Positions 1 to 61,787 are shown, counted from the first letter of the stretch. The stretch: 61,787 nt of DNA from a virus (IMGVR_UViG_3300043774_000333:1-61787), one strand, 5' to 3'. Program-made: numbers and translations. Notes: generated from the sequence alone by a model not told the origin.

Positions 1-173
1 ACAGACAACAGGCAGTTACTATCTGGTTAGAGAAGGGTAACGAAGCGCAAGTCGTTTCGGTGCAAAATGGACTAGTTGATGTCTATAACTTTATGGATGA
101 TAAGTGGACAACATCTGGAACTGGTAGACCACAGGGTAACATCACTGTGATGCAAGAATCGGGCGCGAGATGA
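1..173 (+). CDS. 3' end of an unidentified gene, possibly FecR-like
   Basis: Only the last 56 codons are in the window, open from base 3 to a TGA at 171-173. The stop overlaps the next gene's start as ATGA, so the two are translationally coupled. The short beta-rich stretch around VVSVQNGLVDVY resembles the end of FecR-type domains, which have a V-x-x-G-x-V-x-V pattern. In bacteria FecR-type proteins often lie beside CHASE2 cyclases, and one lies two genes downstream here. That reading is an inference from a fragment. Nothing more can be said without the upstream sequence. Confidence 0.55.
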   Translation, partial: RQQAVTIWLEKGNEAQVVSVQNGLVDVYNFMDDKWTTSGTGRPQGNITVMQESGAR

Positions 174-1624
174 AAAATCTAATTGCTCTCTTCTTGCTAT
201 TCTTTGCGATGCCAACATTCGCACAAGTTACAAACTACGGTTTTGAAAGTGGCAACTACACAGGTTGGACGGTGAGTAACGGTTCAACTGCCGCAAGAAT
301 TTCGTGGAGTGATAGTGGTTCGGGTGTTCAAGTAACAACTGGTATGACTAACTACTGTCCAGGTAACGGTAAGTGCTGGACTGTCACTCCATATGGTTCA
401 TACATGGTTTCGTTACAAGCAGGTGGCGGTTCTCCTAATTTTGATGGAGCGATGACAACTCTTGGATTACAAAGTTCAACGATTGCATCAATCAAGAGCA
501 CCATCTACTCAAATGGTAACATGAATCCTACGAATGCTACATCTATTAGTAGAACAGTATTTCTGCAAGCAGGTACAACATACAGTTATGCTTGGCAATA
601 TGTTTCTACTGATTATGTTCCATATAATGATGGATCTATGATCACTGTTACTGGTGGTCCAGGAACCCCAACGATTAATGGACAAACCCAAAACTTTGCG
701 CTGCTTGGATTTACAAATGAAGGCACTGGTAACTATTCGGTTGGATCATACGGTGCTACTGGTTGGCAAGTCGCAGTCTTTACTGTTCCTACTGATGGAA
801 ACTATCTGTTAGGATTTGCCTCATTCAATCTAGGTGATACCGCATTGTCGCCAATTCTGTTTATCGATCAGATGCAAGGTACAACTTCACTCAACGGAAC
901 AACCTTTGCGCCAGTTCAACCTAATGCTGGTTCTTCTGCGCCACCGCCTCCTGCTCCTGAACCACCTGCTCCGACATTTCCGTTGGCATCAATTAGTGCT
1001 AATCAATCATTGAAGATTAATCAAACAAATGCGATTACACAAAACTCCATCTATATCAATGCAACGGGTTCTAACAATTCGGTTTACATCGAACAGTTCT
1101 CTAAGCAGAACCAAATCCGTGGTGTGAATGGTGCACAAGCAATGACTATCAATGGTAGCGGCAACAGCGTTACTATCAACCAAGGAACGACAACAACTCC
1201 AATCGGTAAGAACTTAGCAGAAGTTTCTGTTACTGGCAATAACAACGTAGTGTCATTGACGCAACAACAAGGCAGTAAATACGCCGAGATTATCACCAAT
1301 GGTCTTGGCAATCAAATCTCAGCGCAACAAAAAGATGCTGGTGGAAAATCGTTGTTTATCAATGCTTTAGGAAACTCTAATAATATCAATACCTTACAAC
1401 AAGGGACTGGTAACCATTTTCTGGACATAAGCGCACCCTTTGGTGGAGTTACTGCATCCGTTACTCAATTGGGCGCTTTTACAAAGCAATTTCAACTTTT
1501 ACTAAATAGTCCTGGAATTGGTGTAACTGTCACACAAAATAATTTGACTGCCGCTGACTCTGCGAAAATGGAAATAACATGCACGACTGGACCATGTAAT
1601 GGATACTCTTATACAAAAAACTAA
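170..1624 (+). CDS. Secreted curlin-repeat-like protein
   Basis: A 484-residue protein with a clear signal peptide (MKNLIALFLL core, cleavage expected after PTFA near residue 18). Residues about 20-245 form a beta-rich domain starting NYGFESGNYTGW, like carbohydrate-binding or PEP-CTERM-type extracellular modules. A Pro/Ala linker (about 252-268) follows. From about 275 on there are N/Q/S/G-rich repeats such as TGNNNVVSLTQQQG and ALGNSNNINTLQQG, the spacing seen in curlin (CsgA/CsgB) amyloid repeats. It starts inside the stop of the upstream gene and overlaps the cyclase gene by 26 bases. It should be exported and may form fibres on the infected cell or the virion. Curli secretion genes have been reported in SAR11 myophages (recollection, not checked). 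Confidence 0.75.
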   Translation: MKNLIALFLLFFAMPTFAQVTNYGFESGNYTGWTVSNGSTAARISWSDSGSGVQVTTGMTNYCPGNGKCWTVTPYGSYMVSLQAGGGSPNFDGAMTTLGLQSSTIASIKSTIYSNGNMNPTNATSISRTVFLQAGTTYSYAWQYVSTDYVPYNDGSMITVTGGPGTPTINGQTQNFALLGFTNEGTGNYSVGSYGATGWQVAVFTVPTDGNYLLGFASFNLGDTALSPILFIDQMQGTTSLNGTTFAPVQPNAGSSAPPPPAPEPPAPTFPLASISANQSLKINQTNAITQNSIYINATGSNNSVYIEQFSKQNQIRGVNGAQAMTINGSGNSVTINQGTTTTPIGKNLAEVSVTGNNNVVSLTQQQGSKYAEIITNGLGNQISAQQKDAGGKSLFINALGNSNNINTLQQGTGNHFLDISAPFGGVTASVTQLGAFTKQFQLLLNSPGIGVTVTQNNLTAADSAKMEITCTTGPCNGYSYTKN

Positions 1625-3650
1625 GAAAGCTCTTCTTTCGCCTTGGTTGGCACTGATTACTTTTGCGTTATTGTTAGTAGTAAAATTATCAAACCCTTAC
1701 TTGGTTGAATCCGCGAGATTGAAGTTTTATGATTATTTGATGCTCGGTTCGCCGACGCAATCTGAACAAATTGTAACTGTCAATATTGGGGAGAAAGCAA
1801 TTGAGAAATATGGTCAGTGGCCGTTTCCACGTGAGGTCCATGCTCAAATTATTAGCGACATTTATGGTCGAGGGGCTGCTCTTGTTGGCAGCACTATACT
1901 TATGTCTGAGTCTGATCGGATGGGGACTGATCGAATTCTTGCGGATGCCCTAAGTCAGTATCCAGTAGTTCTGAGTCAGACGGTAAGCGATTCTTGTTCT
2001 CGGGCAAGTGCGACAATTCGGAGAACAGGCGTTGCCGTAATCGGCGATGGAGAAGCAACTGAATTTCTTCCTCAATACCCATGCGTTCTAAGTAATGTCT
2101 CAGTTCTTCAAGAAGCCGCAGTCGGTGTTGGGATAACGTCAACCCTACCCGAGACTGATGGGGTTGTAAGGCGAGTTCCTCTTCTATCCCAATCATCAGG
2201 CGAATACTATCCCGCATTTGCTCTAGAGATGCTGCGTGTAGCTGCAGGAGACTCTTCGTATCAAGCCAAGATAAATCAGACTGGGGTTGAAGCATTACGA
2301 ATTCCTTCTTTTGAAACTATAAAAACTGATGAATATGGAAGAACGTTCATCAATCCCAATTACGTATTTCCATCTGTTGAATTAGGTTCTGATATTCCTC
2401 GTCTTGATGGGAAAATTGTAATTCTAGGCGTAACTGCTGCTGGAATTGCGAATCCTGTAGCGACTCCATCAGGTGCGCAACATCCCCACGTCCTTCAGGC
2501 GAGTATACTTGAAACTCTGATAAATGGAGACTCTGTGTCGATTCCTGTTTGGAGTCAACTTGCGGATCTTGCTGCTTTTCTGGGTCTTGCTCTGGCATTG
2601 ATCATTCTCTCGCGTTTTAAATTCTCTATAATTTATATTGCTGTTATTCTCGGTGGATATTTCTATCTGCCTATTTATCTTTTCGCGAGCAAGGGTATTC
2701 TGCTCGATGTAACATTTAACGTATTTGCTATTGCTCTCATCTATATTCATATCTTTACTGCGAAGTATATTTCTGAATATCTACAGAAACAGCAAATTAA
2801 GAAGCAGTTCGGAACCTATCTGTCACCAGATCTCGTTGCTCAGTTGCAAAGACAACCAGAACTTCTGACACTTGGTGGTGACTCTAGAGAACTGTCAATC
2901 ATGTTCACAGACGTTCGTGGTTTTACTACCATCTCGGAACACTACGGTGAAGACGTTCAAGGTCTCACGAAAATTATGAATCGTTACATGACAGTGATGA
3001 CAAGAGCGATCCTTGAGAACAAGGGAACACTAGACAAGTATATCGGTGATGCTCAGATGGCATTCTGGAATGCGCCACTCGATAATAACAAGCATGCGTT
3101 AGATGCAGTAAGAACTGCCTTTCAGATGCTAAAAGATTTGGAGACTTTCAATGACGAAATTAAAGGAGAAGGTGTTCCCGCTTTTGGGATGGGTCTTGGT
3201 ATTAACACTGCCACTGTGGTTGTTGGTAATATGGGCAGCACTCAGCGTTTTGACTATACTTGCTTGGGCGATGGCGTTAATTTGGCTGCTCGTCTGGAAG
3301 GTCAAACCAAGTCTTATGGCGTCAAACTCATCGTCGGACCACAAACTGCCAAATTGGTTGGGGATGTATACCAAGTAGTAGAACTTGACTTGATTGCTGT
3401 TAAGGGCAAGACAGAACCTGCTCGAATTTACACTGCTTTAGAAATCTTTGATCATCCTGGCGAGAAGCAACATGATAAGTTCTTGCAACTATATCGCGAA
3501 GGTCAGTGGGAAATTGCTAAAAAGTTTGCCAACGACTTAAAGAAGTGCTGGCAAGGAGAGTTAAACAATTACTATGACATGATGCTCGAGCGCATGGAGG
3601 GCGAACCTCCTGCTAATTTTGACGGGGTTTATAGAGCCCAGACCAAGTAA
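1599..3650 (+). CDS. CHASE2-domain class III adenylate cyclase
   Basis: A 683-residue membrane protein. An N-terminal membrane segment (about 16-32) precedes a periplasmic CHASE2-like sensor (about 35-315). Three hydrophobic segments follow (about 322-340, 345-365, 368-392), then a cytoplasmic cyclase domain (about 430-610). Visible catalytic features are the metal-binding Asp in FTDVRGFT, DKYIGD with a second Asp, and FDYTCLGDGVNLAARLEG. The Lys in LDKYIGD and the Asp in FDYT are the usual adenine-selecting pair, so ATP to cAMP is expected. DKYIGDAQMAF has Gln where Val is common. It overlaps the curlin-like gene and its 3' end overlaps a small minus-strand gene. A complete signalling enzyme of this type is unusual on a phage. 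Confidence 0.88.
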   Translation: MDTLIQKTKKALLSPWLALITFALLLVVKLSNPYLVESARLKFYDYLMLGSPTQSEQIVTVNIGEKAIEKYGQWPFPREVHAQIISDIYGRGAALVGSTILMSESDRMGTDRILADALSQYPVVLSQTVSDSCSRASATIRRTGVAVIGDGEATEFLPQYPCVLSNVSVLQEAAVGVGITSTLPETDGVVRRVPLLSQSSGEYYPAFALEMLRVAAGDSSYQAKINQTGVEALRIPSFETIKTDEYGRTFINPNYVFPSVELGSDIPRLDGKIVILGVTAAGIANPVATPSGAQHPHVLQASILETLINGDSVSIPVWSQLADLAAFLGLALALIILSRFKFSIIYIAVILGGYFYLPIYLFASKGILLDVTFNVFAIALIYIHIFTAKYISEYLQKQQIKKQFGTYLSPDLVAQLQRQPELLTLGGDSRELSIMFTDVRGFTTISEHYGEDVQGLTKIMNRYMTVMTRAILENKGTLDKYIGDAQMAFWNAPLDNNKHALDAVRTAFQMLKDLETFNDEIKGEGVPAFGMGLGINTATVVVGNMGSTQRFDYTCLGDGVNLAARLEGQTKSYGVKLIVGPQTAKLVGDVYQVVELDLIAVKGKTEPARIYTALEIFDHPGEKQHDKFLQLYREGQWEIAKKFANDLKKCWQGELNNYYDMMLERMEGEPPANFDGVYRAQTK

Positions 3651-3777
3651 GCAGATTGCTCGGATCAGTAAATCGGAAGAATATTGGTTGTTCTTCCGTT
3701 ACTTCTTGTTGTGTCATTTCGGTCTCGATTTTATCGAAATGTTGATCGAGTTCCTGATCATGAATTGATGTACTCAT
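3613..3777 (-). CDS. Small acidic hypothetical protein (54 aa)
   Basis: Unrecognised. The reading frame runs from an ATG at 3777 to a TAG at 3613-3615 and encodes a 54-residue acidic protein (start MSTSIHDQELDQHFDKIE). Its ATG overlaps the TGA of the upstream 64-aa gene as ATGA, so the pair is coupled and shares the promoter at 3991-4019. The last 38 bases overlap the 3' end of the cyclase gene on the other strand. No motif or membrane segment is visible. Confidence rests on coupling and codon structure only. Confidence 0.55.
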   Translation of the reverse strand: MSTSIHDQELDQHFDKIETEMTQQEVTEEQPIFFRFTDPSNLLTWSGLYKPRQN

Positions 3778-3968
3778 TTTATTGCCTTTCTGCGATATGC
3801 TACACGTGCTTCTAAAAACTCTTCAAATGATTTATGTAGAGGAAGACCATTTGCTTCCAACTCAGAATTGATTTCATCAAAATTCTGCTGTTCATACTGC
3901 CATCCGTTCCATGAAACGCCGAGCAGTTCTAGTAGTTCTTCTTCGCGCCGAGTAATATCTATAACCAT
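3774..3968 (-). CDS. Small hypothetical protein (64 aa)
   Basis: Unrecognised. An upstream in-frame ATG exists at 3980, but the ATG at 3968 is preferred because GGAGG (3974-3978) lies five bases before it. The product (start MVIDITRREEELLELLG) is short, charged and helical, with FEEFLEARVAYRRKA at its end. It has its own sigma70-type promoter with a leader of roughly 15-20 bases and is followed by a coupled 54-aa gene. The arrangement resembles the small early operons that T4-like phages use for host takeover, but no function is visible. Confidence 0.7.
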   Translation of the reverse strand: MVIDITRREEELLELLGVSWNGWQYEQQNFDEINSELEANGLPLHKSFEEFLEARVAYRRKAIK

Positions 3969-3990
3969 CAAAACCTCCATAATATAATTT

Positions 3991-4019
3991 ACTATACCCT
4001 AGTTCTTGGAAAAAGTCAA
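3991..4019 (-). promoter_or_regulatory. Sigma70-type promoter for the small minus-strand operon
   Basis: Reading the minus strand, TTGACT (4019-4014) and TATAGT (3996-3991) are separated by exactly 17 bases, with GGG directly before the -10 box. It diverges from the promoter at 4045-4073, so about 25 bases separate the two -35 boxes. Confidence 0.75.
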
Positions 4020-4044
4020 GCCCCTTTTTAATTTTATTTTTCTC

Positions 4045-4073
4045 TTGACAAATGTCTTAAAATAGGGTATAAG
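4045..4073 (+). promoter_or_regulatory. Sigma70-type promoter for the tailoring operon
   Basis: TTGACA (4045-4050), a 17-base spacer and TATAAG (4068-4073), again with GGG before the -10 box. Transcription would start near 4080, ahead of AGGA and the ATG at 4105. No other strong promoter or terminator was seen between here and about 15.1 kb, so this may drive the whole operon. Confidence 0.78.
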
Positions 4074-4104
4074 AGTATGTTGAGTTTGAAAAAAGGATTA
4101 TGTT

Positions 4105-4506
4105 ATGTCTATGCAACTTATGTCACATGCGTTCACTACCACTAGCACCAAGAAGCGCAAGACTTCTAATAAGGGTGTCGCTGCAAGGTATTCCCAGGAT
4201 TGGGTAGAGTATAATAAGCAGATGAAACGTATCGGTTCTACGACCAAGACATTCGATGAGTATGTTGCCTATCGCCAAGGTAATTATAAACCTAAGTTGC
4301 GGGGCACACCTCTCCCTAAATATGAGGTCAGCGACCATCGTCAAAAGTATCCTTCTGGTGATGGTATCGGTGTAAACTATTCTCGTAAGGAACAGATCTA
4401 CACAGGCACACTTATCAAGGGTATCAGTGTTCTCCATAAGAGCAATGCTGTGCCTGTTATCAATGATGAACAAATTTTAGAGATTGCGAAAATGCGCCGT
4501 GGTTAA
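4105..4506 (+). CDS. Hypothetical protein, first gene of the tailoring operon
   Basis: Unrecognised 133-residue basic protein. The N-terminus is Ser/Thr/Lys-rich (TSTKKRKTSNKG); the rest is mixed, with a DEYVAYRQGNYKPKL stretch. No catalytic motif, membrane segment or signal peptide is visible. AGGA upstream of the ATG is a plausible ribosome site, and the sigma70-type promoter lies about 30 bases upstream. The downstream methyltransferase-like frame starts before its stop, so the two are coupled. It could be an unrelated early gene sharing the promoter. Confidence 0.75.
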   Translation: MSMQLMSHAFTTTSTKKRKTSNKGVAARYSQDWVEYNKQMKRIGSTTKTFDEYVAYRQGNYKPKLRGTPLPKYEVSDHRQKYPSGDGIGVNYSRKEQIYTGTLIKGISVLHKSNAVPVINDEQILEIAKMRRG

Positions 4507-5080
4507 TTTTGATGTTGTTTTAAACTGGATGGAATACATCCGTAATAATCCAGATGATGCATACAGATTCTCCGAGAACTTCTGGCCAAGTCAGATCGAG
4601 AGTAAGAAGTGGTTACTCGAACATGTAACTCCCTTGGATAGATCTATCGTAATTTTTGGTGGATGGTATGGAGTTCTCGCGCAGTTTATTGCGCATAAGT
4701 TTCCTGATGCTCAAATTGTAACTACTGATGTAGACTATGGATGCAAAAAAGTATTTGATGCTATCGATGAATGTTATCATGATATCCTCTTTCGTCAGCA
4801 TGACATGCAAAATGGTATGCCGCTTAATATACGTCCCGATCTAGTGATCAACACCAGCAGCGAACATGTAACGCAAGAAGTATATGATGCGTGGTGGGAC
4901 TCTATTCCTAACACGACTAAATATATCGTCCAAGGAAATAATCTAGTTAATCCTGAGCATGTCCGCATTGCCGATAATCTAGAACAATTCTTAACAATCA
5001 ACAATATTAAAAATCCACAATATGCAGGTATGTTGAAGTGCGGACATTTCTATAGATACATGGCAGTGGGTTATAGATGA
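4499..5080 (+). CDS. Methyltransferase-like protein
   Basis: About 193 residues with a Rossmann-like order. IVIFGGWYGVLAQFIA fits the glycine-rich SAM loop, IVTTDVDYGCKK the acidic residue ending strand 2, and DLVINTSSEHV strand 4. This suggests a class I SAM-dependent methyltransferase, though the glycine loop is atypical. Start is uncertain: GTG at 4499 is used; TTG at 4484 and ATG at 4529 are alternatives, and none has a strong ribosome site. It overlaps the gene before it and, as ATGA, the sulfotransferase-like gene after it. A distant counterpart with GCETMYPL lies at 56318-56974. Confidence 0.65.
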   Translation: MVNFDVVLNWMEYIRNNPDDAYRFSENFWPSQIESKKWLLEHVTPLDRSIVIFGGWYGVLAQFIAHKFPDAQIVTTDVDYGCKKVFDAIDECYHDILFRQHDMQNGMPLNIRPDLVINTSSEHVTQEVYDAWWDSIPNTTKYIVQGNNLVNPEHVRIADNLEQFLTINNIKNPQYAGMLKCGHFYRYMAVGYR

Positions 5081-5754
5081 ATAGAGACTTTGTTTTAGTT
5101 TACGGTGAATGGAGAACAGGAACTAATCTTCTTTTGAGTATGTTTAGACAACGAGGATACTTGGACCTAAATGAATTCTATTCTCGGTTTGAACCTCGTC
5201 AAGCAGAAATTCTTAATGACAAACTTTATGACATTCTATGCCAAGAAGTTTTGAAAAAATGCACAATGAAGGTAATGCTTTCTCAAATCGGAGTTGTTGC
5301 CGATAAAAATACCGACTTCTTCACAAAACGGGTTTTGGTTTATAGGCGAGATATCTTTTCTTCAATTATTAGTAGAGTGGTTGCAGAAACTAGACTCAGT
5401 TGGTACCGTTCGACATATGCACCTGAACAACCAGAATTTAATAGTATCCTTACAGTATACAACTTTTTGCAGGTTGCTGAAGATGTAATATCTCATTATA
5501 AAACATTTATCTCTACTGGTAGGCATGAAATATCATTAGACTACGTGGTTAATTATGAAGATGATTTAGTGCCAGTTGCTAGTAATAATCCAACAGATTC
5601 TTTACCCACTGCTAACTATACAGTAAGAAATTTAGAACAATTAAAAACTTTGTTTGATGCTAAGTATTCCTACGATGTGTCCAATATAAATCAATTTTTC
5701 GACAATCTCAGAAAAGAAACCAACAAGGGTGACTTTGAACAATTTATTAACTAA
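5077..5754 (+). CDS. Sulfotransferase-like P-loop protein
   Basis: 225 residues. The N-terminus VYGEWRTGTNLLLSMF fits the 5'-phosphosulfate loop of PAPS-dependent sulfotransferases (usual form PRSGTNLL), and KRVLVYRRDIFSSIISR near 88-104 fits the 3'-phosphate loop with its Arg and Ser. The expected reaction is sulfate transfer from PAPS to a hydroxyl or amine acceptor. The ATG lies within the stop of the methyltransferase-like gene. The length is in range for small sulfotransferases of the Stf0/nod type. The acceptor is unknown. Its position beside radical SAM and carbamoyltransferase genes suggests it decorates the same product. Confidence 0.72.
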   Translation: MNRDFVLVYGEWRTGTNLLLSMFRQRGYLDLNEFYSRFEPRQAEILNDKLYDILCQEVLKKCTMKVMLSQIGVVADKNTDFFTKRVLVYRRDIFSSIISRVVAETRLSWYRSTYAPEQPEFNSILTVYNFLQVAEDVISHYKTFISTGRHEISLDYVVNYEDDLVPVASNNPTDSLPTANYTVRNLEQLKTLFDAKYSYDVSNINQFFDNLRKETNKGDFEQFIN

Positions 5755-5765
5755 TCGGAACCACC

Positions 5766-7055
5766 ATGTTCGAAAATAATAAAAGTATGTGCGCAATACC
5801 TTTTGTGAGTACAATGATTAACACAGATACTACTGTGCGGTATTGTTGTATGGTTAAAGGTCGCGCAAATATTGTTTCGAAAGAGTCGGGTGACGCATAT
5901 ACTTGTCGAGATAATTTCATTGAAGATGCTTGGAACTCAGAAAGTATTCGAGATATTCGAAGAAAAATGATTAATGCTGAATCTATTCCTGGGTGTGCAG
6001 TTTGTTATCAACAAGAAGACGACAGTAAGATGAGCAATCGTCAGCATAGTTTGCGCGAATGGTCACAACGTCTTGGCACAGAAGAACTAAAGCAGATTAT
6101 TGAATCTGCAGGAGAAGCAGATGGGTTTGTTGAATCTGCTCCAGTTTATCTTGACCTGCGTCTAGGCAATTTGTGCAATTTAAAGTGTAGAATGTGCAAC
6201 CCATGGAATAGTAGTCAGATTGTAAAAGAGCACACCGATCTAGTAAATCGTCGATCTGATTATGCTGATGTGTGGCAAAAGACCTTTGGTAAATTTCCAG
6301 AAAAGGTTATGGAGGATCAACCTTGGTTTGACCACAATATTCTTTGGGATCAAGTTATTTCATTGATTCCAACATTGAAAAAAGTTTACATGACAGGTGG
6401 TGAACCCACATTGATTAAAAATAATTTCAAGTTTATGGAAGAATGTATCCGCCAAGGTCGCCAAGATATAACTCTATTCTTTAATACGAATTGCACAAAT
6501 ATTAATCCAAAGTTCTTCGACCTAATTTCTCAATTTGATGCAGTTAATATTAATGCTAGTGTTGATGGTGTCGGCGTAGTAACTGAGTATATTAGAGCGC
6601 CAAGTAATTGGTTGCATGTTTCTAAAAATATTGAAAAATTTGCGCAAATGCCAAATGTGCATCTTGGCATTACTCCAACATTTCAAGTATATAATACATT
6701 TGATGTCGTAAATATTCTGACTTGGGTAGACGATTTGCGCGAGAAATATTCGAAGGATGTGTTTATTGATTTTTTAATCAACCATCATCCCGTGCATCTA
6801 AGTGCACTAATCTTACCTGACGATTTACGCAAAGAAGCAGTGGAACTCATTGAAGATTATAACGAGGCAAATCCAGTCCAGAATGAAATGACCAAAAATT
6901 CTCTTCAAGGCATCGTTGGGTTTTTAAAGAACCCTCGTCTCGAAAATTGGGAAATCATGGTTAGTAGATTTCGTATATATACTAATGCACTTGATGAAGA
7001 GCGCAAAGAAAGCATAACAGTTTTAGATCCTCGTTTGGCAAAATTATATGATTGA
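5766..7055 (+). CDS. Radical SAM protein with N-terminal twitch-like cluster (1)
   Basis: 429 residues. CNLKCRMC at about 136-143 is the CxxxCxxC motif binding the SAM-cleaving 4Fe-4S cluster, and TGGEP near 210 is the SAM-binding GGE motif. The N-terminus carries a second cysteine set (CAIPF at about 9, YCC near 27-28, CAVC near 77-80), with a W-x-S-x-x-x-R-x-I-R element, as in twitch/SPASM auxiliary-cluster domains but placed before the radical SAM barrel. It should perform 5'-deoxyadenosyl-radical chemistry on an unknown substrate. It begins 11 bases after the sulfotransferase-like gene and overlaps the next radical SAM gene by 8. Confidence 0.88.
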   Translation: MFENNKSMCAIPFVSTMINTDTTVRYCCMVKGRANIVSKESGDAYTCRDNFIEDAWNSESIRDIRRKMINAESIPGCAVCYQQEDDSKMSNRQHSLREWSQRLGTEELKQIIESAGEADGFVESAPVYLDLRLGNLCNLKCRMCNPWNSSQIVKEHTDLVNRRSDYADVWQKTFGKFPEKVMEDQPWFDHNILWDQVISLIPTLKKVYMTGGEPTLIKNNFKFMEECIRQGRQDITLFFNTNCTNINPKFFDLISQFDAVNINASVDGVGVVTEYIRAPSNWLHVSKNIEKFAQMPNVHLGITPTFQVYNTFDVVNILTWVDDLREKYSKDVFIDFLINHHPVHLSALILPDDLRKEAVELIEDYNEANPVQNEMTKNSLQGIVGFLKNPRLENWEIMVSRFRIYTNALDEERKESITVLDPRLAKLYD

Positions 7056-8310
7056 TAATAAAAATTTCTGTATCCAACCGTGGATCCATCTTGCAAGTTG
7101 GAATGATGGTAAGGTTCCGCTTTGCTGTGTTGCTTCTCCCGAGGCAAATTTAAACTTCAATGACTCGACACCACAACAAATTTGGAATAGTGAGCAGTTT
7201 AAACGAGCAAGACTGAAGTTTATGAATGGTGAACAACCTCCCCAGTGCAGTTCTTGTTGGAAAGAAGAAGCAAGCGGAATTAAGAGTCACCGTGTTATCG
7301 AGAATGATATGTGGAAGCGCAAGATGGGCGCAGAAAAAATTAATCACATAATTTCTCTTACGAATCCAGATGGTAGCGTGGACTTTAATCCCATCACTCT
7401 CGATTTACGAATCGGTAACACTTGCAACCTGCAGTGTGTTATGTGTCGCCCTCGTGATAGCAGTAAGTGGTTGAATGACAGCAAAAAACTTGCAGAAACT
7501 CTTACAAGTCCTGGGGCAAAAGGTGATTGGGATTTTAAATCAAAAAGCATTACTAACACTGACTGTTTTGAGTGGTTTGAAAAACTAGAAACCCAAGAAG
7601 CACTAGATGAGTTTATGGGTGATATTCGTCATATTATTTTCGGCGGTGGAGAACCTTTGCTGATCAAAGGACACGAAAGATTTATAACAAAACTTGTAGA
7701 AAGCGGACACAGTAAGAATATTGAACTTCGCTATCACACAAACGGAACTCAACTGAGCGAGAAGTTTATTGACCTCTGGAGTCAATTCAAACTGGTTGAA
7801 TTGATGGTAAGTCTTGATGATTGGGGTCAGAGAAATGAGTTTGTTCGTTGGCCAGCATCATGGGAAGTAATCTCAAAGAATCTAGATCGGTTGGACGAAA
7901 CGGCAGATAATATCGTTGTTAATATTCTCGCCACTGTCCACGCGATGACCATATATAATCTACCTGATTTCGCGCAAGCAATTATAGATCGTAAATGGAA
8001 GAAAATCTGTAAACGCAATGAGGGACTATTTTCCGTAGGTACTACCCATTGGCCACAATATCTCAGCACAACAGTTTTACCACAAAATGTTAAAGACATC
8101 ATCAACAAGCGGTGGGAAGAATATCCTGATCTGGTAAATCATCCGCGATGGATAAACCGAATCAAGTATCAGTTTGAGTACATGAACAGCAGAGATGATT
8201 CAGATAAGTTTCCAGATTTGATCAACTATATAGATACTCTTGAACTTATGCGACCAATTAAATTTTCAGAAGTATATGGTGATTACTACAAATTATTGAA
8301 AGGTATTTAA
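7048..8310 (+). CDS. Radical SAM protein with N-terminal twitch-like cluster (2)
   Basis: 420 residues, paralogous to its upstream neighbour. CNLQCVMC lies at about 125-132 and GGGEP near 200. The N-terminal cysteines (FCIQPW, LCCVA, CSSCW) and the WNSEQFKRAR element repeat the auxiliary-cluster layout. The ATG lies 5 bases before the previous stop, so translation is coupled. Divergence outside the motifs suggests it acts on a different substrate or position rather than being a recent duplicate. Confidence 0.88.
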   Translation: MIDNKNFCIQPWIHLASWNDGKVPLCCVASPEANLNFNDSTPQQIWNSEQFKRARLKFMNGEQPPQCSSCWKEEASGIKSHRVIENDMWKRKMGAEKINHIISLTNPDGSVDFNPITLDLRIGNTCNLQCVMCRPRDSSKWLNDSKKLAETLTSPGAKGDWDFKSKSITNTDCFEWFEKLETQEALDEFMGDIRHIIFGGGEPLLIKGHERFITKLVESGHSKNIELRYHTNGTQLSEKFIDLWSQFKLVELMVSLDDWGQRNEFVRWPASWEVISKNLDRLDETADNIVVNILATVHAMTIYNLPDFAQAIIDRKWKKICKRNEGLFSVGTTHWPQYLSTTVLPQNVKDIINKRWEEYPDLVNHPRWINRIKYQFEYMNSRDDSDKFPDLINYIDTLELMRPIKFSEVYGDYYKLLKGI

Positions 8311-8311
8311 T

Positions 8312-9259
8312 ATGGCAACACTCTTGAGACTGGTTTTCCTAGATGATTGCGGTAAAGAACACGAATTACATTTTGCATTGTATGCCACGGATCTTGTTAA
8401 TCGATGGGTTGAGATTACAAAGAAAAATCAACAAACTCCCGATTCTCGTATTAATGCTCGGTTCACTAATATCTCATACAATCAGATTTCTAAAGTTAGA
8501 ACTAGACTGACCGATTGCCTCACCAGAATTAATTCTGTTTACGATGAACCGCTTCCCTTGTATACAGAAATCTCGGAACTTACTACACCTGAACTCAATT
8601 ATTTACATGAAGAGTTTGAGCGGTATGGTGATAGATTTGAGGATTTGATGCGAACGACCGATTGGTGGTCGCAAGAGTTACATGAAGACTTTTTGGAACT
8701 GAACGAAATTATCCATCTTCATGAGGATTTGCTGTATGTTAAGAAGGGCGGGTTTCCGAACATGGCGCTTCTTTATGATTATTATCCGCAGGGATTGCAT
8801 CTTCCTATCCTCGAGCGGGATAAACTCTGGTTAACACCAACATTACAATGGGGGGAAGTTTATCTTGGTTATAACACCCTTGGTAAAGATTGGTTTAAGG
8901 TTGTCGCCGACAAAGACTTAGAAGTGATCGAACGCGATCAAGTAAGACCACAGGAAAGATTCGCAGCAGAGACTTGGATTAATTTTGGTCCAGATAGTGA
9001 TGGTTGGGAAATAAGACAACTGGAAAAATTCTATGACCAGTTACCAGAAAATCTACAAAAGAAAGTTCCTATTGACGACCTCAATAAACTGAATTATGGT
9101 AGATTTAAACTTGGAAAAATTATAATCGATGATTATTTTGTATCTCGCTACGGTGGAACAATTGCGGATTACAGCGTAAAAGCAGGAAGCGTAAAGCGAC
9201 ATTGGGACGAACATGCGTTTAGCACTTTCGTAGAACTGAAAGAAATTCAATTTTTATGA
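8312..9259 (+). CDS. Unknown 315-aa operon protein
   Basis: Not recognised. The protein is acidic and aromatic-rich, with no signal peptide or membrane segment. Residues about 1-110 look helical. The middle contains YDYYPQGLHLPI and LTPTLQWGEVYLGYNTLGKDW, which look like a beta-rich pocket. AAAGG upstream of the ATG is a reasonable ribosome site. The gene sits tightly between two radical SAM genes and overlaps the third by 4 bases, so it probably belongs to the same pathway, perhaps as a carrier or substrate-binding partner. That role is inference from position only. Confidence 0.75.
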   Translation: MATLLRLVFLDDCGKEHELHFALYATDLVNRWVEITKKNQQTPDSRINARFTNISYNQISKVRTRLTDCLTRINSVYDEPLPLYTEISELTTPELNYLHEEFERYGDRFEDLMRTTDWWSQELHEDFLELNEIIHLHEDLLYVKKGGFPNMALLYDYYPQGLHLPILERDKLWLTPTLQWGEVYLGYNTLGKDWFKVVADKDLEVIERDQVRPQERFAAETWINFGPDSDGWEIRQLEKFYDQLPENLQKKVPIDDLNKLNYGRFKLGKIIIDDYFVSRYGGTIADYSVKAGSVKRHWDEHAFSTFVELKEIQFL

Positions 9260-10209
9260 CGGTTAAGAAATTAATAAAAATACAGCAAACAGAAAATGTA
9301 ATGTCGCTCACGTGGGTGATTAACAACATATGTAATAATAGTTGTGCATATTGTCCACCCATTTTAAATAATGGTAAAAACCACCATTATGATTGGGATA
9401 AAGCAAAGGAGTTTGTGACAAGATTATTTGATCACTACCCGAAGGTACATTGTTCTATCAGTGGCGGCGAACCGACAATGAGTCCATTCTTTAAAGAATT
9501 GGTAGACATTTTCTATTCGAGTGGCAACACCGTTGGTATTACTACTAATGGTGTAAGGACTGTTCGATATTGGGAAGAAGTTGCACCAAAACTAAGTTAC
9601 ATTTGTTTTAGTTATCATCCCAGTCAAGAAGTCCCTAATTTTTTAGAAAAAGTAAAGGCATCTTCGAAACAAACTTTCTCTACTGTTAGGGTCATGATGG
9701 ATTCTAGATATTGGGACAAAGCGTATGAAATGTATCAGCGTTGCTGCGAAATTCCTGAGATTGCAGTAGAAGCAGTAAGGATTCTTCCTGAAATAGCAGG
9801 TGCAACAAACATTGGAGAAACCTATACACCTGAGCAGGAAAGTATTCTAATGACAATTCCAAGAAAAGAAATGATTGTTAATCCGTTAGAGGTTAATCCT
9901 GGTCATAGACTTTCTTCTATACGATCTGATTTTTATTTCGACGATGGTTCAGTAGAATATGGGTCGACGCCGAACAAATATATTAATGAAGGTGATAATA
10001 AGTTTGCTGGATGGTATTGTGCAGCAGGATTAGAAAGTTTGTGTATCTCTTGGTCTGGAGACGTAAAGATTGCAAATTGTCTTCAAGGTGGAACTAAATT
10101 TCATATCAACGACCATGCGGATTACCAACTTCCAACGAAAGGGGTTATTTGCACTCAGAAACTTTGCTTTTGTGGAACAGATTTCATGCTAAGCAAAGAA
10201 AAGAGATGA
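9256..10209 (+). CDS. Radical SAM protein with C-terminal cysteine cluster
   Basis: 317 residues of a different architecture from its neighbours. CNNSCAYC lies at about 26-33 near the N-terminus, SGGEP at about 68-72, and a C-terminal set (WYCAAG, LCISW, NCLQGG, ICTQKLCFC) looks like a SPASM-type auxiliary-cluster domain. This is the classic layout of peptide- or sugar-modifying radical SAM enzymes. ATGA overlaps couple it to the 315-aa gene before it and the oxygenase after it. Confidence 0.85.
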   Translation: MTVKKLIKIQQTENVMSLTWVINNICNNSCAYCPPILNNGKNHHYDWDKAKEFVTRLFDHYPKVHCSISGGEPTMSPFFKELVDIFYSSGNTVGITTNGVRTVRYWEEVAPKLSYICFSYHPSQEVPNFLEKVKASSKQTFSTVRVMMDSRYWDKAYEMYQRCCEIPEIAVEAVRILPEIAGATNIGETYTPEQESILMTIPRKEMIVNPLEVNPGHRLSSIRSDFYFDDGSVEYGSTPNKYINEGDNKFAGWYCAAGLESLCISWSGDVKIANCLQGGTKFHINDHADYQLPTKGVICTQKLCFCGTDFMLSKEKR

Positions 10210-10889
10210 TTGTGGTTAACACAGAACTAATCGACTTTCTTACCCAAAACAAAAAGAAGCAATGGAATTACCCTGATACTATTCCGACTAATCTGTGGGA
10301 AACAGATTGGCCTTGGTCGCAAGTAAACGCATCAGGGACACACAACTACGATGAAATTATATCAGAGTTATCTGCTGTTAATGATCTTTTTGTGGAACAT
10401 AGAGCAAAAGATAAGATTGGAAGTTATGGGCACGAGGGTTGGTATTCCCTGACTGTCCACGGTATTGATTATAACAAAACTGAAAATTATGATCGGTATG
10501 GATTTAACAGCGAAGAAGAAGCAAACTATAATTGGACTTCTGTTTGCGATAAGTTGCCATTGACAAAAAATCTAATAGATTCGCTACCATTTAAAGACTA
10601 TGGTAGAGTTCGTATCATGAGGATGAGTCCTCGTGGATATATTATGCCACATACAGACGGTATCGGAAGAATCTTTGGACCGTTTAATTTTGCGATTAAT
10701 AATCCAGAAGGTTGTGAGTTTGTGATCGAAGGGCATGGTGTTGTTCCGTTTAAACAAGGTTCTGGTTTTTTACTTGATATTGGTAAGAAACATGCTATCA
10801 TAAACGATAGTGATGAGTATCGTTATCATATTATTATTCACGGTAAACTTACTGCAAACCCCTCCGAACTGTTACGAGCAGTATTATGA
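10206..10889 (+). CDS. Aspartyl/arginyl hydroxylase-like 2OG-Fe(II) oxygenase
   Basis: 227 residues from the ATG at 10206, which overlaps the previous TGA; the open frame extends further upstream without support. MPHTDGIGRIFGPFNFAIN supplies the HxD pair, and KHAIINDSDEYRYHIIIHG supplies a distal His and the Arg that would bind 2-oxoglutarate, in the order of the Asp_Arg_Hydrox family. It would hydroxylate a protein side chain or small molecule using Fe(II), O2 and 2-oxoglutarate. Its place between two radical SAM genes suggests it acts on the same product. Confidence 0.75.
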   Translation: MIVVNTELIDFLTQNKKKQWNYPDTIPTNLWETDWPWSQVNASGTHNYDEIISELSAVNDLFVEHRAKDKIGSYGHEGWYSLTVHGIDYNKTENYDRYGFNSEEEANYNWTSVCDKLPLTKNLIDSLPFKDYGRVRIMRMSPRGYIMPHTDGIGRIFGPFNFAINNPEGCEFVIEGHGVVPFKQGSGFLLDIGKKHAIINDSDEYRYHIIIHGKLTANPSELLRAVL

Positions 10890-12241
10890 ATATCGTACAT
10901 GGTAAATTTGTCAACGATGTAGATTTGGCAATTTGTATTTTTCCGTCTGAGTCAATTAAAAATAAAGAACTCGCAGCAAGAATGGTTGAGTTTACTAAGT
11001 TTTATGCGCTCAGGTTTAACCAACTTGCGAGGCGCGAAAATACATTACCAATTTTAGAATGTGACAGTATCGATGATGGTATGTCAAAGTATCATGGAAC
11101 ATATAAGAATATCTTGTTTATGGCGGCAGGTGTTCGCATTTATGACATGTCTATCCTTTTTGATATCAGAGAAGAAATACTTTCGAGTCCCAACTACATG
11201 GCGTTCGGGCACATCTTAGAATGGAAAGAAGATTGGTATGAGTTACATCATCAGTTTGTGCTAGTTAATAGTGACAACTGGATTAAATGTAGTAAACCAA
11301 GTTATGGTGGTTGGGGGCAGAAAATTGAAGAACTGCCTGTCATAGAAAGAAGCGAAGAAAATTTCCATGATGATTATACACCGTTGTGGATTCGCTATAC
11401 TGGTGAATATAAACTACAGAAGCACACCAAACAGGGGTGGAATTACTTTAATGCTTCTAGTCGGGGCAAGTTTCAAATTGGCAACTGGAATGATACAATA
11501 CGATCCAAGCGGACATATTATTACCCAGAGGATAGAGGTGATGAACTATTACAATCACTTAAAGAATTACAAAATTGTGGAGTTACCAATCCGAACCAAG
11601 TTCGTCTAATTAATATTCTTCGAAACGTTTCTGATCAAATTTGGATTCTCAATAGCGAAAATATGAAGATTGAGTTTAATAATGAACAATATTCTTCTGC
11701 TGCGTTTCCCGCTGCAGGATTCAAGTTTTTAGAAATTTTGTATAAAGGTAAACTCGAGCAAGATGGCAAAATTGTGATATATGATTTCAATCCCAAAAGC
11801 ATTCAGTGGATTGAAACTCTAATGCACAGCAATAAAATGCCGCTGGAATTGATGAAAGAGTATACCCATAAACAAACCTTTAAGTGTCTTGGCTGTGATG
11901 TTTTTACGAAATCGGGAGAATTTACTAAAGAGTTTCTGGGCAGTTATCAACGAACTGTTTCGTATTTCGGTGGAGAACAAAACTTTAACAAATTGATTGA
12001 AGAATTTAGAAAAAGTAACGTTGTTTTTGTTCAGTGTGATTTATTTAATTCCCCCGAAACCCTTTGCGCGCATTTATCGGAAAATGGGTTGCTTAATATC
12101 TCCAATATATTTTGCACAGATTTCAGCAATGGATATTATGGTCTAGAAGAAACAGAAACCAGATATAACAGTTTTATTAAATTGTTACCAGAAAATACTC
12201 GAGTCATAGGTTTTGGTGCAAAATGTGAGACATTGATTTGA
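10886..12241 (+). CDS. Unknown 451-aa operon protein
   Basis: Not recognised. Residues about 1-170 include ILFMAAGVRIYD and AFGHILEWKEDWYELHHQFVLVN, an arrangement that resembles nucleotide-sugar-type folds but has no clear DxD motif. Residues about 285-451 contain KIVIYDFNPKSIQWIETL, which could be a Rossmann strand-loop, so a two-domain enzyme is possible. No membrane segment. The ATG overlaps the oxygenase stop (ATGA). A 24-base gap and a strong GAGGAGG site for the small peptide gene follow it. Confidence 0.72.
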   Translation: MNIVHGKFVNDVDLAICIFPSESIKNKELAARMVEFTKFYALRFNQLARRENTLPILECDSIDDGMSKYHGTYKNILFMAAGVRIYDMSILFDIREEILSSPNYMAFGHILEWKEDWYELHHQFVLVNSDNWIKCSKPSYGGWGQKIEELPVIERSEENFHDDYTPLWIRYTGEYKLQKHTKQGWNYFNASSRGKFQIGNWNDTIRSKRTYYYPEDRGDELLQSLKELQNCGVTNPNQVRLINILRNVSDQIWILNSENMKIEFNNEQYSSAAFPAAGFKFLEILYKGKLEQDGKIVIYDFNPKSIQWIETLMHSNKMPLELMKEYTHKQTFKCLGCDVFTKSGEFTKEFLGSYQRTVSYFGGEQNFNKLIEEFRKSNVVFVQCDLFNSPETLCAHLSENGLLNISNIFCTDFSNGYYGLEETETRYNSFIKLLPENTRVIGFGAKCETLI

Positions 12242-12265
12242 TTCAAAAACGAGGAGGGTGGGAAA

Positions 12266-12358
12266 ATGTTCCGCAAAATAATTAAATGGTATAATGCATA
12301 TAAACTACGAAGAAGAATCAATAAGTTGCGAAAAAGCGATCCATTTATCTATGACTGA
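12266..12358 (+). CDS. Small basic peptide (30 aa) before a radical SAM gene
   Basis: The ATG at 12266 follows GAGGAGG (12251-12257), one of the best ribosome sites in this operon. The 30-residue product begins MFRKIIKWYNAYKLRRR and ends SDPFIYD. It carries about ten Lys/Arg and an amphipathic helix pattern. Its stop lies 5 bases inside the following radical SAM gene, whose ATG is at 12351. It could be a leader peptide for coupled translation, a small membrane-binding protein, or a substrate of the neighbouring enzymes. None of these is proven. Confidence 0.6.
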   Translation: MFRKIIKWYNAYKLRRRINKLRKSDPFIYD

Positions 12359-13682
12359 TAAACAATACGACCTTAACGATAATCCTTCTTTTTGTATGTT
12401 GGGGTTACTGCACACTTATATCTCTCCCGATGGTAATGTGATGCCATGTTGCGTTAGTGATTCGACAAAATCTCCTCTTGGAAATATCAATGAAATTTCA
12501 TCCTGGAATGAAATTTGGAATGGCGAGAAATACAAAGAATTTCGTCGCATGATGATAGCAGGTGAAAAAAATCCATTATGCTCGTTTTGTTATGATACTG
12601 AAAAATTTTCGGATATCAGTTTACGAAAATGGAGAAATATACAATTCGCAGAAGATTATGATTACTACATGAGTCAACTGTTGCAGACAGGCGAGATGAA
12701 AACAAGCAAACTGAAGTATATCGATTTTAGATTTTCTAATCATTGCAATCAGGCATGTATTACTTGCGGGCATTCTCTTAGTTCTAGTTGGTATGATTTA
12801 TTGCAAAAATTAAACATTCCAACCAATGCACCGAAATTTATTGAACCAACAGATGATAAAATTGCATATCAATTAATAGATGATAATTTGGATAGTATTA
12901 CTAATATATATTTTGCAGGCGGCGAACCCATGCTTTCGAAGTATCATTGGTATACTTTGGATAAACTAATTGAGTTAGATAGAGCAAAAGAAATCGATCT
13001 TGAGTATTCAACGAATTGTAGCACTCTGAAGTATAAAGATAAAGACGTTCTTGAGTACTGGAAGATGTTTAAATCTGTTACGATTATGGCAAGCATTGAT
13101 GATGTTGGCGAGAGATTCAATTACATCCGCTGGCCAGCAAAATGGGATAGTGTTTCACAAAATCTAAAGAGAATACATGATTGTTTTGAAGAGAAGAACA
13201 ATGGAAAAGATCCATCACATAAACTTTGTTTTGCTCCCGTATTAAGTGCATTTAATCTACATAGATTGCAAGAAATAGTTGACGAATTTATTTCTATTGG
13301 AATATACCAAGAAAGTAACAAATACCATCCCAAGTTTGAATATTTCCTGTTTAGTAATATTATACGGGCACCAATTCATTTAAACGTAAAGAGTATACCA
13401 GAACAACATTGGCAATATGTTGTAAGAAAATTAGATGATTTTGAGAACTGGTATTTAGAATCTGTTATACCAGAGGCAACAAACCCCTTTAAAAAACTTT
13501 TTATTGCGAACCAGATAAAAGCAATTAAAGAAATGCGTAAAATCGATCAAAAAGATATGGATTTCTTGCAGTCTGACGGTCCTGAATACTTGGAATGTCT
13601 CGAAGTCTACTCAAAACTTGATGCTGCGAGAAATACTGATTTCATGAAGACTTTCCCAGAACTTGAATGGTTATATAAGTGA
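12351..13682 (+). CDS. Radical SAM protein with N-terminal twitch-like cluster (3)
   Basis: 443 residues from the ATG at 12351; an upstream in-frame ATG at 12294 lacks a ribosome site and would bury the 30-aa gene. CNQACITC lies at about 132-139 and AGGEP near 190. The N-terminal pattern (FCMLGLL, PCCVSDSTKSPLGNI, CSFCYD) matches the auxiliary-cluster layout of the two radical SAM genes at 5.8-8.3 kb. Its first codons overlap the small peptide gene, and its TGA overlaps the carbamoyltransferase GTG. Confidence 0.88.
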   Translation: MTDKQYDLNDNPSFCMLGLLHTYISPDGNVMPCCVSDSTKSPLGNINEISSWNEIWNGEKYKEFRRMMIAGEKNPLCSFCYDTEKFSDISLRKWRNIQFAEDYDYYMSQLLQTGEMKTSKLKYIDFRFSNHCNQACITCGHSLSSSWYDLLQKLNIPTNAPKFIEPTDDKIAYQLIDDNLDSITNIYFAGGEPMLSKYHWYTLDKLIELDRAKEIDLEYSTNCSTLKYKDKDVLEYWKMFKSVTIMASIDDVGERFNYIRWPAKWDSVSQNLKRIHDCFEEKNNGKDPSHKLCFAPVLSAFNLHRLQEIVDEFISIGIYQESNKYHPKFEYFLFSNIIRAPIHLNVKSIPEQHWQYVVRKLDDFENWYLESVIPEATNPFKKLFIANQIKAIKEMRKIDQKDMDFLQSDGPEYLECLEVYSKLDAARNTDFMKTFPELEWLYK

Positions 13683-15106
13683 TTGAATGGGGAATCTCTG
13701 CTGGAGCACATGACGCTGCTCTGACTGTTGTCAGCGGCAGAGAAATCCTGTTCGCTTCAAGCGCAGAGCGTTATAGCGGGGTAAAGAATGATAAGTATCT
13801 GAATCTAGATCTTATCGACGCAGCATTAAAGTTTGGTGAACCAGAAAAAATCCACTGGTATGAGAAACCAAAACTACGAGCAATGCGTAGACTACTTTCA
13901 GGACAAGGACTAGTTCGTTTCAGCGTTCGGCGATATCTAGAGGATGAATTTGGACTCCAAGTTCCTGTTGAATTTGCATCCCACCATGAGTCGCATGCTG
14001 CTGCTGGTTATTATACTTCTAATTTCTACACTGCAACTGCATTGGTAATTGATGCCATCGGCGAATTCGATACAGCATCTATTTGGTTGTGCGCTGATCA
14101 AACTCTCAAGAAAAAGTGGAGTATGGATTATCCAAAATCACTCGGATTATTTTATTCCGCTATAACAGACAGAGTTGGATTGAAACCAAACGAAGATGAG
14201 TATATCCTGATGGGTATGGCAGCGTATGGTAATTCTAATAAGCACTACTGGGACATGCGCGAACTATATGAGCGAACTAATTTGCATCGTGGTTGCAAGT
14301 GGTGGTTAAAAAACGAAGATCCTGATCATTTTGACCTTGCTGCTTCTGCTCAGAAGATTTATGAAGAAGAATTCGATAAACTACTCCGTCGTGCCAAGGA
14401 GACAGACCCTCTACAAAATAACCTAGTGTTATCAGGGGGTTGCGCACTTAACTGCTCAGCGAATCATATCGCGTTGAAATACTTCAAGAATGTTTGGATC
14501 ATTCCGAATCCAGGAGATGCTGGTAGTTCTCTTGGTGCTATTGCTGCAAACAACCGTAGAAAACTTAATTGGCAAGGTCCATATCTCGGCGAAAATATTG
14601 ATGCTGAATATCCTGTAGAAAATCTATTGACTTCTTTGCTTAAAGAGGGTATAGTTGGAGTTGCTAGTGGAAAGGCGGAGTTTGGTCCGAGAGCATTTGG
14701 TAACCGAAGCCTTCTCGCCGATCCAACTAGACCAGATATTAAGGACAGAGTAAATGCAATCAAGCGCAGACAAAAGTTTAGACCATTCGCCCCAGTTATC
14801 CTTGAGCAACATGCAGCAGAGTATTTTGACATGCCAGTTGAAGTATCCCCTTACATGCAGTTTACTGCAAGATGTAAATTTCCTTCAGAGTTCCCTGCTA
14901 TCATTCACGTTGATGGCACATCTCGCGTCCAAACTGTAAACGAACAGCAGCATCCAGGATTGTTTGAATTGTTGACAAGATGGTATGAAGAAACTGGTTG
15001 TCCCATGTTACTCAACACCAGTCTGAACATAAAAGGGTTTCCGATGGTAAATGATGAAAAAGATGCTGCAATGTTCCAAAACATCTATAAAGTGAAAGTA
15101 TTTTAA
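13679..15106 (+). CDS. NodU/CmcH-type carbamoyltransferase
   Basis: 475 residues from a GTG that overlaps the previous stop as GTGA. The N-terminal Kae1-like domain shows GISAGAHDAALTVV, ASHHESHAAAGYY near 100 (metal-binding histidines), DAIGEFDTAS and VLSGGCALNCSAN near 250. The C-terminal domain has GKAEFGPRAFGNRSLL near 330-345. These are the signature segments of O-carbamoyltransferases using carbamoyl phosphate and ATP. It is shorter than the usual 550-600 residues but both domains are present. Family members modify sugars, antibiotics and, in some phages, hydroxymethylated bases; the acceptor here is unknown. Confidence 0.88.
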   Translation: MIEWGISAGAHDAALTVVSGREILFASSAERYSGVKNDKYLNLDLIDAALKFGEPEKIHWYEKPKLRAMRRLLSGQGLVRFSVRRYLEDEFGLQVPVEFASHHESHAAAGYYTSNFYTATALVIDAIGEFDTASIWLCADQTLKKKWSMDYPKSLGLFYSAITDRVGLKPNEDEYILMGMAAYGNSNKHYWDMRELYERTNLHRGCKWWLKNEDPDHFDLAASAQKIYEEEFDKLLRRAKETDPLQNNLVLSGGCALNCSANHIALKYFKNVWIIPNPGDAGSSLGAIAANNRRKLNWQGPYLGENIDAEYPVENLLTSLLKEGIVGVASGKAEFGPRAFGNRSLLADPTRPDIKDRVNAIKRRQKFRPFAPVILEQHAAEYFDMPVEVSPYMQFTARCKFPSEFPAIIHVDGTSRVQTVNEQQHPGLFELLTRWYEETGCPMLLNTSLNIKGFPMVNDEKDAAMFQNIYKVKVF

Positions 15107-15112
15107 TAAATA
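15105..15112 (+). promoter_or_regulatory. Late-promoter-like motif AATAAATA
   Basis: One mismatch from T4 late TATAAATA. It overlaps the carbamoyltransferase stop and ends 5 bases before the next ATG, which would place +1 on the A of that ATG. Confidence 0.4.
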
Positions 15113-15117
15113 GATCT

Positions 15118-15402
15118 ATGGCAGAGATACTCAAATTTCCTGATAAGTTTTATGGGAAACGACTATACCGAATACCGTTGTATTCGGATATGGACATTGA
15201 TATTGTCTTGTTTTGTGTTAATGCATTTGGTGAAACAGATAATCGTGTAATTATTGACGATTTAATTAAGATGGATCCAGTTGATGTCATAAAATGTATT
15301 GACTTTTCGCTTGAATCAGAGTATATTTCTAATACTACGAAAGCGCATATTCAATGCATTCGTAAGTCAATTGAGGAAGTCCCCTTTAAACTTGAGAACT
15401 AA
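15118..15402 (+). CDS. Hypothetical protein (94 aa)
   Basis: Unrecognised small protein beginning MAEILKFPDKFYGK, acidic and helical in its second half (DDLIKMDPVDVIKCIDFSLESEY). No Shine-Dalgarno site precedes the ATG, but a late-type AATAAATA lies 5 bases upstream, so a leaderless late transcript is possible. It is followed closely by the 179-aa gene. Confidence 0.65.
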   Translation: MAEILKFPDKFYGKRLYRIPLYSDMDIDIVLFCVNAFGETDNRVIIDDLIKMDPVDVIKCIDFSLESEYISNTTKAHIQCIRKSIEEVPFKLEN

Positions 15403-15408
15403 TATATT

Positions 15409-15948
15409 ATGAATATCTTTTACCTTGACCGCGACGTCAAAACTTGTGCTACATATCACAATGATAAGCACGTTGTTAAAATGATTTTAGAGTATGCCCA
15501 ATTACTATCAACCGCACATCGTATGCTTGATGGTGACGAATATATTGATGCCTCTTCGGGGCGGCGAATTAAACGTTGGCGTCTCAAAAATGAGAGTATG
15601 GAAAACATACTTTACAAGGCATCACACATTAACCATCCCAGTGCTATATGGGTTCGACAGTCTAATAATAATTACAATTGGTTGATGTGCTTGCTTCAGG
15701 ATCTTTTACAGGAATATACGCATCGCTATGGTAAGATTCATGCGACTGATCGACTAGTATACTGGTTGCGAAAACCACCTGCTAATATTCCTGTTGGTTA
15801 TTTTACACAACCAACTCCTGCCATGCCCGACGAGTACAAAGATCCTTGTTCAGTTGTTTCGTATCGCAACTATTATATCGGTGCAAAAAAAACTATGGCA
15901 AAGTGGAAAAAACGTCCTATTCCAGAGTGGTGGAGCGACACAGTTTAA
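15409..15948 (+). CDS. Conserved phage hypothetical protein (179 aa)
   Basis: The N-terminus NIFYLDRDVKTCATYHNDKHVVKMILEY followed by AQLLSTAHRML is a pattern I associate with a conserved family of unknown function in tailed phages. The rest contains LLQEYTHRYGKIHAT and a Trp-rich end. Histidines and a cysteine in the first 25 residues could bind metal. No recognised enzyme motif. It is followed by a late-type motif (15947-15954) and a strong terminator, so it closes this plus-strand block. Confidence 0.7.
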   Translation: MNIFYLDRDVKTCATYHNDKHVVKMILEYAQLLSTAHRMLDGDEYIDASSGRRIKRWRLKNESMENILYKASHINHPSAIWVRQSNNNYNWLMCLLQDLLQEYTHRYGKIHATDRLVYWLRKPPANIPVGYFTQPTPAMPDEYKDPCSVVSYRNYYIGAKKTMAKWKKRPIPEWWSDTV

Positions 15949-16015
15949 TAAATACTTACATGAGAACAAAAGAACCAATTCCCATTTCAGATACCGAACT
16001 CCCTCGGTAACAAAC

Positions 16016-16047
16016 GGCGACTCCACCTATGTGGCGTCGCCTTTTTT
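16016..16047 (+). terminator. Rho-independent terminator before phoH
   Basis: GGCGACTCCAC (16016-16026) pairs with GTGGCGTCGCC (16031-16041) around a short loop with one mismatch, followed by TTTTTT (16042-16047). It separates the upstream genes from phoH. Confidence 0.88.
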
Positions 16048-16078
16048 GTATTCACTCTAGTAAGATTAAGGACTGTTC

Positions 16079-16831
16079 ATGACGAGAAGAAAAAACAATC
16101 TCCAAGTTGTATCGAATTCTGAACCAAAGGTAACAATTGAAAAGAGTAAACTGTGCAAAGTTAAATATGAGGATCTACGAAATATTCAACCAAAAACACA
16201 GAATCAACGACTCTTCTTCGACCTTTACAATCAACAGTCCACTGCAATGCTACTACATGGTGTAGCAGGAACAGGTAAAACATTTATTTCCATGTATAAA
16301 GCACTTGAAGAAGTTCTGGACCCAACAACAGATTATGAACGTCTTGTTGTTGTGCGTTCAGCAGTACCATCAAGAGATATCGGACACCTTCCAGGTGACG
16401 AGAAGGAAAAAACAGAGGTCTATACTTTACCATATGTTGAGATCTGTGATGACTTGTTAAATCACATCCAACCCTTCCAGCGCATGCAGGAACAAAAGAC
16501 CGTTCATTTCCTAATCACCTCGTTCGTGCGTGGTATCACACTTGATAATTCAGTGATCATTGTTGACGAATGTCAGAACATGACTGACATGGAACTCAAC
16601 TCTATAATGACACGTATCGGTAAAAACTCCAAGATTATCTTCTGTGGGGACTTCCGCCAGACTGACCTAAATAAAAAGAACGACATGTCAGGATTGCAAA
16701 AGTTTATCGCGATTGCTGAGATGATGCCATCATTTAAGACGGTTGAATTTTCCGTGAATGATATTGTCAGGTCGAAACTTGTCAAGGAATATATCCTTGC
16801 TCGTTTAGAATACGAAGAAAAACATAATTAG
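16079..16831 (+). CDS. phoH: PhoH-like P-loop ATPase
   Basis: 250 residues. Walker A GVAGTGKT lies at about 61-68, Walker B VIIVDECQN near 160, and IFCGDFRQTD is a sensor-like segment. The layout and length match the PhoH-like proteins common in marine phages. Biochemical role in infection is unresolved; RNA-linked helicase or nuclease functions have been proposed for the family. AAGGA precedes the ATG. The downstream promoter at 16835 begins right after its stop, so the exonuclease gene is independently transcribed. Confidence 0.93.
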   Translation: MTRRKNNLQVVSNSEPKVTIEKSKLCKVKYEDLRNIQPKTQNQRLFFDLYNQQSTAMLLHGVAGTGKTFISMYKALEEVLDPTTDYERLVVVRSAVPSRDIGHLPGDEKEKTEVYTLPYVEICDDLLNHIQPFQRMQEQKTVHFLITSFVRGITLDNSVIIVDECQNMTDMELNSIMTRIGKNSKIIFCGDFRQTDLNKKNDMSGLQKFIAIAEMMPSFKTVEFSVNDIVRSKLVKEYILARLEYEEKHN

Positions 16832-16834
16832 GGC

Positions 16835-16863
16835 TTGACTTTTCTGAAAAATTATAGTATAAT
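16835..16863 (+). promoter_or_regulatory. Sigma70-type promoter for the exonuclease gene
   Basis: TTGACT (16835-16840), 17 bases, then TATAAT (16858-16863). Standard spacing puts +1 at about 16870, exactly the first ATG of the next gene. Confidence 0.82.
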
Positions 16864-16869
16864 GGATTT

Positions 16870-17553
16870 ATGATGTTTGAAACGATATATGAATATGAAG
16901 ATTTTGCCCAATCAACTACGAGCGAAGATGGTGGTAGAGTTTATGTAAATGCCAGTGGCGTTGCATATCCCTCTGCCACCACCGTTCTTTCTGTTCTCTC
17001 TCGCGACTCTATCGCTGCTTGGCGAAAGCGTGTTGGCGAAGAAGAAGCAAATAAAATCTCAAGCAAAGCATCGACTCGTGGAACTAAGATTCACACGCTA
17101 ACTGAGACGTTTCTCAAGAACGAAAACGTCAGTGACAAGATTGATGAAGTCAAGGCATCTCTGCTTGATGTTGAAATGTTCAATAAGTTTAAACCTATCC
17201 TAGAACCAATCAGCAACATCCATTGTCAGGAACTTGCACTTTACAGTGATCATCTGCGTATGGCAGGTCGTGTTGACTGTATTGCTGAGTATAATGGTAA
17301 ACGTGCTGTTATCGATTTTAAGACTTCCAACAAGTCTAAGTCAAAATCATATATCGAGAGTTACTTCATGCAGACAGCAGCATATGCTATCATGTATGAA
17401 GAACGTACTGGTATTCCTGTTCCATGGTTGGTAATTCTAATCGCAGTTGAAGATGATGTTCCTCAGGTATTCATCGAAAAGCGTGATGACTGGGTGAAGA
17501 AACTTCTTCGCACTCGCGACTTTTATGAAAATGGGTATTATACCAGTGAGTGA
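16870..17553 (+). CDS. PD-(D/E)XK exonuclease (RecB/Cas4-like)
   Basis: 227 residues. GTKIHTLTE near 75 supplies the conserved His, GRVDCIAEYNGKRAVIDFKTS near 130-150 gives the D...DxK core, and a C-terminal YESYFMQTAAYA-like helix follows, as in RecB-family nucleases of T4-like marine phages. It probably acts in DNA recombination or host DNA degradation. No ribosome site is visible; the promoter's +1 falls on the ATG, so the mRNA may be leaderless. The next ATG, one codon on, is an equally plausible start. It overlaps the 64-aa Zn-ribbon gene by 29 bases. Confidence 0.85.
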   Translation: MMFETIYEYEDFAQSTTSEDGGRVYVNASGVAYPSATTVLSVLSRDSIAAWRKRVGEEEANKISSKASTRGTKIHTLTETFLKNENVSDKIDEVKASLLDVEMFNKFKPILEPISNIHCQELALYSDHLRMAGRVDCIAEYNGKRAVIDFKTSNKSKSKSYIESYFMQTAAYAIMYEERTGIPVPWLVILIAVEDDVPQVFIEKRDDWVKKLLRTRDFYENGYYTSE

Positions 17554-17719
17554 ACTGTCCGAACAACGGATGGAAATTTGTAGGCAGTGTGAATTTTTTA
17601 AAGCAAAACTGTGTATGAAATGTGGTTGTCTCATGCCAGCAAAAACTAAACTTAATCGCGCATCCTGTCCCATTGGTAAGTGGGGTTCAGTAGGAAAAAA
17701 ACTTCCTTGGGAAGCATAA
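17525..17719 (+). CDS. Small Cys-rich zinc-ribbon-like protein
   Basis: 64 residues. Cysteines in CRQCEFF, LCMKCGCLM and ASCPIGKW make a compact CxxC...CxxCxC...C set that likely binds zinc. The motif order (CRQCEFFKAKLCMKCGC, then PAKTKL and CPIGKW) is one I associate with a small protein conserved in marine T4-like phages beside this nuclease. The frame begins inside the exonuclease gene; ATG at 17531 is an alternative. Function unknown, possibly a nuclease partner. Confidence 0.78.
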   Translation: MKMGIIPVSELSEQRMEICRQCEFFKAKLCMKCGCLMPAKTKLNRASCPIGKWGSVGKKLPWEA

Positions 17720-17724
17720 AACAC

Positions 17725-17753
17725 TTGACTTCCTACGTTAAGTATAGTATAAA
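17725..17753 (+). promoter_or_regulatory. Sigma70-type promoter for ssrA
   Basis: TTGACT (17725-17730), 17 bases, TATAAA (17748-17753). The -10 box also reads TATAAATA (17748-17755), the T4 late motif, so the RNA could be made both early and late. Start expected near 17760. Confidence 0.82.
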
Positions 17754-17760
17754 TAGATTA

Positions 17761-18180
17761 TCAGTTGTTGACAGTTGACAATAAAAGCGGAAAGACGAGG
17801 GTTCGACTCCCTCCACCTCCACCAAGAGTAAATTTATGGTAATATGCAGTTGTCGTGATATACGAGACTCTCAATATACTAACCGAGAAGAATTGAGAGT
17901 GCGTATAATGGAAGATGATTTTTGCTGCGGCACGTGCCAAGACGAGTTTCTTGTTGATGGGGGTGACCTTGGAATTCGATTTTCGTGTAATAGGAATACC
18001 GAGACTGATTGACTGGCAAAGCGCCACAAACTGTAAATGCAAACGATAACGTTGCCTTTGCTCTAGCTGCATAAGCTAGCATTGGGTTTTTGATAGTTTT
18101 TCCTCGAAACAGAATAAAACTATCAACCGTTCGATTAAACGGTTGAACCGAGTCTCGCTGCGGTTTCATACTTATAAATA
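17761..18180 (+). ncRNA. ssrA: Circularly permuted two-piece tmRNA
   Basis: The acceptor piece comes first: a perfect 5-bp T arm (17797-17801 with 17809-17813, loop TTCGACT), the acceptor strand CACCTCC (17814-17820), then A and encoded CCA ending at 17824. The coding piece starts downstream with GGGGGTG (17959-17965), which pairs with CACCTCC through seven pairs including one G-U. GACCTTGGAATTCGA is the tmRNA-type 5' sequence. TTTTCG after it can pair with CGGAAA of the acceptor piece (P2). The tag frame is at 18039-18074 and hairpins typical of pseudoknots follow. The intervening 17825-17958 would be removed. Outer ends are approximate. This layout is known for alphaproteobacteria. Confidence 0.93.
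18039..18074 (+). other. tmRNA tag-peptide reading frame (ANDNVAFALAA)
   Basis: GCA resume codon at 18039, then codons for N-D-N-V-A-F-A-L-A-A and TAA at 18072-18074. The ANDN start and hydrophobic ALAA end match alphaproteobacterial proteolysis tags, which direct rescued proteins to ClpXP and similar proteases. Confidence 0.92.
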
Positions 18181-18188
18181 TTTGCATA

Positions 18189-18234
18189 ACCTACTATGCC
18201 TCTACTTGAAAAAGCACGCCTAGTAGGTTTTTTT
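18189..18234 (+). terminator. Terminator of the ssrA unit
   Basis: ACCTACTA (18189-18196) pairs with TAGTAGGT (18221-18228), followed by a run of T to 18234. The loop is long (24 bases). It follows the tmRNA and precedes the cell-wall hydrolase gene. Confidence 0.75.
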
Positions 18235-18305
18235 ATCTTCGGATAAGCAGTGTGGGGAGTCACTGGTTAATACCCTCTCAAGTTTAACAAGTACTAGGAA
18301 ATAAG

Positions 18306-18911
18306 ATGACTTCCTTTAACAAGAAGTTTTTCAAGTTTCTTTCGATTTTTACAGTATTAGTATATAGTTTATATGGAATCAATTCATATGCTGAAGATGC
18401 TATCGAGAGAGATACGAGGGAATATTCCCTCGGCTTTGTAGAAGTAATCCAAGAGATTAAAGATGATGCGGCAGAAGAAAAAAAGAAAACCGCATTAAGA
18501 AAAATTGAAACCCAAAACATACATTTAGCAAATAATCGCGAATTGAAATGTCTAGCAGACAATATTTACTACGAGGCAGGAAACCAGTCAACTCAAGGAA
18601 AGTTGGCGGTTGCTGCAGTAACTATCAATCGCGTAAAAAGTCCCAAGTTCCCGAAGTCTGTATGCGCAGTCGTGTATCAGAGAACTAAGCGTGTTTGCCA
18701 GTTCTCATGGGTATGCGAAGGTAACAAGAGCATACGCAGTGCCCAGCAATATTCAGAATCAAAAAAAGTTGCTGAAAAAGTATTGCTTTCTGGGGCAAAT
18801 CAGGGTATACTTGGACGTAACGTGCTATTCTACCATGCGGATTATGTAAATCCAAGATGGAATCTGAAGCGTGTTGCAAAAATCGGTGATCACATTTTTT
18901 ATGCAGGATAA
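18306..18911 (+). CDS. SleB-like secreted cell-wall hydrolase (endolysin candidate)
   Basis: 201 residues. An N-terminal hydrophobic segment (about 9-28, ending NSYA) acts as a signal peptide or anchor. A charged helical linker follows, then a Hydrolase_2 (SleB) domain from about 75: LKCLADNIYYEAGNQS with its catalytic Glu, GKLAVAAVTINRVKSPKFP, VCAVVYQ and VCQFSWVCEG. The family cleaves peptidoglycan, so this is the best lysis enzyme candidate in the window. It would need no holin if secreted. It follows the ssrA terminator and precedes gene 33. Confidence 0.82.
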   Translation: MTSFNKKFFKFLSIFTVLVYSLYGINSYAEDAIERDTREYSLGFVEVIQEIKDDAAEEKKKTALRKIETQNIHLANNRELKCLADNIYYEAGNQSTQGKLAVAAVTINRVKSPKFPKSVCAVVYQRTKRVCQFSWVCEGNKSIRSAQQYSESKKVAEKVLLSGANQGILGRNVLFYHADYVNPRWNLKRVAKIGDHIFYAG

Positions 18912-18922
18912 TAATTTTGAAC

Positions 18923-19192
18923 ATGGTAATGGATGGTTCTGAAGTAACCAATGAATTTTTAATTACGAAAGAGTATAATACAGCAATAGAGTTCTCTCAA
19001 TTCGTGGAGAAACAATCATTCGAGAATGGTATTCCTTGTTTGGATATTCTTCTTGATTATTGTATCAAAAAAGATATTGAGATGGAATCTGTTGCTGTAT
19101 TACTCACCACTTCTCTGAAAGAAAAGATTCGAGCAGAAGCAGAAGAACTAAATATGCTAAAGCGAAAATCTGGCGGGAAATTACCACTTTAA
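18923..19192 (+). CDS. gp33: gp33-like late-transcription accessory protein
   Basis: About 89 residues. The stretch DYCIKKDIEMESVAVLL followed by TTSLKEKIRAEAEELNML parallels T4 gp33, and the short hydrophobic C-terminus (GGKLPL) could be the sliding-clamp-binding tail. gp33 links RNA polymerase to the clamp during late transcription. The order 33-59-32 is that of T4, which supports the call. Start is uncertain: ATG at 18923 is chosen, with 18929 and TTG at 18917 as alternatives. Its stop overlaps the gene 59 ATG. Confidence 0.72.
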   Translation: MVMDGSEVTNEFLITKEYNTAIEFSQFVEKQSFENGIPCLDILLDYCIKKDIEMESVAVLLTTSLKEKIRAEAEELNMLKRKSGGKLPL

Positions 19193-19794
19193 TGGAAGCA
19201 TATGAAGTTTATCGCCTCTACATGGCACTTAAACTACATTTCACTACTGAGTCTTATGACATCACCAAAACCAAGGGTGCTGTCAAGTCATCAGAATCTG
19301 CCTTCTTAAAACGGAGAGATGTTTTCCTATTCAGGAAACTGGCGAAGAAGTTCGTCGCTCGTCAAGAAATTATCAACTACTTTGTTGCAAACTTTGCAGA
19401 AGGTGATAAGAACGGCGGCATCTTTAGTGCAGATTCTGATGACATCTATGAAAAGTGGAAAGGTAGACAAGATAGATTGTCTTACATGTTCGCAGATGAT
19501 ATTAGTCGTTTGTTATTAGAAGCAGAGAAGTCAGAACAAGATCCTTTTGTATCTGTTAGCAATCAACATCCAATATTAATTAAGATGTTACTTGGGAAAA
19601 AAATTTCACTAGAAACAGTTATTATACTTGACAAACTACTAGATTTCAGGTATAATGTAACTACTGAATTGTTAAATGATTTTATCTGGACTGATTTAAA
19701 TCTTTTGATAATTAAGTATCGTCCGTTCGTTCGTATAGATCGGGCGAAATTCTCTCAACTATGGATCAAGGAGAAAGGTCAAGTGGTCTGTTAA
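19192..19794 (+). CDS. gp59: gp59 helicase loader
   Basis: 200 residues. VYRLYMALKLHFTTESYDITK, FLKRRDVFLFRKLAKK, and the later ISLETVIILDKLLDF closely follow the T4 gp59 layout, an all-helical protein that loads the gp41 helicase on gp32-coated forks. The ATG overlaps the gene 33 stop (TAATG), and the next small gene begins directly after its TAA. A perfect sigma70-type promoter lies inside its 3' half. Confidence 0.85.
   Translation: MEAYEVYRLYMALKLHFTTESYDITKTKGAVKSSESAFLKRRDVFLFRKLAKKFVARQEIINYFVANFAEGDKNGGIFSADSDDIYEKWKGRQDRLSYMFADDISRLLLEAEKSEQDPFVSVSNQHPILIKMLLGKKISLETVIILDKLLDFRYNVTTELLNDFIWTDLNLLIIKYRPFVRIDRAKFSQLWIKEKGQVVC
19628..19656 (+). promoter_or_regulatory. Consensus sigma70 promoter inside gene 59
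   Basis: TTGACA (19628-19633), 17 bases, TATAAT (19651-19656): full consensus. It would start near 19663 and supply the 55-aa gene and gene 32 independently of 33-59. Confidence 0.75.
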
Positions 19795-19962
19795 ATGAGC
19801 AATTCAAGAAGTAAAGACTACTATGGGTCAGAACCCAAAGTAAAAGAAGTTCGAAAAGGTTTAGACAAATCGAACAAACACCGCAAGAGTTTGTATAAAT
19901 ACTCTAGTAGGAATGATACCGATGAGTATGATGACTACGAAGAATACAATACACAACGCTAA
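19795..19962 (+). CDS. Small charged protein between genes 59 and 32 (55 aa)
   Basis: The ATG directly follows the gene 59 stop. The product begins MSNSRSKDYYGSEPK, has a basic middle (RKGLDKSNKHRKSLYKY) and an acidic Tyr/Asp/Glu end. Unrecognised, but the zero-base spacing and clean frame support a real gene. It may be an interaction partner of the replication proteins. A late-type TATAAATA lies within its coding sequence. Confidence 0.65.
   Translation: MSNSRSKDYYGSEPKVKEVRKGLDKSNKHRKSLYKYSSRNDTDEYDDYEEYNTQR
19894..19901 (+). promoter_or_regulatory. Late-promoter motif TATAAATA before gene 32
   Basis: Exact T4 late motif, about 96 bases before the gene 32 ATG and inside the 55-aa gene. 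Together with the promoter at 19628 it would give gene 32 both early and late supply. Confidence 0.55.
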
Positions 19963-19996
19963 ACAAACATACAACGCAAATATAAGGACAATACAT

Positions 19997-20920
19997 ATGT
20001 CAATTAATTCACTATCAGAACTCCGCAAGAATCGCGGAAACTTCGACTCACTCATGAAAGCAGTTGAGTCAATCGCAAACCCATCAAATGAAAAGCGTGG
20101 CGACGACGATCGCTTCTGGAAACCAACTGTCGATAAGGCAGGTAATGGTCAAGCAGTTCTTCGCTTTCTTCCTGCACCTTCTGGTGAGGAACTTCCATGG
20201 GTTCGCATTTTTGATCATGGTTTCCAGGGACCAACTGGAAAGTGGTATATCGAGAACTCGTTGACCACAATCAACAAACCAGATCCAGTCGGCGAACTGA
20301 ATTCCGAACTTTGGAACTCAGGTATCGAAGCGAATAAGGAAATCGCTCGTAAGCAAAAGCGTCGCCTTTCCTACATCTCCAACGTTCTTGTGGTTCGCGA
20401 TCCTGCTAATCCTGCGAACGAAGGTAAGGTTTTCCTCTACAAGTATGGTAAGAAAATCTTTGACAAGATCAAGGATGTAATGCAACCAACCTTTGAGGAT
20501 GAGAAACCAGTCAATCCTTTCGACTTGTGGGAAGGTGCTAACTTCAAGTTGCGCATTCGTCAGGTTGAAGGTTATCGCAACTACGATAAGTCTGAATTCG
20601 ATGGTCCAACTCCTCTTGATGAAGATGAGGATAAGTTGGAGCAAGTCTGGAAGGGTGCGCATTCGCTTGCCACTTTCCTAGATCCTTCGAACTTTAAGTC
20701 ATATGATGAACTGAAAGCAAAGATGAATACTGTTCTCACAGGTGGTGCTCGTATGGCAACTGCTGAGAAGGTTAATCCGCTTGATGCTGAGGATGAACTG
20801 TTTGTTGAAACCAAGATGCGTAATGCACCTGCTGCTAAGGCAACGGATGACTCGGCACCATGGAAAGAAGACAGTGACGATGACACGATGAGTTACTTCT
20901 CGAGTCTCGCTGATGACTAA
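19997..20920 (+). CDS. gp32: gp32 single-stranded DNA-binding protein
   Basis: 307 residues from the ATG at 19997, which follows AAGGA; the frame extends upstream without support. NGQAVLRFLPAP, FDHGFQGPTGKWYIE, SNVLVVRDPANPANEGKVF and WEGANFKLRIRQVEGYRNYD align with the T4 gp32 core. The C-terminus is acidic (DSDDDTMSYFSSLADD), as needed for protein contacts. The zinc-binding cysteines that follow WYIE in T4 are absent; residues ENSLTTINKPDPVGE occupy that place. It coats single-stranded DNA in replication and recombination. Confidence 0.95.
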   Translation: MSINSLSELRKNRGNFDSLMKAVESIANPSNEKRGDDDRFWKPTVDKAGNGQAVLRFLPAPSGEELPWVRIFDHGFQGPTGKWYIENSLTTINKPDPVGELNSELWNSGIEANKEIARKQKRRLSYISNVLVVRDPANPANEGKVFLYKYGKKIFDKIKDVMQPTFEDEKPVNPFDLWEGANFKLRIRQVEGYRNYDKSEFDGPTPLDEDEDKLEQVWKGAHSLATFLDPSNFKSYDELKAKMNTVLTGGARMATAEKVNPLDAEDELFVETKMRNAPAAKATDDSAPWKEDSDDDTMSYFSSLADD

Positions 20921-20926
20921 AAACTT

Positions 20927-20947
20927 GGGGGAGCGTTTCGCTCCCCC
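20927..20947. terminator. Hairpin between convergent gene 32 and tape-measure gene
   Basis: GGGGGAGCG (20927-20935) and CGCTCCCCC (20939-20947) form a perfect 9-bp stem with a 3-base loop. On the minus strand it is followed by AAGTTTTTAG, so it ends the minus-strand operon well. The plus side has a weaker T stretch. Confidence 0.78.
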
Positions 20948-20953
20948 ATTTCA

Positions 20954-23236
20954 TTATGCTACTGCTCTTCTTTCTTGGAAACGCAACCATGTAGGATCAT
21001 TAGATCTCACGTTTCCTACACCTCCTGGGAAAGTTATTTGCGGAGGTGCTTGACCACCACCTCCACCTTGGTTGATTACAGTTGGTGGCGGGACATTAAT
21101 TTGCATTTTATCTTTGGTCGCTGCAGTTCCTTGTTCAATTAAAGCACCGTCCATATTCTTACCAGTTTCAGTTTTTGATTTACTTGGAGACAGTTTGTCA
21201 TATGCTGCTCCCGCAAGCATACCTACTGGACCAAGGGCAGCACCAGCAATCGCACCTTTATTTTTCGAGAAGAAACTACCAGTATCTTTTTTCGCTCCTG
21301 GTTCTACACTGCCGACTTTTGGTTTTTTCTGTGTTCCAGCATATTCACCTGCCGCCATTTTATCTTCAGTACTGTCAACCATACCAAATGTTAATCCGCT
21401 AAGAACGTTTCTTCCAGCGTTTTTAAATTTCTGACCAGTAGTTGCATTTGGATCAGCATTGAATCCTTTATATCCATCATATGCTGCCATACCTGCCGCA
21501 AGCGGAAGTGCGAGTTTTCCAGCAACTCGACCTGCAAATCCAAGTCCCTTTACTAATCCTGGTGATGCTTTACTCAGAATACTTCCTGCTTTAGAACCTA
21601 AACTGGACGCACCACCAGCAATCTTGCCCAAGAATCCTGTTGACTTGGTTGCTGCAGCAGCAGTGCCAGCAGTACCAGCAGCGGCACCTGCTCCAGCAGC
21701 ACCAGCAGCGCCTGTAGCACCAGCAGCGCCTGCAGCACCTGCTCCAGCAGCGCCAGCAGCGCCAGCAGCACCTACAGCACCTGCTGTTCCTACACCAGCA
21801 GCACCTACAGCACCTGCTGTTCCTGCTGTTCCCAACCCAAGCATTCCGAGAGTTCTAGCACCGCCACTCAGAACAGCGCTACCCATTGTTCTAGCACCAC
21901 TTACTAGTCCTCGAGCAAGTCCTCCTACTCTACCTCTGATACCACGACTGGCCATACGTGCGCGAGCACGCAATCTACCCTTTGATCTTTTTCTATCAGG
22001 TAAATCGATGTCCATATCACCGCCACCGTCGTCGCCGCCTCCGGAACCGCTTCCACCGCCGCTTTGACTTTCAGATGACATCTTCTTCATCAGTTCTAGT
22101 ATTTCTTTTAATACATCGACTGTCTCAGTTGTCTTTTCTTGGATAATATTGGAATTTTCTTGTATTAAAACATTAGAATCAGCAGTTTTTTGTAGTGCTT
22201 CAATTGTTGCATCTTTAGAAATACCTGCAGAATCTTCTTGTTGTTCGCTTGATGCTGCTAAGGTTTTATTGATTTCATCTTTGCTGACTGGTTTACCTTC
22301 TTTTCTGTATGATATATCTTTTTCGGAAGCTGGAGCAATCCCTTGTTCTTCTAGAGATTTAATTTGATCTTCCGTCAAATCAGTCAATTTATCAATAGGT
22401 TTAAACTTCTGTTTTTCCTTGGGTTGAGCTTTCTGCTTTTCGTCTTTAAAGAATTCCTGAATTGCCTTCTTAAATGAGTCATTCGCAGATGTAGATTGTT
22501 TCTCGTTCGCCTCAGAATCTATTCTGTTCATCAAGCGTTCGCGTTTCTGTTCATCTGAAGTGAACACACTATCGGCGAAACTCCCTTCTGCTGCTTCTCT
22601 TCCTACAGCAATATTAAATCCACGTTTAAGAGTTCCACCGATACTAGAACCAAATCCTTTGGCGAGTTTCCCTATACCTTGTCTATTTTTTTCTATAGGT
22701 TCTTCTTCGGTGTTCATACCAACTGATCGACCAAGACGATTTAAAAATGTGTCTTTTTCACCAGTTAAAGTATACCCAGATGCCTTTACTACTTCCTCAC
22801 GAGATTTTTCTTCCATGTCTTTGCCGAGTTTTTGCAAGATTGGATTATCAGAGTTTTGTAGATCCTTTGAGATACCAACAATCTTACCGATTGCCTTCTC
22901 AAACTCTTTCATGTTTTTAGTTTGTAACTTGGTGATCTCATCGATCATTGTTTTGATCAATTCTTTTTGATCATCATTTGTATCTTCGCGCATTTCTATT
23001 GCTGAAGACTCAAAGGTCTTCATGAAAGTCGAGATCATAGATTGTGTAGCAGTAGGATTTGCCTCTGCCATCGAACCTGGATTTACTGCAGCAGCAATCT
23101 TAGAAAGTTGACTTTCTTTACCACTACCTTTTTGTTGTGCAGTTCCAGACTGAGTAATGGTACGTCCTTGTCCGACTCCTGGACCAGCAGTTCCTTTATC
23201 ATCTATTGGTCCAGTTTTTTCGTCTAATTCGTTCAT
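20954..23236 (-). CDS. Tape-measure-like tail protein (gp29 position)
   Basis: 760 residues. The N-terminal half is helical and charged (about 60-400), with a Gly/Asp patch near 395-410 (SGGGSGSGGGDD). A basic segment (KRSKGRLRARARMASRGIRGR) and an Ala/Gly-only stretch (about 475-530) follow. The C-terminus has Gly/Ala hydrophobic segments (KGAIAGAALGPVGMLAGAAYD) and a Pro/Gly end. Length, composition and place directly after a G/GT-like pair (gp26 and the small ORF) suggest the tail tape measure. The DNA of the Ala/Gly stretch is a run of GCAGCA/GCTGCT-like triplets. Hub membership is the alternative. Confidence 0.6.
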   Translation of the reverse strand: MNELDEKTGPIDDKGTAGPGVGQGRTITQSGTAQQKGSGKESQLSKIAAAVNPGSMAEANPTATQSMISTFMKTFESSAIEMREDTNDDQKELIKTMIDEITKLQTKNMKEFEKAIGKIVGISKDLQNSDNPILQKLGKDMEEKSREEVVKASGYTLTGEKDTFLNRLGRSVGMNTEEEPIEKNRQGIGKLAKGFGSSIGGTLKRGFNIAVGREAAEGSFADSVFTSDEQKRERLMNRIDSEANEKQSTSANDSFKKAIQEFFKDEKQKAQPKEKQKFKPIDKLTDLTEDQIKSLEEQGIAPASEKDISYRKEGKPVSKDEINKTLAASSEQQEDSAGISKDATIEALQKTADSNVLIQENSNIIQEKTTETVDVLKEILELMKKMSSESQSGGGSGSGGGDDGGGDMDIDLPDRKRSKGRLRARARMASRGIRGRVGGLARGLVSGARTMGSAVLSGGARTLGMLGLGTAGTAGAVGAAGVGTAGAVGAAGAAGAAGAGAAGAAGATGAAGAAGAGAAAGTAGTAAAATKSTGFLGKIAGGASSLGSKAGSILSKASPGLVKGLGFAGRVAGKLALPLAAGMAAYDGYKGFNADPNATTGQKFKNAGRNVLSGLTFGMVDSTEDKMAAGEYAGTQKKPKVGSVEPGAKKDTGSFFSKNKGAIAGAALGPVGMLAGAAYDKLSPSKSKTETGKNMDGALIEQGTAATKDKMQINVPPPTVINQGGGGGQAPPQITFPGGVGNVRSNDPTWLRFQERRAVA

Positions 23237-23382
23237 TAGTCCTGATTCTCTGCTTTCTTTTTAAGATGCGCCATTAGCATCCCTATGTAAACTTCCCTCT
23301 CCCAAGGCATCATATTTTCTAATTCAGTCAAACTATATTTATGTTCATGCATTAAAATAAAGTTGATTTTGTAGAAATTCAT
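23236..23382 (-). CDS. gp51-like small ORF, possible frameshift extension of gp26
   Basis: 48 residues from the ATG at 23382 (MNFYKINFILMHEHKYSLTE), ending at TAA 23238-23236, which overlaps the tape-measure ATG as TAATG. No ribosome site precedes the ATG. The same frame is open back to the slippery site at 23409-23415 and so can be reached from gp26 by a -1 shift, which would give a 284-residue fusion. The helical EHKYSLTELENMMPWEREVY content fits a baseplate or tail chaperone extension. The call of gp51 is by position and is tentative. Confidence 0.6.
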   Translation of the reverse strand: MNFYKINFILMHEHKYSLTELENMMPWEREVYIGMLMAHLKKKAENQD

Positions 23383-23402
23383 CAAGTTATCATGAGAAAG
23401 GG

Positions 23403-24089
23403 TTATCCGAAAAAATTTTCGACACCATCCACAACTACAGTGTTTTCTGTTTCACATTTTGAACACGTATAATCAATATTATGAAAGATCTTTGGTGCAG
23501 TAACGAAGAATTCTACAATTTTCTCAAACTGTTCGTTTGTCAATCCCTCGATGAACTCAACTATTTCTTCAGTAGTTTGATCTTTTGCATCATGGATTTC
23601 ATCTTGCGTGAAGACTTTGTCAATACATGACACAACTAAATCGAAAATCGGTAAGTCATCATCGACCAACGCTTCTGCGGTAGGATACTTCATGATAACA
23701 CCAATGTCAGTAGTGATCATAATTTTATTCTTGTGCTCAGGAGATATTTGTAATTCAATATTGTCTAAGTCTAAGATTGTTGGAGTTTTGTGTCCACATT
23801 CACCACAAATTAAATTAAACTCGGATTCTTTGCCAATAGACTGTGAGCGCAATTTAATAAAGATGTTCTGTATGTCAAAGAATGGTAGTTTCTCTGAGTC
23901 AATCTTACCATCAGAGCAAGAATTAATGACTTGCTGCATTGCGCGAATCATATCTGCTCGTTGATTTGATTCTGCTGCCAGAATTAAAATCTTTTCCTCT
24001 TTTACGAGGAATGGTCTCATTGATACCTTTTGTTTTGTTGAATATACTTCAACGTCAAATGTCGGTACTGATATTGTAGGTAGCGCCAT
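23403..24089 (-). CDS. gp26: gp26-like baseplate hub subunit / tail chaperone
   Basis: 228 residues. MRPFLVKEEKILILAAES near 25-42 and LPFFDIQNIFIKLRS near 84 are features of the T4 gp26 baseplate family. Two CxxC pairs (ICGECGHK and TCSKCET) suggest a zinc site. GGAG precedes the ATG by 6 bases. The 3' end carries the slippery site leading into the 48-aa ORF. In T4 gp26 belongs to the hub; its place just before a tape-measure-like gene also recalls the G/GT tail chaperones of siphophages. Confidence 0.78.
   Translation of the reverse strand: MALPTISVPTFDVEVYSTKQKVSMRPFLVKEEKILILAAESNQRADMIRAMQQVINSCSDGKIDSEKLPFFDIQNIFIKLRSQSIGKESEFNLICGECGHKTPTILDLDNIELQISPEHKNKIMITTDIGVIMKYPTAEALVDDDLPIFDLVVSCIDKVFTQDEIHDAKDQTTEEIVEFIEGLTNEQFEKIVEFFVTAPKIFHNIDYTCSKCETENTVVVDGVENFFG
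23409..23415 (-). other. Candidate -1 slippery heptamer T TTT TTC
   Basis: In the gp26 frame the codons read AAT TTT TTC GGA TAA on the minus strand, so T TTT TTC fits X XXY YYZ with the zero-frame phase. It lies two codons before the gp26 stop, and the -1 frame is open into the 48-aa ORF. Confidence 0.6.
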
Positions 24090-24105
24090 AATTTACTCCA
24101 ATTAT

Positions 24106-24777
24106 TTAAGTGTCTTCAAATTGTGGGATGTCATTTTCAACATCATTTATTAACTGATCAGCGTTAGCGTCGATATTATCATCGCCGATGATATCATCGT
24201 TGATGTAGTCAGATTCTGATTCTGAATCTGCGTTACCATCTACGCCAATGGATATCCATTTTGTATATGCAAACGTTACTGGCATTCGCAAAACTTCAGA
24301 ATTGGTTGCAGAAATAGAAATAGGTGCCATCGAACGAGGAAATGCCTCTTGTATTCTCCATTCAGCAATGACTTCATCTTTATTATTTAATGAGACAAGT
24401 TCTATTTCTGAAAGATAATCATAAGGATAACTAACATATCTGGTGACAGGATTAATGATTGATGTCATCCAATCTTCAAAAAATCGTTTTGCTGCCCATG
24501 TTGTGTCAACTAGAAAGGTGAATGTTATGGCATCACCGCCAAAATCAATTACGTTTGCACGTTGCTCGTTTAAATTGTTTATTCTGAACGGTCTTGTTCC
24601 AACAAGAATTCCTGGGAACAATCCATCTTCAACCATTAATGAGATTTCTTTTGTATCACCACCTACGCCAAGAACTCCAGGAGTCGAAAACCTTACTTCG
24701 AATCTACTAGATCTTGCGAAGTCAGTCTCACGAACACGTGCGACAAAATCGGTAATATTATGACCTGCTGTTGCCAT
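24106..24777 (-). CDS. gp54: gp54-like baseplate tail-tube initiator
   Basis: 223 residues. The fold pattern is that of gp19/gp54 tail-tube proteins: FVARVRETDFARSSRFEVRF, then GTRPFRINNLNEQRANVIDFG, ITFTFLVDTTWAAKRFFEDWM and the YPYDYLSEIELVSLN strand. An acidic Asp/Asn-rich C-terminus (about 180-223) is added. Position among gp48, gp26 and the tape measure favours gp54 over the main tube protein gp19. It overlaps the upstream 190-aa gene by one base. It would cap the baseplate and start tube growth. Confidence 0.72.
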   Translation of the reverse strand: MATAGHNITDFVARVRETDFARSSRFEVRFSTPGVLGVGGDTKEISLMVEDGLFPGILVGTRPFRINNLNEQRANVIDFGGDAITFTFLVDTTWAAKRFFEDWMTSIINPVTRYVSYPYDYLSEIELVSLNNKDEVIAEWRIQEAFPRSMAPISISATNSEVLRMPVTFAYTKWISIGVDGNADSESESDYINDDIIGDDNIDANADQLINDVENDIPQFEDT

Positions 24778-25349
24778 TAGAATTTGCTCCTAGAATCTCT
24801 GAATACCTGTTCCTTTGTGGCACCCACAAAGTTCTCGATCGGTAAGAATATTGCTGCTTGCCAATCTGCAGGATTAACCTTTAAGAACTGCGAATTGACA
24901 TGACCAGATAGGTAATGTTTGATGCAAGGTTTAACCTCATTAGCATTCTTCAGGTTGTTCAACAGATTATATGACATGCGCATCTTGGTTGTTTCAGAAT
25001 ATGTCTTGGTTGTCTTGTAATCTAACAACTCACCAAGAACTTGTGCTCGTAGCAGGTAAGGTAAGTAATGTAAATTGATTCCATAGAACCCACCCTTTGC
25101 TGGACCGAATGGTAGCACTAATGGGAAGGTATCATAGAAAGGAAGTTCTTCCTTCAACTTTGGATCATAGAAATACATATACATCGAACCAATCTCGATA
25201 TTGGTTTTTATTTCACCAATATCTGATTTCATTACGCTGTTCTGAGACAACCTCGCGCCCACGAGATTCTTCACATTTCGCATGTACCAATCCATGGACT
25301 TTTGTCCATCACCTGCTTGGGCGCGAAGTCTCTGAAACGGATTTGCCAA
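24777..25349 (-). CDS. Conserved T4-like phage protein of unknown function (190 aa)
   Basis: 190 residues from a TTG at 25349 that directly follows the stop of the 51-aa gene (TAATTG), with AGGTAGG before it. YFYDPKLKEELPFYDTFP followed by LVLPFGPAKGGFYGINLHYLPYLLRA is a strongly patterned segment I associate with a conserved protein beside gp4 in marine T4-like phages. ADWQAAIFLPIENFVGATK closes it. No catalytic motif recognised. A virion assembly role is likely from position. Confidence 0.75.
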   Translation of the reverse strand: MANPFQRLRAQAGDGQKSMDWYMRNVKNLVGARLSQNSVMKSDIGEIKTNIEIGSMYMYFYDPKLKEELPFYDTFPLVLPFGPAKGGFYGINLHYLPYLLRAQVLGELLDYKTTKTYSETTKMRMSYNLLNNLKNANEVKPCIKHYLSGHVNSQFLKVNPADWQAAIFLPIENFVGATKEQVFRDSRSKF

Positions 25350-25505
25350 TTACCTACCTTGTCCTCTGTATGCTTTATAGTTCGCACGTTTGCGTTTATT
25401 CATGGTCGAAAACTTTATCGAAGAAGCACTACCACCAATTGATGTCTTGCCCTTTTTCTGATTGGTAAAGGAAATCTTGTTATTTCCGCTACTTGCTTTT
25501 GCCAT
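25350..25505 (-). CDS. Small basic protein (51 aa) between gp4 and the 190-aa gene
   Basis: The ATG at 25505 follows AAGGAG at good spacing. The product begins MAKASSGNNKISF and ends KRKRANYKAYRGQGR. Basic and probably disordered, it could bind DNA or the assembling tail. Tight packing (stop adjoining the next TTG, 14 bases from gp4) supports a real gene. Function unknown. Confidence 0.75.
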   Translation of the reverse strand: MAKASSGNNKISFTNQKKGKTSIGGSASSIKFSTMNKRKRANYKAYRGQGR

Positions 25506-25519
25506 AGATATTCTCCTTC

Positions 25520-25978
25520 TTATTTATTACGGATTCCTAACTCGTTTTCGGTTAAGATGATAAATTTCCATCCTCTATCTTCACAAAACTCAGTAGCAAA
25601 TTTCCACTTTGCTTGGTTTACACCCCATTGCATAACTTCCTGTAGAAACTTCTTTGTTTTTCTAGCAGGCACTTTGGGTTCTTTAGTAAACTTCTGCGGT
25701 TTTACCTCAACCAGATACTTCTTTGTAACACCACTTTTTTCTTGAACCTTGATATAAAAATCCACGAAATATCTATGTACTCGATTATCTAAAGGAGAGA
25801 TATATGGTATGGGTAACTCTTCAGATCCCCATTCCAATATGTTGTCGTTATTATCACACCACTTCATGAACTTTAGTTCCCAACTGGAGCGGTAAACAAT
25901 ATTGTTTGGATTCCCAATGTATTTCTTTGGATCCTGTATTTTATACAGTCCTTTCAAAGATTCCTTACCATAACTCAT
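25520..25978 (-). CDS. gp4: gp4 head-completion protein (nuclease-like)
   Basis: 152 residues. The start MSYGKESLKGLYKIQDPKKY followed by IGNPNNIVYRSSWELKFMKWCD is the signature of T4 gp4/gp50 head-completion proteins. HRYFVDFYIKVQ and KYLVEVKP give the D...ExK pattern of a PD-(D/E)XK-type fold. In T4 it is needed to finish DNA-filled heads before tail joining. It is the first gene of the minus-strand operon, with a late-type motif about 32 bases upstream, and diverges from gp48. Confidence 0.88.
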   Translation of the reverse strand: MSYGKESLKGLYKIQDPKKYIGNPNNIVYRSSWELKFMKWCDNNDNILEWGSEELPIPYISPLDNRVHRYFVDFYIKVQEKSGVTKKYLVEVKPQKFTKEPKVPARKTKKFLQEVMQWGVNQAKWKFATEFCEDRGWKFIILTENELGIRNK

Positions 25979-25985
25979 ATAAATA
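25978..25985 (+). promoter_or_regulatory. Late-promoter motif TATAAATA for gp48
   Basis: Exact late motif reading toward gp48, ending 36 bases before its ATG. It overlaps the gp4 start codon on the other strand. Confidence 0.6.
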
Positions 25986-26009
25986 TTCCAAACTCTATAC
26001 TTAATAGGA

Positions 26010-26017
26010 TATTTATT
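26010..26017 (-). promoter_or_regulatory. Late-promoter-like motif AATAAATA for gp4 operon
   Basis: On the minus strand it reads AATAAATA about 32 bases before the gp4 ATG. It faces the TATAAATA of gp48, so the two late units diverge from a 40-base region. Confidence 0.5.
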
Positions 26018-26021
26018 CTAG

Positions 26022-27281
26022 ATGGCATTAACTCCTGCACCTGCCGCACCTACGCAAACTCCTGCCCCAGGAGCAACTGCACCTGCTGCACCCACAAAGG
26101 CACCTGAACCCAAAAAAGAAAGTAGGTTCAGCAGAGGAACTGCGCCTGTTAATTTTTTAGAAACACCGCTGGATAAAGACGGGCAACGACGTTATCCAAT
26201 GGATGTCGGAAACTCTGCAGAGTATCCGCATTATGTTGTTTTCTATCCTCTCGTGCGCGAAGGAACGAAACGAGGCAAGGAATTATTGTCAAATGGTGGT
26301 GGTAGAATTTTTGATCAGACAGATCAGAACAGAGTCGATCCAGAAAATGGTGGAATAGCATCAGCAGCAGCAGGTGCGATAATTGGTGCTCCAATAGGCG
26401 CTGCTGTTGGTGCAGGTAATGCTGCTTCCCTTGGTGACTCGCTCCTCAAGAACGGCGGTACTGCTGTAAACAAAAATCCTAACGCCACAGGTGGTCCAGT
26501 ATCAATTGGTGTAAAAATGGCAGCAGGTCTTGTGGGCGGAATTTTAGGGGCAGGGGCGGGTGCTGCGGCAGGTCTTGCTGCTAGTGCGATTGCAGGGGAA
26601 CAACGTCTAGTAATCGGTAGCGATGAGATAGTTCTATATATTCCAGATAAACTGTCGACGGGATATAATGCCAACTATGAAACCGCAGATCTTGGTGCAC
26701 TCATTGGTGGTCTCGCATCAGGTAAATCATCAGTGGGTGGTTTATTTACTGAGGGTTCGGAAACTGCTGACTATCTCATAAGAAAGGCAGGTCGTGTCGC
26801 CAATATCGCTGGTTTCGATCAGTTTACTAATGTACTACAGGCAACTTCCAAGAAAGTAGAAAACCCATACAAAGAACAATTATTTAGATCTATGGGATTC
26901 AGAAAGTTCTCGTTCGACTACAGATTTGCGCCAAGAACTCCTGCTGAAGCAGAGATGGTTTTCGGACGCCCAACTGGAACGAATGGTGAACCACATTCTG
27001 GTATACTTGAGTTGTTCACTTCACACATGCATCCAACAATGAGTCCTAATGGTTTGTTTCAAACATATCCATCAGAGTTTATGATAATCTATTATCATAA
27101 TGGTGCTGAGAATACTTATGTAAGAAAAATATCGAACTGTGTGTTGACAGATATGACTATTGATTATGGCGCAGAAGGTTTTACCACATTCGAAAACGGA
27201 TGTCCAACTGAAGCATTTATTAGATTACAATTCTCTGAGTTGGAAACTTTGACTACAGATAGAATTGAGAAGGGATACTAA
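26022..27281 (+). CDS. gp48: gp48 baseplate tail-tube cap
   Basis: 419 residues. The C-terminal half carries the gp48 pattern: NPYKEQLFRSMGFRKFSFDY, FAPRTPAEAEMVF, LFTSHMHPTMSPNG, YPSEFMIIYY, ISNCVLTDMTIDYG and the FSELETLT end. The N-terminus is Ala/Pro-rich (1-30). Residues about 113-190 form an unusual Gly/Ala hydrophobic stretch (AAAGAIIGAPIGAAVGAGNAA, later AAGLVGGILGAGAGAAAGLAA) not expected in a cap protein. It should sit between gp54 and the hub, where tube polymerisation starts. Confidence 0.85.
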   Translation: MALTPAPAAPTQTPAPGATAPAAPTKAPEPKKESRFSRGTAPVNFLETPLDKDGQRRYPMDVGNSAEYPHYVVFYPLVREGTKRGKELLSNGGGRIFDQTDQNRVDPENGGIASAAAGAIIGAPIGAAVGAGNAASLGDSLLKNGGTAVNKNPNATGGPVSIGVKMAAGLVGGILGAGAGAAAGLAASAIAGEQRLVIGSDEIVLYIPDKLSTGYNANYETADLGALIGGLASGKSSVGGLFTEGSETADYLIRKAGRVANIAGFDQFTNVLQATSKKVENPYKEQLFRSMGFRKFSFDYRFAPRTPAEAEMVFGRPTGTNGEPHSGILELFTSHMHPTMSPNGLFQTYPSEFMIIYYHNGAENTYVRKISNCVLTDMTIDYGAEGFTTFENGCPTEAFIRLQFSELETLTTDRIEKGY

Positions 27282-27282
27282 T

Positions 27283-27795
27283 ATGCTGTTTTCCATGTTC
27301 CCGCGATTGTTAGTCAATACGATTACGCCCAATACCGCGACACTTGTAACTGACATATTTCGCAGAATCTCGCTGAATAAATTTAAGAGTAATGTTGTTC
27401 TATTGCAGACAATCACTGTTCCAGATGGTTATACAATCGAGCAAGTTTCCGATAAGTTTTATGGTAACCCAGACTATCATTGGGTGATCATGACGATAAA
27501 TGAAATCGTTGATGCGCGAAGAGAATGGCCAATGGGTAATTCGGATTTACTTGCATATTGCAAAAAGAAATATGGCGAGACAGGAATTTATTTACCCCAT
27601 CATTATAGAACATCTGATGCATTTAAAATAATCGTGGATTATGATGCAACTGATATTGCGAACGGTGATGTAGTTGTTGTTTCCAATTACGAATATGAAG
27701 AAGAACTAAATAATAGTAAACGAGAAATAAAGATGTTGGAACCAAAATATTTGGCGGAATTTGTGTCTTTATACTCGAATTTGATTAGTAGGTAA
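27283..27795 (+). CDS. gp53: gp53 baseplate wedge protein
   Basis: 170 residues from the ATG just after the gp48 stop; the open frame runs six codons further upstream. MLFSMFPRLL resembles the T4 gp53 start MLFTFFDP. YTIEQVSDKFYGNPDYHWVIMTINEI is the conserved core and a LysM-like element of the family. MLEPKYLAEFVSLYSNLI ends it. It joins wedges to the hub. Short spacing to gp48 and the hub gene shows one late operon. Confidence 0.87.
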   Translation: MLFSMFPRLLVNTITPNTATLVTDIFRRISLNKFKSNVVLLQTITVPDGYTIEQVSDKFYGNPDYHWVIMTINEIVDARREWPMGNSDLLAYCKKKYGETGIYLPHHYRTSDAFKIIVDYDATDIANGDVVVVSNYEYEEELNNSKREIKMLEPKYLAEFVSLYSNLISR

Positions 27796-27801
27796 TTAAT
27801 A

Positions 27802-29877
27802 ATGGCAGAACCCGCAACAGGGCAAGAAAAATCTAAACCTTCGCCAGCAATCAGTGACTCGATGACAAAACCAGGAGATGTAATTATTTCATCTCTGACT
27901 CTAAATGTTGTATCAACAGAAGAACCTCTGGATCTTAAACCATTCATGATGGAAATAAATCTGTATGAAGATATTTTTTCTCCTTCTTTACATGGTTCAG
28001 TAATCATTCGCGATTCGTTAAATCTTATCGGTAGATTGCCAATCATTGGTGATGAAGTTCTGACTATGGATATTCAAACACCATGGAAAGAGTTGGGTGG
28101 TTATACCAAAAGTGATCTAGGAACATTCGATCCTATCAACAAAATCCAAAAGTCATTTTCAGTTTATGCAGTTAAGAATCGTAAACTAAACAATGACAGA
28201 GAGCAATATTATGAGTTGTTATTTTGCTCTATAGAAGCATCTTCTGATAATGTTGTAAAAATATGTAAAAAATTCGAAGGTCCAACTGACGAAATTGTTG
28301 CTGAAATTTTCAAAGAAAATATAAAAGCAGAACGGTTTTTTAATCGTAAAAGTCAAGTTAGCACAGGATCAGACAATCCTGCAGCGCCTGAAACGGGCAG
28401 CGAATCATCATATGATATCACGGATGAAACGGCATATACCGAACTGTATATTGCCGACTCTCCGCACCAATCAGAAATAACGTTCGTGTCGCCGATGTGG
28501 TCGCCGTTTCAGTGTATAAATTGGTTGGCGAAACGATCTATTGGAAACTTGAATAAATCTCCAACTTTTATGTTTTATGAAACAACCAAAGCATTCTATT
28601 TTGCGTCAATCGAGGGTCTTGTTAAAAATCAGTTAGAAAACGGAGACATATATTCAGCCTTCGTTTATAATACTAATTTATCTGATTTGCAAACGGTTTC
28701 TTCTTTGGTCAAGGGATTTCAAACTATTGAAGCGCTGCAATTTATTACTAACTTGGATGTCATTAAGAGTCAAGATTTAGGTCACTTTGCCAGCACTGTT
28801 CACTCATTCAACATGGTGAAGAAAGAATATACGGCATACTATTATGATCATGGGTTCAACTATAAACAATATAATCACATGGAAGATGGAAAATTAGATC
28901 CATCTTCAGGAGCATATACATTCCCTGACATTGATATAAATGACCCTACCAAAACCGACAAACAATACAAAATGATTTTTCCGATTAATGTGATGCGGTC
29001 ATCTGACACTAAACCGTTTGTTTCCACTGTAAATCCTGGTGTGCTGGATTCAACTGAAGATTCTATCGACTTACATCCTGAGGAATTTGTGTCGCAGAGA
29101 AATAGTTCGTTGATGGACTTAACCACATTAAGATTACAAATAACAGTTCCTGGAAGAACGGATGCTGAAGTTGGTAGAATGATCAAACTATATTATCCGT
29201 CCGTCGGGGAGAAAACTAAAGAGGATTCTGAAGCATTGATATGGGACAAATTTGTAACAGGTATCTACATGATAACTGCGATACACCATCAAATATCTCC
29301 GTTGCGCCATACTATGTTTTTGGAAATTTCCAAAGATTCTTATGCGCAAGAAATTTATGAAGTTGAAGAACTTGGTGGGTCGGATGATACTAGTACTCCA
29401 GCTTCTGATTCTGCACCAACCACAACAGATCCTGCTACACCAGCAGCATCGTCGACGAAACCAGTTGGTAAAGGTTCGTTTATCGGCGATAGTATTGCAC
29501 AGGGTCTAGGAACTTCCGCCAAGGATGCAACAACAAATGCTACGGTTGGATGGAATACTGACAAAATTAAACAAAACTATGTTGCTAAAGGTGGTTCTGA
29601 TTATACAGTCATATCAATGGGATCTAATGATAAAGGATTCCCGAATATTAAGACTGCCGAAAATGCAACTGCAGTAAGAGAATCTATTAAAGCACAATCT
29701 AAGAAAGTTATCTGGATTCTTCCATATGATAGTGCGATTGCACAAAAGATTCAAGGTGTTGCATCTAAATATGGTGACAAAACGATCAAACTGTCGGAAT
29801 TCCCTTCAAATGACGGATTACATCCAAAAAGTTATGCGAAGGTTCTCGAACGTGTCAATAGTGAGATAGGAAGTTAA
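27802..29877 (+). CDS. gp27-like baseplate hub fused to SGNH/GDSL hydrolase
   Basis: 691 residues. Residues about 20-530 have a gp27-hub-like order (DVIISSLTLNVVSTEEPLDLKPFMMEINLYED, then TFVSPMWSPFQCINWLAKRSI and LRLQITVPGRTDAEVGRMIKLYYP). A Ser/Thr/Pro/Ala linker (about 530-556) leads to an SGNH domain: GSFIGDSIAQG near 558 (block I Ser), ISMGSNDKG near 605 (Gly/Asn block), and SNDGLHPKSYAKVL near 670 (Asp and His). The predicted activity is ester removal from a surface or wall polymer. Both catalytic ends are intact. Confidence 0.78.
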   Translation: MAEPATGQEKSKPSPAISDSMTKPGDVIISSLTLNVVSTEEPLDLKPFMMEINLYEDIFSPSLHGSVIIRDSLNLIGRLPIIGDEVLTMDIQTPWKELGGYTKSDLGTFDPINKIQKSFSVYAVKNRKLNNDREQYYELLFCSIEASSDNVVKICKKFEGPTDEIVAEIFKENIKAERFFNRKSQVSTGSDNPAAPETGSESSYDITDETAYTELYIADSPHQSEITFVSPMWSPFQCINWLAKRSIGNLNKSPTFMFYETTKAFYFASIEGLVKNQLENGDIYSAFVYNTNLSDLQTVSSLVKGFQTIEALQFITNLDVIKSQDLGHFASTVHSFNMVKKEYTAYYYDHGFNYKQYNHMEDGKLDPSSGAYTFPDIDINDPTKTDKQYKMIFPINVMRSSDTKPFVSTVNPGVLDSTEDSIDLHPEEFVSQRNSSLMDLTTLRLQITVPGRTDAEVGRMIKLYYPSVGEKTKEDSEALIWDKFVTGIYMITAIHHQISPLRHTMFLEISKDSYAQEIYEVEELGGSDDTSTPASDSAPTTTDPATPAASSTKPVGKGSFIGDSIAQGLGTSAKDATTNATVGWNTDKIKQNYVAKGGSDYTVISMGSNDKGFPNIKTAENATAVRESIKAQSKKVIWILPYDSAIAQKIQGVASKYGDKTIKLSEFPSNDGLHPKSYAKVLERVNSEIGS

Positions 29878-29880
29878 AAC

Positions 29881-30912
29881 ATGGCAATGGACAATATTAC
29901 ATCTAATAATAATGCAAACTTCTACTGGTGGTTTGGAGTGGTCGAGGATAGAAACGATCCGCTGCGACTAGGCAGGTGTCGAGTAAGAATTATTGGGTAT
30001 CATACCGAAGATAACGAAGTACTTCCATCAGAAGATCTTCCATGGGCAATTCCTGTGATGCCTGCAAACTCAGCGGGAAGTTCTGGTGTTGGTTGGTCAC
30101 CGACAGGCGCAGTAGAAGGTTCTTGGGTTGTTGGGTTTTTTGCTGACGGTGAAAACGGACAACACCCTATGTTCTTTGGTACAGTCGGGTCAATTCCTGG
30201 AGGACTGGCATCTGCAGATTGTGCGCCATCCGAGGGATCTGGATCTTCTGGTGATTCTGCAACAGGTAGCGGGGATTCTGGTTCTGGTGACGATCTCGGT
30301 GATGTGGTACAACCAAGTGGTAATGCAAAAGATCTGGAAGAATATTTGGCATCTTGGTTAGATATTAATGGTAAAAAAATAAATGGATATACTCCGCTTG
30401 CCAAAGCTATGATAATGGCACAATGCAATCATGAGACTGGTGGATTCACGATAATGACAGAAGTGGGTGACGACAATTATATTAATAATGGCAGACGCAG
30501 AGACGGGTCAAAGGCTCATAGCGGTTATGATATTACAAGTATAGACCCAGACGGTAGACAAAGAGCAAGAAAAAATGGTAATACGAAACCAGGAGATGGA
30601 AAGAAATATCGCGGAAGAGGGTTTTTGCAACTTACTTGGAAAAATAATTATCGAAACGCTGCAAAATACATTAAAACCGCAACTGGTACTCAAAGAGATT
30701 TAGAAAATAATCCAGAGTTAGCAGCAACTAAAGAAGTCGCAGCAGAAATACTACTTTACTACTTCAACAAAGAACGATCTAAAATCGGCAAAAATAATAG
30801 ATGGGGCGATGTCGAGTTCGTATCTACAGCAATTAATGGGAGCGATCCAGCAAACGGTCTTGCCGATAGAAAAAAGAAATTTGCCTTCTATAGAAATAAG
30901 TATAAGGTATAA
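29881..30912 (+). CDS. gp5: gp5-like hub protein with GH19 lysozyme domain
   Basis: 343 residues. Residues 1-110 form an OB-fold of the gp5 type (FYWWFGVVEDRNDPLRLGRCRVRIIGYH; GSWVVGFFADGENGQHPMFFGTVG). A Ser/Gly/Asp linker (about 115-145) is followed by a GH19 chitinase/lysozyme-like domain: MAQCNHETGGF near 180 with catalytic Glu, and KYRGRGFLQLTWKNNYRNAAK near 240. T4 gp5 has an unrelated lysozyme at this place. It should cut peptidoglycan during injection. The beta-helix spike is not here but in the next gene. Confidence 0.85.
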   Translation: MAMDNITSNNNANFYWWFGVVEDRNDPLRLGRCRVRIIGYHTEDNEVLPSEDLPWAIPVMPANSAGSSGVGWSPTGAVEGSWVVGFFADGENGQHPMFFGTVGSIPGGLASADCAPSEGSGSSGDSATGSGDSGSGDDLGDVVQPSGNAKDLEEYLASWLDINGKKINGYTPLAKAMIMAQCNHETGGFTIMTEVGDDNYINNGRRRDGSKAHSGYDITSIDPDGRQRARKNGNTKPGDGKKYRGRGFLQLTWKNNYRNAAKYIKTATGTQRDLENNPELAATKEVAAEILLYYFNKERSKIGKNNRWGDVEFVSTAINGSDPANGLADRKKKFAFYRNKYKV

Positions 30913-30915
30913 CTA

Positions 30916-33900
30916 ATGAAAAAACCTGATCCATTTACACCGTATTTTACGACAGTTGATACAATCAACATGAGCGAAGAAGAAACTATCGGTTCTCTGA
31001 CTCGCGATGATGTAGTTACGCTTTTGAAAGAAATTCAAAAAGCGATGACTTTACAATACTATAAGAAAGTTTATAATTTTGGACAAACTTCTCCTGGTCC
31101 TGGATACAATTTATTAGAAATAAAGGGTGGTCAACTAACAGAAACTGGTGATCAATGGAAATTTACTGTTGTTCATGCGGATGGTGAGTATGGTGTTTAT
31201 AAACTTGGCGTAACGCAACTTATTGATGCTGGAATATTCGGTAGTGATTTGAATAAATGGATCAGCAATAATTTGCCAAACATTCCTGTTCCTTCGAAGG
31301 GTAACGAGGAATACGAAAGTTGGTATAGTCGATTCGTGAAGTACAACAGGTCTAAGCAAACAAGAATAATTGAAGCGCCTGTCAATGCTCGAAATAATGC
31401 ATTATACTACATGTTAATTTATCCAATTAATGGTGGCGATCCCAGATTTAATGTTTCTGTGCACCCGCAGTTAGCAACGAAGAATTCAGATGGTGCTTTG
31501 ACAGACCACGGCGACATGCATGGAGGATTCATAGAAAATCCATTTTTGCAAGATCTCGCTGCTTCAAATCTACTAAAATTTACATATCAATTATTGCTGA
31601 CATCTCGTGCAATAAATGAATCGGTTGATAAGAAAACTCTTGCTGGCGCATTGGCATTATCACTGTGCTGGGATATTGATTCCACACAAAATTATTTACG
31701 AGGAAATATCAAGACAGATACAAGTGGTGTATCTGCGAAGTATTGGTTCGATGTGGGGTACAATGCTGTTGCGCTCCCCGCAGAAAAGGTTGCAACACCT
31801 GGACCAATTCCTGGTACTACCAGTATAGTCAAGGATGAAGAAGTAACACCTCCTCCCGCAGTTGAACCAGAAACACCTGCTGGACAAACTACTGTTGAAA
31901 CTGTAAAAACATCTAATTCCCCAGTAGAGGCAAAAGAAGTTCCTAAGAAAATTGTTAAGACAATTAATAATGGAACGATCACATATGAATTAACTTCCAA
32001 TGGAACTATTTCTGCTAAAGTCGTTACTTCCGTAAAGAAAACTGCTAGTGTCGTTGATTCTTCTGGTTTTACTACATCAGTAACAAATCCATTCAGATTT
32101 ATTCAGAATGGTATTTTAACTACATTAGAACAACTTGGTGCAGAAACTTTTAAACTTTCTGTTGTAGATAAGGTTGAGAATGGAAGAGTTTTATTTGAAG
32201 GATCAGATGCAAATTCTGCAACTCTTGCTTCTAATGCAGCATCTAAACTCAATCAAATAAAAGCAGCAGAACGTGATTCTCTACATGGTAGAGGATCTGG
32301 CGGAACTTGGTTACTTGCTATTGAAACTGTAGTGGAATGGTTACCCAACACATATCCAAGTATTATCACAGCACTAACACAGTTAAAAACTAATGATGCT
32401 AATGCTAAAACTGATGATGTTGAAAGCAACAAAACAATTGCTTTCGACGATCCTGCTGATGTAGAAACTCTGATTAAGCAACTTGATGCTAAAGCGCAAG
32501 AAGCAGATAGATCTAGATTAACATTTACATATGAAGCATGTGTATCAGCGAAGAATGAAATTCTAACAAATTTTACTGCAGATACGCAAACTATTTCTTC
32601 CGCGATTTCACAAGCAACAGAAACTTCTGCTGATGGAAGTTCTACATCATCAGTGTCAACTGTTCAATCATCTGGTGCGGTAACAACTGTTACTACGACA
32701 ACAGATGCAGATGGAACAGTAACACAAACTAAGACAGTAGAAAAGGTAGATGCTCCATTAAAGGATTCTTCCCAGAATACTCTAGATAATGGTATCGAAC
32801 ACAATACAAGATCAGCAGAACCTACTTCCCAAATAAATTCTCCAACTGCAAATGCTCTTCCGACACACGAGGGAACTAATGTAGAAAAACCAATTGAGAA
32901 AGGTTTTGCAGATCCAAATAAATCATATCCTAAACCAGACTATGTAAACAAACCAGATACCAATAGTCTGGCGCTTGGCGTTAATTCTAAAAATATTAAC
33001 CCAGACCCAAGAACATCTGCGGGTGATAAATCATCTCAGTCATTAGGTTCTTCACCAGCAGCAAGAAATGCATCGAGAAAACGTGCGGTAAAGATGGCAG
33101 GTCGTTCTGGTTCTACGTGGGAACAACCAGCAACTCCTTACGCTGCAAAGTATCCGTTTAATAAAGTTTTTGCGGGTGAATCTGGACACGCATTAGAAAT
33201 CGATGACACTCCTGGTTTTGAGCGATTAAATATTGCCCATAGGTCAGGAACCTTTACAGAGACTGGACCTGATGGAACTCAAGTAAATAAAATTATTGGT
33301 AATGGGTATTCCATCATTGAAAAAGATGGTTTCGTTTTAATTGAAGGTAATGCTAACGTTCACATTGCAGGGCAATGTAATGTGTTCATTATGAACGACA
33401 CTGCACTAACAATGCATGGTAAAGTCAGTCTTGACATCCATAATGATGTTAATGTCAACATTGGTGGGTCACTTGGTCTTTCTGTGCAGGATGGTATCTA
33501 TCTCAGAAATGAAGGTGATATTTCTGTTAAGAATGAAGGTAAGGTTGATGCTGAAATAACTGGCGCAGTCACTACTAGAACTGCAGGTAAATATAACCTG
33601 ACAACAAATGCAGGGTTGAATCTGACATCCAAAGTTAATACGCAGATCAAATCTGGTGGAGCATTCTTTAACCATTCAACAGGTAACATGAACCTATGTA
33701 CTGATGCAGAAATTCTTGCTAAATCTACTGGTGATATTAATTTAAAAACTGCCGCGATGATCAACCAAGAATCCACTGGTAATGTTAATATTAAGTCTGC
33801 CGCGATGATCAACCAAGAATCGACGGGCAATGTTAATATTAAGTCTGCTGGAACTATTAATGCAGAAAGCACAGGAAACATCAGTTTGAAGGCACAACTG

Positions 33901-34971
33901 GTCACATCCTCGCCGATTGATACTGCAACTCTTGATGTAACAACAGCAAATATTACTACATTGAATGCAGGAACTACAAACCTGAGGGGAACACACAATA
34001 GTCCAGATGATACTACCGATATAAAGGGTAATACCACTGCAACTATCACAGTTCCTGCGTCTGCTGGTTCTGCTGGATCCGCTGAAGATGCAATCTGTGC
34101 AGTATCTGCGAAACTTCCAGTAACATATGAGTTAGAAAAACCTGTATCCGTATCTGCACCACAACCTGTTGAACGCACCACCAATGATGTTACTACTGGG
34201 TATGATGGTGAAAATGATATTATGAATTCCGATGGCGATGATAGTCCTCCAGCAGAAGGCGATAATCCAGATTGCGTCAATACAGACGGAGATCCATCAA
34301 CTTCAGGAAATGAGACGTCTTCGCCCGATACTGGTGATCCAGAAACATCAACTGGAATGATTCCGAATACCTCTGGTGTTGCAACGAAATCGTGTAATGC
34401 AGTTATACTCGGCGGTAAAACAGTGCAATTAACACCATTGGCTGGAAAGTATGATGGCAATCTGCAACTATCGCCCAATTTCAAACTTAAAGACCTCTGC
34501 GTATTTCCTAGTAATGGTTGTCCAGATGGGTGGAAGAGTTTGCGTAAATCTCCATCCGGACATACAGTAGCAGACATCATCAATAATTTACGTTGCCTGT
34601 GCGTTAATATTCTTGAACCCACACAAGAAAAATGGGGTAAACTGAAACTTTCTTGCGGATACAGAAGTCGACACCCCAGCAGAGGAGGAGCCGATCCAGG
34701 CGCTCATGGTTATGGTGCCGCTGCCGACATCGAGGGAATTGGCGGTAGAAGCAAGAAAGAATTTATTAAAATTGCAAAATGGATTACCGAAAATTGTAAA
34801 CACGATCAAATCTTGCTCGAGTTTACACCAGGAAAATCTGGTAGCGGTTGGATTCATGTCGGATGGGTGTATAAAGATGGAAAACAACGTCCTGGGTTAA
34901 GCGGAACTATGGTTGGACCAACTGGTAAGTATATATCGAAAGGATATTTCAAACAACTTCCGACCGTCTAA
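30916..34971 (+). CDS. Central spike protein: beta-helix plus M15 peptidase
   Basis: 1351 residues. Residues about 1-290 are a structured N-terminus (QYYKKVYNFGQTSPGPGYNLLEIK). About 290-740 is Ser/Thr/Pro-rich. About 740-1000 holds a gp5C-like beta-helix: GHALEIDDTPGFERLNIAHRSG, then repeats such as STGNVNIKSAAMINQE. The C-terminus (about 1175-1345) is M15-like: LKLSCGYRSRHPS, GAHGYGAAADIEG with the zinc His and Asp, and GWIHVGW with the last His, typical of D-Ala peptidases. Two adjacent repeats near 33760-33850 are nearly identical in DNA. It likely combines the membrane-piercing spike with a peptidoglycan-cutting end. Confidence 0.82.
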   Translation: MKKPDPFTPYFTTVDTINMSEEETIGSLTRDDVVTLLKEIQKAMTLQYYKKVYNFGQTSPGPGYNLLEIKGGQLTETGDQWKFTVVHADGEYGVYKLGVTQLIDAGIFGSDLNKWISNNLPNIPVPSKGNEEYESWYSRFVKYNRSKQTRIIEAPVNARNNALYYMLIYPINGGDPRFNVSVHPQLATKNSDGALTDHGDMHGGFIENPFLQDLAASNLLKFTYQLLLTSRAINESVDKKTLAGALALSLCWDIDSTQNYLRGNIKTDTSGVSAKYWFDVGYNAVALPAEKVATPGPIPGTTSIVKDEEVTPPPAVEPETPAGQTTVETVKTSNSPVEAKEVPKKIVKTINNGTITYELTSNGTISAKVVTSVKKTASVVDSSGFTTSVTNPFRFIQNGILTTLEQLGAETFKLSVVDKVENGRVLFEGSDANSATLASNAASKLNQIKAAERDSLHGRGSGGTWLLAIETVVEWLPNTYPSIITALTQLKTNDANAKTDDVESNKTIAFDDPADVETLIKQLDAKAQEADRSRLTFTYEACVSAKNEILTNFTADTQTISSAISQATETSADGSSTSSVSTVQSSGAVTTVTTTTDADGTVTQTKTVEKVDAPLKDSSQNTLDNGIEHNTRSAEPTSQINSPTANALPTHEGTNVEKPIEKGFADPNKSYPKPDYVNKPDTNSLALGVNSKNINPDPRTSAGDKSSQSLGSSPAARNASRKRAVKMAGRSGSTWEQPATPYAAKYPFNKVFAGESGHALEIDDTPGFERLNIAHRSGTFTETGPDGTQVNKIIGNGYSIIEKDGFVLIEGNANVHIAGQCNVFIMNDTALTMHGKVSLDIHNDVNVNIGGSLGLSVQDGIYLRNEGDISVKNEGKVDAEITGAVTTRTAGKYNLTTNAGLNLTSKVNTQIKSGGAFFNHSTGNMNLCTDAEILAKSTGDINLKTAAMINQESTGNVNIKSAAMINQESTGNVNIKSAGTINAESTGNISLKAQLVTSSPIDTATLDVTTANITTLNAGTTNLRGTHNSPDDTTDIKGNTTATITVPASAGSAGSAEDAICAVSAKLPVTYELEKPVSVSAPQPVERTTNDVTTGYDGENDIMNSDGDDSPPAEGDNPDCVNTDGDPSTSGNETSSPDTGDPETSTGMIPNTSGVATKSCNAVILGGKTVQLTPLAGKYDGNLQLSPNFKLKDLCVFPSNGCPDGWKSLRKSPSGHTVADIINNLRCLCVNILEPTQEKWGKLKLSCGYRSRHPSRGGADPGAHGYGAAADIEGIGGRSKKEFIKIAKWITENCKHDQILLEFTPGKSGSGWIHVGWVYKDGKQRPGLSGTMVGPTGKYISKGYFKQLPTV

Positions 34972-34979
34972 GAAGTTGA

Positions 34980-34987
34980 TATAAATA
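34980..34987 (+). promoter_or_regulatory. Late-promoter motif TATAAATA at gp25
   Basis: Exact late motif ending 5 bases before the gp25 ATG. T4 late spacing would put +1 on the A of that ATG. Confidence 0.55.
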
Positions 34988-34992
34988 ACTAT

Positions 34993-35391
34993 ATGGCAAC
35001 AAAAACAGTAAACAGAATCTACTCGGATCTAGATTTATCCTTCGCAATGCATCCAATTACGGGTGACGTTGCGAGGAAGTTTGACGTCAATGCTGTAAAA
35101 CAGGCACTGAAGGTTCTTGTTCTCACGAACTTTTACGAAAGACCATTCCAACCAAAGATTGGTTCTCCGATCTACGGTATGATGTTCGAGAACGTTGATA
35201 TGGTTACTGCCAACTCTTTGAAATTAAGATTAGAACAATTAATCAGTAAGTATGAACCCAGAGTTAGATCACAACAGATAGATGTTGTTCCTCTCTTTGA
35301 TCAGAATGCATTCAATGTAACCATTTATTTCTATGTTGTCGGGGTCGTAGATCCCGTTTCATTTTCAACTGTTTTAAGAAGAAGTAGATAA
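34993..35391 (+). CDS. gp25: gp25 baseplate wedge protein
   Basis: 132 residues, the same length as T4 gp25. IYSDLDLSFAMHPITGDVARK, AVKQALKVLVLTNFYERPFQPKIGSPIYGMMFEN and the YEPRVRSQQIDV segment are the conserved core. It is a wedge component needed for sheath starting. No ribosome site is visible before the ATG, so a leaderless late mRNA is possible. gp6 follows one base after its stop. Confidence 0.93.
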   Translation: MATKTVNRIYSDLDLSFAMHPITGDVARKFDVNAVKQALKVLVLTNFYERPFQPKIGSPIYGMMFENVDMVTANSLKLRLEQLISKYEPRVRSQQIDVVPLFDQNAFNVTIYFYVVGVVDPVSFSTVLRRSR

Positions 35392-35392
35392 G

Positions 35393-37291
35393 ATGTCTCA
35401 ACTTAATGTAACTGAATTAGATTTTGCAACTATCAAGGAAAATCTAAAAACCTTCATGCAATCGCAAGAGGAGTTCCAAGACTACAACTTTGATGGCGCT
35501 GGTCTTACGATCCTTCTTGATATTCTTGCATACAACACACATTATAATGCAACTCTTGCGCATCTTCAAGCAAATGAAATGTTTATTGATAGTGCAGTCA
35601 AGAGAAATTCAGTCACATCTATTGCGAAAACATTAGGTTATACGCCGACGTCTAGAAAATCTGCTCGTGCAAATATCACACTGCAGATCGATCCGCCTGT
35701 TACCTACACTAACACAAGTTTAACTGTAACACGCGATACACCATTTACTGCAAAAACAGCAAAGAACACATATACTTTCTTTCCGAAAGAGGATTATGTT
35801 TCTGGACTAGTAACTCTTGAAACAGGACAAACAGGATTTACCTTCCCAATGGAACTGATTGAAGGTAAGCGAGTAACTAATACATTCATTGTTGATCAAT
35901 CTAATAAATCTGGACCGTTTGTTTTACCGAATAGTAACATTGACACTACTACTGTGAGAGTAAGAGTGCAGACATCATCTACAGTCACATCAGTTGTAAC
36001 TTGGAATTTCTATGATGATATTGTAGAAGTCGATGGAACTACAAAAGCATTCTTCATTGAAGAAGGTCCATCGGGATTATACGAGATAAGATTTGGTGAC
36101 GATATTATCGGTAAGCAATTGCAGGTCGGTAATATTGTTATCATTGATTATATCGTAAGTAGCGGATCAGCAGCGAATTCTATTCCTAACTTTTCACCAT
36201 CAAAAACTTTCACTGCATCTGGGGAGACTAAAGTAGTCTATCTTGGATCCGCTGCAACTGGTGGTCGTGAAAAAGAAAGTGTTGACAGTATTCGTTACAA
36301 TGCTCCCAGATTTAATTCTACTAAAAATCGTGTTGTTACTTCTTATGATTATGAGACATTGATCAGATCTAGATTTAATAATATCAATTCTATTGCTGTG
36401 TGGGGTGGTGAAGAAAATAATCCTCCTGTTTATGGTAAAGTATTCATCTCTATTCAACCACTACCTGGATCGATAGTCTCACAGGCAGACAGAGATATTA
36501 TCGCTCGAGATATTATTCGACCAAGAAGTGTTGTTTCTATCCAACCTGAATTCGTTGATCCAATCGAAACATATATCGGGTTGAACATTTCAGTAAACTA
36601 TAATAAAACAATTACATCTTTAACCTCCTCAAGAATTGAGTCCGAGGTTAGGACAGTTGTGCAAAACTTCTTTACGAACAACGTTAACAAGTTACAAAAG
36701 AATTTCTATTATTCCAAGTTGCTTTCTGCTGTTGTTGGAACGACACAGTCTATTTTTTCTGCTAGTATTCAAGTACTGATGCACAAACGAATTCCGATAT
36801 TCACAGAGTTTTCTGAGGATTACGTGGTAAGATTTAATGGACCATTGGAAATCGAAACATTAACGACTACGACTTTCAATACAACTGTCGGAACACAGGA
36901 ATACGTGGTATACATAACCGATCAACATGATATAACAGTCGGCGATATTGGGACTCTTGTCATGAAACGTGCATCAGATGATGTTATTGTTCTTTCCAAT
37001 GTAGGAACTGTTGACTATACGACAGGTGTCGTTACTATTACCGACCTTCTCATTAATTCAGGAACAGAATCTACTATAGATAGCACTCTTAGAGTTTATG
37101 TTGAACCTTTTGGTGATGCACCAAATATTCTGACAACAGATCTAACATCGACTTCGACCGTCTCAACGGCAGCAGTTTTCCCATTTGCCGCTAGAAATAC
37201 TGTGTTAACATTGGATACTAGTGCAGCAAATTCAGTTACAAATATTCCTGTAGGACTGTCAGTTACGGCAGTTGCTAATTCACAAGAATAA
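35393..37291 (+). CDS. gp6: gp6 baseplate wedge protein
   Basis: 632 residues. LNVTELDFATIKENLKTFMQSQ, LTILLDILAYNTHYNATLAHLQANEMFIDSAVKR and the RVVTSYDYETLIRSRFNNINSIAVWGGEENNPPVYGKVF region are the gp6 core. It forms the iris of the baseplate wedge with gp53, gp7 and gp25. Start codon follows gp25 directly. Some variable beta-rich sequence at about 480-632 lies beyond the core. Confidence 0.93.
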   Translation: MSQLNVTELDFATIKENLKTFMQSQEEFQDYNFDGAGLTILLDILAYNTHYNATLAHLQANEMFIDSAVKRNSVTSIAKTLGYTPTSRKSARANITLQIDPPVTYTNTSLTVTRDTPFTAKTAKNTYTFFPKEDYVSGLVTLETGQTGFTFPMELIEGKRVTNTFIVDQSNKSGPFVLPNSNIDTTTVRVRVQTSSTVTSVVTWNFYDDIVEVDGTTKAFFIEEGPSGLYEIRFGDDIIGKQLQVGNIVIIDYIVSSGSAANSIPNFSPSKTFTASGETKVVYLGSAATGGREKESVDSIRYNAPRFNSTKNRVVTSYDYETLIRSRFNNINSIAVWGGEENNPPVYGKVFISIQPLPGSIVSQADRDIIARDIIRPRSVVSIQPEFVDPIETYIGLNISVNYNKTITSLTSSRIESEVRTVVQNFFTNNVNKLQKNFYYSKLLSAVVGTTQSIFSASIQVLMHKRIPIFTEFSEDYVVRFNGPLEIETLTTTTFNTTVGTQEYVVYITDQHDITVGDIGTLVMKRASDDVIVLSNVGTVDYTTGVVTITDLLINSGTESTIDSTLRVYVEPFGDAPNILTTDLTSTSTVSTAAVFPFAARNTVLTLDTSAANSVTNIPVGLSVTAVANSQE

Positions 37292-37294
37292 TAG

Positions 37295-40200
37295 ATGACT
37301 GAAACCACATCATACTATAAGAAGGTTGCTAGTGTAACTGTTACCGATGGTGGATCGGGGTATGCTCTTACTAGTGTTGCCGTATCTGGAACTGCTGGTC
37401 AGTTTACTTGTGGTGCGTCAACACTTGCAGTCAATGATCTCGTAACGATCACTGGTACGCTGGGCGGAACTGGTATTATTACTGGGTACACATCAGGAAC
37501 AACATATAAGGTTTCTAGTATAACTGGTACCTCGCCGAATGTTACTGGATTTACATTAACGACTGAAACAAGTGTCGCACTCGTAACTACTGCTGGTACG
37601 TTAACAGGTCTAACATATACGACTACACCAACAGTTACAATCAGCGGGAATGCAACAGCAACTGCTACAGTTTCTGGTGGTAAAGTTACTGCAATTACTT
37701 TGACATCTGCTGGGTATAATTATCTTTCACCGCCCACAATTACATTTTCAGGTGGTAGTGGATCTGGTGCGGCAGCAACTGCGAACATGGTTTATATTGA
37801 TGATGCCTATAATGGGTTCAAACAATCACTAAGTCATCTTATTGCAAACCAACTTCCAGATTTCGTCCGTGTCGAGTATCCTGTATTCATTACGTTCTTA
37901 GAAAAGTATTATGAGTTTCTGGACGAAGAAAATCAGGTAAACAATTTCCTTCTCAACTATGAGAAGAATTTCGATATTAACAGAACACTTGATACATTCC
38001 TCCCCAAGTTTAAGAACCAGTATGCGCAAAACTTTCCGCTTACTGCGCAGATTGATGACAGAAGATTAATCAAATTCATTAAGCAGTTCTATGAAGCAAA
38101 GGGTTCTGAGAAGGCAATCGAACTTCTCTTTAGAATCTTATACAACGAACGGACAGAAGTTTTTTATCCATCTGAACAGGTGCTTCGTGCATCTGATGGT
38201 ATCTGGATTGAAGACATAACATTAAAACTTGCAGTTGATTCATCTATCACAGCAAATCCATTTGATCTAAACAGTAAAACCGTTAAAATTACATACTATG
38301 AAAACGTCTCATCTGTAACATTCGAAAGAACTGTTGAAACTAACATTAGCAATGTAACTAAATTCGCATATGTATTCCCTGCTGTTTACGAGTTGGTAAC
38401 AACTTTACCTAAAACTGCAACAATTCGAGTTCCAGGCGCTGGTGCTGCTGCGAATGCTCTAGTTTCTGGTGGTGAAGTAAAGGCGATAGTCGGAGAAACC
38501 AACAAGACATTTAGTAGTATTACAACAGCAGGAACTCTAGCAGCGACTGTTGCTACTTCTGGCGCTGCTGGTCAGTTTACTTGCGGCAACTCAACTCTAG
38601 CAGTTGGCGATCGCCTTACAATTACTGGCACACCTGGAGTTGCAACTCTGGCAGCAACTGTTGCTGTTTCCGGAACTGCTGGGCAGTTTACTTGTGGTGC
38701 GTCAACACTTGCAGTCAATGATCTCGTAACGATCACTGGTACTAAAGGCGGTACTGCTACAATCACTGGTTATACGACAGGAACAACATATAAGGTTTCT
38801 GCCGTAACTGGGACGTCGCCGAACGTTACTGGATTTACTCTAACTACTCAATCTAATGCTGCAATTGTAACTACTGCTGGTACGTTAACAGGTCTAACAT
38901 ATACGACCACAGGCACTATTACTGGATACACTACAGGAACCACATATAGAGTTTCTGCGGTAACTGGTACATCACCAAATGTTACTGGATTTACGTTAAC
39001 CACTCAATCTAATGTTCCACTCGTAACTACTGCTGGTACGTTAACAGGCTTGACGTATGCGACTGCAACAGGTATTAACTTAACGAGCAATACTATTACT
39101 GTTCCTTCTCATGGGTATTCTACAGGTGATGTGGTTATCTATGACAAAAATGGTGGGACAATTGTAACTGGTCTTACCAATTATGGTGTATACTTTGTCA
39201 TAGTGGTTGATGTTAATACAATCAAACTTGCTACGAGTGCAGGAAATGCTACGCTTGGCACAGCTGTTGATCTTACCATTGTGGGTTCAGGGAGTCAACT
39301 ATTGCACGCCTCTGTTACTGATGGTGGTAGCGGATATTTTGCAACACCTGCAGTGCAATTCACTACGGACTTAGAGGGTGTAACAACTGCAGTCGCTAGA
39401 ACAATCCTTACAGACACTGGTGAAATATCACACGTAATAGTCACAAACGGTGGATCTGGATATTCAACGGCACCTGCTGTTACGTTTTCTACTGAAGCAA
39501 TAAGAACTAAGATTGAGATTGTTTCTGGAACTACGACAACCTTATATGGTTATGTTGTTCGTCAACTAGAAACTGTTGCTGTTATTGACTGCGACGGAAC
39601 ACCACCATGCGGATTTACAGTTGGAGATATTTACTCTATCGATGAATCTGGTTCAGTTGGTTCATACACAATTGATTTTGAAAATGATGCCTCAGAATAT
39701 TTCTTAAACAAGTATAATGAAACTGATTCTGGATTAAATCCATATACTCTTGTTGGTAGAGATAATAAGGCGTCTATTAGAATAGATGCAGTTAATGCCA
39801 ATGGTTGTCCAACTGTAGTTAGTATTTTCGATACAGGATTTGACTTTGAGCGCGAAACATTCACTGCGATAATTGAATCGTCATTAGGGTGCACTGCTAC
39901 TCTATCATTCACTACGGGCGCAGTAAACGTCAAGACAGGTAGATTTAAAGACTCACGTGGTATGTTGTCAAATGTCAACAGACTACAAGATAACTTCTAC
40001 TACCAGAGTTATTCATATGTGATTCGTTCAAATGTTCCATCCAATAAATGGTTGGATATTGTAAAAAATACTACTCACCCAGCAGGTACTGCTATCTTTG
40101 GTGAACTTACCATTGAGCAGACGGTTGACTTTAATCAATTCATTACAACACCAATACAACCTCTACATATCTATGAGTTTGTGCTTGAAGAACTTACTGC

Positions 40201-41284
40201 TTCGGGTGGTATTACTCGTAATAACGAATTCTACTTCGCAGTGAACTTCATCAAAGTTCTTACTGACTCTGCAACAGTAGTAGATGTAAATAGTAGTCAT
40301 GTCTTTAAGGTTTTATCTGATGTTGCTACAGTAGCAGATATAGCATCTCTTGATTTTACTGTTGGTATCTATGGAACCGAAGATGATACTACAGAAACAC
40401 TGGATGTGTTCGATCGTGTTGTTCAATATGTCAGAGAAGTAAACGAAACAACAATTACTGCCGAAAATGCAATTACTGATTTTGATAAGGTTCTACAAGA
40501 AACAATTTTCCTGCAAGATCCATACGCCGAAGATTTCTTTGATGAAAATTATGTTTCAGCAGATACTACTGAATTTGATTTCGCGAAGGTTCTTGCTGAT
40601 GCAGCAACGGCTTCTGAAGCAAATGTATTTGCAGTTTCGAAAGTAATAACACCTTCTTATGTTACTCCGTTTGATAATGCCAGCGCACTTTATGGTACTA
40701 CTTTTGAAATAACCAGTGGTGGCGGTCTTTATACTATGACTATTAGTATCAATAGTGAAGGTGTTATTACTATTGTTTCTGGGTTTGGAATGCCATTTGG
40801 TTATTATGTTTCCGTCGGCGGAACTACATTCGAACATATAGCAGGTGAAGATGCTGTTATTGCAACCGAATCGTTTGGTAGAACTGTAGAGTATTACAGA
40901 ACCTTTGCCGACTCTGTGATAACTAATGAGTATGCCATTGCTGGAATCGAAAAACCTGATCAGGTAGATGCGGCGACTGCGGCGGAAACATCTACCAATC
41001 ATCTGTATAAATATTTGACTGATTCCGTTACATCAACTGATATAGTTGGTATAATTCCATATCTGGTTAAAACTGATAATGCAGGTGCGACTGAATTATT
41101 AATTGTTGCGAATGACTCTGCAACGATAGATTCTATTGCTGCTACTGAACAATCGCTTATAAATACACTTAAAGGACTATTCGAAACAGTAACAGTCACT
41201 GAAGATGGTATTGTGAACACACAAGACTATGTTGATGGTGACTTCGGTTCGGACTATGTTGGTCAAGTAACATACTTTAACTAA
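37295..41284 (+). CDS. gp7-like large baseplate protein with repeated modules
   Basis: 1329 residues. The core (about 165-330) contains FKQSLSHLIANQLPDFVRVEYPVFITFLEKYYEFLDEENQ, frequent in the protein after gp6 in marine T4-like phages, where gp7 lies. Around it are GSGY-type beta repeats (VTDGGSGY, ITLTSAGYNYLSPPTITFSGG), and several copies of an AGQFTC module (see repeats). The C-terminal third repeats DSATVxDxxS-like units (about 980-1329). It is probably a wedge or fibre-network component. The T4 gp7 name is by position only. Confidence 0.6.
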   Translation: MTETTSYYKKVASVTVTDGGSGYALTSVAVSGTAGQFTCGASTLAVNDLVTITGTLGGTGIITGYTSGTTYKVSSITGTSPNVTGFTLTTETSVALVTTAGTLTGLTYTTTPTVTISGNATATATVSGGKVTAITLTSAGYNYLSPPTITFSGGSGSGAAATANMVYIDDAYNGFKQSLSHLIANQLPDFVRVEYPVFITFLEKYYEFLDEENQVNNFLLNYEKNFDINRTLDTFLPKFKNQYAQNFPLTAQIDDRRLIKFIKQFYEAKGSEKAIELLFRILYNERTEVFYPSEQVLRASDGIWIEDITLKLAVDSSITANPFDLNSKTVKITYYENVSSVTFERTVETNISNVTKFAYVFPAVYELVTTLPKTATIRVPGAGAAANALVSGGEVKAIVGETNKTFSSITTAGTLAATVATSGAAGQFTCGNSTLAVGDRLTITGTPGVATLAATVAVSGTAGQFTCGASTLAVNDLVTITGTKGGTATITGYTTGTTYKVSAVTGTSPNVTGFTLTTQSNAAIVTTAGTLTGLTYTTTGTITGYTTGTTYRVSAVTGTSPNVTGFTLTTQSNVPLVTTAGTLTGLTYATATGINLTSNTITVPSHGYSTGDVVIYDKNGGTIVTGLTNYGVYFVIVVDVNTIKLATSAGNATLGTAVDLTIVGSGSQLLHASVTDGGSGYFATPAVQFTTDLEGVTTAVARTILTDTGEISHVIVTNGGSGYSTAPAVTFSTEAIRTKIEIVSGTTTTLYGYVVRQLETVAVIDCDGTPPCGFTVGDIYSIDESGSVGSYTIDFENDASEYFLNKYNETDSGLNPYTLVGRDNKASIRIDAVNANGCPTVVSIFDTGFDFERETFTAIIESSLGCTATLSFTTGAVNVKTGRFKDSRGMLSNVNRLQDNFYYQSYSYVIRSNVPSNKWLDIVKNTTHPAGTAIFGELTIEQTVDFNQFITTPIQPLHIYEFVLEELTASGGITRNNEFYFAVNFIKVLTDSATVVDVNSSHVFKVLSDVATVADIASLDFTVGIYGTEDDTTETLDVFDRVVQYVREVNETTITAENAITDFDKVLQETIFLQDPYAEDFFDENYVSADTTEFDFAKVLADAATASEANVFAVSKVITPSYVTPFDNASALYGTTFEITSGGGLYTMTISINSEGVITIVSGFGMPFGYYVSVGGTTFEHIAGEDAVIATESFGRTVEYYRTFADSVITNEYAIAGIEKPDQVDAATAAETSTNHLYKYLTDSVTSTDIVGIIPYLVKTDNAGATELLIVANDSATIDSIAATEQSLINTLKGLFETVTVTEDGIVNTQDYVDGDFGSDYVGQVTYFN
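37376..37626 (+). repeat. AGQFTC module, copy A
   Basis: About 250 bases encoding an 80-residue Gly/Thr-rich module (SGTAGQFTCGASTLAV to GTLTGLTYTT). Near-identical DNA recurs at 38640-38911 and in another gene at 48463. Confidence 0.8.
38526..38911 (+). repeat. AGQFTC module, partial copy B and full copy C
   Basis: A partial unit (38526-38638) is followed by a full one (38640-38911) that shares long identical runs with copy A, including the segment from CAGTTTACTTG to the ACTGGTAC. Confidence 0.8.
38914..39064 (+). repeat. AGQFTC module, 3' half copy D
   Basis: Only the second half of the unit (ITGYTTGTTYRVSAVTG to TLTGLTY) is present, directly after copy C, as if produced by unequal crossover. 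Confidence 0.75.
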
Positions 41285-41300
41285 GAAGAAGGTAAAACAA

Positions 41301-41750
41301 ATGAAACTAATCGAAAACGTAAAAGGTACTAAGGGCGAACTAAATATCGTTCTTCGCGACGAAGCAGGTAATGTTACGCAAGAAGTAACTGTTCCTAACC
41401 TTGTTGTTAACACTGGTCTTGCATATATTGCTTCGCGCATGAAAGATACAACTCTTTCTGCTATGTCGCACATGGGTGTTGGATCAGGCACAACAAATCC
41501 AGCAGCAGGTGATACTGCTCTTGAAACTGCACTTGGTGCACGTGTTGCTCTGACTTCAACAACTGTAACAGCAAACGCAATTGAATATGTTGCGACGTTT
41601 GGTGCTGGTTCAGGTACTGGTGCTGTTACTGAAGCAGGTATCTTCAATGCTCTGACTAGCGGAACAATGCTTTGCCGCACTGAATTTGCTGTCATCAACA
41701 AGGGTGCGTCAGACAGCATGACAATCACTTGGACGGTTACGATCTCGTAA
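41301..41750 (+). CDS. Small virion-type structural protein (149 aa)
   Basis: 149 residues. MKLIENVKGTKGELNIVLRDEAGNV, LVVNTGLAYIASRM, SHMGVGSGTTNPAAGDTALETALGARV and TEAGIFNALTSGTML are patterns of a small beta-rich family frequent beside phage tail genes. AAGAAGG precedes the ATG. It lies between the gp7-like gene and gp8, so a baseplate accessory or fibre-tip role is likely. No enzymatic motif. Confidence 0.75.
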   Translation: MKLIENVKGTKGELNIVLRDEAGNVTQEVTVPNLVVNTGLAYIASRMKDTTLSAMSHMGVGSGTTNPAAGDTALETALGARVALTSTTVTANAIEYVATFGAGSGTGAVTEAGIFNALTSGTMLCRTEFAVINKGASDSMTITWTVTIS

Positions 41751-41756
41751 TATAAC

Positions 41757-43370
41757 ATGACACTTCTTCTACGATCAGCAGGTCGCACAGAAATAGCAAG
41801 AAGTCTTTATCGTGATATTTACAACGAGAACGACTTCTTCTATTTCTTTGTAGGCAGAACAACTGAGTGGGGTGATGAAGAATCACCTGAAGATCCAGTG
41901 GATTCTGTGCGTTATGCGAGCACGTCAAGTAGAAACATGCTGTTCGTTAAACGTATCCAATCAAGCGACACAGTTCTTATGATTCCTAGAATTAATTGGG
42001 CATCTGGAACTGTATATGATCAGTATGATGATAAGTACGGCGAACTAGATCCTGATGATGAGGTATATACTGCAAACAGTGGTGCTGCATCGCTCAAAGA
42101 TGCAGAATTTTATGTACTGACTGATGATGATCACGTCTATAAATGTATCTTCAATAATAGTAATGCACAAAGCACTACCAAACCCACAGGAACTTCCACT
42201 TCTGCAATTGAAACAGCAGATGGATATATTTGGAAGTTTATGTTTAAGGTTGAAGCATCAGACAAAATTAAGTTTCTTACGCCAGAATATATTCCCGTGA
42301 GAAAGATTGCAGGTTCTGGTGATCCCGAATTTGATGTCAACGGTCAGATTGATACTATTACTATCACTAATGCTGGTTCTTCATATGAAACTGCGCCAAC
42401 CGTTATCATAAATGGTGATGGTTCTGGTGCAGTCGCAACTGCTACTGTTAGTGCTGGTCTGGTTACTGCTATAACTCTGACAACTCCAGGTGAAGGTTAT
42501 AGTTTTGCATACATCACATTTTCAGGCGGTGGTGGATCTGGCGCTGCGGCTTCTGTAACATTGGGTGCTACCGAGTCTGGTACTGCACAAGAAAACGTTG
42601 AGAATGCTGCTATTCCAGGAACAATTGATCGCATAGAAATTATTTCTGGTGGTATCGATTACGTAGAAGGCGACGCCACCCTTTCAATAATTGGTGATGG
42701 TTCTGGTGCAGAAGCAGCACTAGAAATTGATCCAGATGATGGAGCAATTCTTTCAATTACCATAACAAATCGTGGTACTGGATATACCTTTGCTGATATT
42801 ACCATTACGGGTGCAGAAGGAACTGGTGCTAGTTTAATTGCAGTTATTTCACCAAGAGCAGGTCATGGTGCAAATGCACAAAAAGAACTGTTTGCAACTA
42901 ATGTTGGATTCTCTGTTAATTTAACAAATGACACTGCTGATCTGTTCCTGAATAATGATTTTCGACAAATCGGATTAGTGAAAAATCCATTAATTTTTGA
43001 TACTAATAATAATTTTCAAGCTTCCACGGGAACCTGCTGTTACGTTATTAATACTTCATCTCCTGCCAGTTATGCCTTGGATGATGTGATTACAACTGAC
43101 AGTGGCGGTAAATTTATTGTTGTCCAAAAAGTTGATGCTAATAACAATGGATCTTTAGAAAGTATATACCTTCTTCCTATAATTCCATTAATAACATCTT
43201 CTAGTATACTCACTAATGTTGACCAATCCTTGACTGGATTGACTATAAATAGTGTGGTAGAACCTGAAATTGACAACAAAACAGGCGAAATTATATATCT
43301 GGATAACAGAGAATTTATTGTTCGTCAAGAAGATCAGGTAGAGAAAATTAGAGCAATTCTAAAGTTTTAG
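41757..43370 (+). CDS. gp8: gp8 baseplate wedge protein with GSGY insert
   Basis: 537 residues against 334 in T4. FFYFFVGRTTEWGDEESPEDPVDSV, DTVLMIPRINWASGTVYDQYDD, ETADGYIWKFMFKVEASDKIKFLTPEYIPVR and the end NKTGEIIYLDNREFIVRQEDQVEKIRAILKF match gp8. About 195-370 is an insert of GSGY-type beta repeats (NAGSSYETAPTVIINGDGSGA and similar) that T4 lacks. It connects wedge parts in the baseplate. Confidence 0.85.
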   Translation: MTLLLRSAGRTEIARSLYRDIYNENDFFYFFVGRTTEWGDEESPEDPVDSVRYASTSSRNMLFVKRIQSSDTVLMIPRINWASGTVYDQYDDKYGELDPDDEVYTANSGAASLKDAEFYVLTDDDHVYKCIFNNSNAQSTTKPTGTSTSAIETADGYIWKFMFKVEASDKIKFLTPEYIPVRKIAGSGDPEFDVNGQIDTITITNAGSSYETAPTVIINGDGSGAVATATVSAGLVTAITLTTPGEGYSFAYITFSGGGGSGAAASVTLGATESGTAQENVENAAIPGTIDRIEIISGGIDYVEGDATLSIIGDGSGAEAALEIDPDDGAILSITITNRGTGYTFADITITGAEGTGASLIAVISPRAGHGANAQKELFATNVGFSVNLTNDTADLFLNNDFRQIGLVKNPLIFDTNNNFQASTGTCCYVINTSSPASYALDDVITTDSGGKFIVVQKVDANNNGSLESIYLLPIIPLITSSSILTNVDQSLTGLTINSVVEPEIDNKTGEIIYLDNREFIVRQEDQVEKIRAILKF

Positions 43371-43384
43371 AGAGAAAATAAAAC

Positions 43385-46300
43385 ATGGCACTGAATTTAA
43401 ACGTCTCACCGTATTATGATGATACTACAGATCCATTGACTGGTGCGATCGTAAAGAACTACAATAGAATTCTGTTTAGACCAGGATATGCTGTTCAAGC
43501 AAGAGAACTGACTTCCCTACAGTCTATTCTGCAAGATCAGGTCGGTAAATTCGGAAACCATATTTTTAAGAATGGTTCGGTCGTCCAAGGTTGTGAATTC
43601 AAACTGGATTCTCAAAGAGCATTCGTTAAGATCCTTGATGCTGGAGTGGTCAATGACGAATTAGCAAACTATGTTGGTGATACTGTAACTGGTGCAACAT
43701 CAGGAATCACTGCAGTAATTCTAGATACAGCAACTGGCACTCAAGCAGAATCTCCTGACTTGAAAACACTATATCTTCGCTATACAAGTGGTGATGGATC
43801 TACAACAGCGGTTCACTTCACAGGGGGCGAAACTCTTAATGTAACTTCTACAACTGCAGGAAGAAACGGTGATACATTTGTTGTCGATACCACATATGAT
43901 GAAGCAGAACCAACAAACAGTTACTGGGGTCTTGCTTCTGCGTTGACTGTTGATGATGGTATTGTGTATATTGATGGTAAATTCGTCAACCACGAAACAC
44001 AAACAATCATACTTTCTAAGTATTCTAACCTACCATCTGTAAAGGTTGGATTCCAGATCGTAGAAAGCACTGTTTCGCCTGAAGATGATAACACTCTTCA
44101 AGATCCTGCTGAAGGATCCTTCAACTTTGCTGCTCCTGGTGCCGACAGATACCAAGTTACAACCACTCTTGTTGCATATGAATCAACTGACACAATTCCT
44201 CCCACGTTTAACCAATTGGTTGAAATCATAAGTGGAGAAGTCCAACGAGTTTATACTACAAATATTTATGGCGAACTCGGCAAGAACATGGCGAGACGCA
44301 CATATGATGAGTCGGGTAACTATGCAGTAAGACAATTCCCTGTTCTGATTAAAGAGCATCTTAATGTTGATGGTAACAATGGTTTGAAAGAACTAAACAC
44401 TGTCGATCCAGCACGTGGTGGCAGTAAAGATCTTCTTGCTATCGGTCTTGAAGCAGGTAAGGCATATGTTCGTGGGTATGAGCATGAAACATTCCAAACA
44501 GAATACGTTGTTGTTCCAAAGGGACTGACAACAGTCAATCAACAAGAAATTCCAATTAGTACTGCGTATGGTAACTATATTCTCGTAGATGAATTCTGCG
44601 GAATGTGGGATTTAAACACTGGCGATACAGTCAGTCTTCGCAGTACAGCAGCAGGAGCAATCACTGCAACAACATTTTCTGCTACTGCAGCAGCAGGATC
44701 CCAAGTTGGTACTGCTCGTATAAAACAGATTGTTTATGAATCGGGAACAGTTGGAACTGCTGCGGCAGAATATCGCCTATATCTCTATGACATTGCAATG
44801 TCAAGTGGAGATTTTAAAGATGTTCGTGGTATCTTCTATAACGATACTGCTGATGGTCATGCCGATATTGTTCTCGTAGGTGGCAATGCTGTTCTACAAG
44901 AAACAAGTTTCAACAAATCTCTATTTAGAATTCCTGCTCGAGCAACGAAAACGATTGCTCCCAGTACAGGTGCCGATAACTCATTCATCTATACTAAAGA
45001 ATTCGACGGTGAATTGAGCATTGGTGGCGGAGTTACGATTACACTAAGCGGTGATGAAACTTTCCCATATGATTCGTTTACTTCTACGATCATCAATAAT
45101 AACTTTACCATGATCATGAAGGAAGCAGCAACAATAAACTCGACTTCAAGACCGATTGGTTCTAATATTAATCTTACGGGTGCGGCGTTCACAAAGAACT
45201 CTGCGCAATCGATTACTATTAATCTGGCAGGAGATCTTGCTGCAGCGCCAAAACAGGTTAAACTTTATGTGAATGTTCAGACTGCTAATGCGCAACCTAT
45301 CTTAAAGGTTCTTCGTGAAGATCGTTACGCAATTATCAATACGAATACTCACCCATCAACAAATACTGGTACGTATTCACTGGGTCTGTCGGATGTATAT
45401 CAAATTAAAAACATCTTTATTGGTGCCAACACTGATTCTGATTCTGCGGTAGTTGCTGCTGGTGTAGACATTGCTTCTTCGTTTACTCTCGATAATGGTC
45501 AACGTGATAATGAATATCGCAATGCCAAAATTATCAAGAAACCCAGTGCACCATCACTTACGAATAAGAAGTTAGTAATTAAACTTGATTACTTTACTCA
45601 CGATGGTGCTTCTGCGGGCGGTACTTTCTTTGTTGTCGATTCGTATCCGATTGATAACACTGGCGCAACTGCAGGAAAAATTAAGACGCAGGATATTCCA
45701 ATTTATAGATCGCCACTAACAGGCGAATCATTTGACCTACGCGATACTTTAGATTTCCGTGTTCGTTATGCAGATTCTGCAGCAAATTCTACTACTGTGG
45801 GATCTGCAACAACTAATCCTACTGAGAGCACGACCTTAACTGCACCTTCTGTGGGTATCACAAATCCAGTTCCAACAGAACAGTTTATTACTGATTTAGA
45901 GTATTATCTCGGAAGAACAGATCGACTGATCATTGACTCCGAAGGTGTATTCAGTACGATATATGGTACACCATCACTGACTCCTGGAATTCCTGCTGAA
46001 CCTGACAATTCAATGTCACTAGCAATCATAACAATTCCACCATATCCATCGCTTGCTCCTAATGTTGCGAAGAGCGTAAATCGTCCAGATTATGGTGTCA
46101 CATTCCGCACCATTGATAATCGTCGTTATACTATGCGCGACATCGGTGTTCTAGAACAACGCATAAATCGTCTTGAATATTATACATCGTTGACGCTATT
46201 AGAAAAAGCGGCTAGTGACTTGTCTATACCAGATGGTTCTGGTCTTGATCGATTTAAAAATGGTATCCTAGTTGATGCATTTACTGGACATAACATCGGT

Positions 46301-49300
46301 AATGTGTTTGATAGTGCATATCATATCTCAATTGATCCAGTGAAGAAAGAACTGCGTCCTTTCTTCTATCTTGAAAATATTGATCTGGCGTTTGATTATA
46401 CTAACTCAACAAACGTATATAAGACGGGTGACTTGATCACCCTCCCGTATGCCAATGTCATGATGACAGAAAATACATCGGCCTCTAAACCAAGAAATTG
46501 TGTCGGGGAGTTACTCTTTAACTACATCGGAAATATGGAACTAGATCCACCAGTTGATAACTGGACGGATACCTCACTGCAACCAGATGTAAGCGTAAAC
46601 TTCGACGGAAATTATGATGCTTGGGAAAACATGGCAGATGCATGGGGAACTCAGTATGGTAATTGGCAAGATGTAGTAACTGGAAGAACTGCCACAGGAC
46701 AATCTTCGCAAACTGTCTCTGGTAATACACAAATACGTGGCGATACACTATTCCAAGAACAAACACAAGTTATAACTACTACCACTGAACAGCGCCAAAC
46801 TCGCCAAGGTGTTTCTCTTTCAGTAACTCCTGAAACACAAAGTCAGAGAATTGGTGCTCGCGTAACGGACACTTCTATTATCCCGTTCATGCGTTCGGTT
46901 GTCGTAACGTTTATCGCGAAAAGAATGAAACCAAATACAAGAGTATTCCCATTCTTTGATGGTATCGGTGTCGCGACACATTGCAGACCTCTGAGTTTTG
47001 ATCCAAATACGGATATAACACCTACAGATCCCGCAGCATATTCATCGTATATCGATGGTGCTTATGGTGATCCATTAATTACAAATGCTCAAGGTATTTG
47101 CGTAGGACAATTTAGAATTCCAGCAGCGACATTCCGTACTGGTGATAAGAATTTCCGCCTCTGTGATGATCAATTTAATCGTGATGCATTCATAACAACT
47201 GCGTCAATGCAAACATGGTCAGCAAATGGATTGTCACAATCTGTTCAAGACACAGTTGTATCAACTCGAGTTGCTAATGTAACTGTTAATAACGTCTCCG
47301 ATTCAAGATCAATATTTGAAACATCTACTACTGAAAATAGATTAGAAGATAGAAATGTTGGTGTTGTCCAACCAACAGTAAATAATACATTTACGACGGT
47401 TAATAACATAACAAATATTGATAATACTGTTATCACGACTACAACAATTAACGGGGATCCTCTACCAGCGATTTCTCAAGATCCTCCTGTTATTACACCA
47501 ACTCCACCACCAACACCAACCGCACCTGTCGTGCCCGTTGCCGAAACTCCAACTCCAAATCCTTGCGAACCAGTAACAACTTGTACGCCTGCACAAGAAA
47601 TTCAAATTGGCGGTTTCGGTGGTTTCGGTGGTCTCGTTTTTGGAAGTTTTGAAACAATATCACTTCCTGAAATTTGTAACACAGTAAGTCCTTGCGCACC
47701 ACAATTTCAAGGAAGAGATCCTATCGCGCAGACCTTCTACGTCGAAGGTATGCCATTCGGTTGTTATGTTACCAACCTTGATGTATATTTCAGAACCAAA
47801 TCATCTAGTGCACCAATTACTCTCCAGTTAAGAGAAGTGGTAAACGGGTATCCTGGCAATAGAGTTATTCCGTTTGGTGAAGTCACACTAAATCCTGGTG
47901 ATGTTGGGGTTAGTGAAACTGCTGCAACGGCAACAACCTTCACATTCCCATCACCAGTATATCTGCAAAACAACACAGAATACTGTTTTGTTCTTCTTCC
48001 TGCGGGTAATAACCCAGATTATAATATTTGGGTTTCTGAATTGGGCGAAAACGAACTCGGTTCAGAGAATAGAATTTCTGAGCAACCTCATGTTGGTGTC
48101 CTATTCACATCCGCCAATGATAGATCATGGACAGCACAGCAAGCAGAAGATATTAAGTTTACTTTACGTCGTGCAAACTTTGCAATCAATACAGTTGGTT
48201 CGCTTGTGATGAAAAACATGGACGTCGACTTCCTGAAATTCGATTCGTTTACGAACGGCAATTTTGCGGCAGGTGATACAATCCACGGATTCTCCTTCAA
48301 TATTACAAATGCGGGTACTGGTTATACGAATGGAACTATTACACATACTCTTTCAGGTGGTGGTGCTACTACAAATGCAACTGTTGCGGTAACAATAGCA
48401 GGCGGATCAGTAACAAATGTTGCAGTTATAGATCCAGGAGCGGGATACAATACAACGACTGGAACTCTGGCAGCGACTGTTGCTGTTTCTGGAACTGCTG
48501 GTCAGTTTACTTGCGGCGCATCGTCACTATCTGTTGGTGATACTGTAACAATTACTGGCACACGTGCAGGCACAGGCACCATTACTGGATACGCATCAGG
48601 AACTATCTACAAAGTTTCGGCGGTAACTGGTACCTCGCCAAATGTTACTGGATTCACTCTTCAAACTTCTGGAGGGGCAGCAATTGTAACTACTGCTGGT
48701 ACGTTGACAGGTCTGACATATACGACTGCAACTAATCCAACACTAACCATCTCAAGTGGCAGTGGTTCTGCTGCAGCAGTAGCAGTAACGTTGAATATAG
48801 GATTTGTTAAACAATATGATTCTCTATACAATGTAGGTAAGATTCTAGTAAATCGGGGGGCATTCACTGCTGCTGATATTATTGGTAACGGTACATCTTA
48901 TGCTGAAATCACAGAAATCGAAAATAAGCAACTCAATGTCCTCGAAACCAATATTGGTTCTATTGATCATACTCCTGCAACAATTTCTTGGTCGGTCGCA
49001 CCAACTGCAACTGGCGCAATTGCGGGCGGAACTACGTTCGAGGGAATCAATTTCGGACAGGAGCATGAGTTATCATATGAAGCACAAATCTATTCTTACT
49101 CAAATGAACAGGCAGATTTGGGTGGGGATAAATCTCTGACAGTTAGAGCAGGTATGATGACACAAACATCAACTGTTTCACCTGTAATTGATACTAGAAA
49201 ATGTTCTATAATCGCAATTGCCAATGATGTAAATAATCTTACTACTACTGAAACTGGAAACAACGGTTCCGCTGCTTCTAAGTATATCTCTCGTAGAGTT

Positions 49301-49669
49301 GTTCTTGATGACGGACAAGATGCAGAAGATCTAAAGGTATATTTGAGCAATCAGATTCCTGTTGGTTGTGATGTTAAGGTATATGGTAAATTCCAAGAAG
49401 CAACAGATCCCTCAAACTTTGATGATCTTGCTTGGATTGAATTGGAGACAGTAAATCTACCTCTTAACACCACGGCGAAATCTGGTTATGTTGAATATCA
49501 GTATGTCATACCCACCGCAAATAAAAATGCGGGAGTTCTTGAATACACAGTAGGAAGTGTTACTTACAGCGGATATAAAAGTTTCGCAGTAAAGGTCATT
49601 CCTCTATCAACAAATAGTTCTGTCATTCCTCGCGTGAGAGAACTCAGAGCGATTGCATTACAGGTATAA
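43385..49669 (+). CDS. Giant DUF4815-type baseplate/fibre protein
   Basis: 2094 residues, the largest gene here. The N-terminus (NVSPYYDDTTDPLTGAIVKNYNRILFRPGYAVQARELTSLQSILQDQVGKFGNHIFKNGSVVQG) fits the DUF4815 family of large phage structural proteins. A Pro/Thr linker is near 1366-1398. About 1435-1600 is a YPGNRV-type beta domain. A GSGY repeat and a full AGQFTC module lie at about 1635-1785. The C-terminus is beta-rich. Position after gp8 suggests a gp10-like wedge or fibre-attachment role; that is inference. Confidence 0.75.
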   Translation: MALNLNVSPYYDDTTDPLTGAIVKNYNRILFRPGYAVQARELTSLQSILQDQVGKFGNHIFKNGSVVQGCEFKLDSQRAFVKILDAGVVNDELANYVGDTVTGATSGITAVILDTATGTQAESPDLKTLYLRYTSGDGSTTAVHFTGGETLNVTSTTAGRNGDTFVVDTTYDEAEPTNSYWGLASALTVDDGIVYIDGKFVNHETQTIILSKYSNLPSVKVGFQIVESTVSPEDDNTLQDPAEGSFNFAAPGADRYQVTTTLVAYESTDTIPPTFNQLVEIISGEVQRVYTTNIYGELGKNMARRTYDESGNYAVRQFPVLIKEHLNVDGNNGLKELNTVDPARGGSKDLLAIGLEAGKAYVRGYEHETFQTEYVVVPKGLTTVNQQEIPISTAYGNYILVDEFCGMWDLNTGDTVSLRSTAAGAITATTFSATAAAGSQVGTARIKQIVYESGTVGTAAAEYRLYLYDIAMSSGDFKDVRGIFYNDTADGHADIVLVGGNAVLQETSFNKSLFRIPARATKTIAPSTGADNSFIYTKEFDGELSIGGGVTITLSGDETFPYDSFTSTIINNNFTMIMKEAATINSTSRPIGSNINLTGAAFTKNSAQSITINLAGDLAAAPKQVKLYVNVQTANAQPILKVLREDRYAIINTNTHPSTNTGTYSLGLSDVYQIKNIFIGANTDSDSAVVAAGVDIASSFTLDNGQRDNEYRNAKIIKKPSAPSLTNKKLVIKLDYFTHDGASAGGTFFVVDSYPIDNTGATAGKIKTQDIPIYRSPLTGESFDLRDTLDFRVRYADSAANSTTVGSATTNPTESTTLTAPSVGITNPVPTEQFITDLEYYLGRTDRLIIDSEGVFSTIYGTPSLTPGIPAEPDNSMSLAIITIPPYPSLAPNVAKSVNRPDYGVTFRTIDNRRYTMRDIGVLEQRINRLEYYTSLTLLEKAASDLSIPDGSGLDRFKNGILVDAFTGHNIGNVFDSAYHISIDPVKKELRPFFYLENIDLAFDYTNSTNVYKTGDLITLPYANVMMTENTSASKPRNCVGELLFNYIGNMELDPPVDNWTDTSLQPDVSVNFDGNYDAWENMADAWGTQYGNWQDVVTGRTATGQSSQTVSGNTQIRGDTLFQEQTQVITTTTEQRQTRQGVSLSVTPETQSQRIGARVTDTSIIPFMRSVVVTFIAKRMKPNTRVFPFFDGIGVATHCRPLSFDPNTDITPTDPAAYSSYIDGAYGDPLITNAQGICVGQFRIPAATFRTGDKNFRLCDDQFNRDAFITTASMQTWSANGLSQSVQDTVVSTRVANVTVNNVSDSRSIFETSTTENRLEDRNVGVVQPTVNNTFTTVNNITNIDNTVITTTTINGDPLPAISQDPPVITPTPPPTPTAPVVPVAETPTPNPCEPVTTCTPAQEIQIGGFGGFGGLVFGSFETISLPEICNTVSPCAPQFQGRDPIAQTFYVEGMPFGCYVTNLDVYFRTKSSSAPITLQLREVVNGYPGNRVIPFGEVTLNPGDVGVSETAATATTFTFPSPVYLQNNTEYCFVLLPAGNNPDYNIWVSELGENELGSENRISEQPHVGVLFTSANDRSWTAQQAEDIKFTLRRANFAINTVGSLVMKNMDVDFLKFDSFTNGNFAAGDTIHGFSFNITNAGTGYTNGTITHTLSGGGATTNATVAVTIAGGSVTNVAVIDPGAGYNTTTGTLAATVAVSGTAGQFTCGASSLSVGDTVTITGTRAGTGTITGYASGTIYKVSAVTGTSPNVTGFTLQTSGGAAIVTTAGTLTGLTYTTATNPTLTISSGSGSAAAVAVTLNIGFVKQYDSLYNVGKILVNRGAFTAADIIGNGTSYAEITEIENKQLNVLETNIGSIDHTPATISWSVAPTATGAIAGGTTFEGINFGQEHELSYEAQIYSYSNEQADLGGDKSLTVRAGMMTQTSTVSPVIDTRKCSIIAIANDVNNLTTTETGNNGSAASKYISRRVVLDDGQDAEDLKVYLSNQIPVGCDVKVYGKFQEATDPSNFDDLAWIELETVNLPLNTTAKSGYVEYQYVIPTANKNAGVLEYTVGSVTYSGYKSFAVKVIPLSTNSSVIPRVRELRAIALQV
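48463..48728 (+). repeat. AGQFTC module, copy E in another gene
   Basis: The same module as in the gp7-like gene nearly 10 kb upstream. Long identical DNA runs (such as GGAACTGCTGGTCAGTTTAC) are shared although the host proteins are unrelated. Confidence 0.8.
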
Positions 49670-49670
49670 C

Positions 49671-49880
49671 ATGACAAGAATTAAACTAACTGATACAACT
49701 AAGTATGAACGTGATGGTCATTCGAAGGCAATACTTTCGAATGACCTGCCTGCTCTTCAGGCATATAAGTCTCGCAAACAACACATGAAGCAAATCGAAT
49801 CATATGGAGACGATATAAATAATCTTAAGAATGAAATGATTGAGATTAAAAACTTACTAACACAAATACTACAGAAATAA
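49671..49880 (+). CDS. Small coiled-coil protein (69 aa)
   Basis: 69 residues from the ATG just after the previous stop; the frame begins six codons earlier without support. MTRIKLTDTTKYERDGHSKAILSND is followed by a heptad-like helix (DDINNLKNEMIEIKNLLTQILQK). Small proteins of this kind sit after the large structural gene in marine T4-like phages. It may trimerise and link fibres. AGG is near the ATG. Confidence 0.78.
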   Translation: MTRIKLTDTTKYERDGHSKAILSNDLPALQAYKSRKQHMKQIESYGDDINNLKNEMIEIKNLLTQILQK

Positions 49881-49891
49881 GGATATAAAGC

Positions 49892-50374
49892 ATGAGCACA
49901 CTTACCCTTAGATCTGTAAAGGGGACTCCGCTGACAAATACTGAAGTTGATGATAACTTCAGCAATTTGAATACAGATAAGTATGAATCTGGCGCTAGTC
50001 CTTCTTTTGCAGATTTAACACTTACAGGAACCCTAACCAAATCGGTTGCAGGCACAGTTACAGCAGCAGGAACTACCCAAGGTACTGCAACTGCACTGAC
50101 AAAAACCATTAACATGATCACAACAGCAACAGCAAGTCAGGGCGTAAAACTCCCATCTGCTGTAGCAGGATTGACCATAAAGGTTATCAACACCACAGCA
50201 GTTACTATTGTTGTGTATCCAAATACCTCAGATGTTATTGACGGTGGAACTGTCAATGTTGGTGTCAATTTGTCACCATACTCATCTGTTGAATTGGTTG
50301 CGCAGGATGCTGTAGATTGGTATCGTGTAACTAATTTAATTGTTTATGACTCGAGTGGTAACAGGTTAAACTAA
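49892..50374 (+). CDS. Short fibre-like structural protein (160 aa)
   Basis: 160 residues. The start TLTLRSVKGTPLTNTEVDDNFSNLNTDKY is a typical N-terminus of phage tail-fibre proteins, and the remainder is Thr/Ala-rich beta structure ending VEDWYRVTNL-like (AQDAVDWYRVTNLIVYDSSGN). AAGG-type sequence precedes the ATG. The next gene follows after one base, so it belongs to the fibre operon. A structural or adaptor role is inferred. Confidence 0.78.
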   Translation: MSTLTLRSVKGTPLTNTEVDDNFSNLNTDKYESGASPSFADLTLTGTLTKSVAGTVTAAGTTQGTATALTKTINMITTATASQGVKLPSAVAGLTIKVINTTAVTIVVYPNTSDVIDGGTVNVGVNLSPYSSVELVAQDAVDWYRVTNLIVYDSSGNRLN

Positions 50375-50375
50375 A

Positions 50376-52241
50376 ATGAACCCTCTAAAGGTCAAGGCAA
50401 CAGGTTCCCCAATCACTTCTGCAAACATCAGCGGTTTGCAGACCATGACCGATGCAGAGGTAAAAAATTATATTGCCAATGTTATCACAGAAAAGTTTGC
50501 TGCAGTAACAGATGGTACTGGTACTGCTGAAATTAACATTACTACAAACGACAGTGGGTCTGGTACTTCAATCGGAACATTCGTCGATACGACAAGAACC
50601 GAATCTATCGGAACGCATCCTGCTACTGGTGCAGTTACCACGACGACATACACTGCCAAACAGGTTACTGCTGCTGCAGTGGAAAGTATTACTAACAGAC
50701 CATTAGCATGGGATTCTCGTCTAGAAGAAATGGTAGATGGTGACATTGATAGTACAATGGATCTCTGTGTTGAGGCAATGGTTGCCGAATCAACATATAC
50801 TGCTGGGCAATATAAACTCCAAGCAACTGCGCCATCAGGCGGAACTTGGGTTTCGCGGTATACATTAACAGATACAGCGCAAGGCGGAAACACTGTAACA
50901 TATCTGTGGCAGAAAACAGTTGCATCTTCAGCACCAACAGTAGATCTTACGCCACTAAAATTGTTTAATGGCAGTAACTGCAAGCAGATGACTGAAGCAG
51001 AAATCGAACAGATGCTTCCAGTCTTTAGAAATAGAATTATTGAAACAGGTATCGGGACATATAAAATCCAATCAGATGCGCCTAGTGGCGGCACTTGGAT
51101 TCAAACAGGTAACACATTCACAGATACTCGCGAAGAAGTAACACCACAGAACTATGCAGGAAATTACATAGGCAACTTTACTGGTAACTTTACTGGATTC
51201 TACACAGGCAATTTCGGTGGTTTGTTGAATTACACGGGTAATTATACAGGAACATATTCTGGCACCACTAGTTTTTCTGCATACACAGGAGTTTACTCTG
51301 GTACTGCTGCATACTCAAACAATTTTTCTGGACCAACAAACTACAGCGGAGCATTTTCAGGAACTGCACAATACGCAGGAAATTATCTAGGTACAGCTAC
51401 ATATTCGGGCATAATCGAAGATTCTCCTATAGCATATTCTGGAACATACACAAGTAGTTTCGCAGGATCTAGAAACTATGCTGGTACTTATGAAAGCACT
51501 GTTCCTGGAACAAATTACACTGGATTTTATGCAGGTTCTAGAAACTATGCTGGCAACTATGAGGGGAACTTCTTGTCGCCTGAACCGCCCAATTTTATTG
51601 GGTATTATACAGGTCCTGGTCTCAACTATTCTGGATTTTATGATCTACCTATAATTCCAAATAATGAACCAGGTGAAATGTTCGAAGGTTTTTACGCAGG
51701 TCCACCGCAGGCATATGCTGGATTCTATGCAGCACCGAATGTAAATTATACTGGGTTCTTCGCAGGTTCTAGAAACTATGCTGGAAACTATGCAGGATCT
51801 TATGCAGGTCCAGGAATATCTAATTTCTACTCTGGTTCAAGGAACTATGCTGGATCATACGTGGGGTACTTCGAAGGATTCTATGCTGGTCCAGGTGGAC
51901 CGACACCTGGAAATTTCGTAGGTCCAGCAAACTATACTGGATTTTATACAGGTCCAGCAAACTATACTGGATTCTTTACAGGTCCAGGAGGAACCTATAC
52001 TGGATTCTTCACAGGTCCAGCAAACTATACTGGATTTTATTCGATTCCAGGTGGAACTACACCGAATTATACTGGTAATTATACTGGTAGTTATTCTTCG
52101 GGAGGAAATTATACTGGAACTTATTCAGGATCTTACCTAAATAACTTCAGCGGAACATTTTCCGGAAACTATTCAGGGGCAACAATTCAAGCATCCAAAG
52201 AAACAGTTTCAACTGTTAAGTTATGGATAAGGACAGCATAA
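50376..52241 (+). CDS. YxG-repeat fibre-like protein (1)
   Basis: 621 residues. Residues 1-270 are non-repetitive (SGLQTMTDAEVKNYIANVITEKF; TAPSGGTWVSRYTLTD). About 270-600 consists of NYxG/FYxG units such as NYAGNYIGNFTGNFTGFYTG and the recurring GSRNYAGNY and GPANYTGFY. The regular aromatic-x-Gly spacing suggests a repetitive beta structure. The last 20 residues (KETVSTVKLWIRTA) match the end of the next gene, so both probably assemble alike. Likely a tail fibre or decoration. Confidence 0.78.
   Translation: MNPLKVKATGSPITSANISGLQTMTDAEVKNYIANVITEKFAAVTDGTGTAEINITTNDSGSGTSIGTFVDTTRTESIGTHPATGAVTTTTYTAKQVTAAAVESITNRPLAWDSRLEEMVDGDIDSTMDLCVEAMVAESTYTAGQYKLQATAPSGGTWVSRYTLTDTAQGGNTVTYLWQKTVASSAPTVDLTPLKLFNGSNCKQMTEAEIEQMLPVFRNRIIETGIGTYKIQSDAPSGGTWIQTGNTFTDTREEVTPQNYAGNYIGNFTGNFTGFYTGNFGGLLNYTGNYTGTYSGTTSFSAYTGVYSGTAAYSNNFSGPTNYSGAFSGTAQYAGNYLGTATYSGIIEDSPIAYSGTYTSSFAGSRNYAGTYESTVPGTNYTGFYAGSRNYAGNYEGNFLSPEPPNFIGYYTGPGLNYSGFYDLPIIPNNEPGEMFEGFYAGPPQAYAGFYAAPNVNYTGFFAGSRNYAGNYAGSYAGPGISNFYSGSRNYAGSYVGYFEGFYAGPGGPTPGNFVGPANYTGFYTGPANYTGFFTGPGGTYTGFFTGPANYTGFYSIPGGTTPNYTGNYTGSYSSGGNYTGTYSGSYLNNFSGTFSGNYSGATIQASKETVSTVKLWIRTA
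51154..52180 (+). repeat. YxG-repeat region of fibre 1
   Basis: About 1 kb of short, imperfect units encoding aromatic-x-Gly. Several DNA blocks recur, for example GGTCCAGCAAACTATACTGG three times around 51925-52035. Confidence 0.8.
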
Positions 52242-52243
52242 AC

Positions 52244-53704
52244 ATGGTTTTAAGAAATAAATCCTCAGCAACACCTGTTTCTGCCGTAAACTGGCAGGGA
52301 CTACAGCAGATGTCTGTCAATGAGGTGAAAAATTATATTGCACAGACTCTGACAGTTTCTTTTGGCGCGAATGCTGATGGTACTGGTACTGCAGAAATCA
52401 ACATCACAACAAACAACAGTGGATCTGGTACTTCAATCGGAACATTCGTCGACACGGATCGAACAGAAGCAACAGGAACACACCCAGCAACTGGTGATGT
52501 TGATACGGTTACATATACTGCAAAGCAGGTTACTGCTGCAGCGTCAGAAAATATTACTAATCGTCCATTAAAATACGATGCTGGTATCAAAGAACTGACA
52601 GATGAGCAGATTGACACCGAGATTCTGGATTATGCTATCAATGCGATGATCACCGAGACCACCTACACTGCAGGGCAATATAAACTACAACCAACTGCTC
52701 CGTCAGGTGGCACTTGGGTTTCGCGTTATACCCTAACAGATGTTGCCAATGGTGGTAACACTACTACATATCTGTGGCAGAAAACTGCTGCGACTACACT
52801 GTCGGACTCCAACCTAAAGCCACTAAAACTAATCAATACCAAAGATGTCAAGGAAATGTCTTCTGGTGAAATTCTACAGATGCTGCCGAATTTCCGCAAC
52901 AGAATTATTGACAGCGGAATCGGAACATATAAGGTTCAATCATCTGCCCCTGTTTCTGGTGGAACATGGGTCGATCTCGGTAGTGAGTTTGCAGATACTC
53001 GTGAAGAAGTATCACCACAAAACTATCTGGGTAACTTTACAGGTGGTTATGCTGGATCATTCTCTGGATCTAGAAATTATTCTGGAAACTATGAGGGAGC
53101 ATATTCTGGGGCATTCGCAAATAACTTTAGTGGCGGTTATGTTGGACCAGCAAACTATTCTGGGAATTACTCGCAAGGTTTCAGCGGAAATTATATCGGT
53201 CAATATGTCGGCGGTGCTGCATATACTGGAGCATATTCAAGTGCCTTCTCGGGGACATATTCAAGAAACTTCTCGGGGACATATACACGATTCTTCGGTG
53301 GATTCGTTGGCGGTAATTTCGTAGGTAACTATTTGGGTAACTTTACTGGATTTTATACTGGAACATTCAGCGGTAACTATGTCGGTACTGCAGCATATTC
53401 TGGGACATATGGCGGGAACTTTACTGGATTTTATACAGGTCCAGCAACATATTCTGGTCCTTCATACACGGGGACATATACTGGATTCTTCTCTGGTAAC
53501 TACGCAGGAACAGCAACATATACTGGCACTTACACTGGATCCTTTACAGGAAGTTACACAGGGTTCTATGCTGGTTCTAGAAACTATTCGGGCAACTATG
53601 TTGGAAACTTTACTGGATCCTACACTAGCAACTTCTCTGGCGCAACAGTGCTTGAAACCAAAGAAACGGTTTCAACAATAAAACTTTGGGTTCGCACAGC
53701 ATAA
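52244..53704 (+). CDS. YxG-repeat fibre-like protein (2), paralogue
   Basis: 486 residues from the ATG two bases after the previous stop; the frame opens earlier. The N-terminal region (WQGLQQMSVNEVKNYIAQTLTVSF, GTGTAEINITTNNSGSGTSIGTFVD) is closely similar to fibre 1, including long stretches of nearly identical DNA. The repeat region (about 265-470) is shorter and richer in FSGNY units. The end KETVSTIKLWVRTA is shared. A tandem duplication followed by divergence of the repeats is the simplest reading. Confidence 0.78.
   Translation: MVLRNKSSATPVSAVNWQGLQQMSVNEVKNYIAQTLTVSFGANADGTGTAEINITTNNSGSGTSIGTFVDTDRTEATGTHPATGDVDTVTYTAKQVTAAASENITNRPLKYDAGIKELTDEQIDTEILDYAINAMITETTYTAGQYKLQPTAPSGGTWVSRYTLTDVANGGNTTTYLWQKTAATTLSDSNLKPLKLINTKDVKEMSSGEILQMLPNFRNRIIDSGIGTYKVQSSAPVSGGTWVDLGSEFADTREEVSPQNYLGNFTGGYAGSFSGSRNYSGNYEGAYSGAFANNFSGGYVGPANYSGNYSQGFSGNYIGQYVGGAAYTGAYSSAFSGTYSRNFSGTYTRFFGGFVGGNFVGNYLGNFTGFYTGTFSGNYVGTAAYSGTYGGNFTGFYTGPATYSGPSYTGTYTGFFSGNYAGTATYTGTYTGSFTGSYTGFYAGSRNYSGNYVGNFTGSYTSNFSGATVLETKETVSTIKLWVRTA
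53023..53650 (+). repeat. YxG-repeat region of fibre 2
   Basis: About 630 bases of units encoding NYSGNY, FSGTYS, NFTGFYTG and similar. Same periodicity as fibre 1. Confidence 0.78.
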
Positions 53705-53710
53705 AAACCC

Positions 53711-53739
53711 TTGACTTTTGGCATAAAATCGCGTATATA
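53711..53739 (+). promoter_or_regulatory. Sigma70-type promoter after the fibre genes
   Basis: TTGACT (53711-53716), 17 bases, TATATA (53734-53739), preceded by G. A second TATAAT overlaps at 53738-53743 but at 21-base spacing. It opens the accessory block with the 151-aa gene. Confidence 0.65.
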
Positions 53740-53774
53740 TAATAATGAGAGTTTATTTTTTAATGGAGATTTGA

Positions 53775-54230
53775 ATGAGTAATACGCGCACTATTGAAAA
53801 TCCTTACTGGGCAAATAAAGAAAAGCAACATGTCATCGCAGAGTTCGTTTATCCTGATACGGGTAAGCGAGCAACTGCATCAATCATGAACGATGGTACT
53901 AATCGAGACTATGATGAATTGTTGCAGAAATATAGTGTTGAGCAGATTGATGCGAATACTAAGAAACGGTTTGATGACCGCAACCAACATATCAAGCATA
54001 ACATTGAACGACAGAAGGTTGACAAGACTCGCATGCAGCAAGAGCAACTGTTCGCTGCGAAACTAGACGCCTTCGAAATCGATTTGATCAAGTCTTCTAA
54101 GAATCGTGAGTTGAAGTCTAAGATTCGTAAAGCAAAGAATATTATGGAAGTTACTGCGTACACGGTAATTCTTCTACAACAGGAAGAAGCAAATACTGCT
54201 ATCGTACGAGAAGCAGTTGATGCAGAATAA
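53775..54230 (+). CDS. Hypothetical protein with helical C-terminal half (151 aa)
   Basis: 151 residues. The start SNTRTIENPYWANKEKQHVIAEFVYPDTGKRATASI is beta-rich, and the second half is helical and charged (HIKHNIERQKVDKTRMQQEQ; NRELKSKIRKAKNIMEVTAYTVILLQQEE). GGAGA precedes the ATG, and it has its own sigma70-type promoter. Similar in style to small marine phage proteins of unknown role between fibre genes. It overlaps the following glycosyltransferase gene. Confidence 0.72.
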   Translation: MSNTRTIENPYWANKEKQHVIAEFVYPDTGKRATASIMNDGTNRDYDELLQKYSVEQIDANTKKRFDDRNQHIKHNIERQKVDKTRMQQEQLFAAKLDAFEIDLIKSSKNRELKSKIRKAKNIMEVTAYTVILLQQEEANTAIVREAVDAE

Positions 54231-54915
54231 TGGTTTTCTCTACGTAGCAACAGTAAGAAAAGGTTACTATAGAGCGGCGAAAAATTCTGCTATATCTCTA
54301 CGCGATTTTTATCCTGATGCAAAAATAACATTCTTCACGCATGAGGAATGGGTTCAACCAGATGATTATGAAATCTTCGACACAATTGTAACTGAGAATG
54401 TCCCAAGAGATAAACGAGCGAAACTTTGGGCGCTTGATCAAACTCCGTATGACTTAACAACCTACATGGATTGTGACATGGAAGTTGAACATGAAGATAT
54501 CCAAAAGATTTTCGATCAGATTCCAGAAGATGTAGATGTCATCTTTACTGCCAATCGTCCATATAACGCAGCGCTGACTAAGTTATCTGACACAGAAGAA
54601 ATGACTGAGCACTGTGGGTTGTTCGTCTATCGAAACAATGAACAAACATTAAAACTAATGCGTGCATGGTATGATGAATATTGGGAACAGAATAAACCAG
54701 GATGGGATCGCAAACATTATCCTGAATCTGCATTGCAATGGGATACATTTACAATGTGGAGACTCCTAAATCATTTCGACTTTGGTGTCAAAACTGCTAG
54801 ATTCCCTGATCCAGATGCCAGATGGAACTTTGTTTCTGGATATAAAAAAGAAGAATTACAGGGTCAACCAGTAGTGATTTATCATTACACAATTCCGCAT
54901 TCTTTATTAAGTTAA
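54220..54915 (+). CDS. Glycosyltransferase-like protein (GT-A)
   Basis: 231 residues from ATG 54220; a TTG one codon earlier is the alternative. FLYVATVRKGYYRAAKNSAISLRDFYPDAKITFFTHEEW opens as in GT-A folds, and TYMDCDMEVEHEDI supplies a DxD metal motif near 85. LQWDTFTMWRLLNHF is a possible acceptor side. It overlaps the previous gene by 11 bases and is followed by a 2OG-type oxygenase-like gene. It probably moves a sugar to a virion protein, DNA or host glycan. The acceptor is unknown. Confidence 0.7.
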   Translation: MQNNGFLYVATVRKGYYRAAKNSAISLRDFYPDAKITFFTHEEWVQPDDYEIFDTIVTENVPRDKRAKLWALDQTPYDLTTYMDCDMEVEHEDIQKIFDQIPEDVDVIFTANRPYNAALTKLSDTEEMTEHCGLFVYRNNEQTLKLMRAWYDEYWEQNKPGWDRKHYPESALQWDTFTMWRLLNHFDFGVKTARFPDPDARWNFVSGYKKEELQGQPVVIYHYTIPHSLLS

Positions 54916-54926
54916 ACAGGACACAC

Positions 54927-55604
54927 ATGCTACAATTTACAAATTCAGTTTCTAAAGAACTAAGTGATATTCTAGAACCATTCACAGAATGGTTTTTCGC
55001 CCAAAATGATCAACATCTCGTATTGGGTCCACAAGAGCACCAAGAAAAGCGTAAAGGTGGATTGACAGTTGATACTGCTACTGATGAACAATATCTAAAT
55101 CATATCGTGGGTAAGGGCGAGAAGCATGTTGGGTTTCCTGATGTCGCATGGTGTACTGACATGTCACAGGCACATGGGCAACCATGGTTTCCTTCCGAAT
55201 ATGGTAAAAGACAGCAAGCAACGAATTCTGAAATAATGAGTTATCTTGGCGCAAGAAACAATGCGGTGTTTACTTATTATCCTGAAGATGGTTTCATGGG
55301 TTGGCATACTAACTGGAACGCATCAGGATACAATATTCTAATTACATATAATACAGAAGAAAATGGTGGATACTTCCGTTACTTGGATCCAGTTACAAAG
55401 GAAATCGTAACTATGGTCGATCCTATCGGTTGGTCATGCAAGGTTGGTCATTTCGGTGATCGTAACGATCCGAATAAAATTGTCTACCATTGCTGCGGTA
55501 ATACTGCAAAGAGATTGACACTAGGATATGTTGTACCGCATCTAGAAATCTGGCGGTCAATGATCGAAGATATTAGTGGCGAGGATGCTTCTCACTTTTC
55601 TTGA
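54927..55604 (+). CDS. 2OG-Fe(II) oxygenase-like phage protein
   Basis: 225 residues. FTYYPEDGFMGWHTNWNASGYNILITYN, GGYFRYLDPVTKEIVTMVDPIGWSCKVGHF and KIVYHCCGNTAKRLTLGYVV recall a phage family of cupin-fold oxygenases. The metal triad would be His in GWHTN and His in VYHCC; the usual Asp/Glu next to the first His is Asn, so activity is uncertain. The 3' end overlaps the opposing coiled-coil gene by 32 bases. Confidence 0.6.
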   Translation: MLQFTNSVSKELSDILEPFTEWFFAQNDQHLVLGPQEHQEKRKGGLTVDTATDEQYLNHIVGKGEKHVGFPDVAWCTDMSQAHGQPWFPSEYGKRQQATNSEIMSYLGARNNAVFTYYPEDGFMGWHTNWNASGYNILITYNTEENGGYFRYLDPVTKEIVTMVDPIGWSCKVGHFGDRNDPNKIVYHCCGNTAKRLTLGYVVPHLEIWRSMIEDISGEDASHFS

Positions 55605-56316
55605 TCTTTTCGCGCTCTTTATGTTTTGCTAGTAGTTCTTCGAGAACAGTTAAACTTTCGTGCATCGTTTCAATTGTATCCAACATTTTCGGAACAGCAA
55701 CCATTGCTTGGTTGATGATTGCTTGTTCATAGTTTGCACGAGGAACGGTAGCAAGTTTAATTCTTCTCCGTCTTAAGAAATCTTTTATTTTACTAAGCAA
55801 AGAAGGTTTTCTTGCTTCAACCATATTCAACTGACTGCCTTTCTGGTCGGTTGCCTGTTGTCGCGCTTTTACAATTTGTTCTTCTTTTGCTCTTACTGCT
55901 GCATCATTTTCTTTGGTGAGTTTTTCATTTGCTTCTTTGAGAATTTGCAGTTCTTCGACTAATTTTGGATCTGTAACATGAACAGTTTCTACGACTGTTT
56001 CGATTACTGTCTCAATTACGACTGGCGGATTTTCTAAAATCTCTTTTGCTCGTGCGATTGTTTCTTCTGCTACTCTCGCATCTTCTACTACGGCAAGTTT
56101 TTGTCTCTGCAATTCTTCGTGCTTTTCCTGTGCAATTTTTTCTCTATCAAGTTCTTCTTGGGAAGGTTCAATAATCTCAACTTCGACAATTTCTTCTTGG
56201 AAGTTTCCATCTATCCATTCTTCCGCGACCACTTCCTCGGGCGGAGGTGGTGCTGATACTAAAGGTTCTGGAATATAATCTTGCGGTGGTGGTGCGACGA
56301 CTCTTGCTCTTGCCAT
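55573..56316 (-). CDS. Coiled-coil protein with basic C-terminal part (247 aa)
   Basis: 247 residues. A Pro-rich N-terminus (VVAPPPQDYIPEP) and acidic segment lead to a long Glu/Lys/Gln coiled coil (about 50-165). The C-terminal part is basic (IKDFLRRRRIKLATV) and ends KEREKIKKSEKHPRH. No enzyme motif. It is the last gene of the minus-strand accessory operon and converges with the oxygenase-like gene. It could be a scaffold, fibre chaperone or virion protein; nothing decides between these. Confidence 0.65.
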   Translation of the reverse strand: MARARVVAPPPQDYIPEPLVSAPPPPEEVVAEEWIDGNFQEEIVEVEIIEPSQEELDREKIAQEKHEELQRQKLAVVEDARVAEETIARAKEILENPPVVIETVIETVVETVHVTDPKLVEELQILKEANEKLTKENDAAVRAKEEQIVKARQQATDQKGSQLNMVEARKPSLLSKIKDFLRRRRIKLATVPRANYEQAIINQAMVAVPKMLDTIETMHESLTVLEELLAKHKEREKIKKSEKHPRH

Positions 56317-56317
56317 A

Positions 56318-56974
56318 TTATTTCTTCCCTATTACCATGAAACGATCAAAGGTTACTTTACCATCCCAAGACCAATATGATTGTTCTATTTGTCCGTTGT
56401 ATCTGACATCAGTTACGCCCACATTCTCGACATGCTCTTCGATTGTTGGAACGCAATTGATACCATACATCTCTCTAAAAACATTTGATGACTGACAAGC
56501 AAAGATACAATCTGGGTTTGCTGTGGTCATTTTCTTTAGGGGATACATTGTCTCACACCCGATAGAAATTACTACATCAGTTTCTAATGCATTTATATCA
56601 TGATATGCGAAAGGAACATCCCAGTTGATGTGGTCTAACTCTATACCACCATCGCTATAAAATCGATTGAATACTTTTGATAATTCCAACGCATCCTTAT
56701 CAATGTCGATTAAATTAATCTTCTTGACATTCAAATTTTCGCAGAGTAATGGAACAAGTGGAAATCCCAACCACGAATTTAAAATTGTAATATTCAATTC
56801 TTCGGGGATGTCTTGTATTCTCTTTAGTTCTTCAACTAACCAAATAGCAGCGTCCATCGTATTCGGATTTAACGATTTACGAAAATCTTCGTGCTTCCAT
56901 GGTAGTTCGTGATTGATTTTATCTAATCCTTCGCCCCAGTAACGATAGTTATTCAAGTAATTATAATTTAACAT
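56318..56974 (-). CDS. Methyltransferase-like protein in the glycosyltransferase cluster
   Basis: 218 residues from the ATG at 56974, with GGAAAG eight bases before it; an ATG at 56998 opens the frame but lacks a ribosome site. LNITILNSWLGFPLVPLLCENL, KKINLIDIDKDALELSKVF and DVVISIGCETMYPLKKM follow the Rossmann order of class I SAM methyltransferases. VIFACQSSNVFRE-like sequence comes next. It shares this layout with the gene at 4499. It probably methylates a sugar or side chain made by the neighbouring enzymes. Confidence 0.62.
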   Translation of the reverse strand: MLNYNYLNNYRYWGEGLDKINHELPWKHEDFRKSLNPNTMDAAIWLVEELKRIQDIPEELNITILNSWLGFPLVPLLCENLNVKKINLIDIDKDALELSKVFNRFYSDGGIELDHINWDVPFAYHDINALETDVVISIGCETMYPLKKMTTANPDCIFACQSSNVFREMYGINCVPTIEEHVENVGVTDVRYNGQIEQSYWSWDGKVTFDRFMVIGKK

Positions 56975-57644
56975 CTTGTGGTCTTTCCATTGAATCATAT
57001 AAGCAAATTAGTGGTTCTGGTCTGATAACTCGTTCTCTGGTATCGATTGGCCACATGTATCCGTAGTTGTAACTGTAAACCCAACCATCTGGGAAAAAAT
57101 TAATCTCTAATAGGCGTTCTCTCTGATGACCAAATAGATTATCCAGACCACGATAATAAAAAAACATTTGATCGGCATAATCTCTAACGAACTTGGTTAT
57201 TTTATCAACGTCTAGATTATCATTCCATCTTAATACACTTGAATTTAAATCGGTATACATACGAGGAGCATCCTTCGTATCTTCTTTCATTTTCTTTAGA
57301 TCGTGCCAGTGAGTGCGAACAAACGTTAGACTATCTTTTGGATCGTGATTTACAACACAATCAATATTTTGTTGAACCACAATATCTAAATCGAGAAATA
57401 GTTTTTCTCCTTGTTGTGCTACAACTTGTTTCTCAAACAAGTATAATTTGTTCCACCATTTTTCATAGTAGTTATCTTCTGGTAGAGGAATAACAATAAC
57501 TTCTGGATCAAGATCTTTTGTTTCTTCTGTCAGGCAATAAAAATTAAACTCAGTAGTAATATGCTGCTTACATTGCTCAAGTATTTTATTGACATGATCA
57601 GAACTATATTTGGTTCCCCACTTTACGGTGTAAATATTAAGCAT
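56961..57644 (-). CDS. Glycosyltransferase-like paralogue 4
   Basis: 227 residues; the ATG at 57644 overlaps the upstream stop as TGATG, while an ATG at 57656 would run into that gene. It shares MLNIYTVKWGTKYSSDHVNKI with its three upstream neighbours. EKLFLDLDIVVQQNID near 83-98 holds the DxD motif. Its C-terminal part (RLLEINFFPDGWVYSYNYG) also matches. Products of this type transfer sugars from nucleotide donors. Confidence 0.68.
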   Translation of the reverse strand: MLNIYTVKWGTKYSSDHVNKILEQCKQHITTEFNFYCLTEETKDLDPEVIVIPLPEDNYYEKWWNKLYLFEKQVVAQQGEKLFLDLDIVVQQNIDCVVNHDPKDSLTFVRTHWHDLKKMKEDTKDAPRMYTDLNSSVLRWNDNLDVDKITKFVRDYADQMFFYYRGLDNLFGHQRERLLEINFFPDGWVYSYNYGYMWPIDTRERVIRPEPLICLYDSMERPQDVKL

Positions 57645-58462
57645 CAAACATTCCAATGTTCTAATAAATCTGGATCCACTAGAGACTCCTGTTTCACTTT
57701 TCCTCTGCGGTCGTCTTTAAATGGTAGCAAGTCCACGTTAAACACACAAAGAATACAGTCCTTTCTATATATGCCGACTTGCAAATCACCTTCATGCCAG
57801 TCACGCCCACGATTGTATGAGTAAGCAAAGGTGTTTGGAAAATGTTTCCACAGAGGAGTATTGCTAAATTCTCCCCATCGCCAACTATGATAGTTGTCTG
57901 TACCATCTGTAAATGTAAACCAGATACGCTCTTGATGTTCTAAAACATCCTGCCATATACATTCCGTCTGATCATCTGACCACACCATACAACTGCCATT
58001 GGTATATGCACCATGGGATAACTTGAAATTACGCGACTTCATCGGACGAGGGTCTTGCCACCAAGAACGTAACTTAGTAGGATTCTCTAGATCGTAAGTG
58101 ATGATTGGCGATAAGTCGTTCTGAATAATTACATCAAGGTCGAAAAAGACAAACCTTCCAGCGGGTTTATCGTCTGCGAAGTTGTGTGTATTGAAGATAA
58201 ACGTCTTCGGTCTGTCCCAACAACGTGCCATGCCGTATTTGAAATCTTCAGAACCAAACCAATATTTCGGATGGATGTCGGGAATGTCTGGGAAGTCGAT
58301 GACCTTAATTTCTTCATCGAATCCCTCGCTGTTATCTGTATAGCAATAGAAATGAAACTCAAAATTGTCTGGAGTATGCTTCTTTGCCATTCTATAAAGT
58401 CGATTGACAAACTCCGCCGAGTATTTCGTCCCCCATTTGCAGCAGACGTAATTAACTCTCAT
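57644..58462 (-). CDS. Glycosyltransferase-like paralogue 3
   Basis: 272 residues. NYVCCKWGTKYSAEFVNRLYRMAKKHTP opens it, and GRFVFFDLDVIIQNDL near 102-117 contains the DxD. HGAYTNGSCMVWSDDQTE and NTFAYSYNRGRDW recur in the array. It is the longest of the four, with an added DPRPMKSRNF region. Its start overlaps the previous gene by 11 bases. Confidence 0.68.
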   Translation of the reverse strand: MRVNYVCCKWGTKYSAEFVNRLYRMAKKHTPDNFEFHFYCYTDNSEGFDEEIKVIDFPDIPDIHPKYWFGSEDFKYGMARCWDRPKTFIFNTHNFADDKPAGRFVFFDLDVIIQNDLSPIITYDLENPTKLRSWWQDPRPMKSRNFKLSHGAYTNGSCMVWSDDQTECIWQDVLEHQERIWFTFTDGTDNYHSWRWGEFSNTPLWKHFPNTFAYSYNRGRDWHEGDLQVGIYRKDCILCVFNVDLLPFKDDRRGKVKQESLVDPDLLEHWNV

Positions 58463-59216
58463 TACAATTCCACAATCTGATAATATTTGTATCTGTGCAT
58501 TCTGTCAATTTAATTTGCTCTTTCGCGCTGGGATGTGGGACATTATCCGTATTGAATAAACAAATCTTGGCATCTTCTCTGTATATAAATTTCTTTATAT
58601 CATCAGGATAATGCTTACCTCTGTTCCAAGAATATATCCATCCACCTGGAATATCTTTCCAGAAATCTCTCTGACGCCAGTAATGATAATTGTCGCTACC
58701 TTTGATGTATGTCTTAAAAATTATTTCGGTGTGTTCTATTACATCTTTATAAATGTGTTCACATGATTTACCTGGCCACAACATCATACTAGAATTATAG
58801 AAGGTTCCTCGCATATCAATAAACAATCTATCATGTATCTGCGATTTAGGTTGCCAACGACTGTGGATAATTCTGGGTTTTTGTGCTAATAATTCTATGT
58901 CATTTATATTATCTTGAATGACAACATCAAGATCAAAGTAGCACCAGTTACCTACGTATCCTAACCAGTTGTGTGAATTAAATACTGAGAACTTTGCTCG
59001 ATCGAAACAGAATGTTTCTTTACCAAACCAATATTTTGGATGCAGGATACCATCATCGGGTATTGGTGCAGTATCGCAAATTAAACCATCGGTATCATCA
59101 GTATAACACGTGAATGTGAACAGGTTGGTGTAGTTCTTCTTTACCATGTTATAAAGATTATTCACATATTTGGCGGGATACTTATCACCCCACTTAATAC
59201 ATACGAAGTTCATCAT
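58452..59216 (-). CDS. Glycosyltransferase-like paralogue 2
   Basis: 254 residues. NFVCIKWGDKYPAKYVNNLYNMVKKNY matches paralogue 3 closely, and NWCYFDLDVVIQDNIN near 90-105 carries the DxD. ILHPKYWFGKETF is shared with paralogue 3 (IHPKYWFGSEDF), so these two are the most recent pair. The frame overlaps the genes on both sides, so the cluster is one transcript. Confidence 0.68.
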   Translation of the reverse strand: MMNFVCIKWGDKYPAKYVNNLYNMVKKNYTNLFTFTCYTDDTDGLICDTAPIPDDGILHPKYWFGKETFCFDRAKFSVFNSHNWLGYVGNWCYFDLDVVIQDNINDIELLAQKPRIIHSRWQPKSQIHDRLFIDMRGTFYNSSMMLWPGKSCEHIYKDVIEHTEIIFKTYIKGSDNYHYWRQRDFWKDIPGGWIYSWNRGKHYPDDIKKFIYREDAKICLFNTDNVPHPSAKEQIKLTECTDTNIIRLWNCNES

Positions 59217-59871
59217 ACTTTTTATCTGCTCCAGGAAACTGGTCTAATCCATTTAGTAATGCTATAGTATATCTTGGACGATACACAAAAGATTTATTAT
59301 CGTCATCTATTTCATAGTAATCTGCACCGTAGACGAATGAATACAACTCGCCTTGTGGAAAGTAATTAAATCTAAAATCTTCGTGCCACAGAAATCTATC
59401 ATCGCCAAAGTATTTAACCATGTAGTAATCAGGATCTGTTTGGAAGTGTTCCCATATATGATGAACAGTTCCATCTTTCCACATCATCACACTTGAGTTG
59501 TAATTGCTCAAGTAGCGCATACCATGAGTCTCTCCAACATGATCAGGAAACCCTCTATCCTTCCAATAAGTATACGCTATTGTCGGGTGAATGTCAAGGT
59601 ATTTCCATAGATGATCAATATTATTTTGAATGCGAATATCTAGATCCAGATAAAGAACATCACCAAACCCTCGTTGACTGAACATCCAAACCTTATACCA
59701 ATGACCTTCTATGTCATCTGGCAGGGGACAAGCAACAACAATTGGGTCTAGACCTGCTGGATCATCGGTAAAACAGACGTAGGTATACTTCCTACCAGTA
59801 TCGTTTACTATTCTGTTGACGTCCGCCGCAGAATATTTTTTACCATATTTTAGCATCAAAATCGTTTGCAT
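59194..59871 (-). CDS. Glycosyltransferase-like paralogue 1
   Basis: 225 residues from the ATG at 59871 (MQTILMLKYGKKYSAADVNRI); the frame opens earlier at 59928, which would overlap the opposing fibre gene. DVLYLDLDIRIQNNIDHL near 70-85 supplies the DxD, and SNYNSSVMMWKDG and YSFVYGADYYEI recur in the other copies. It is first in the minus-strand operon, about 33 bases after a late-type motif. The array probably builds or varies a glycan. Confidence 0.68.
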   Translation of the reverse strand: MQTILMLKYGKKYSAADVNRIVNDTGRKYTYVCFTDDPAGLDPIVVACPLPDDIEGHWYKVWMFSQRGFGDVLYLDLDIRIQNNIDHLWKYLDIHPTIAYTYWKDRGFPDHVGETHGMRYLSNYNSSVMMWKDGTVHHIWEHFQTDPDYYMVKYFGDDRFLWHEDFRFNYFPQGELYSFVYGADYYEIDDDNKSFVYRPRYTIALLNGLDQFPGADKKYDELRMY

Positions 59872-59886
59872 AGTATTCTCAGTTAT

Positions 59887-59894
59887 TATAAATA
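59887..59894 (+). promoter_or_regulatory. Late-promoter motif TATAAATA for the last fibre operon
   Basis: Exact late motif ending 27 bases before the ATG at 59922, on the opposite strand to the array's motif. A divergent late region like that at gp4/gp48. Confidence 0.58.
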
Positions 59895-59903
59895 TTCTCA
59901 TAT

Positions 59904-59911
59904 AATTTATA
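59904..59911 (-). promoter_or_regulatory. Late-promoter-like motif TATAAATT for the glycosyltransferase array
   Basis: On the minus strand, seven of eight bases of the late motif lie upstream of the ATG at 59871. It partly faces the plus-strand motif at 59887. Confidence 0.4.
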
Positions 59912-59921
59912 AGGGTTTCTG

Positions 59922-60251
59922 ATGGCACAAATTCAAAATATCTTTATTGACCAAGGAACAACTTTTTCTTTGTCCCTCGCAGTAAATGATCAGAACGGAG
60001 ATCTAAAAGATCTTACTGGTTATACTGTAGCAGCACAAATGCGCAGATCGTATTACACTACTACTTCTACTAATTTTACTGCAGCAGTTTCTTTACCCGA
60101 AGATGGTGAAGTCACTATTTCATTGACTGCGGTGCAAACCTCAGCAATAAAAGCAGGAAGGTATGTTTACGATATTGAAATTACAGGCGATGGTGAAACG
60201 CTACGAGTTCTTGAAGGGATCGTTGTAATTAATCCAGAGGTAACGAAATAA
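59922..60251 (+). CDS. Small beta-rich virion-type protein (109 aa)
   Basis: 109 residues. MAQIQNIFIDQGTTFSLSLAVNDQNGDLKDLTGYTVAAQMRRSY is followed by ISLTAVQTSAIKAGRYVYDIEI: a single Ig- or BppU-like beta domain common near tail fibre genes. AAGGG lies before the ATG. Its TAA overlaps the next ATG (TAATG). Likely a fibre adaptor or decoration; function unproven. Confidence 0.76.
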   Translation: MAQIQNIFIDQGTTFSLSLAVNDQNGDLKDLTGYTVAAQMRRSYYTTTSTNFTAAVSLPEDGEVTISLTAVQTSAIKAGRYVYDIEITGDGETLRVLEGIVVINPEVTK

Positions 60252-60496
60252 TGGCAATTAACGTTACTGTAGGAACTCCAACTGCAATTAAAGTTTCAGT
60301 AGGAACTTCAAATACTATAAATACAAATATAGTAAGTAAAAGAACATCAACTAAAATAGAGACGTTAGCGGATGTAGATCTAGAGGGTGTTCAAGATGGA
60401 TATACTTTAGTTTACAATACTGCTACTAACAAATGGGAGGCAGTAGATCCTGCTTTAGATTTGAATTTGGGTATTATAGACGGTGGAACGTTTTAA
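60251..60496 (+). CDS. Small fibre-associated protein (81 aa)
   Basis: 81 residues. Repetitive Thr/Val N-terminus (VTVGTPTAIKVSVGTSNTINTN) followed by ETLADVDLEGVQDGYTLVYNTATNKWEAVDP, a connector pattern often seen at the start of fibres and fibre partners. The ATG overlaps the previous stop. The following tail fibre begins 40 bases later. A connector or chaperone role is likely from position. Confidence 0.75.
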   Translation: MAINVTVGTPTAIKVSVGTSNTINTNIVSKRTSTKIETLADVDLEGVQDGYTLVYNTATNKWEAVDPALDLNLGIIDGGTF

Positions 60497-60536
60497 CAAC
60501 TGAAATAGAAATAATAAACTAAAGGAAACTGACATT

Positions 60537-61787
60537 ATGTCTACAATCATTCAAATTAAAAGAAGTTCAGGCGCAACTGCTCCAGCAACGTCCGCCCTCC
60601 TAGAAGGTGAAATGGCATATGCACAGGACGCCAGCAACAGCGGCGCAAGTGCAAAACTTTACATCGAATCAGTGGAAGGTGGTTCTGCCGCAATTCATGC
60701 TGTCGGTGGTAAGTATTTCACAGACAAGGTTGATGCTCGTCTTATCGACGCAACATCATCAGTTGGTGGTAAAGCAACCTTTGCTGAAGGAACAGATAAC
60801 GGTTCCAACAAAGTAACTCTTAAGGCACCAGATACGCTTGCTGCCGATTATACACTTACTCTTCCTGTCAACGATGGTGATGACGGTCAGATTCTTACTA
60901 CAAACGGTTCAGGCGTACTTTCATTCTCTGCACCTGCTTCTTCTTCATTCACAATCAGCGACAACCAAGGAGTTCCTAATACTGATTCCTTCTCGACTGG
61001 TGGAACTCTGACTTTTGCTGGTACTGCTGGTATCAAGACAACCATTACAGACAATACAGTTGGTATCGTTGCTGATATTACTGGTGCAACTGCTCTGACA
61101 TCACTTGCTGATGCAGACGAATTCCTTGTTTATGATGCCTCGGCAACTGCAAACAAGAAGATTACTGCTGAAGATATTGGCGATTACATCTATGCTGCCG
61201 TTTCTGGCGACATTACAATCAGTGAATCAGGTGTTGCCTCGATTGCTGCCAACTCGGTTGCTCTTGGAACCGACACAACTGGTAACTATGTTGCTACTGT
61301 TGCTGGAACTGCAAACCAAGTTACTATCACAGGTTCAGGTTCTGAAGATGCTGGTGTAACTGTTGCTCTTACAGAAAACGTTACTCTTGTTGGTGACCTA
61401 ACAGTTGGTGGTAACGACATTAAGGCAAATGGCGGAACTACTTCTATCACTCTTTCGGGTGCGGATGTTTCGGTTGCTGGTGACCTAACAGTTACTGGAA
61501 ACGACATTAAGTCATCTTCTGCTACTGCTCTTACACTTGACGGTGCAAACGTTGCTGTTGCTGGCGATCTTACCGTAACTGGTAATGACATTAAGTCATC
61601 TTCTGCTACTGCCCTTACACTTGACGGTGCTAACGTTACTGTTGCTGGTGATCTAACTGTTGGTGGTAATGACATTAAGGCATCTGACGGAACTACTGCT
61701 CTTACACTTTCGGGTGCTAACGTTACTGTTGCAGGAAACCTAACAGTTTCGGGAACAACAACTACTGTTAACTCGACAACTCTAACT
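60537..61787 (+). CDS. Tail fibre protein, 3' end beyond the window
   Basis: 417 codons open from the ATG at 60537 (AGGA 13 bases before) to the window edge with no stop. IQIKRSSGATAPATSALLEGEMAYAQD is a fibre-type N-terminus; LADADEFLVYDASATANKKITAEDI follows near 190. From about 285 the protein consists of 28-residue repeats (VAGDLTVTGNDIK core). This is the usual build of long tail fibres or structural proteins in marine T4-like phages. The receptor-binding end is not in view. Confidence 0.85.
   Translation, partial: MSTIIQIKRSSGATAPATSALLEGEMAYAQDASNSGASAKLYIESVEGGSAAIHAVGGKYFTDKVDARLIDATSSVGGKATFAEGTDNGSNKVTLKAPDTLAADYTLTLPVNDGDDGQILTTNGSGVLSFSAPASSSFTISDNQGVPNTDSFSTGGTLTFAGTAGIKTTITDNTVGIVADITGATALTSLADADEFLVYDASATANKKITAEDIGDYIYAAVSGDITISESGVASIAANSVALGTDTTGNYVATVAGTANQVTITGSGSEDAGVTVALTENVTLVGDLTVGGNDIKANGGTTSITLSGADVSVAGDLTVTGNDIKSSSATALTLDGANVAVAGDLTVTGNDIKSSSATALTLDGANVTVAGDLTVGGNDIKASDGTTALTLSGANVTVAGNLTVSGTTTTVNSTTLT
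61389..61785 (+). repeat. 84-base tandem repeats in the tail fibre
   Basis: Units start near 61389, 61473, 61557, 61641 and 61725, each 84 bases (28 residues). The second and third are nearly identical (AACGACATTAAGTCATCTTC and its close variant), so the array is prone to unequal recombination. Confidence 0.82.

Follow-up and report, generated by a model that had tools for sequence, protein, structure and literature searches.

Typical RiPP precursors keep their leader and vary their core, the PQQ and mycofactocin precursors being exceptions. PqqA and MftA (mycofactocin) are peptides of ∼30 residues with a constant C-terminal stretch that contains a tyrosine, and their pathways use radical SAM (rSAM) enzymes with auxiliary clusters. 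The gene island described here resembles them in having a short, constant-ended, tyrosine-containing peptide and rSAMs with auxiliary clusters but differs in adding a carbamoyltransferase, an oxygenase, and multiple N-terminal twitch (N-twitch) rSAMs and in being phage-borne and swapped. Its O-carbamoyltransferase has the fold family and catalytic motifs of TobZ, NovN, and GdmN but is shorter (475 aa) and tied to a small peptide. In the portions consulted of the reports on hypervariable regions for host recognition and LPS in T4-like pelagimyophages and cyanomyophages, rSAM cassettes, carbamoyltransferases, and hydroxylases are listed without a substrate; those regions resemble ours as variable cassettes of T4-like phages with the same gene classes, one cluster lying near phoH, but the portions mention no peptide-carbamoyltransferase pairing, no constant N-twitch rSAM arrays, and no link to Bdellovibrionota (PMC7029224, PMC3037559).

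The window (the whole stretch analyzed, 61,787 nucleotides) comes from a single IMG/VR virus contig. Because it encodes gp32, gp59, a late-transcription coactivator, and PhoH, its gene content makes it a fragment of a T4-like myovirus. The left end encodes a curlin-like protein and a CHASE2-type cyclase and in this is similar to part of Pelagibacter phage HTVC008M, where curli genes and a cyclase are annotated. The tmRNA is two-piece, of the alphaproteobacterial type, and lies upstream of the coactivator, as reported for phage Melnitz (PMC9004378). The picture is that of a T4-like water phage with a swappable set of chemical-decorating enzymes.

We confirmed that positions 4105 to 15106 form a compressed operon behind a sigma-70-type promoter (Table 1). 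The initial annotation had described an operon of tailoring genes carried by a phage, with an early-type promoter and a product given as unknown, and this agrees with our results, including the co-conservation of the genes. Its reading frames and overlaps were all present, and its enzyme classes stand as written apart from the corrections below. The one promoter it saw is also supported: hexamers and spacing persist in relatives in which the spacer sequence has diverged, although promoter-like matches as a class are no more frequent here than in shuffled sequence. One rSAM gene had been placed at 12294; the gene exists, but 12294 marks only the longest frame, and the real start is 12351. The gene list was incomplete, having overlooked the peptide gene at 12266 to 12358 and left out the protein at 8312 to 9259. 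The island genes have dN/dS values of about 0.03 to 0.20 and are thus working genes under purifying selection. The 4105 protein was considered as a RiPP precursor and rejected, since it has a PHROG match of its own (27048) and is absent from some islands.

Table 1. Features of the island and its right border (positions in the window)
Feature	Start	End	Strand	Remarks
Sigma-70-type promoter	4045	4073	+	TTGACA 4045-4050, 17 nt, TATAAG 4068-4073; hexamers and spacing conserved in relatives
First gene, fixed left flank, PHROG 27048, function unknown	4105	4506	+	
Class I methyltransferase-like protein (weak assignment)	4484	5080	+	Start probably GTG 4499; constant left element; also in Bdellovibrionota clusters
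Sulfotransferase-like protein	5077	5754	+	Motifs only; this window only
N-twitch radical SAM protein	5766	7055	+	NF033640, 350.8 bits
N-twitch radical SAM protein	7048	8310	+	NF033640, 357.4 bits
F48/F82 family protein	8312	9259	+	Predicted cyclophilin-like barrel with helical insertion; N96, H99, N131, H135, E138 invariant
Radical SAM protein, C-terminal cysteine region (f49 type)	9256	10209	+	
Aspartyl/asparaginyl beta-hydroxylase-like 2OG oxygenase	10206	10889	+	PF05118 E 1e-10; weak match to solved beta-hydroxylases
F51 protein, function unknown, conserved partner of oxygenase	10886	12241	+	
Ribosome-binding site GAGGAGGG	12251	12258	+	Strongest in island
30-aa peptide gene MFRKIIKWYNAYKLRRRINKLRKSDPFIYD	12266	12358	+	
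N-twitch radical SAM protein	12351	13682	+	NF033640, 327.5 bits; true start overlaps peptide stop
O-carbamoyltransferase, TobZ/NodU class, fixed right element	13679	15106	+	Pfam and motifs
Fixed right flank gene, 94 aa	15118	15402	+	

All four rSAM proteins of the island have intact CxxxCxxC and GGE motifs. Three of them exceed the curated NF033640 cut-off (NCBIfam, N-terminal twitch) of 170 bits; the fourth, at 9256, falls below it and has its extra cysteines C-terminally. Among nine N-twitch sequences, C34, C53, C96, C99, C151, C155, and C158 are invariant and comprise the N-terminal auxiliary-cluster cysteines and CxxxCxxC. These matches and cysteine positions agree with the earlier placement of the auxiliary cluster before the barrel in three rSAMs and after it in one. 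The N-terminal domain resembles the auxiliary-cluster domain of BtrN. Viperin-like defense was considered and rejected: the best pVip score was 41 bits against a cut-off of 180, and PADLOC matches span only the generic barrel. At equivalog level, none of the island proteins matched the NCBIfam models for mycofactocin or PQQ maturases.

The carbamoyltransferase and the Asp/Asn-hydroxylase-like oxygenase, both named in the initial annotation, are firm assignments at the level of sequence. The former matches PF16861 (4e-52) and PF02543 (9e-37) with metal and adenylate motifs intact; the latter belongs to PF05118, a family that includes Asp/Asn hydroxylases. The other two calls fared less well. 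The 4484 protein can be called class I methyltransferase-like only weakly (Pfam MTS, E 0.056; a solved putative methyltransferase, E 0.016), with G51, W52, G54, and D73 invariant in 25 homologs. The sulfotransferase-like 5077 protein has the motif-like RTGT and RRDxxxS and nothing more; searches of Pfam, PHROGs, NCBIfam, and PDB gave no convincing match, and the fetched related phages yielded no homolog.

A phage system that carbamoylates 5-hydroxymethylcytosine raises the idea that the island serves DNA or nucleotide hypermodification, and modification of DNA precursors had been among the roles first suggested. The metagenomic, phage-associated enzyme of that system is of the same carbamoyltransferase family, its Pfam families being common to the island, but there a thymidylate synthase partner gene co-occurs (PMC8670742). 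Nine phage records, which include sequences of 150, 171, and 181 kb and are possibly incomplete, contained no thymidylate-synthase-family gene, which makes DNA carbamoylation highly improbable and speaks against the precursor proposal.

About 130 related loci, fetched with four different query genes, were merged to 98 contigs. In most complete islands the left genes (4105 type and methyltransferase-like) and the right genes (carbamoyltransferase, 94-aa gene, and a pyrimidine-dimer glycosylase-like gene) are constant. The interiors vary: each holds between two and eight N-twitch rSAMs, together with modules that can be exchanged, among them SGNH-like proteins, an f25-type rSAM, the 8312-12241 module of the window, extra rSAMs, a sugar epimerase, and others. 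Compared with contig 3300042465_004901, the window has 89 percent identity over 5731-12241 and 71 to 73 percent over 13680-20922; in the comparison with 3300036944_000550, identity is 85 to 94 percent in the flanks, and the interior is absent save for 12247-12358, the peptide gene. In these two comparisons the phylogenies of module and flank disagree. The contigs show one exchange locus with fixed flanks, swapped interior cassettes, and always several N-twitch rSAMs; its constant elements are the methyltransferase-like protein, several N-twitch rSAMs, a DPFIY(D/K) peptide, and the TobZ-class O-carbamoyltransferase. By this comparison, the island is a locus at which HTVC008M-like T4-type phages exchange cassettes, and a host-type promoter precedes it.

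The peptide came to light by comparing related contigs, as a 30-codon frame with its stop overlapping the next gene's start. Its ribosome site (−11.8 kcal/mol) is the best among the 281 ATGs of the island, where about 1 in 281 lies at or below −8. The family consists of basic peptides of about 28 to 40 residues (mean net charge about +7) ending DPFIY(D/K). Over this constant protein end the codons vary, with all four Pro codons, both Phe, three Ile, and three stops; since synonymous positions vary and all three stops are used, conservation acts on the protein and not on the DNA, which opposes a reading of the motif as a DNA element. A loose search for D-x-F-[IVLM]-[YFWH]-x-stop in all fetched phages returned essentially only DPFIY peptides, one per island. 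Each of eight long phage records held exactly one copy, and a reversed-pattern control found none. The peptide had no match in family libraries, neither its name nor the DPFIY motif text appeared in the literature searched, and tblastn of named phages with one peptide sequence gave no match. An amphipathic helix was rejected as not above shuffled sequences. A search for the motif in Bdellovibrionota gave 4 matches in 241 genomes, none peptide-like and not above the reversed-pattern control.

Among loci fetched by criteria other than the peptide, it lies near 64 of 66 carbamoyltransferases. One exception is cut short upstream and has siblings with the peptide; the other is the distant phage C48C1. 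A scan of viral contigs with the back-translated motif, in which invariance of DPFIY is by construction, gave at least 161 matches, of which at least 158 are small basic peptides, at least 139 within 5 kb of a carbamoyltransferase and at least 104 directly before one; many of these contigs are close relatives, and the counts are not independent events. Unbiased support for the pairing comes from the 64/66 count and from the loose search. In one single-cell marine virus, the variant DPYIYEE lies directly upstream of the carbamoyltransferase. Of the long peptide-bearing records from the motif scan, 17/19 contain N-twitch rSAMs above the curated cut-off, with up to 19 matches. Taken together, the peptide gene is, on this evidence, real and functionally linked; we infer its translation from the ribosome site and the codon-level conservation. 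Its nearly one-to-one pairing with the carbamoyltransferase changes what the substrate class is likely to be.

The pairing could also arise if the peptide belongs to the carbamoyltransferase as an accessory, anchoring, or regulatory subunit, the substrate of the enzyme being something else. It follows the carbamoyltransferase more closely than any rSAM, is strongly basic, and mostly lies directly before the carbamoyltransferase gene, often with overlapping stop and start. However, in several islands it precedes an SGNH-like, rSAM, or methyltransferase gene instead, and it is absent beside the carbamoyltransferases of other lineages in the loci examined (Pelagibacter, Synechococcus, and C48C1). 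We consider a subunit role distinctly unlikely. The carbamoyltransferase tree would fit a single origin of the pairing without proving one.

Genome context bore out the initial grouping of these genes, both in distant marine phages, where the methyltransferase-like protein, N-twitch rSAM, two more rSAM types, oxygenase, and 10886 protein occur together, and in part in Bdellovibrionota genomes. The oxygenase-F51 pair recurs in other phages (F51 identity, 26 to 48 percent). One marine group has a fixed order of c4, c4, f49-rSAM, f25-rSAM, methyltransferase, oxygenase, F51, N-twitch rSAM, and f49-rSAM. The methyltransferase family was found in 31 of 291 sampled Bdellovibrionota and in 5 of 299 genomes from the phylum to which a Nitratireductor genome belongs. 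At the best Bdellovibrionota loci, the methyltransferase is in most cases accompanied by N-twitch, f25, and f49 rSAMs, along with family 2 glycosyltransferases and a DGDN-motif protein. Both the Bdellovibrionota and the marine phages L398-L416 have the rSAM set, and the DPFIY peptide was found in neither; the L398-L416 phages also lack the carbamoyltransferase. Since the rSAM/methyltransferase/oxygenase groups occur without the peptide, there are two overlapping units, a wider rSAM/methyltransferase/oxygenase unit and a nearly inseparable peptide-carbamoyltransferase unit, which this phage combines.

We favor, tentatively and as a little short of an even chance, a peptide-linked tailoring pathway in which the peptide serves as substrate or scaffold. 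The peptide would be a ribosomally made substrate or carrier; the rSAMs and, in this phage, the Asp/Asn-hydroxylase-like oxygenase would modify its DPFIYD end or a group assembled on that end; a hydroxyl would be capped by the carbamoyltransferase; and the swapped modules would make the final decoration differ from one phage lineage to the next. A promoter of host type points to a product that acts inside the infected cell and is not merely a virion part. A fuller version is possible though doubtful: here the short DPFIY-ended peptide would be the carrier or core on which N-twitch rSAM arrays, hydroxylases, and methyl-, carbamoyl-, and other transferases from swappable cassettes build a lineage-specific group, the rSAMs and methyltransferase having relatives in Bdellovibrionota.

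As in RiPP loci, a short gene lies among modifying enzymes. Several observations nonetheless speak against the peptide as a substrate. Its C-terminal end is constant while the rest varies, the opposite of the typical pattern of conserved leader and variable core; it tracks the carbamoyltransferase more closely than the rSAMs; 2 of the 19 peptide-bearing records lack N-twitch rSAMs; and the best-matching solved O-carbamoyltransferases use small molecules. Family searches of the window's island proteins found no precursor-recognition domain, a kind of domain that is easily missed, and no peptidase or exporter.

Alternatively, the island could tailor a polysaccharide or lipid on the surface of the infected cell (serotype conversion or superinfection exclusion), with the peptide not a substrate. 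The TobZ/NodU class of the carbamoyltransferase, the sugar epimerase and glycosyltransferase-like proteins of some islands, the family 2 glycosyltransferases of the related Bdellovibrionota clusters, and cassette swapping as in antigen loci are consistent with this idea, as are the hypervariable LPS-type regions with rSAM cassettes of pelagimyophages (PMC7029224) and the LPS clusters near phoH of cyanophages (PMC3037559). Surface tailoring nevertheless does not account for a constant-ended peptide being paired almost one to one with the carbamoyltransferase, and no glycosyltransferase or sugar-nucleotide enzyme was recognized among the window's island proteins, although some relatives have them. 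We regard it as rather unlikely.

Returning to the peptide-linked pathway, the peptide offers a concrete partner both for a large orphan family, the N-twitch rSAMs, and for phage carbamoyltransferases listed for years without a substrate. Should it be the substrate, then infected cells would be where lytic aquatic phages produce modified peptides, with cassette exchange as the means of diversifying them; otherwise, a pairing this close to one-to-one would still define a new family of small proteins linked to carbamoyl transfer.

The protein encoded at 8312 was folded with 24 homologs at a pLDDT of 85, versus 36 for the single sequence. Foldseek found no PDB match with E below 0.001 for this predicted fold, and in a second-look structure aligner cyclophilins filled the top rows (Z 9 to 10, ∼134 residues, rmsd about 3.2). 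The predicted helical insertion carries the invariant His and Glu residues. That a cyclophilin-like protein is encoded close to a peptide with an invariant Asp-Pro can be taken as a hint and no more. Relatives of the 8312 protein in marine loci are encoded directly upstream of the peptide and carbamoyltransferase.

The N-twitch radical SAM cluster and the peptide-carbamoyltransferase unit can be separated from each other, since they lie far apart within one and the same phage (G007, locus L079). Another phage (G615, locus L233) carries two carbamoyltransferase-peptide units on opposite strands, each with a DPFIYD peptide of its own, and its record has 15 N-twitch matches. In the L390 and L391 islands, the peptide variant ends in DPFIYNH and follows the carbamoyltransferase; these islands also contain the window's module of the 8312 protein, f49-type radical SAM enzyme, oxygenase, and F51 protein.

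Coordinates of the features discussed
Sequence	Position	Feature
G007 (L079)	56-65 kb	N-twitch radical SAM cluster
G007 (L079)	171 kb	peptide-carbamoyltransferase unit
L390/L391	about 15204	peptide variant
Window	8312-12241	module shared with L390/L391
L009 (MH319727.1)	2585-3904	gene adjoining peptide, carbamoyltransferase, and N-twitch radical SAM gene
L135 (Bacteriovoracaceae)	6043-18039	N-twitch radical SAM array
L138	677-2602	repeat-bearing gene
L162	10324-10776	repeat-bearing gene
Window	170-3650	curlin-like repeat protein, CHASE2-type adenylate/guanylate cyclase
Window	17721-18165	permuted tmRNA

The L009 gene resembles an amidinotransferase-like gene that adjoins N-twitch radical SAM genes in a Bdellovibrionales genome (L136). 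The L135 array is a near-tandem run of eight N-twitch genes with almost no other tailoring enzymes. Three Bdellovibrionota clusters (L179, L180, and L167) encode small proteins with twin-arginine-like signals, paired membrane proteins, and a QueC/asparagine-synthase-like enzyme.

Genes bearing KIYWLPGKxxRxxRxxYYK-type repeats adjoin methyltransferase/radical SAM clusters in L138 and L162. Many such repeats form the tail of a family 2 glycosyltransferase, and a distinct small protein consists of them entirely; they are possibly a radical SAM substrate or a membrane anchor.

The curlin-like and cyclase genes lie upstream of the window's island, as in Pelagibacter phage HTVC008M. The two-piece tmRNA, of alphaproteobacterial type (tag ANDNVAFALAA), is located upstream of the late coactivator gene.
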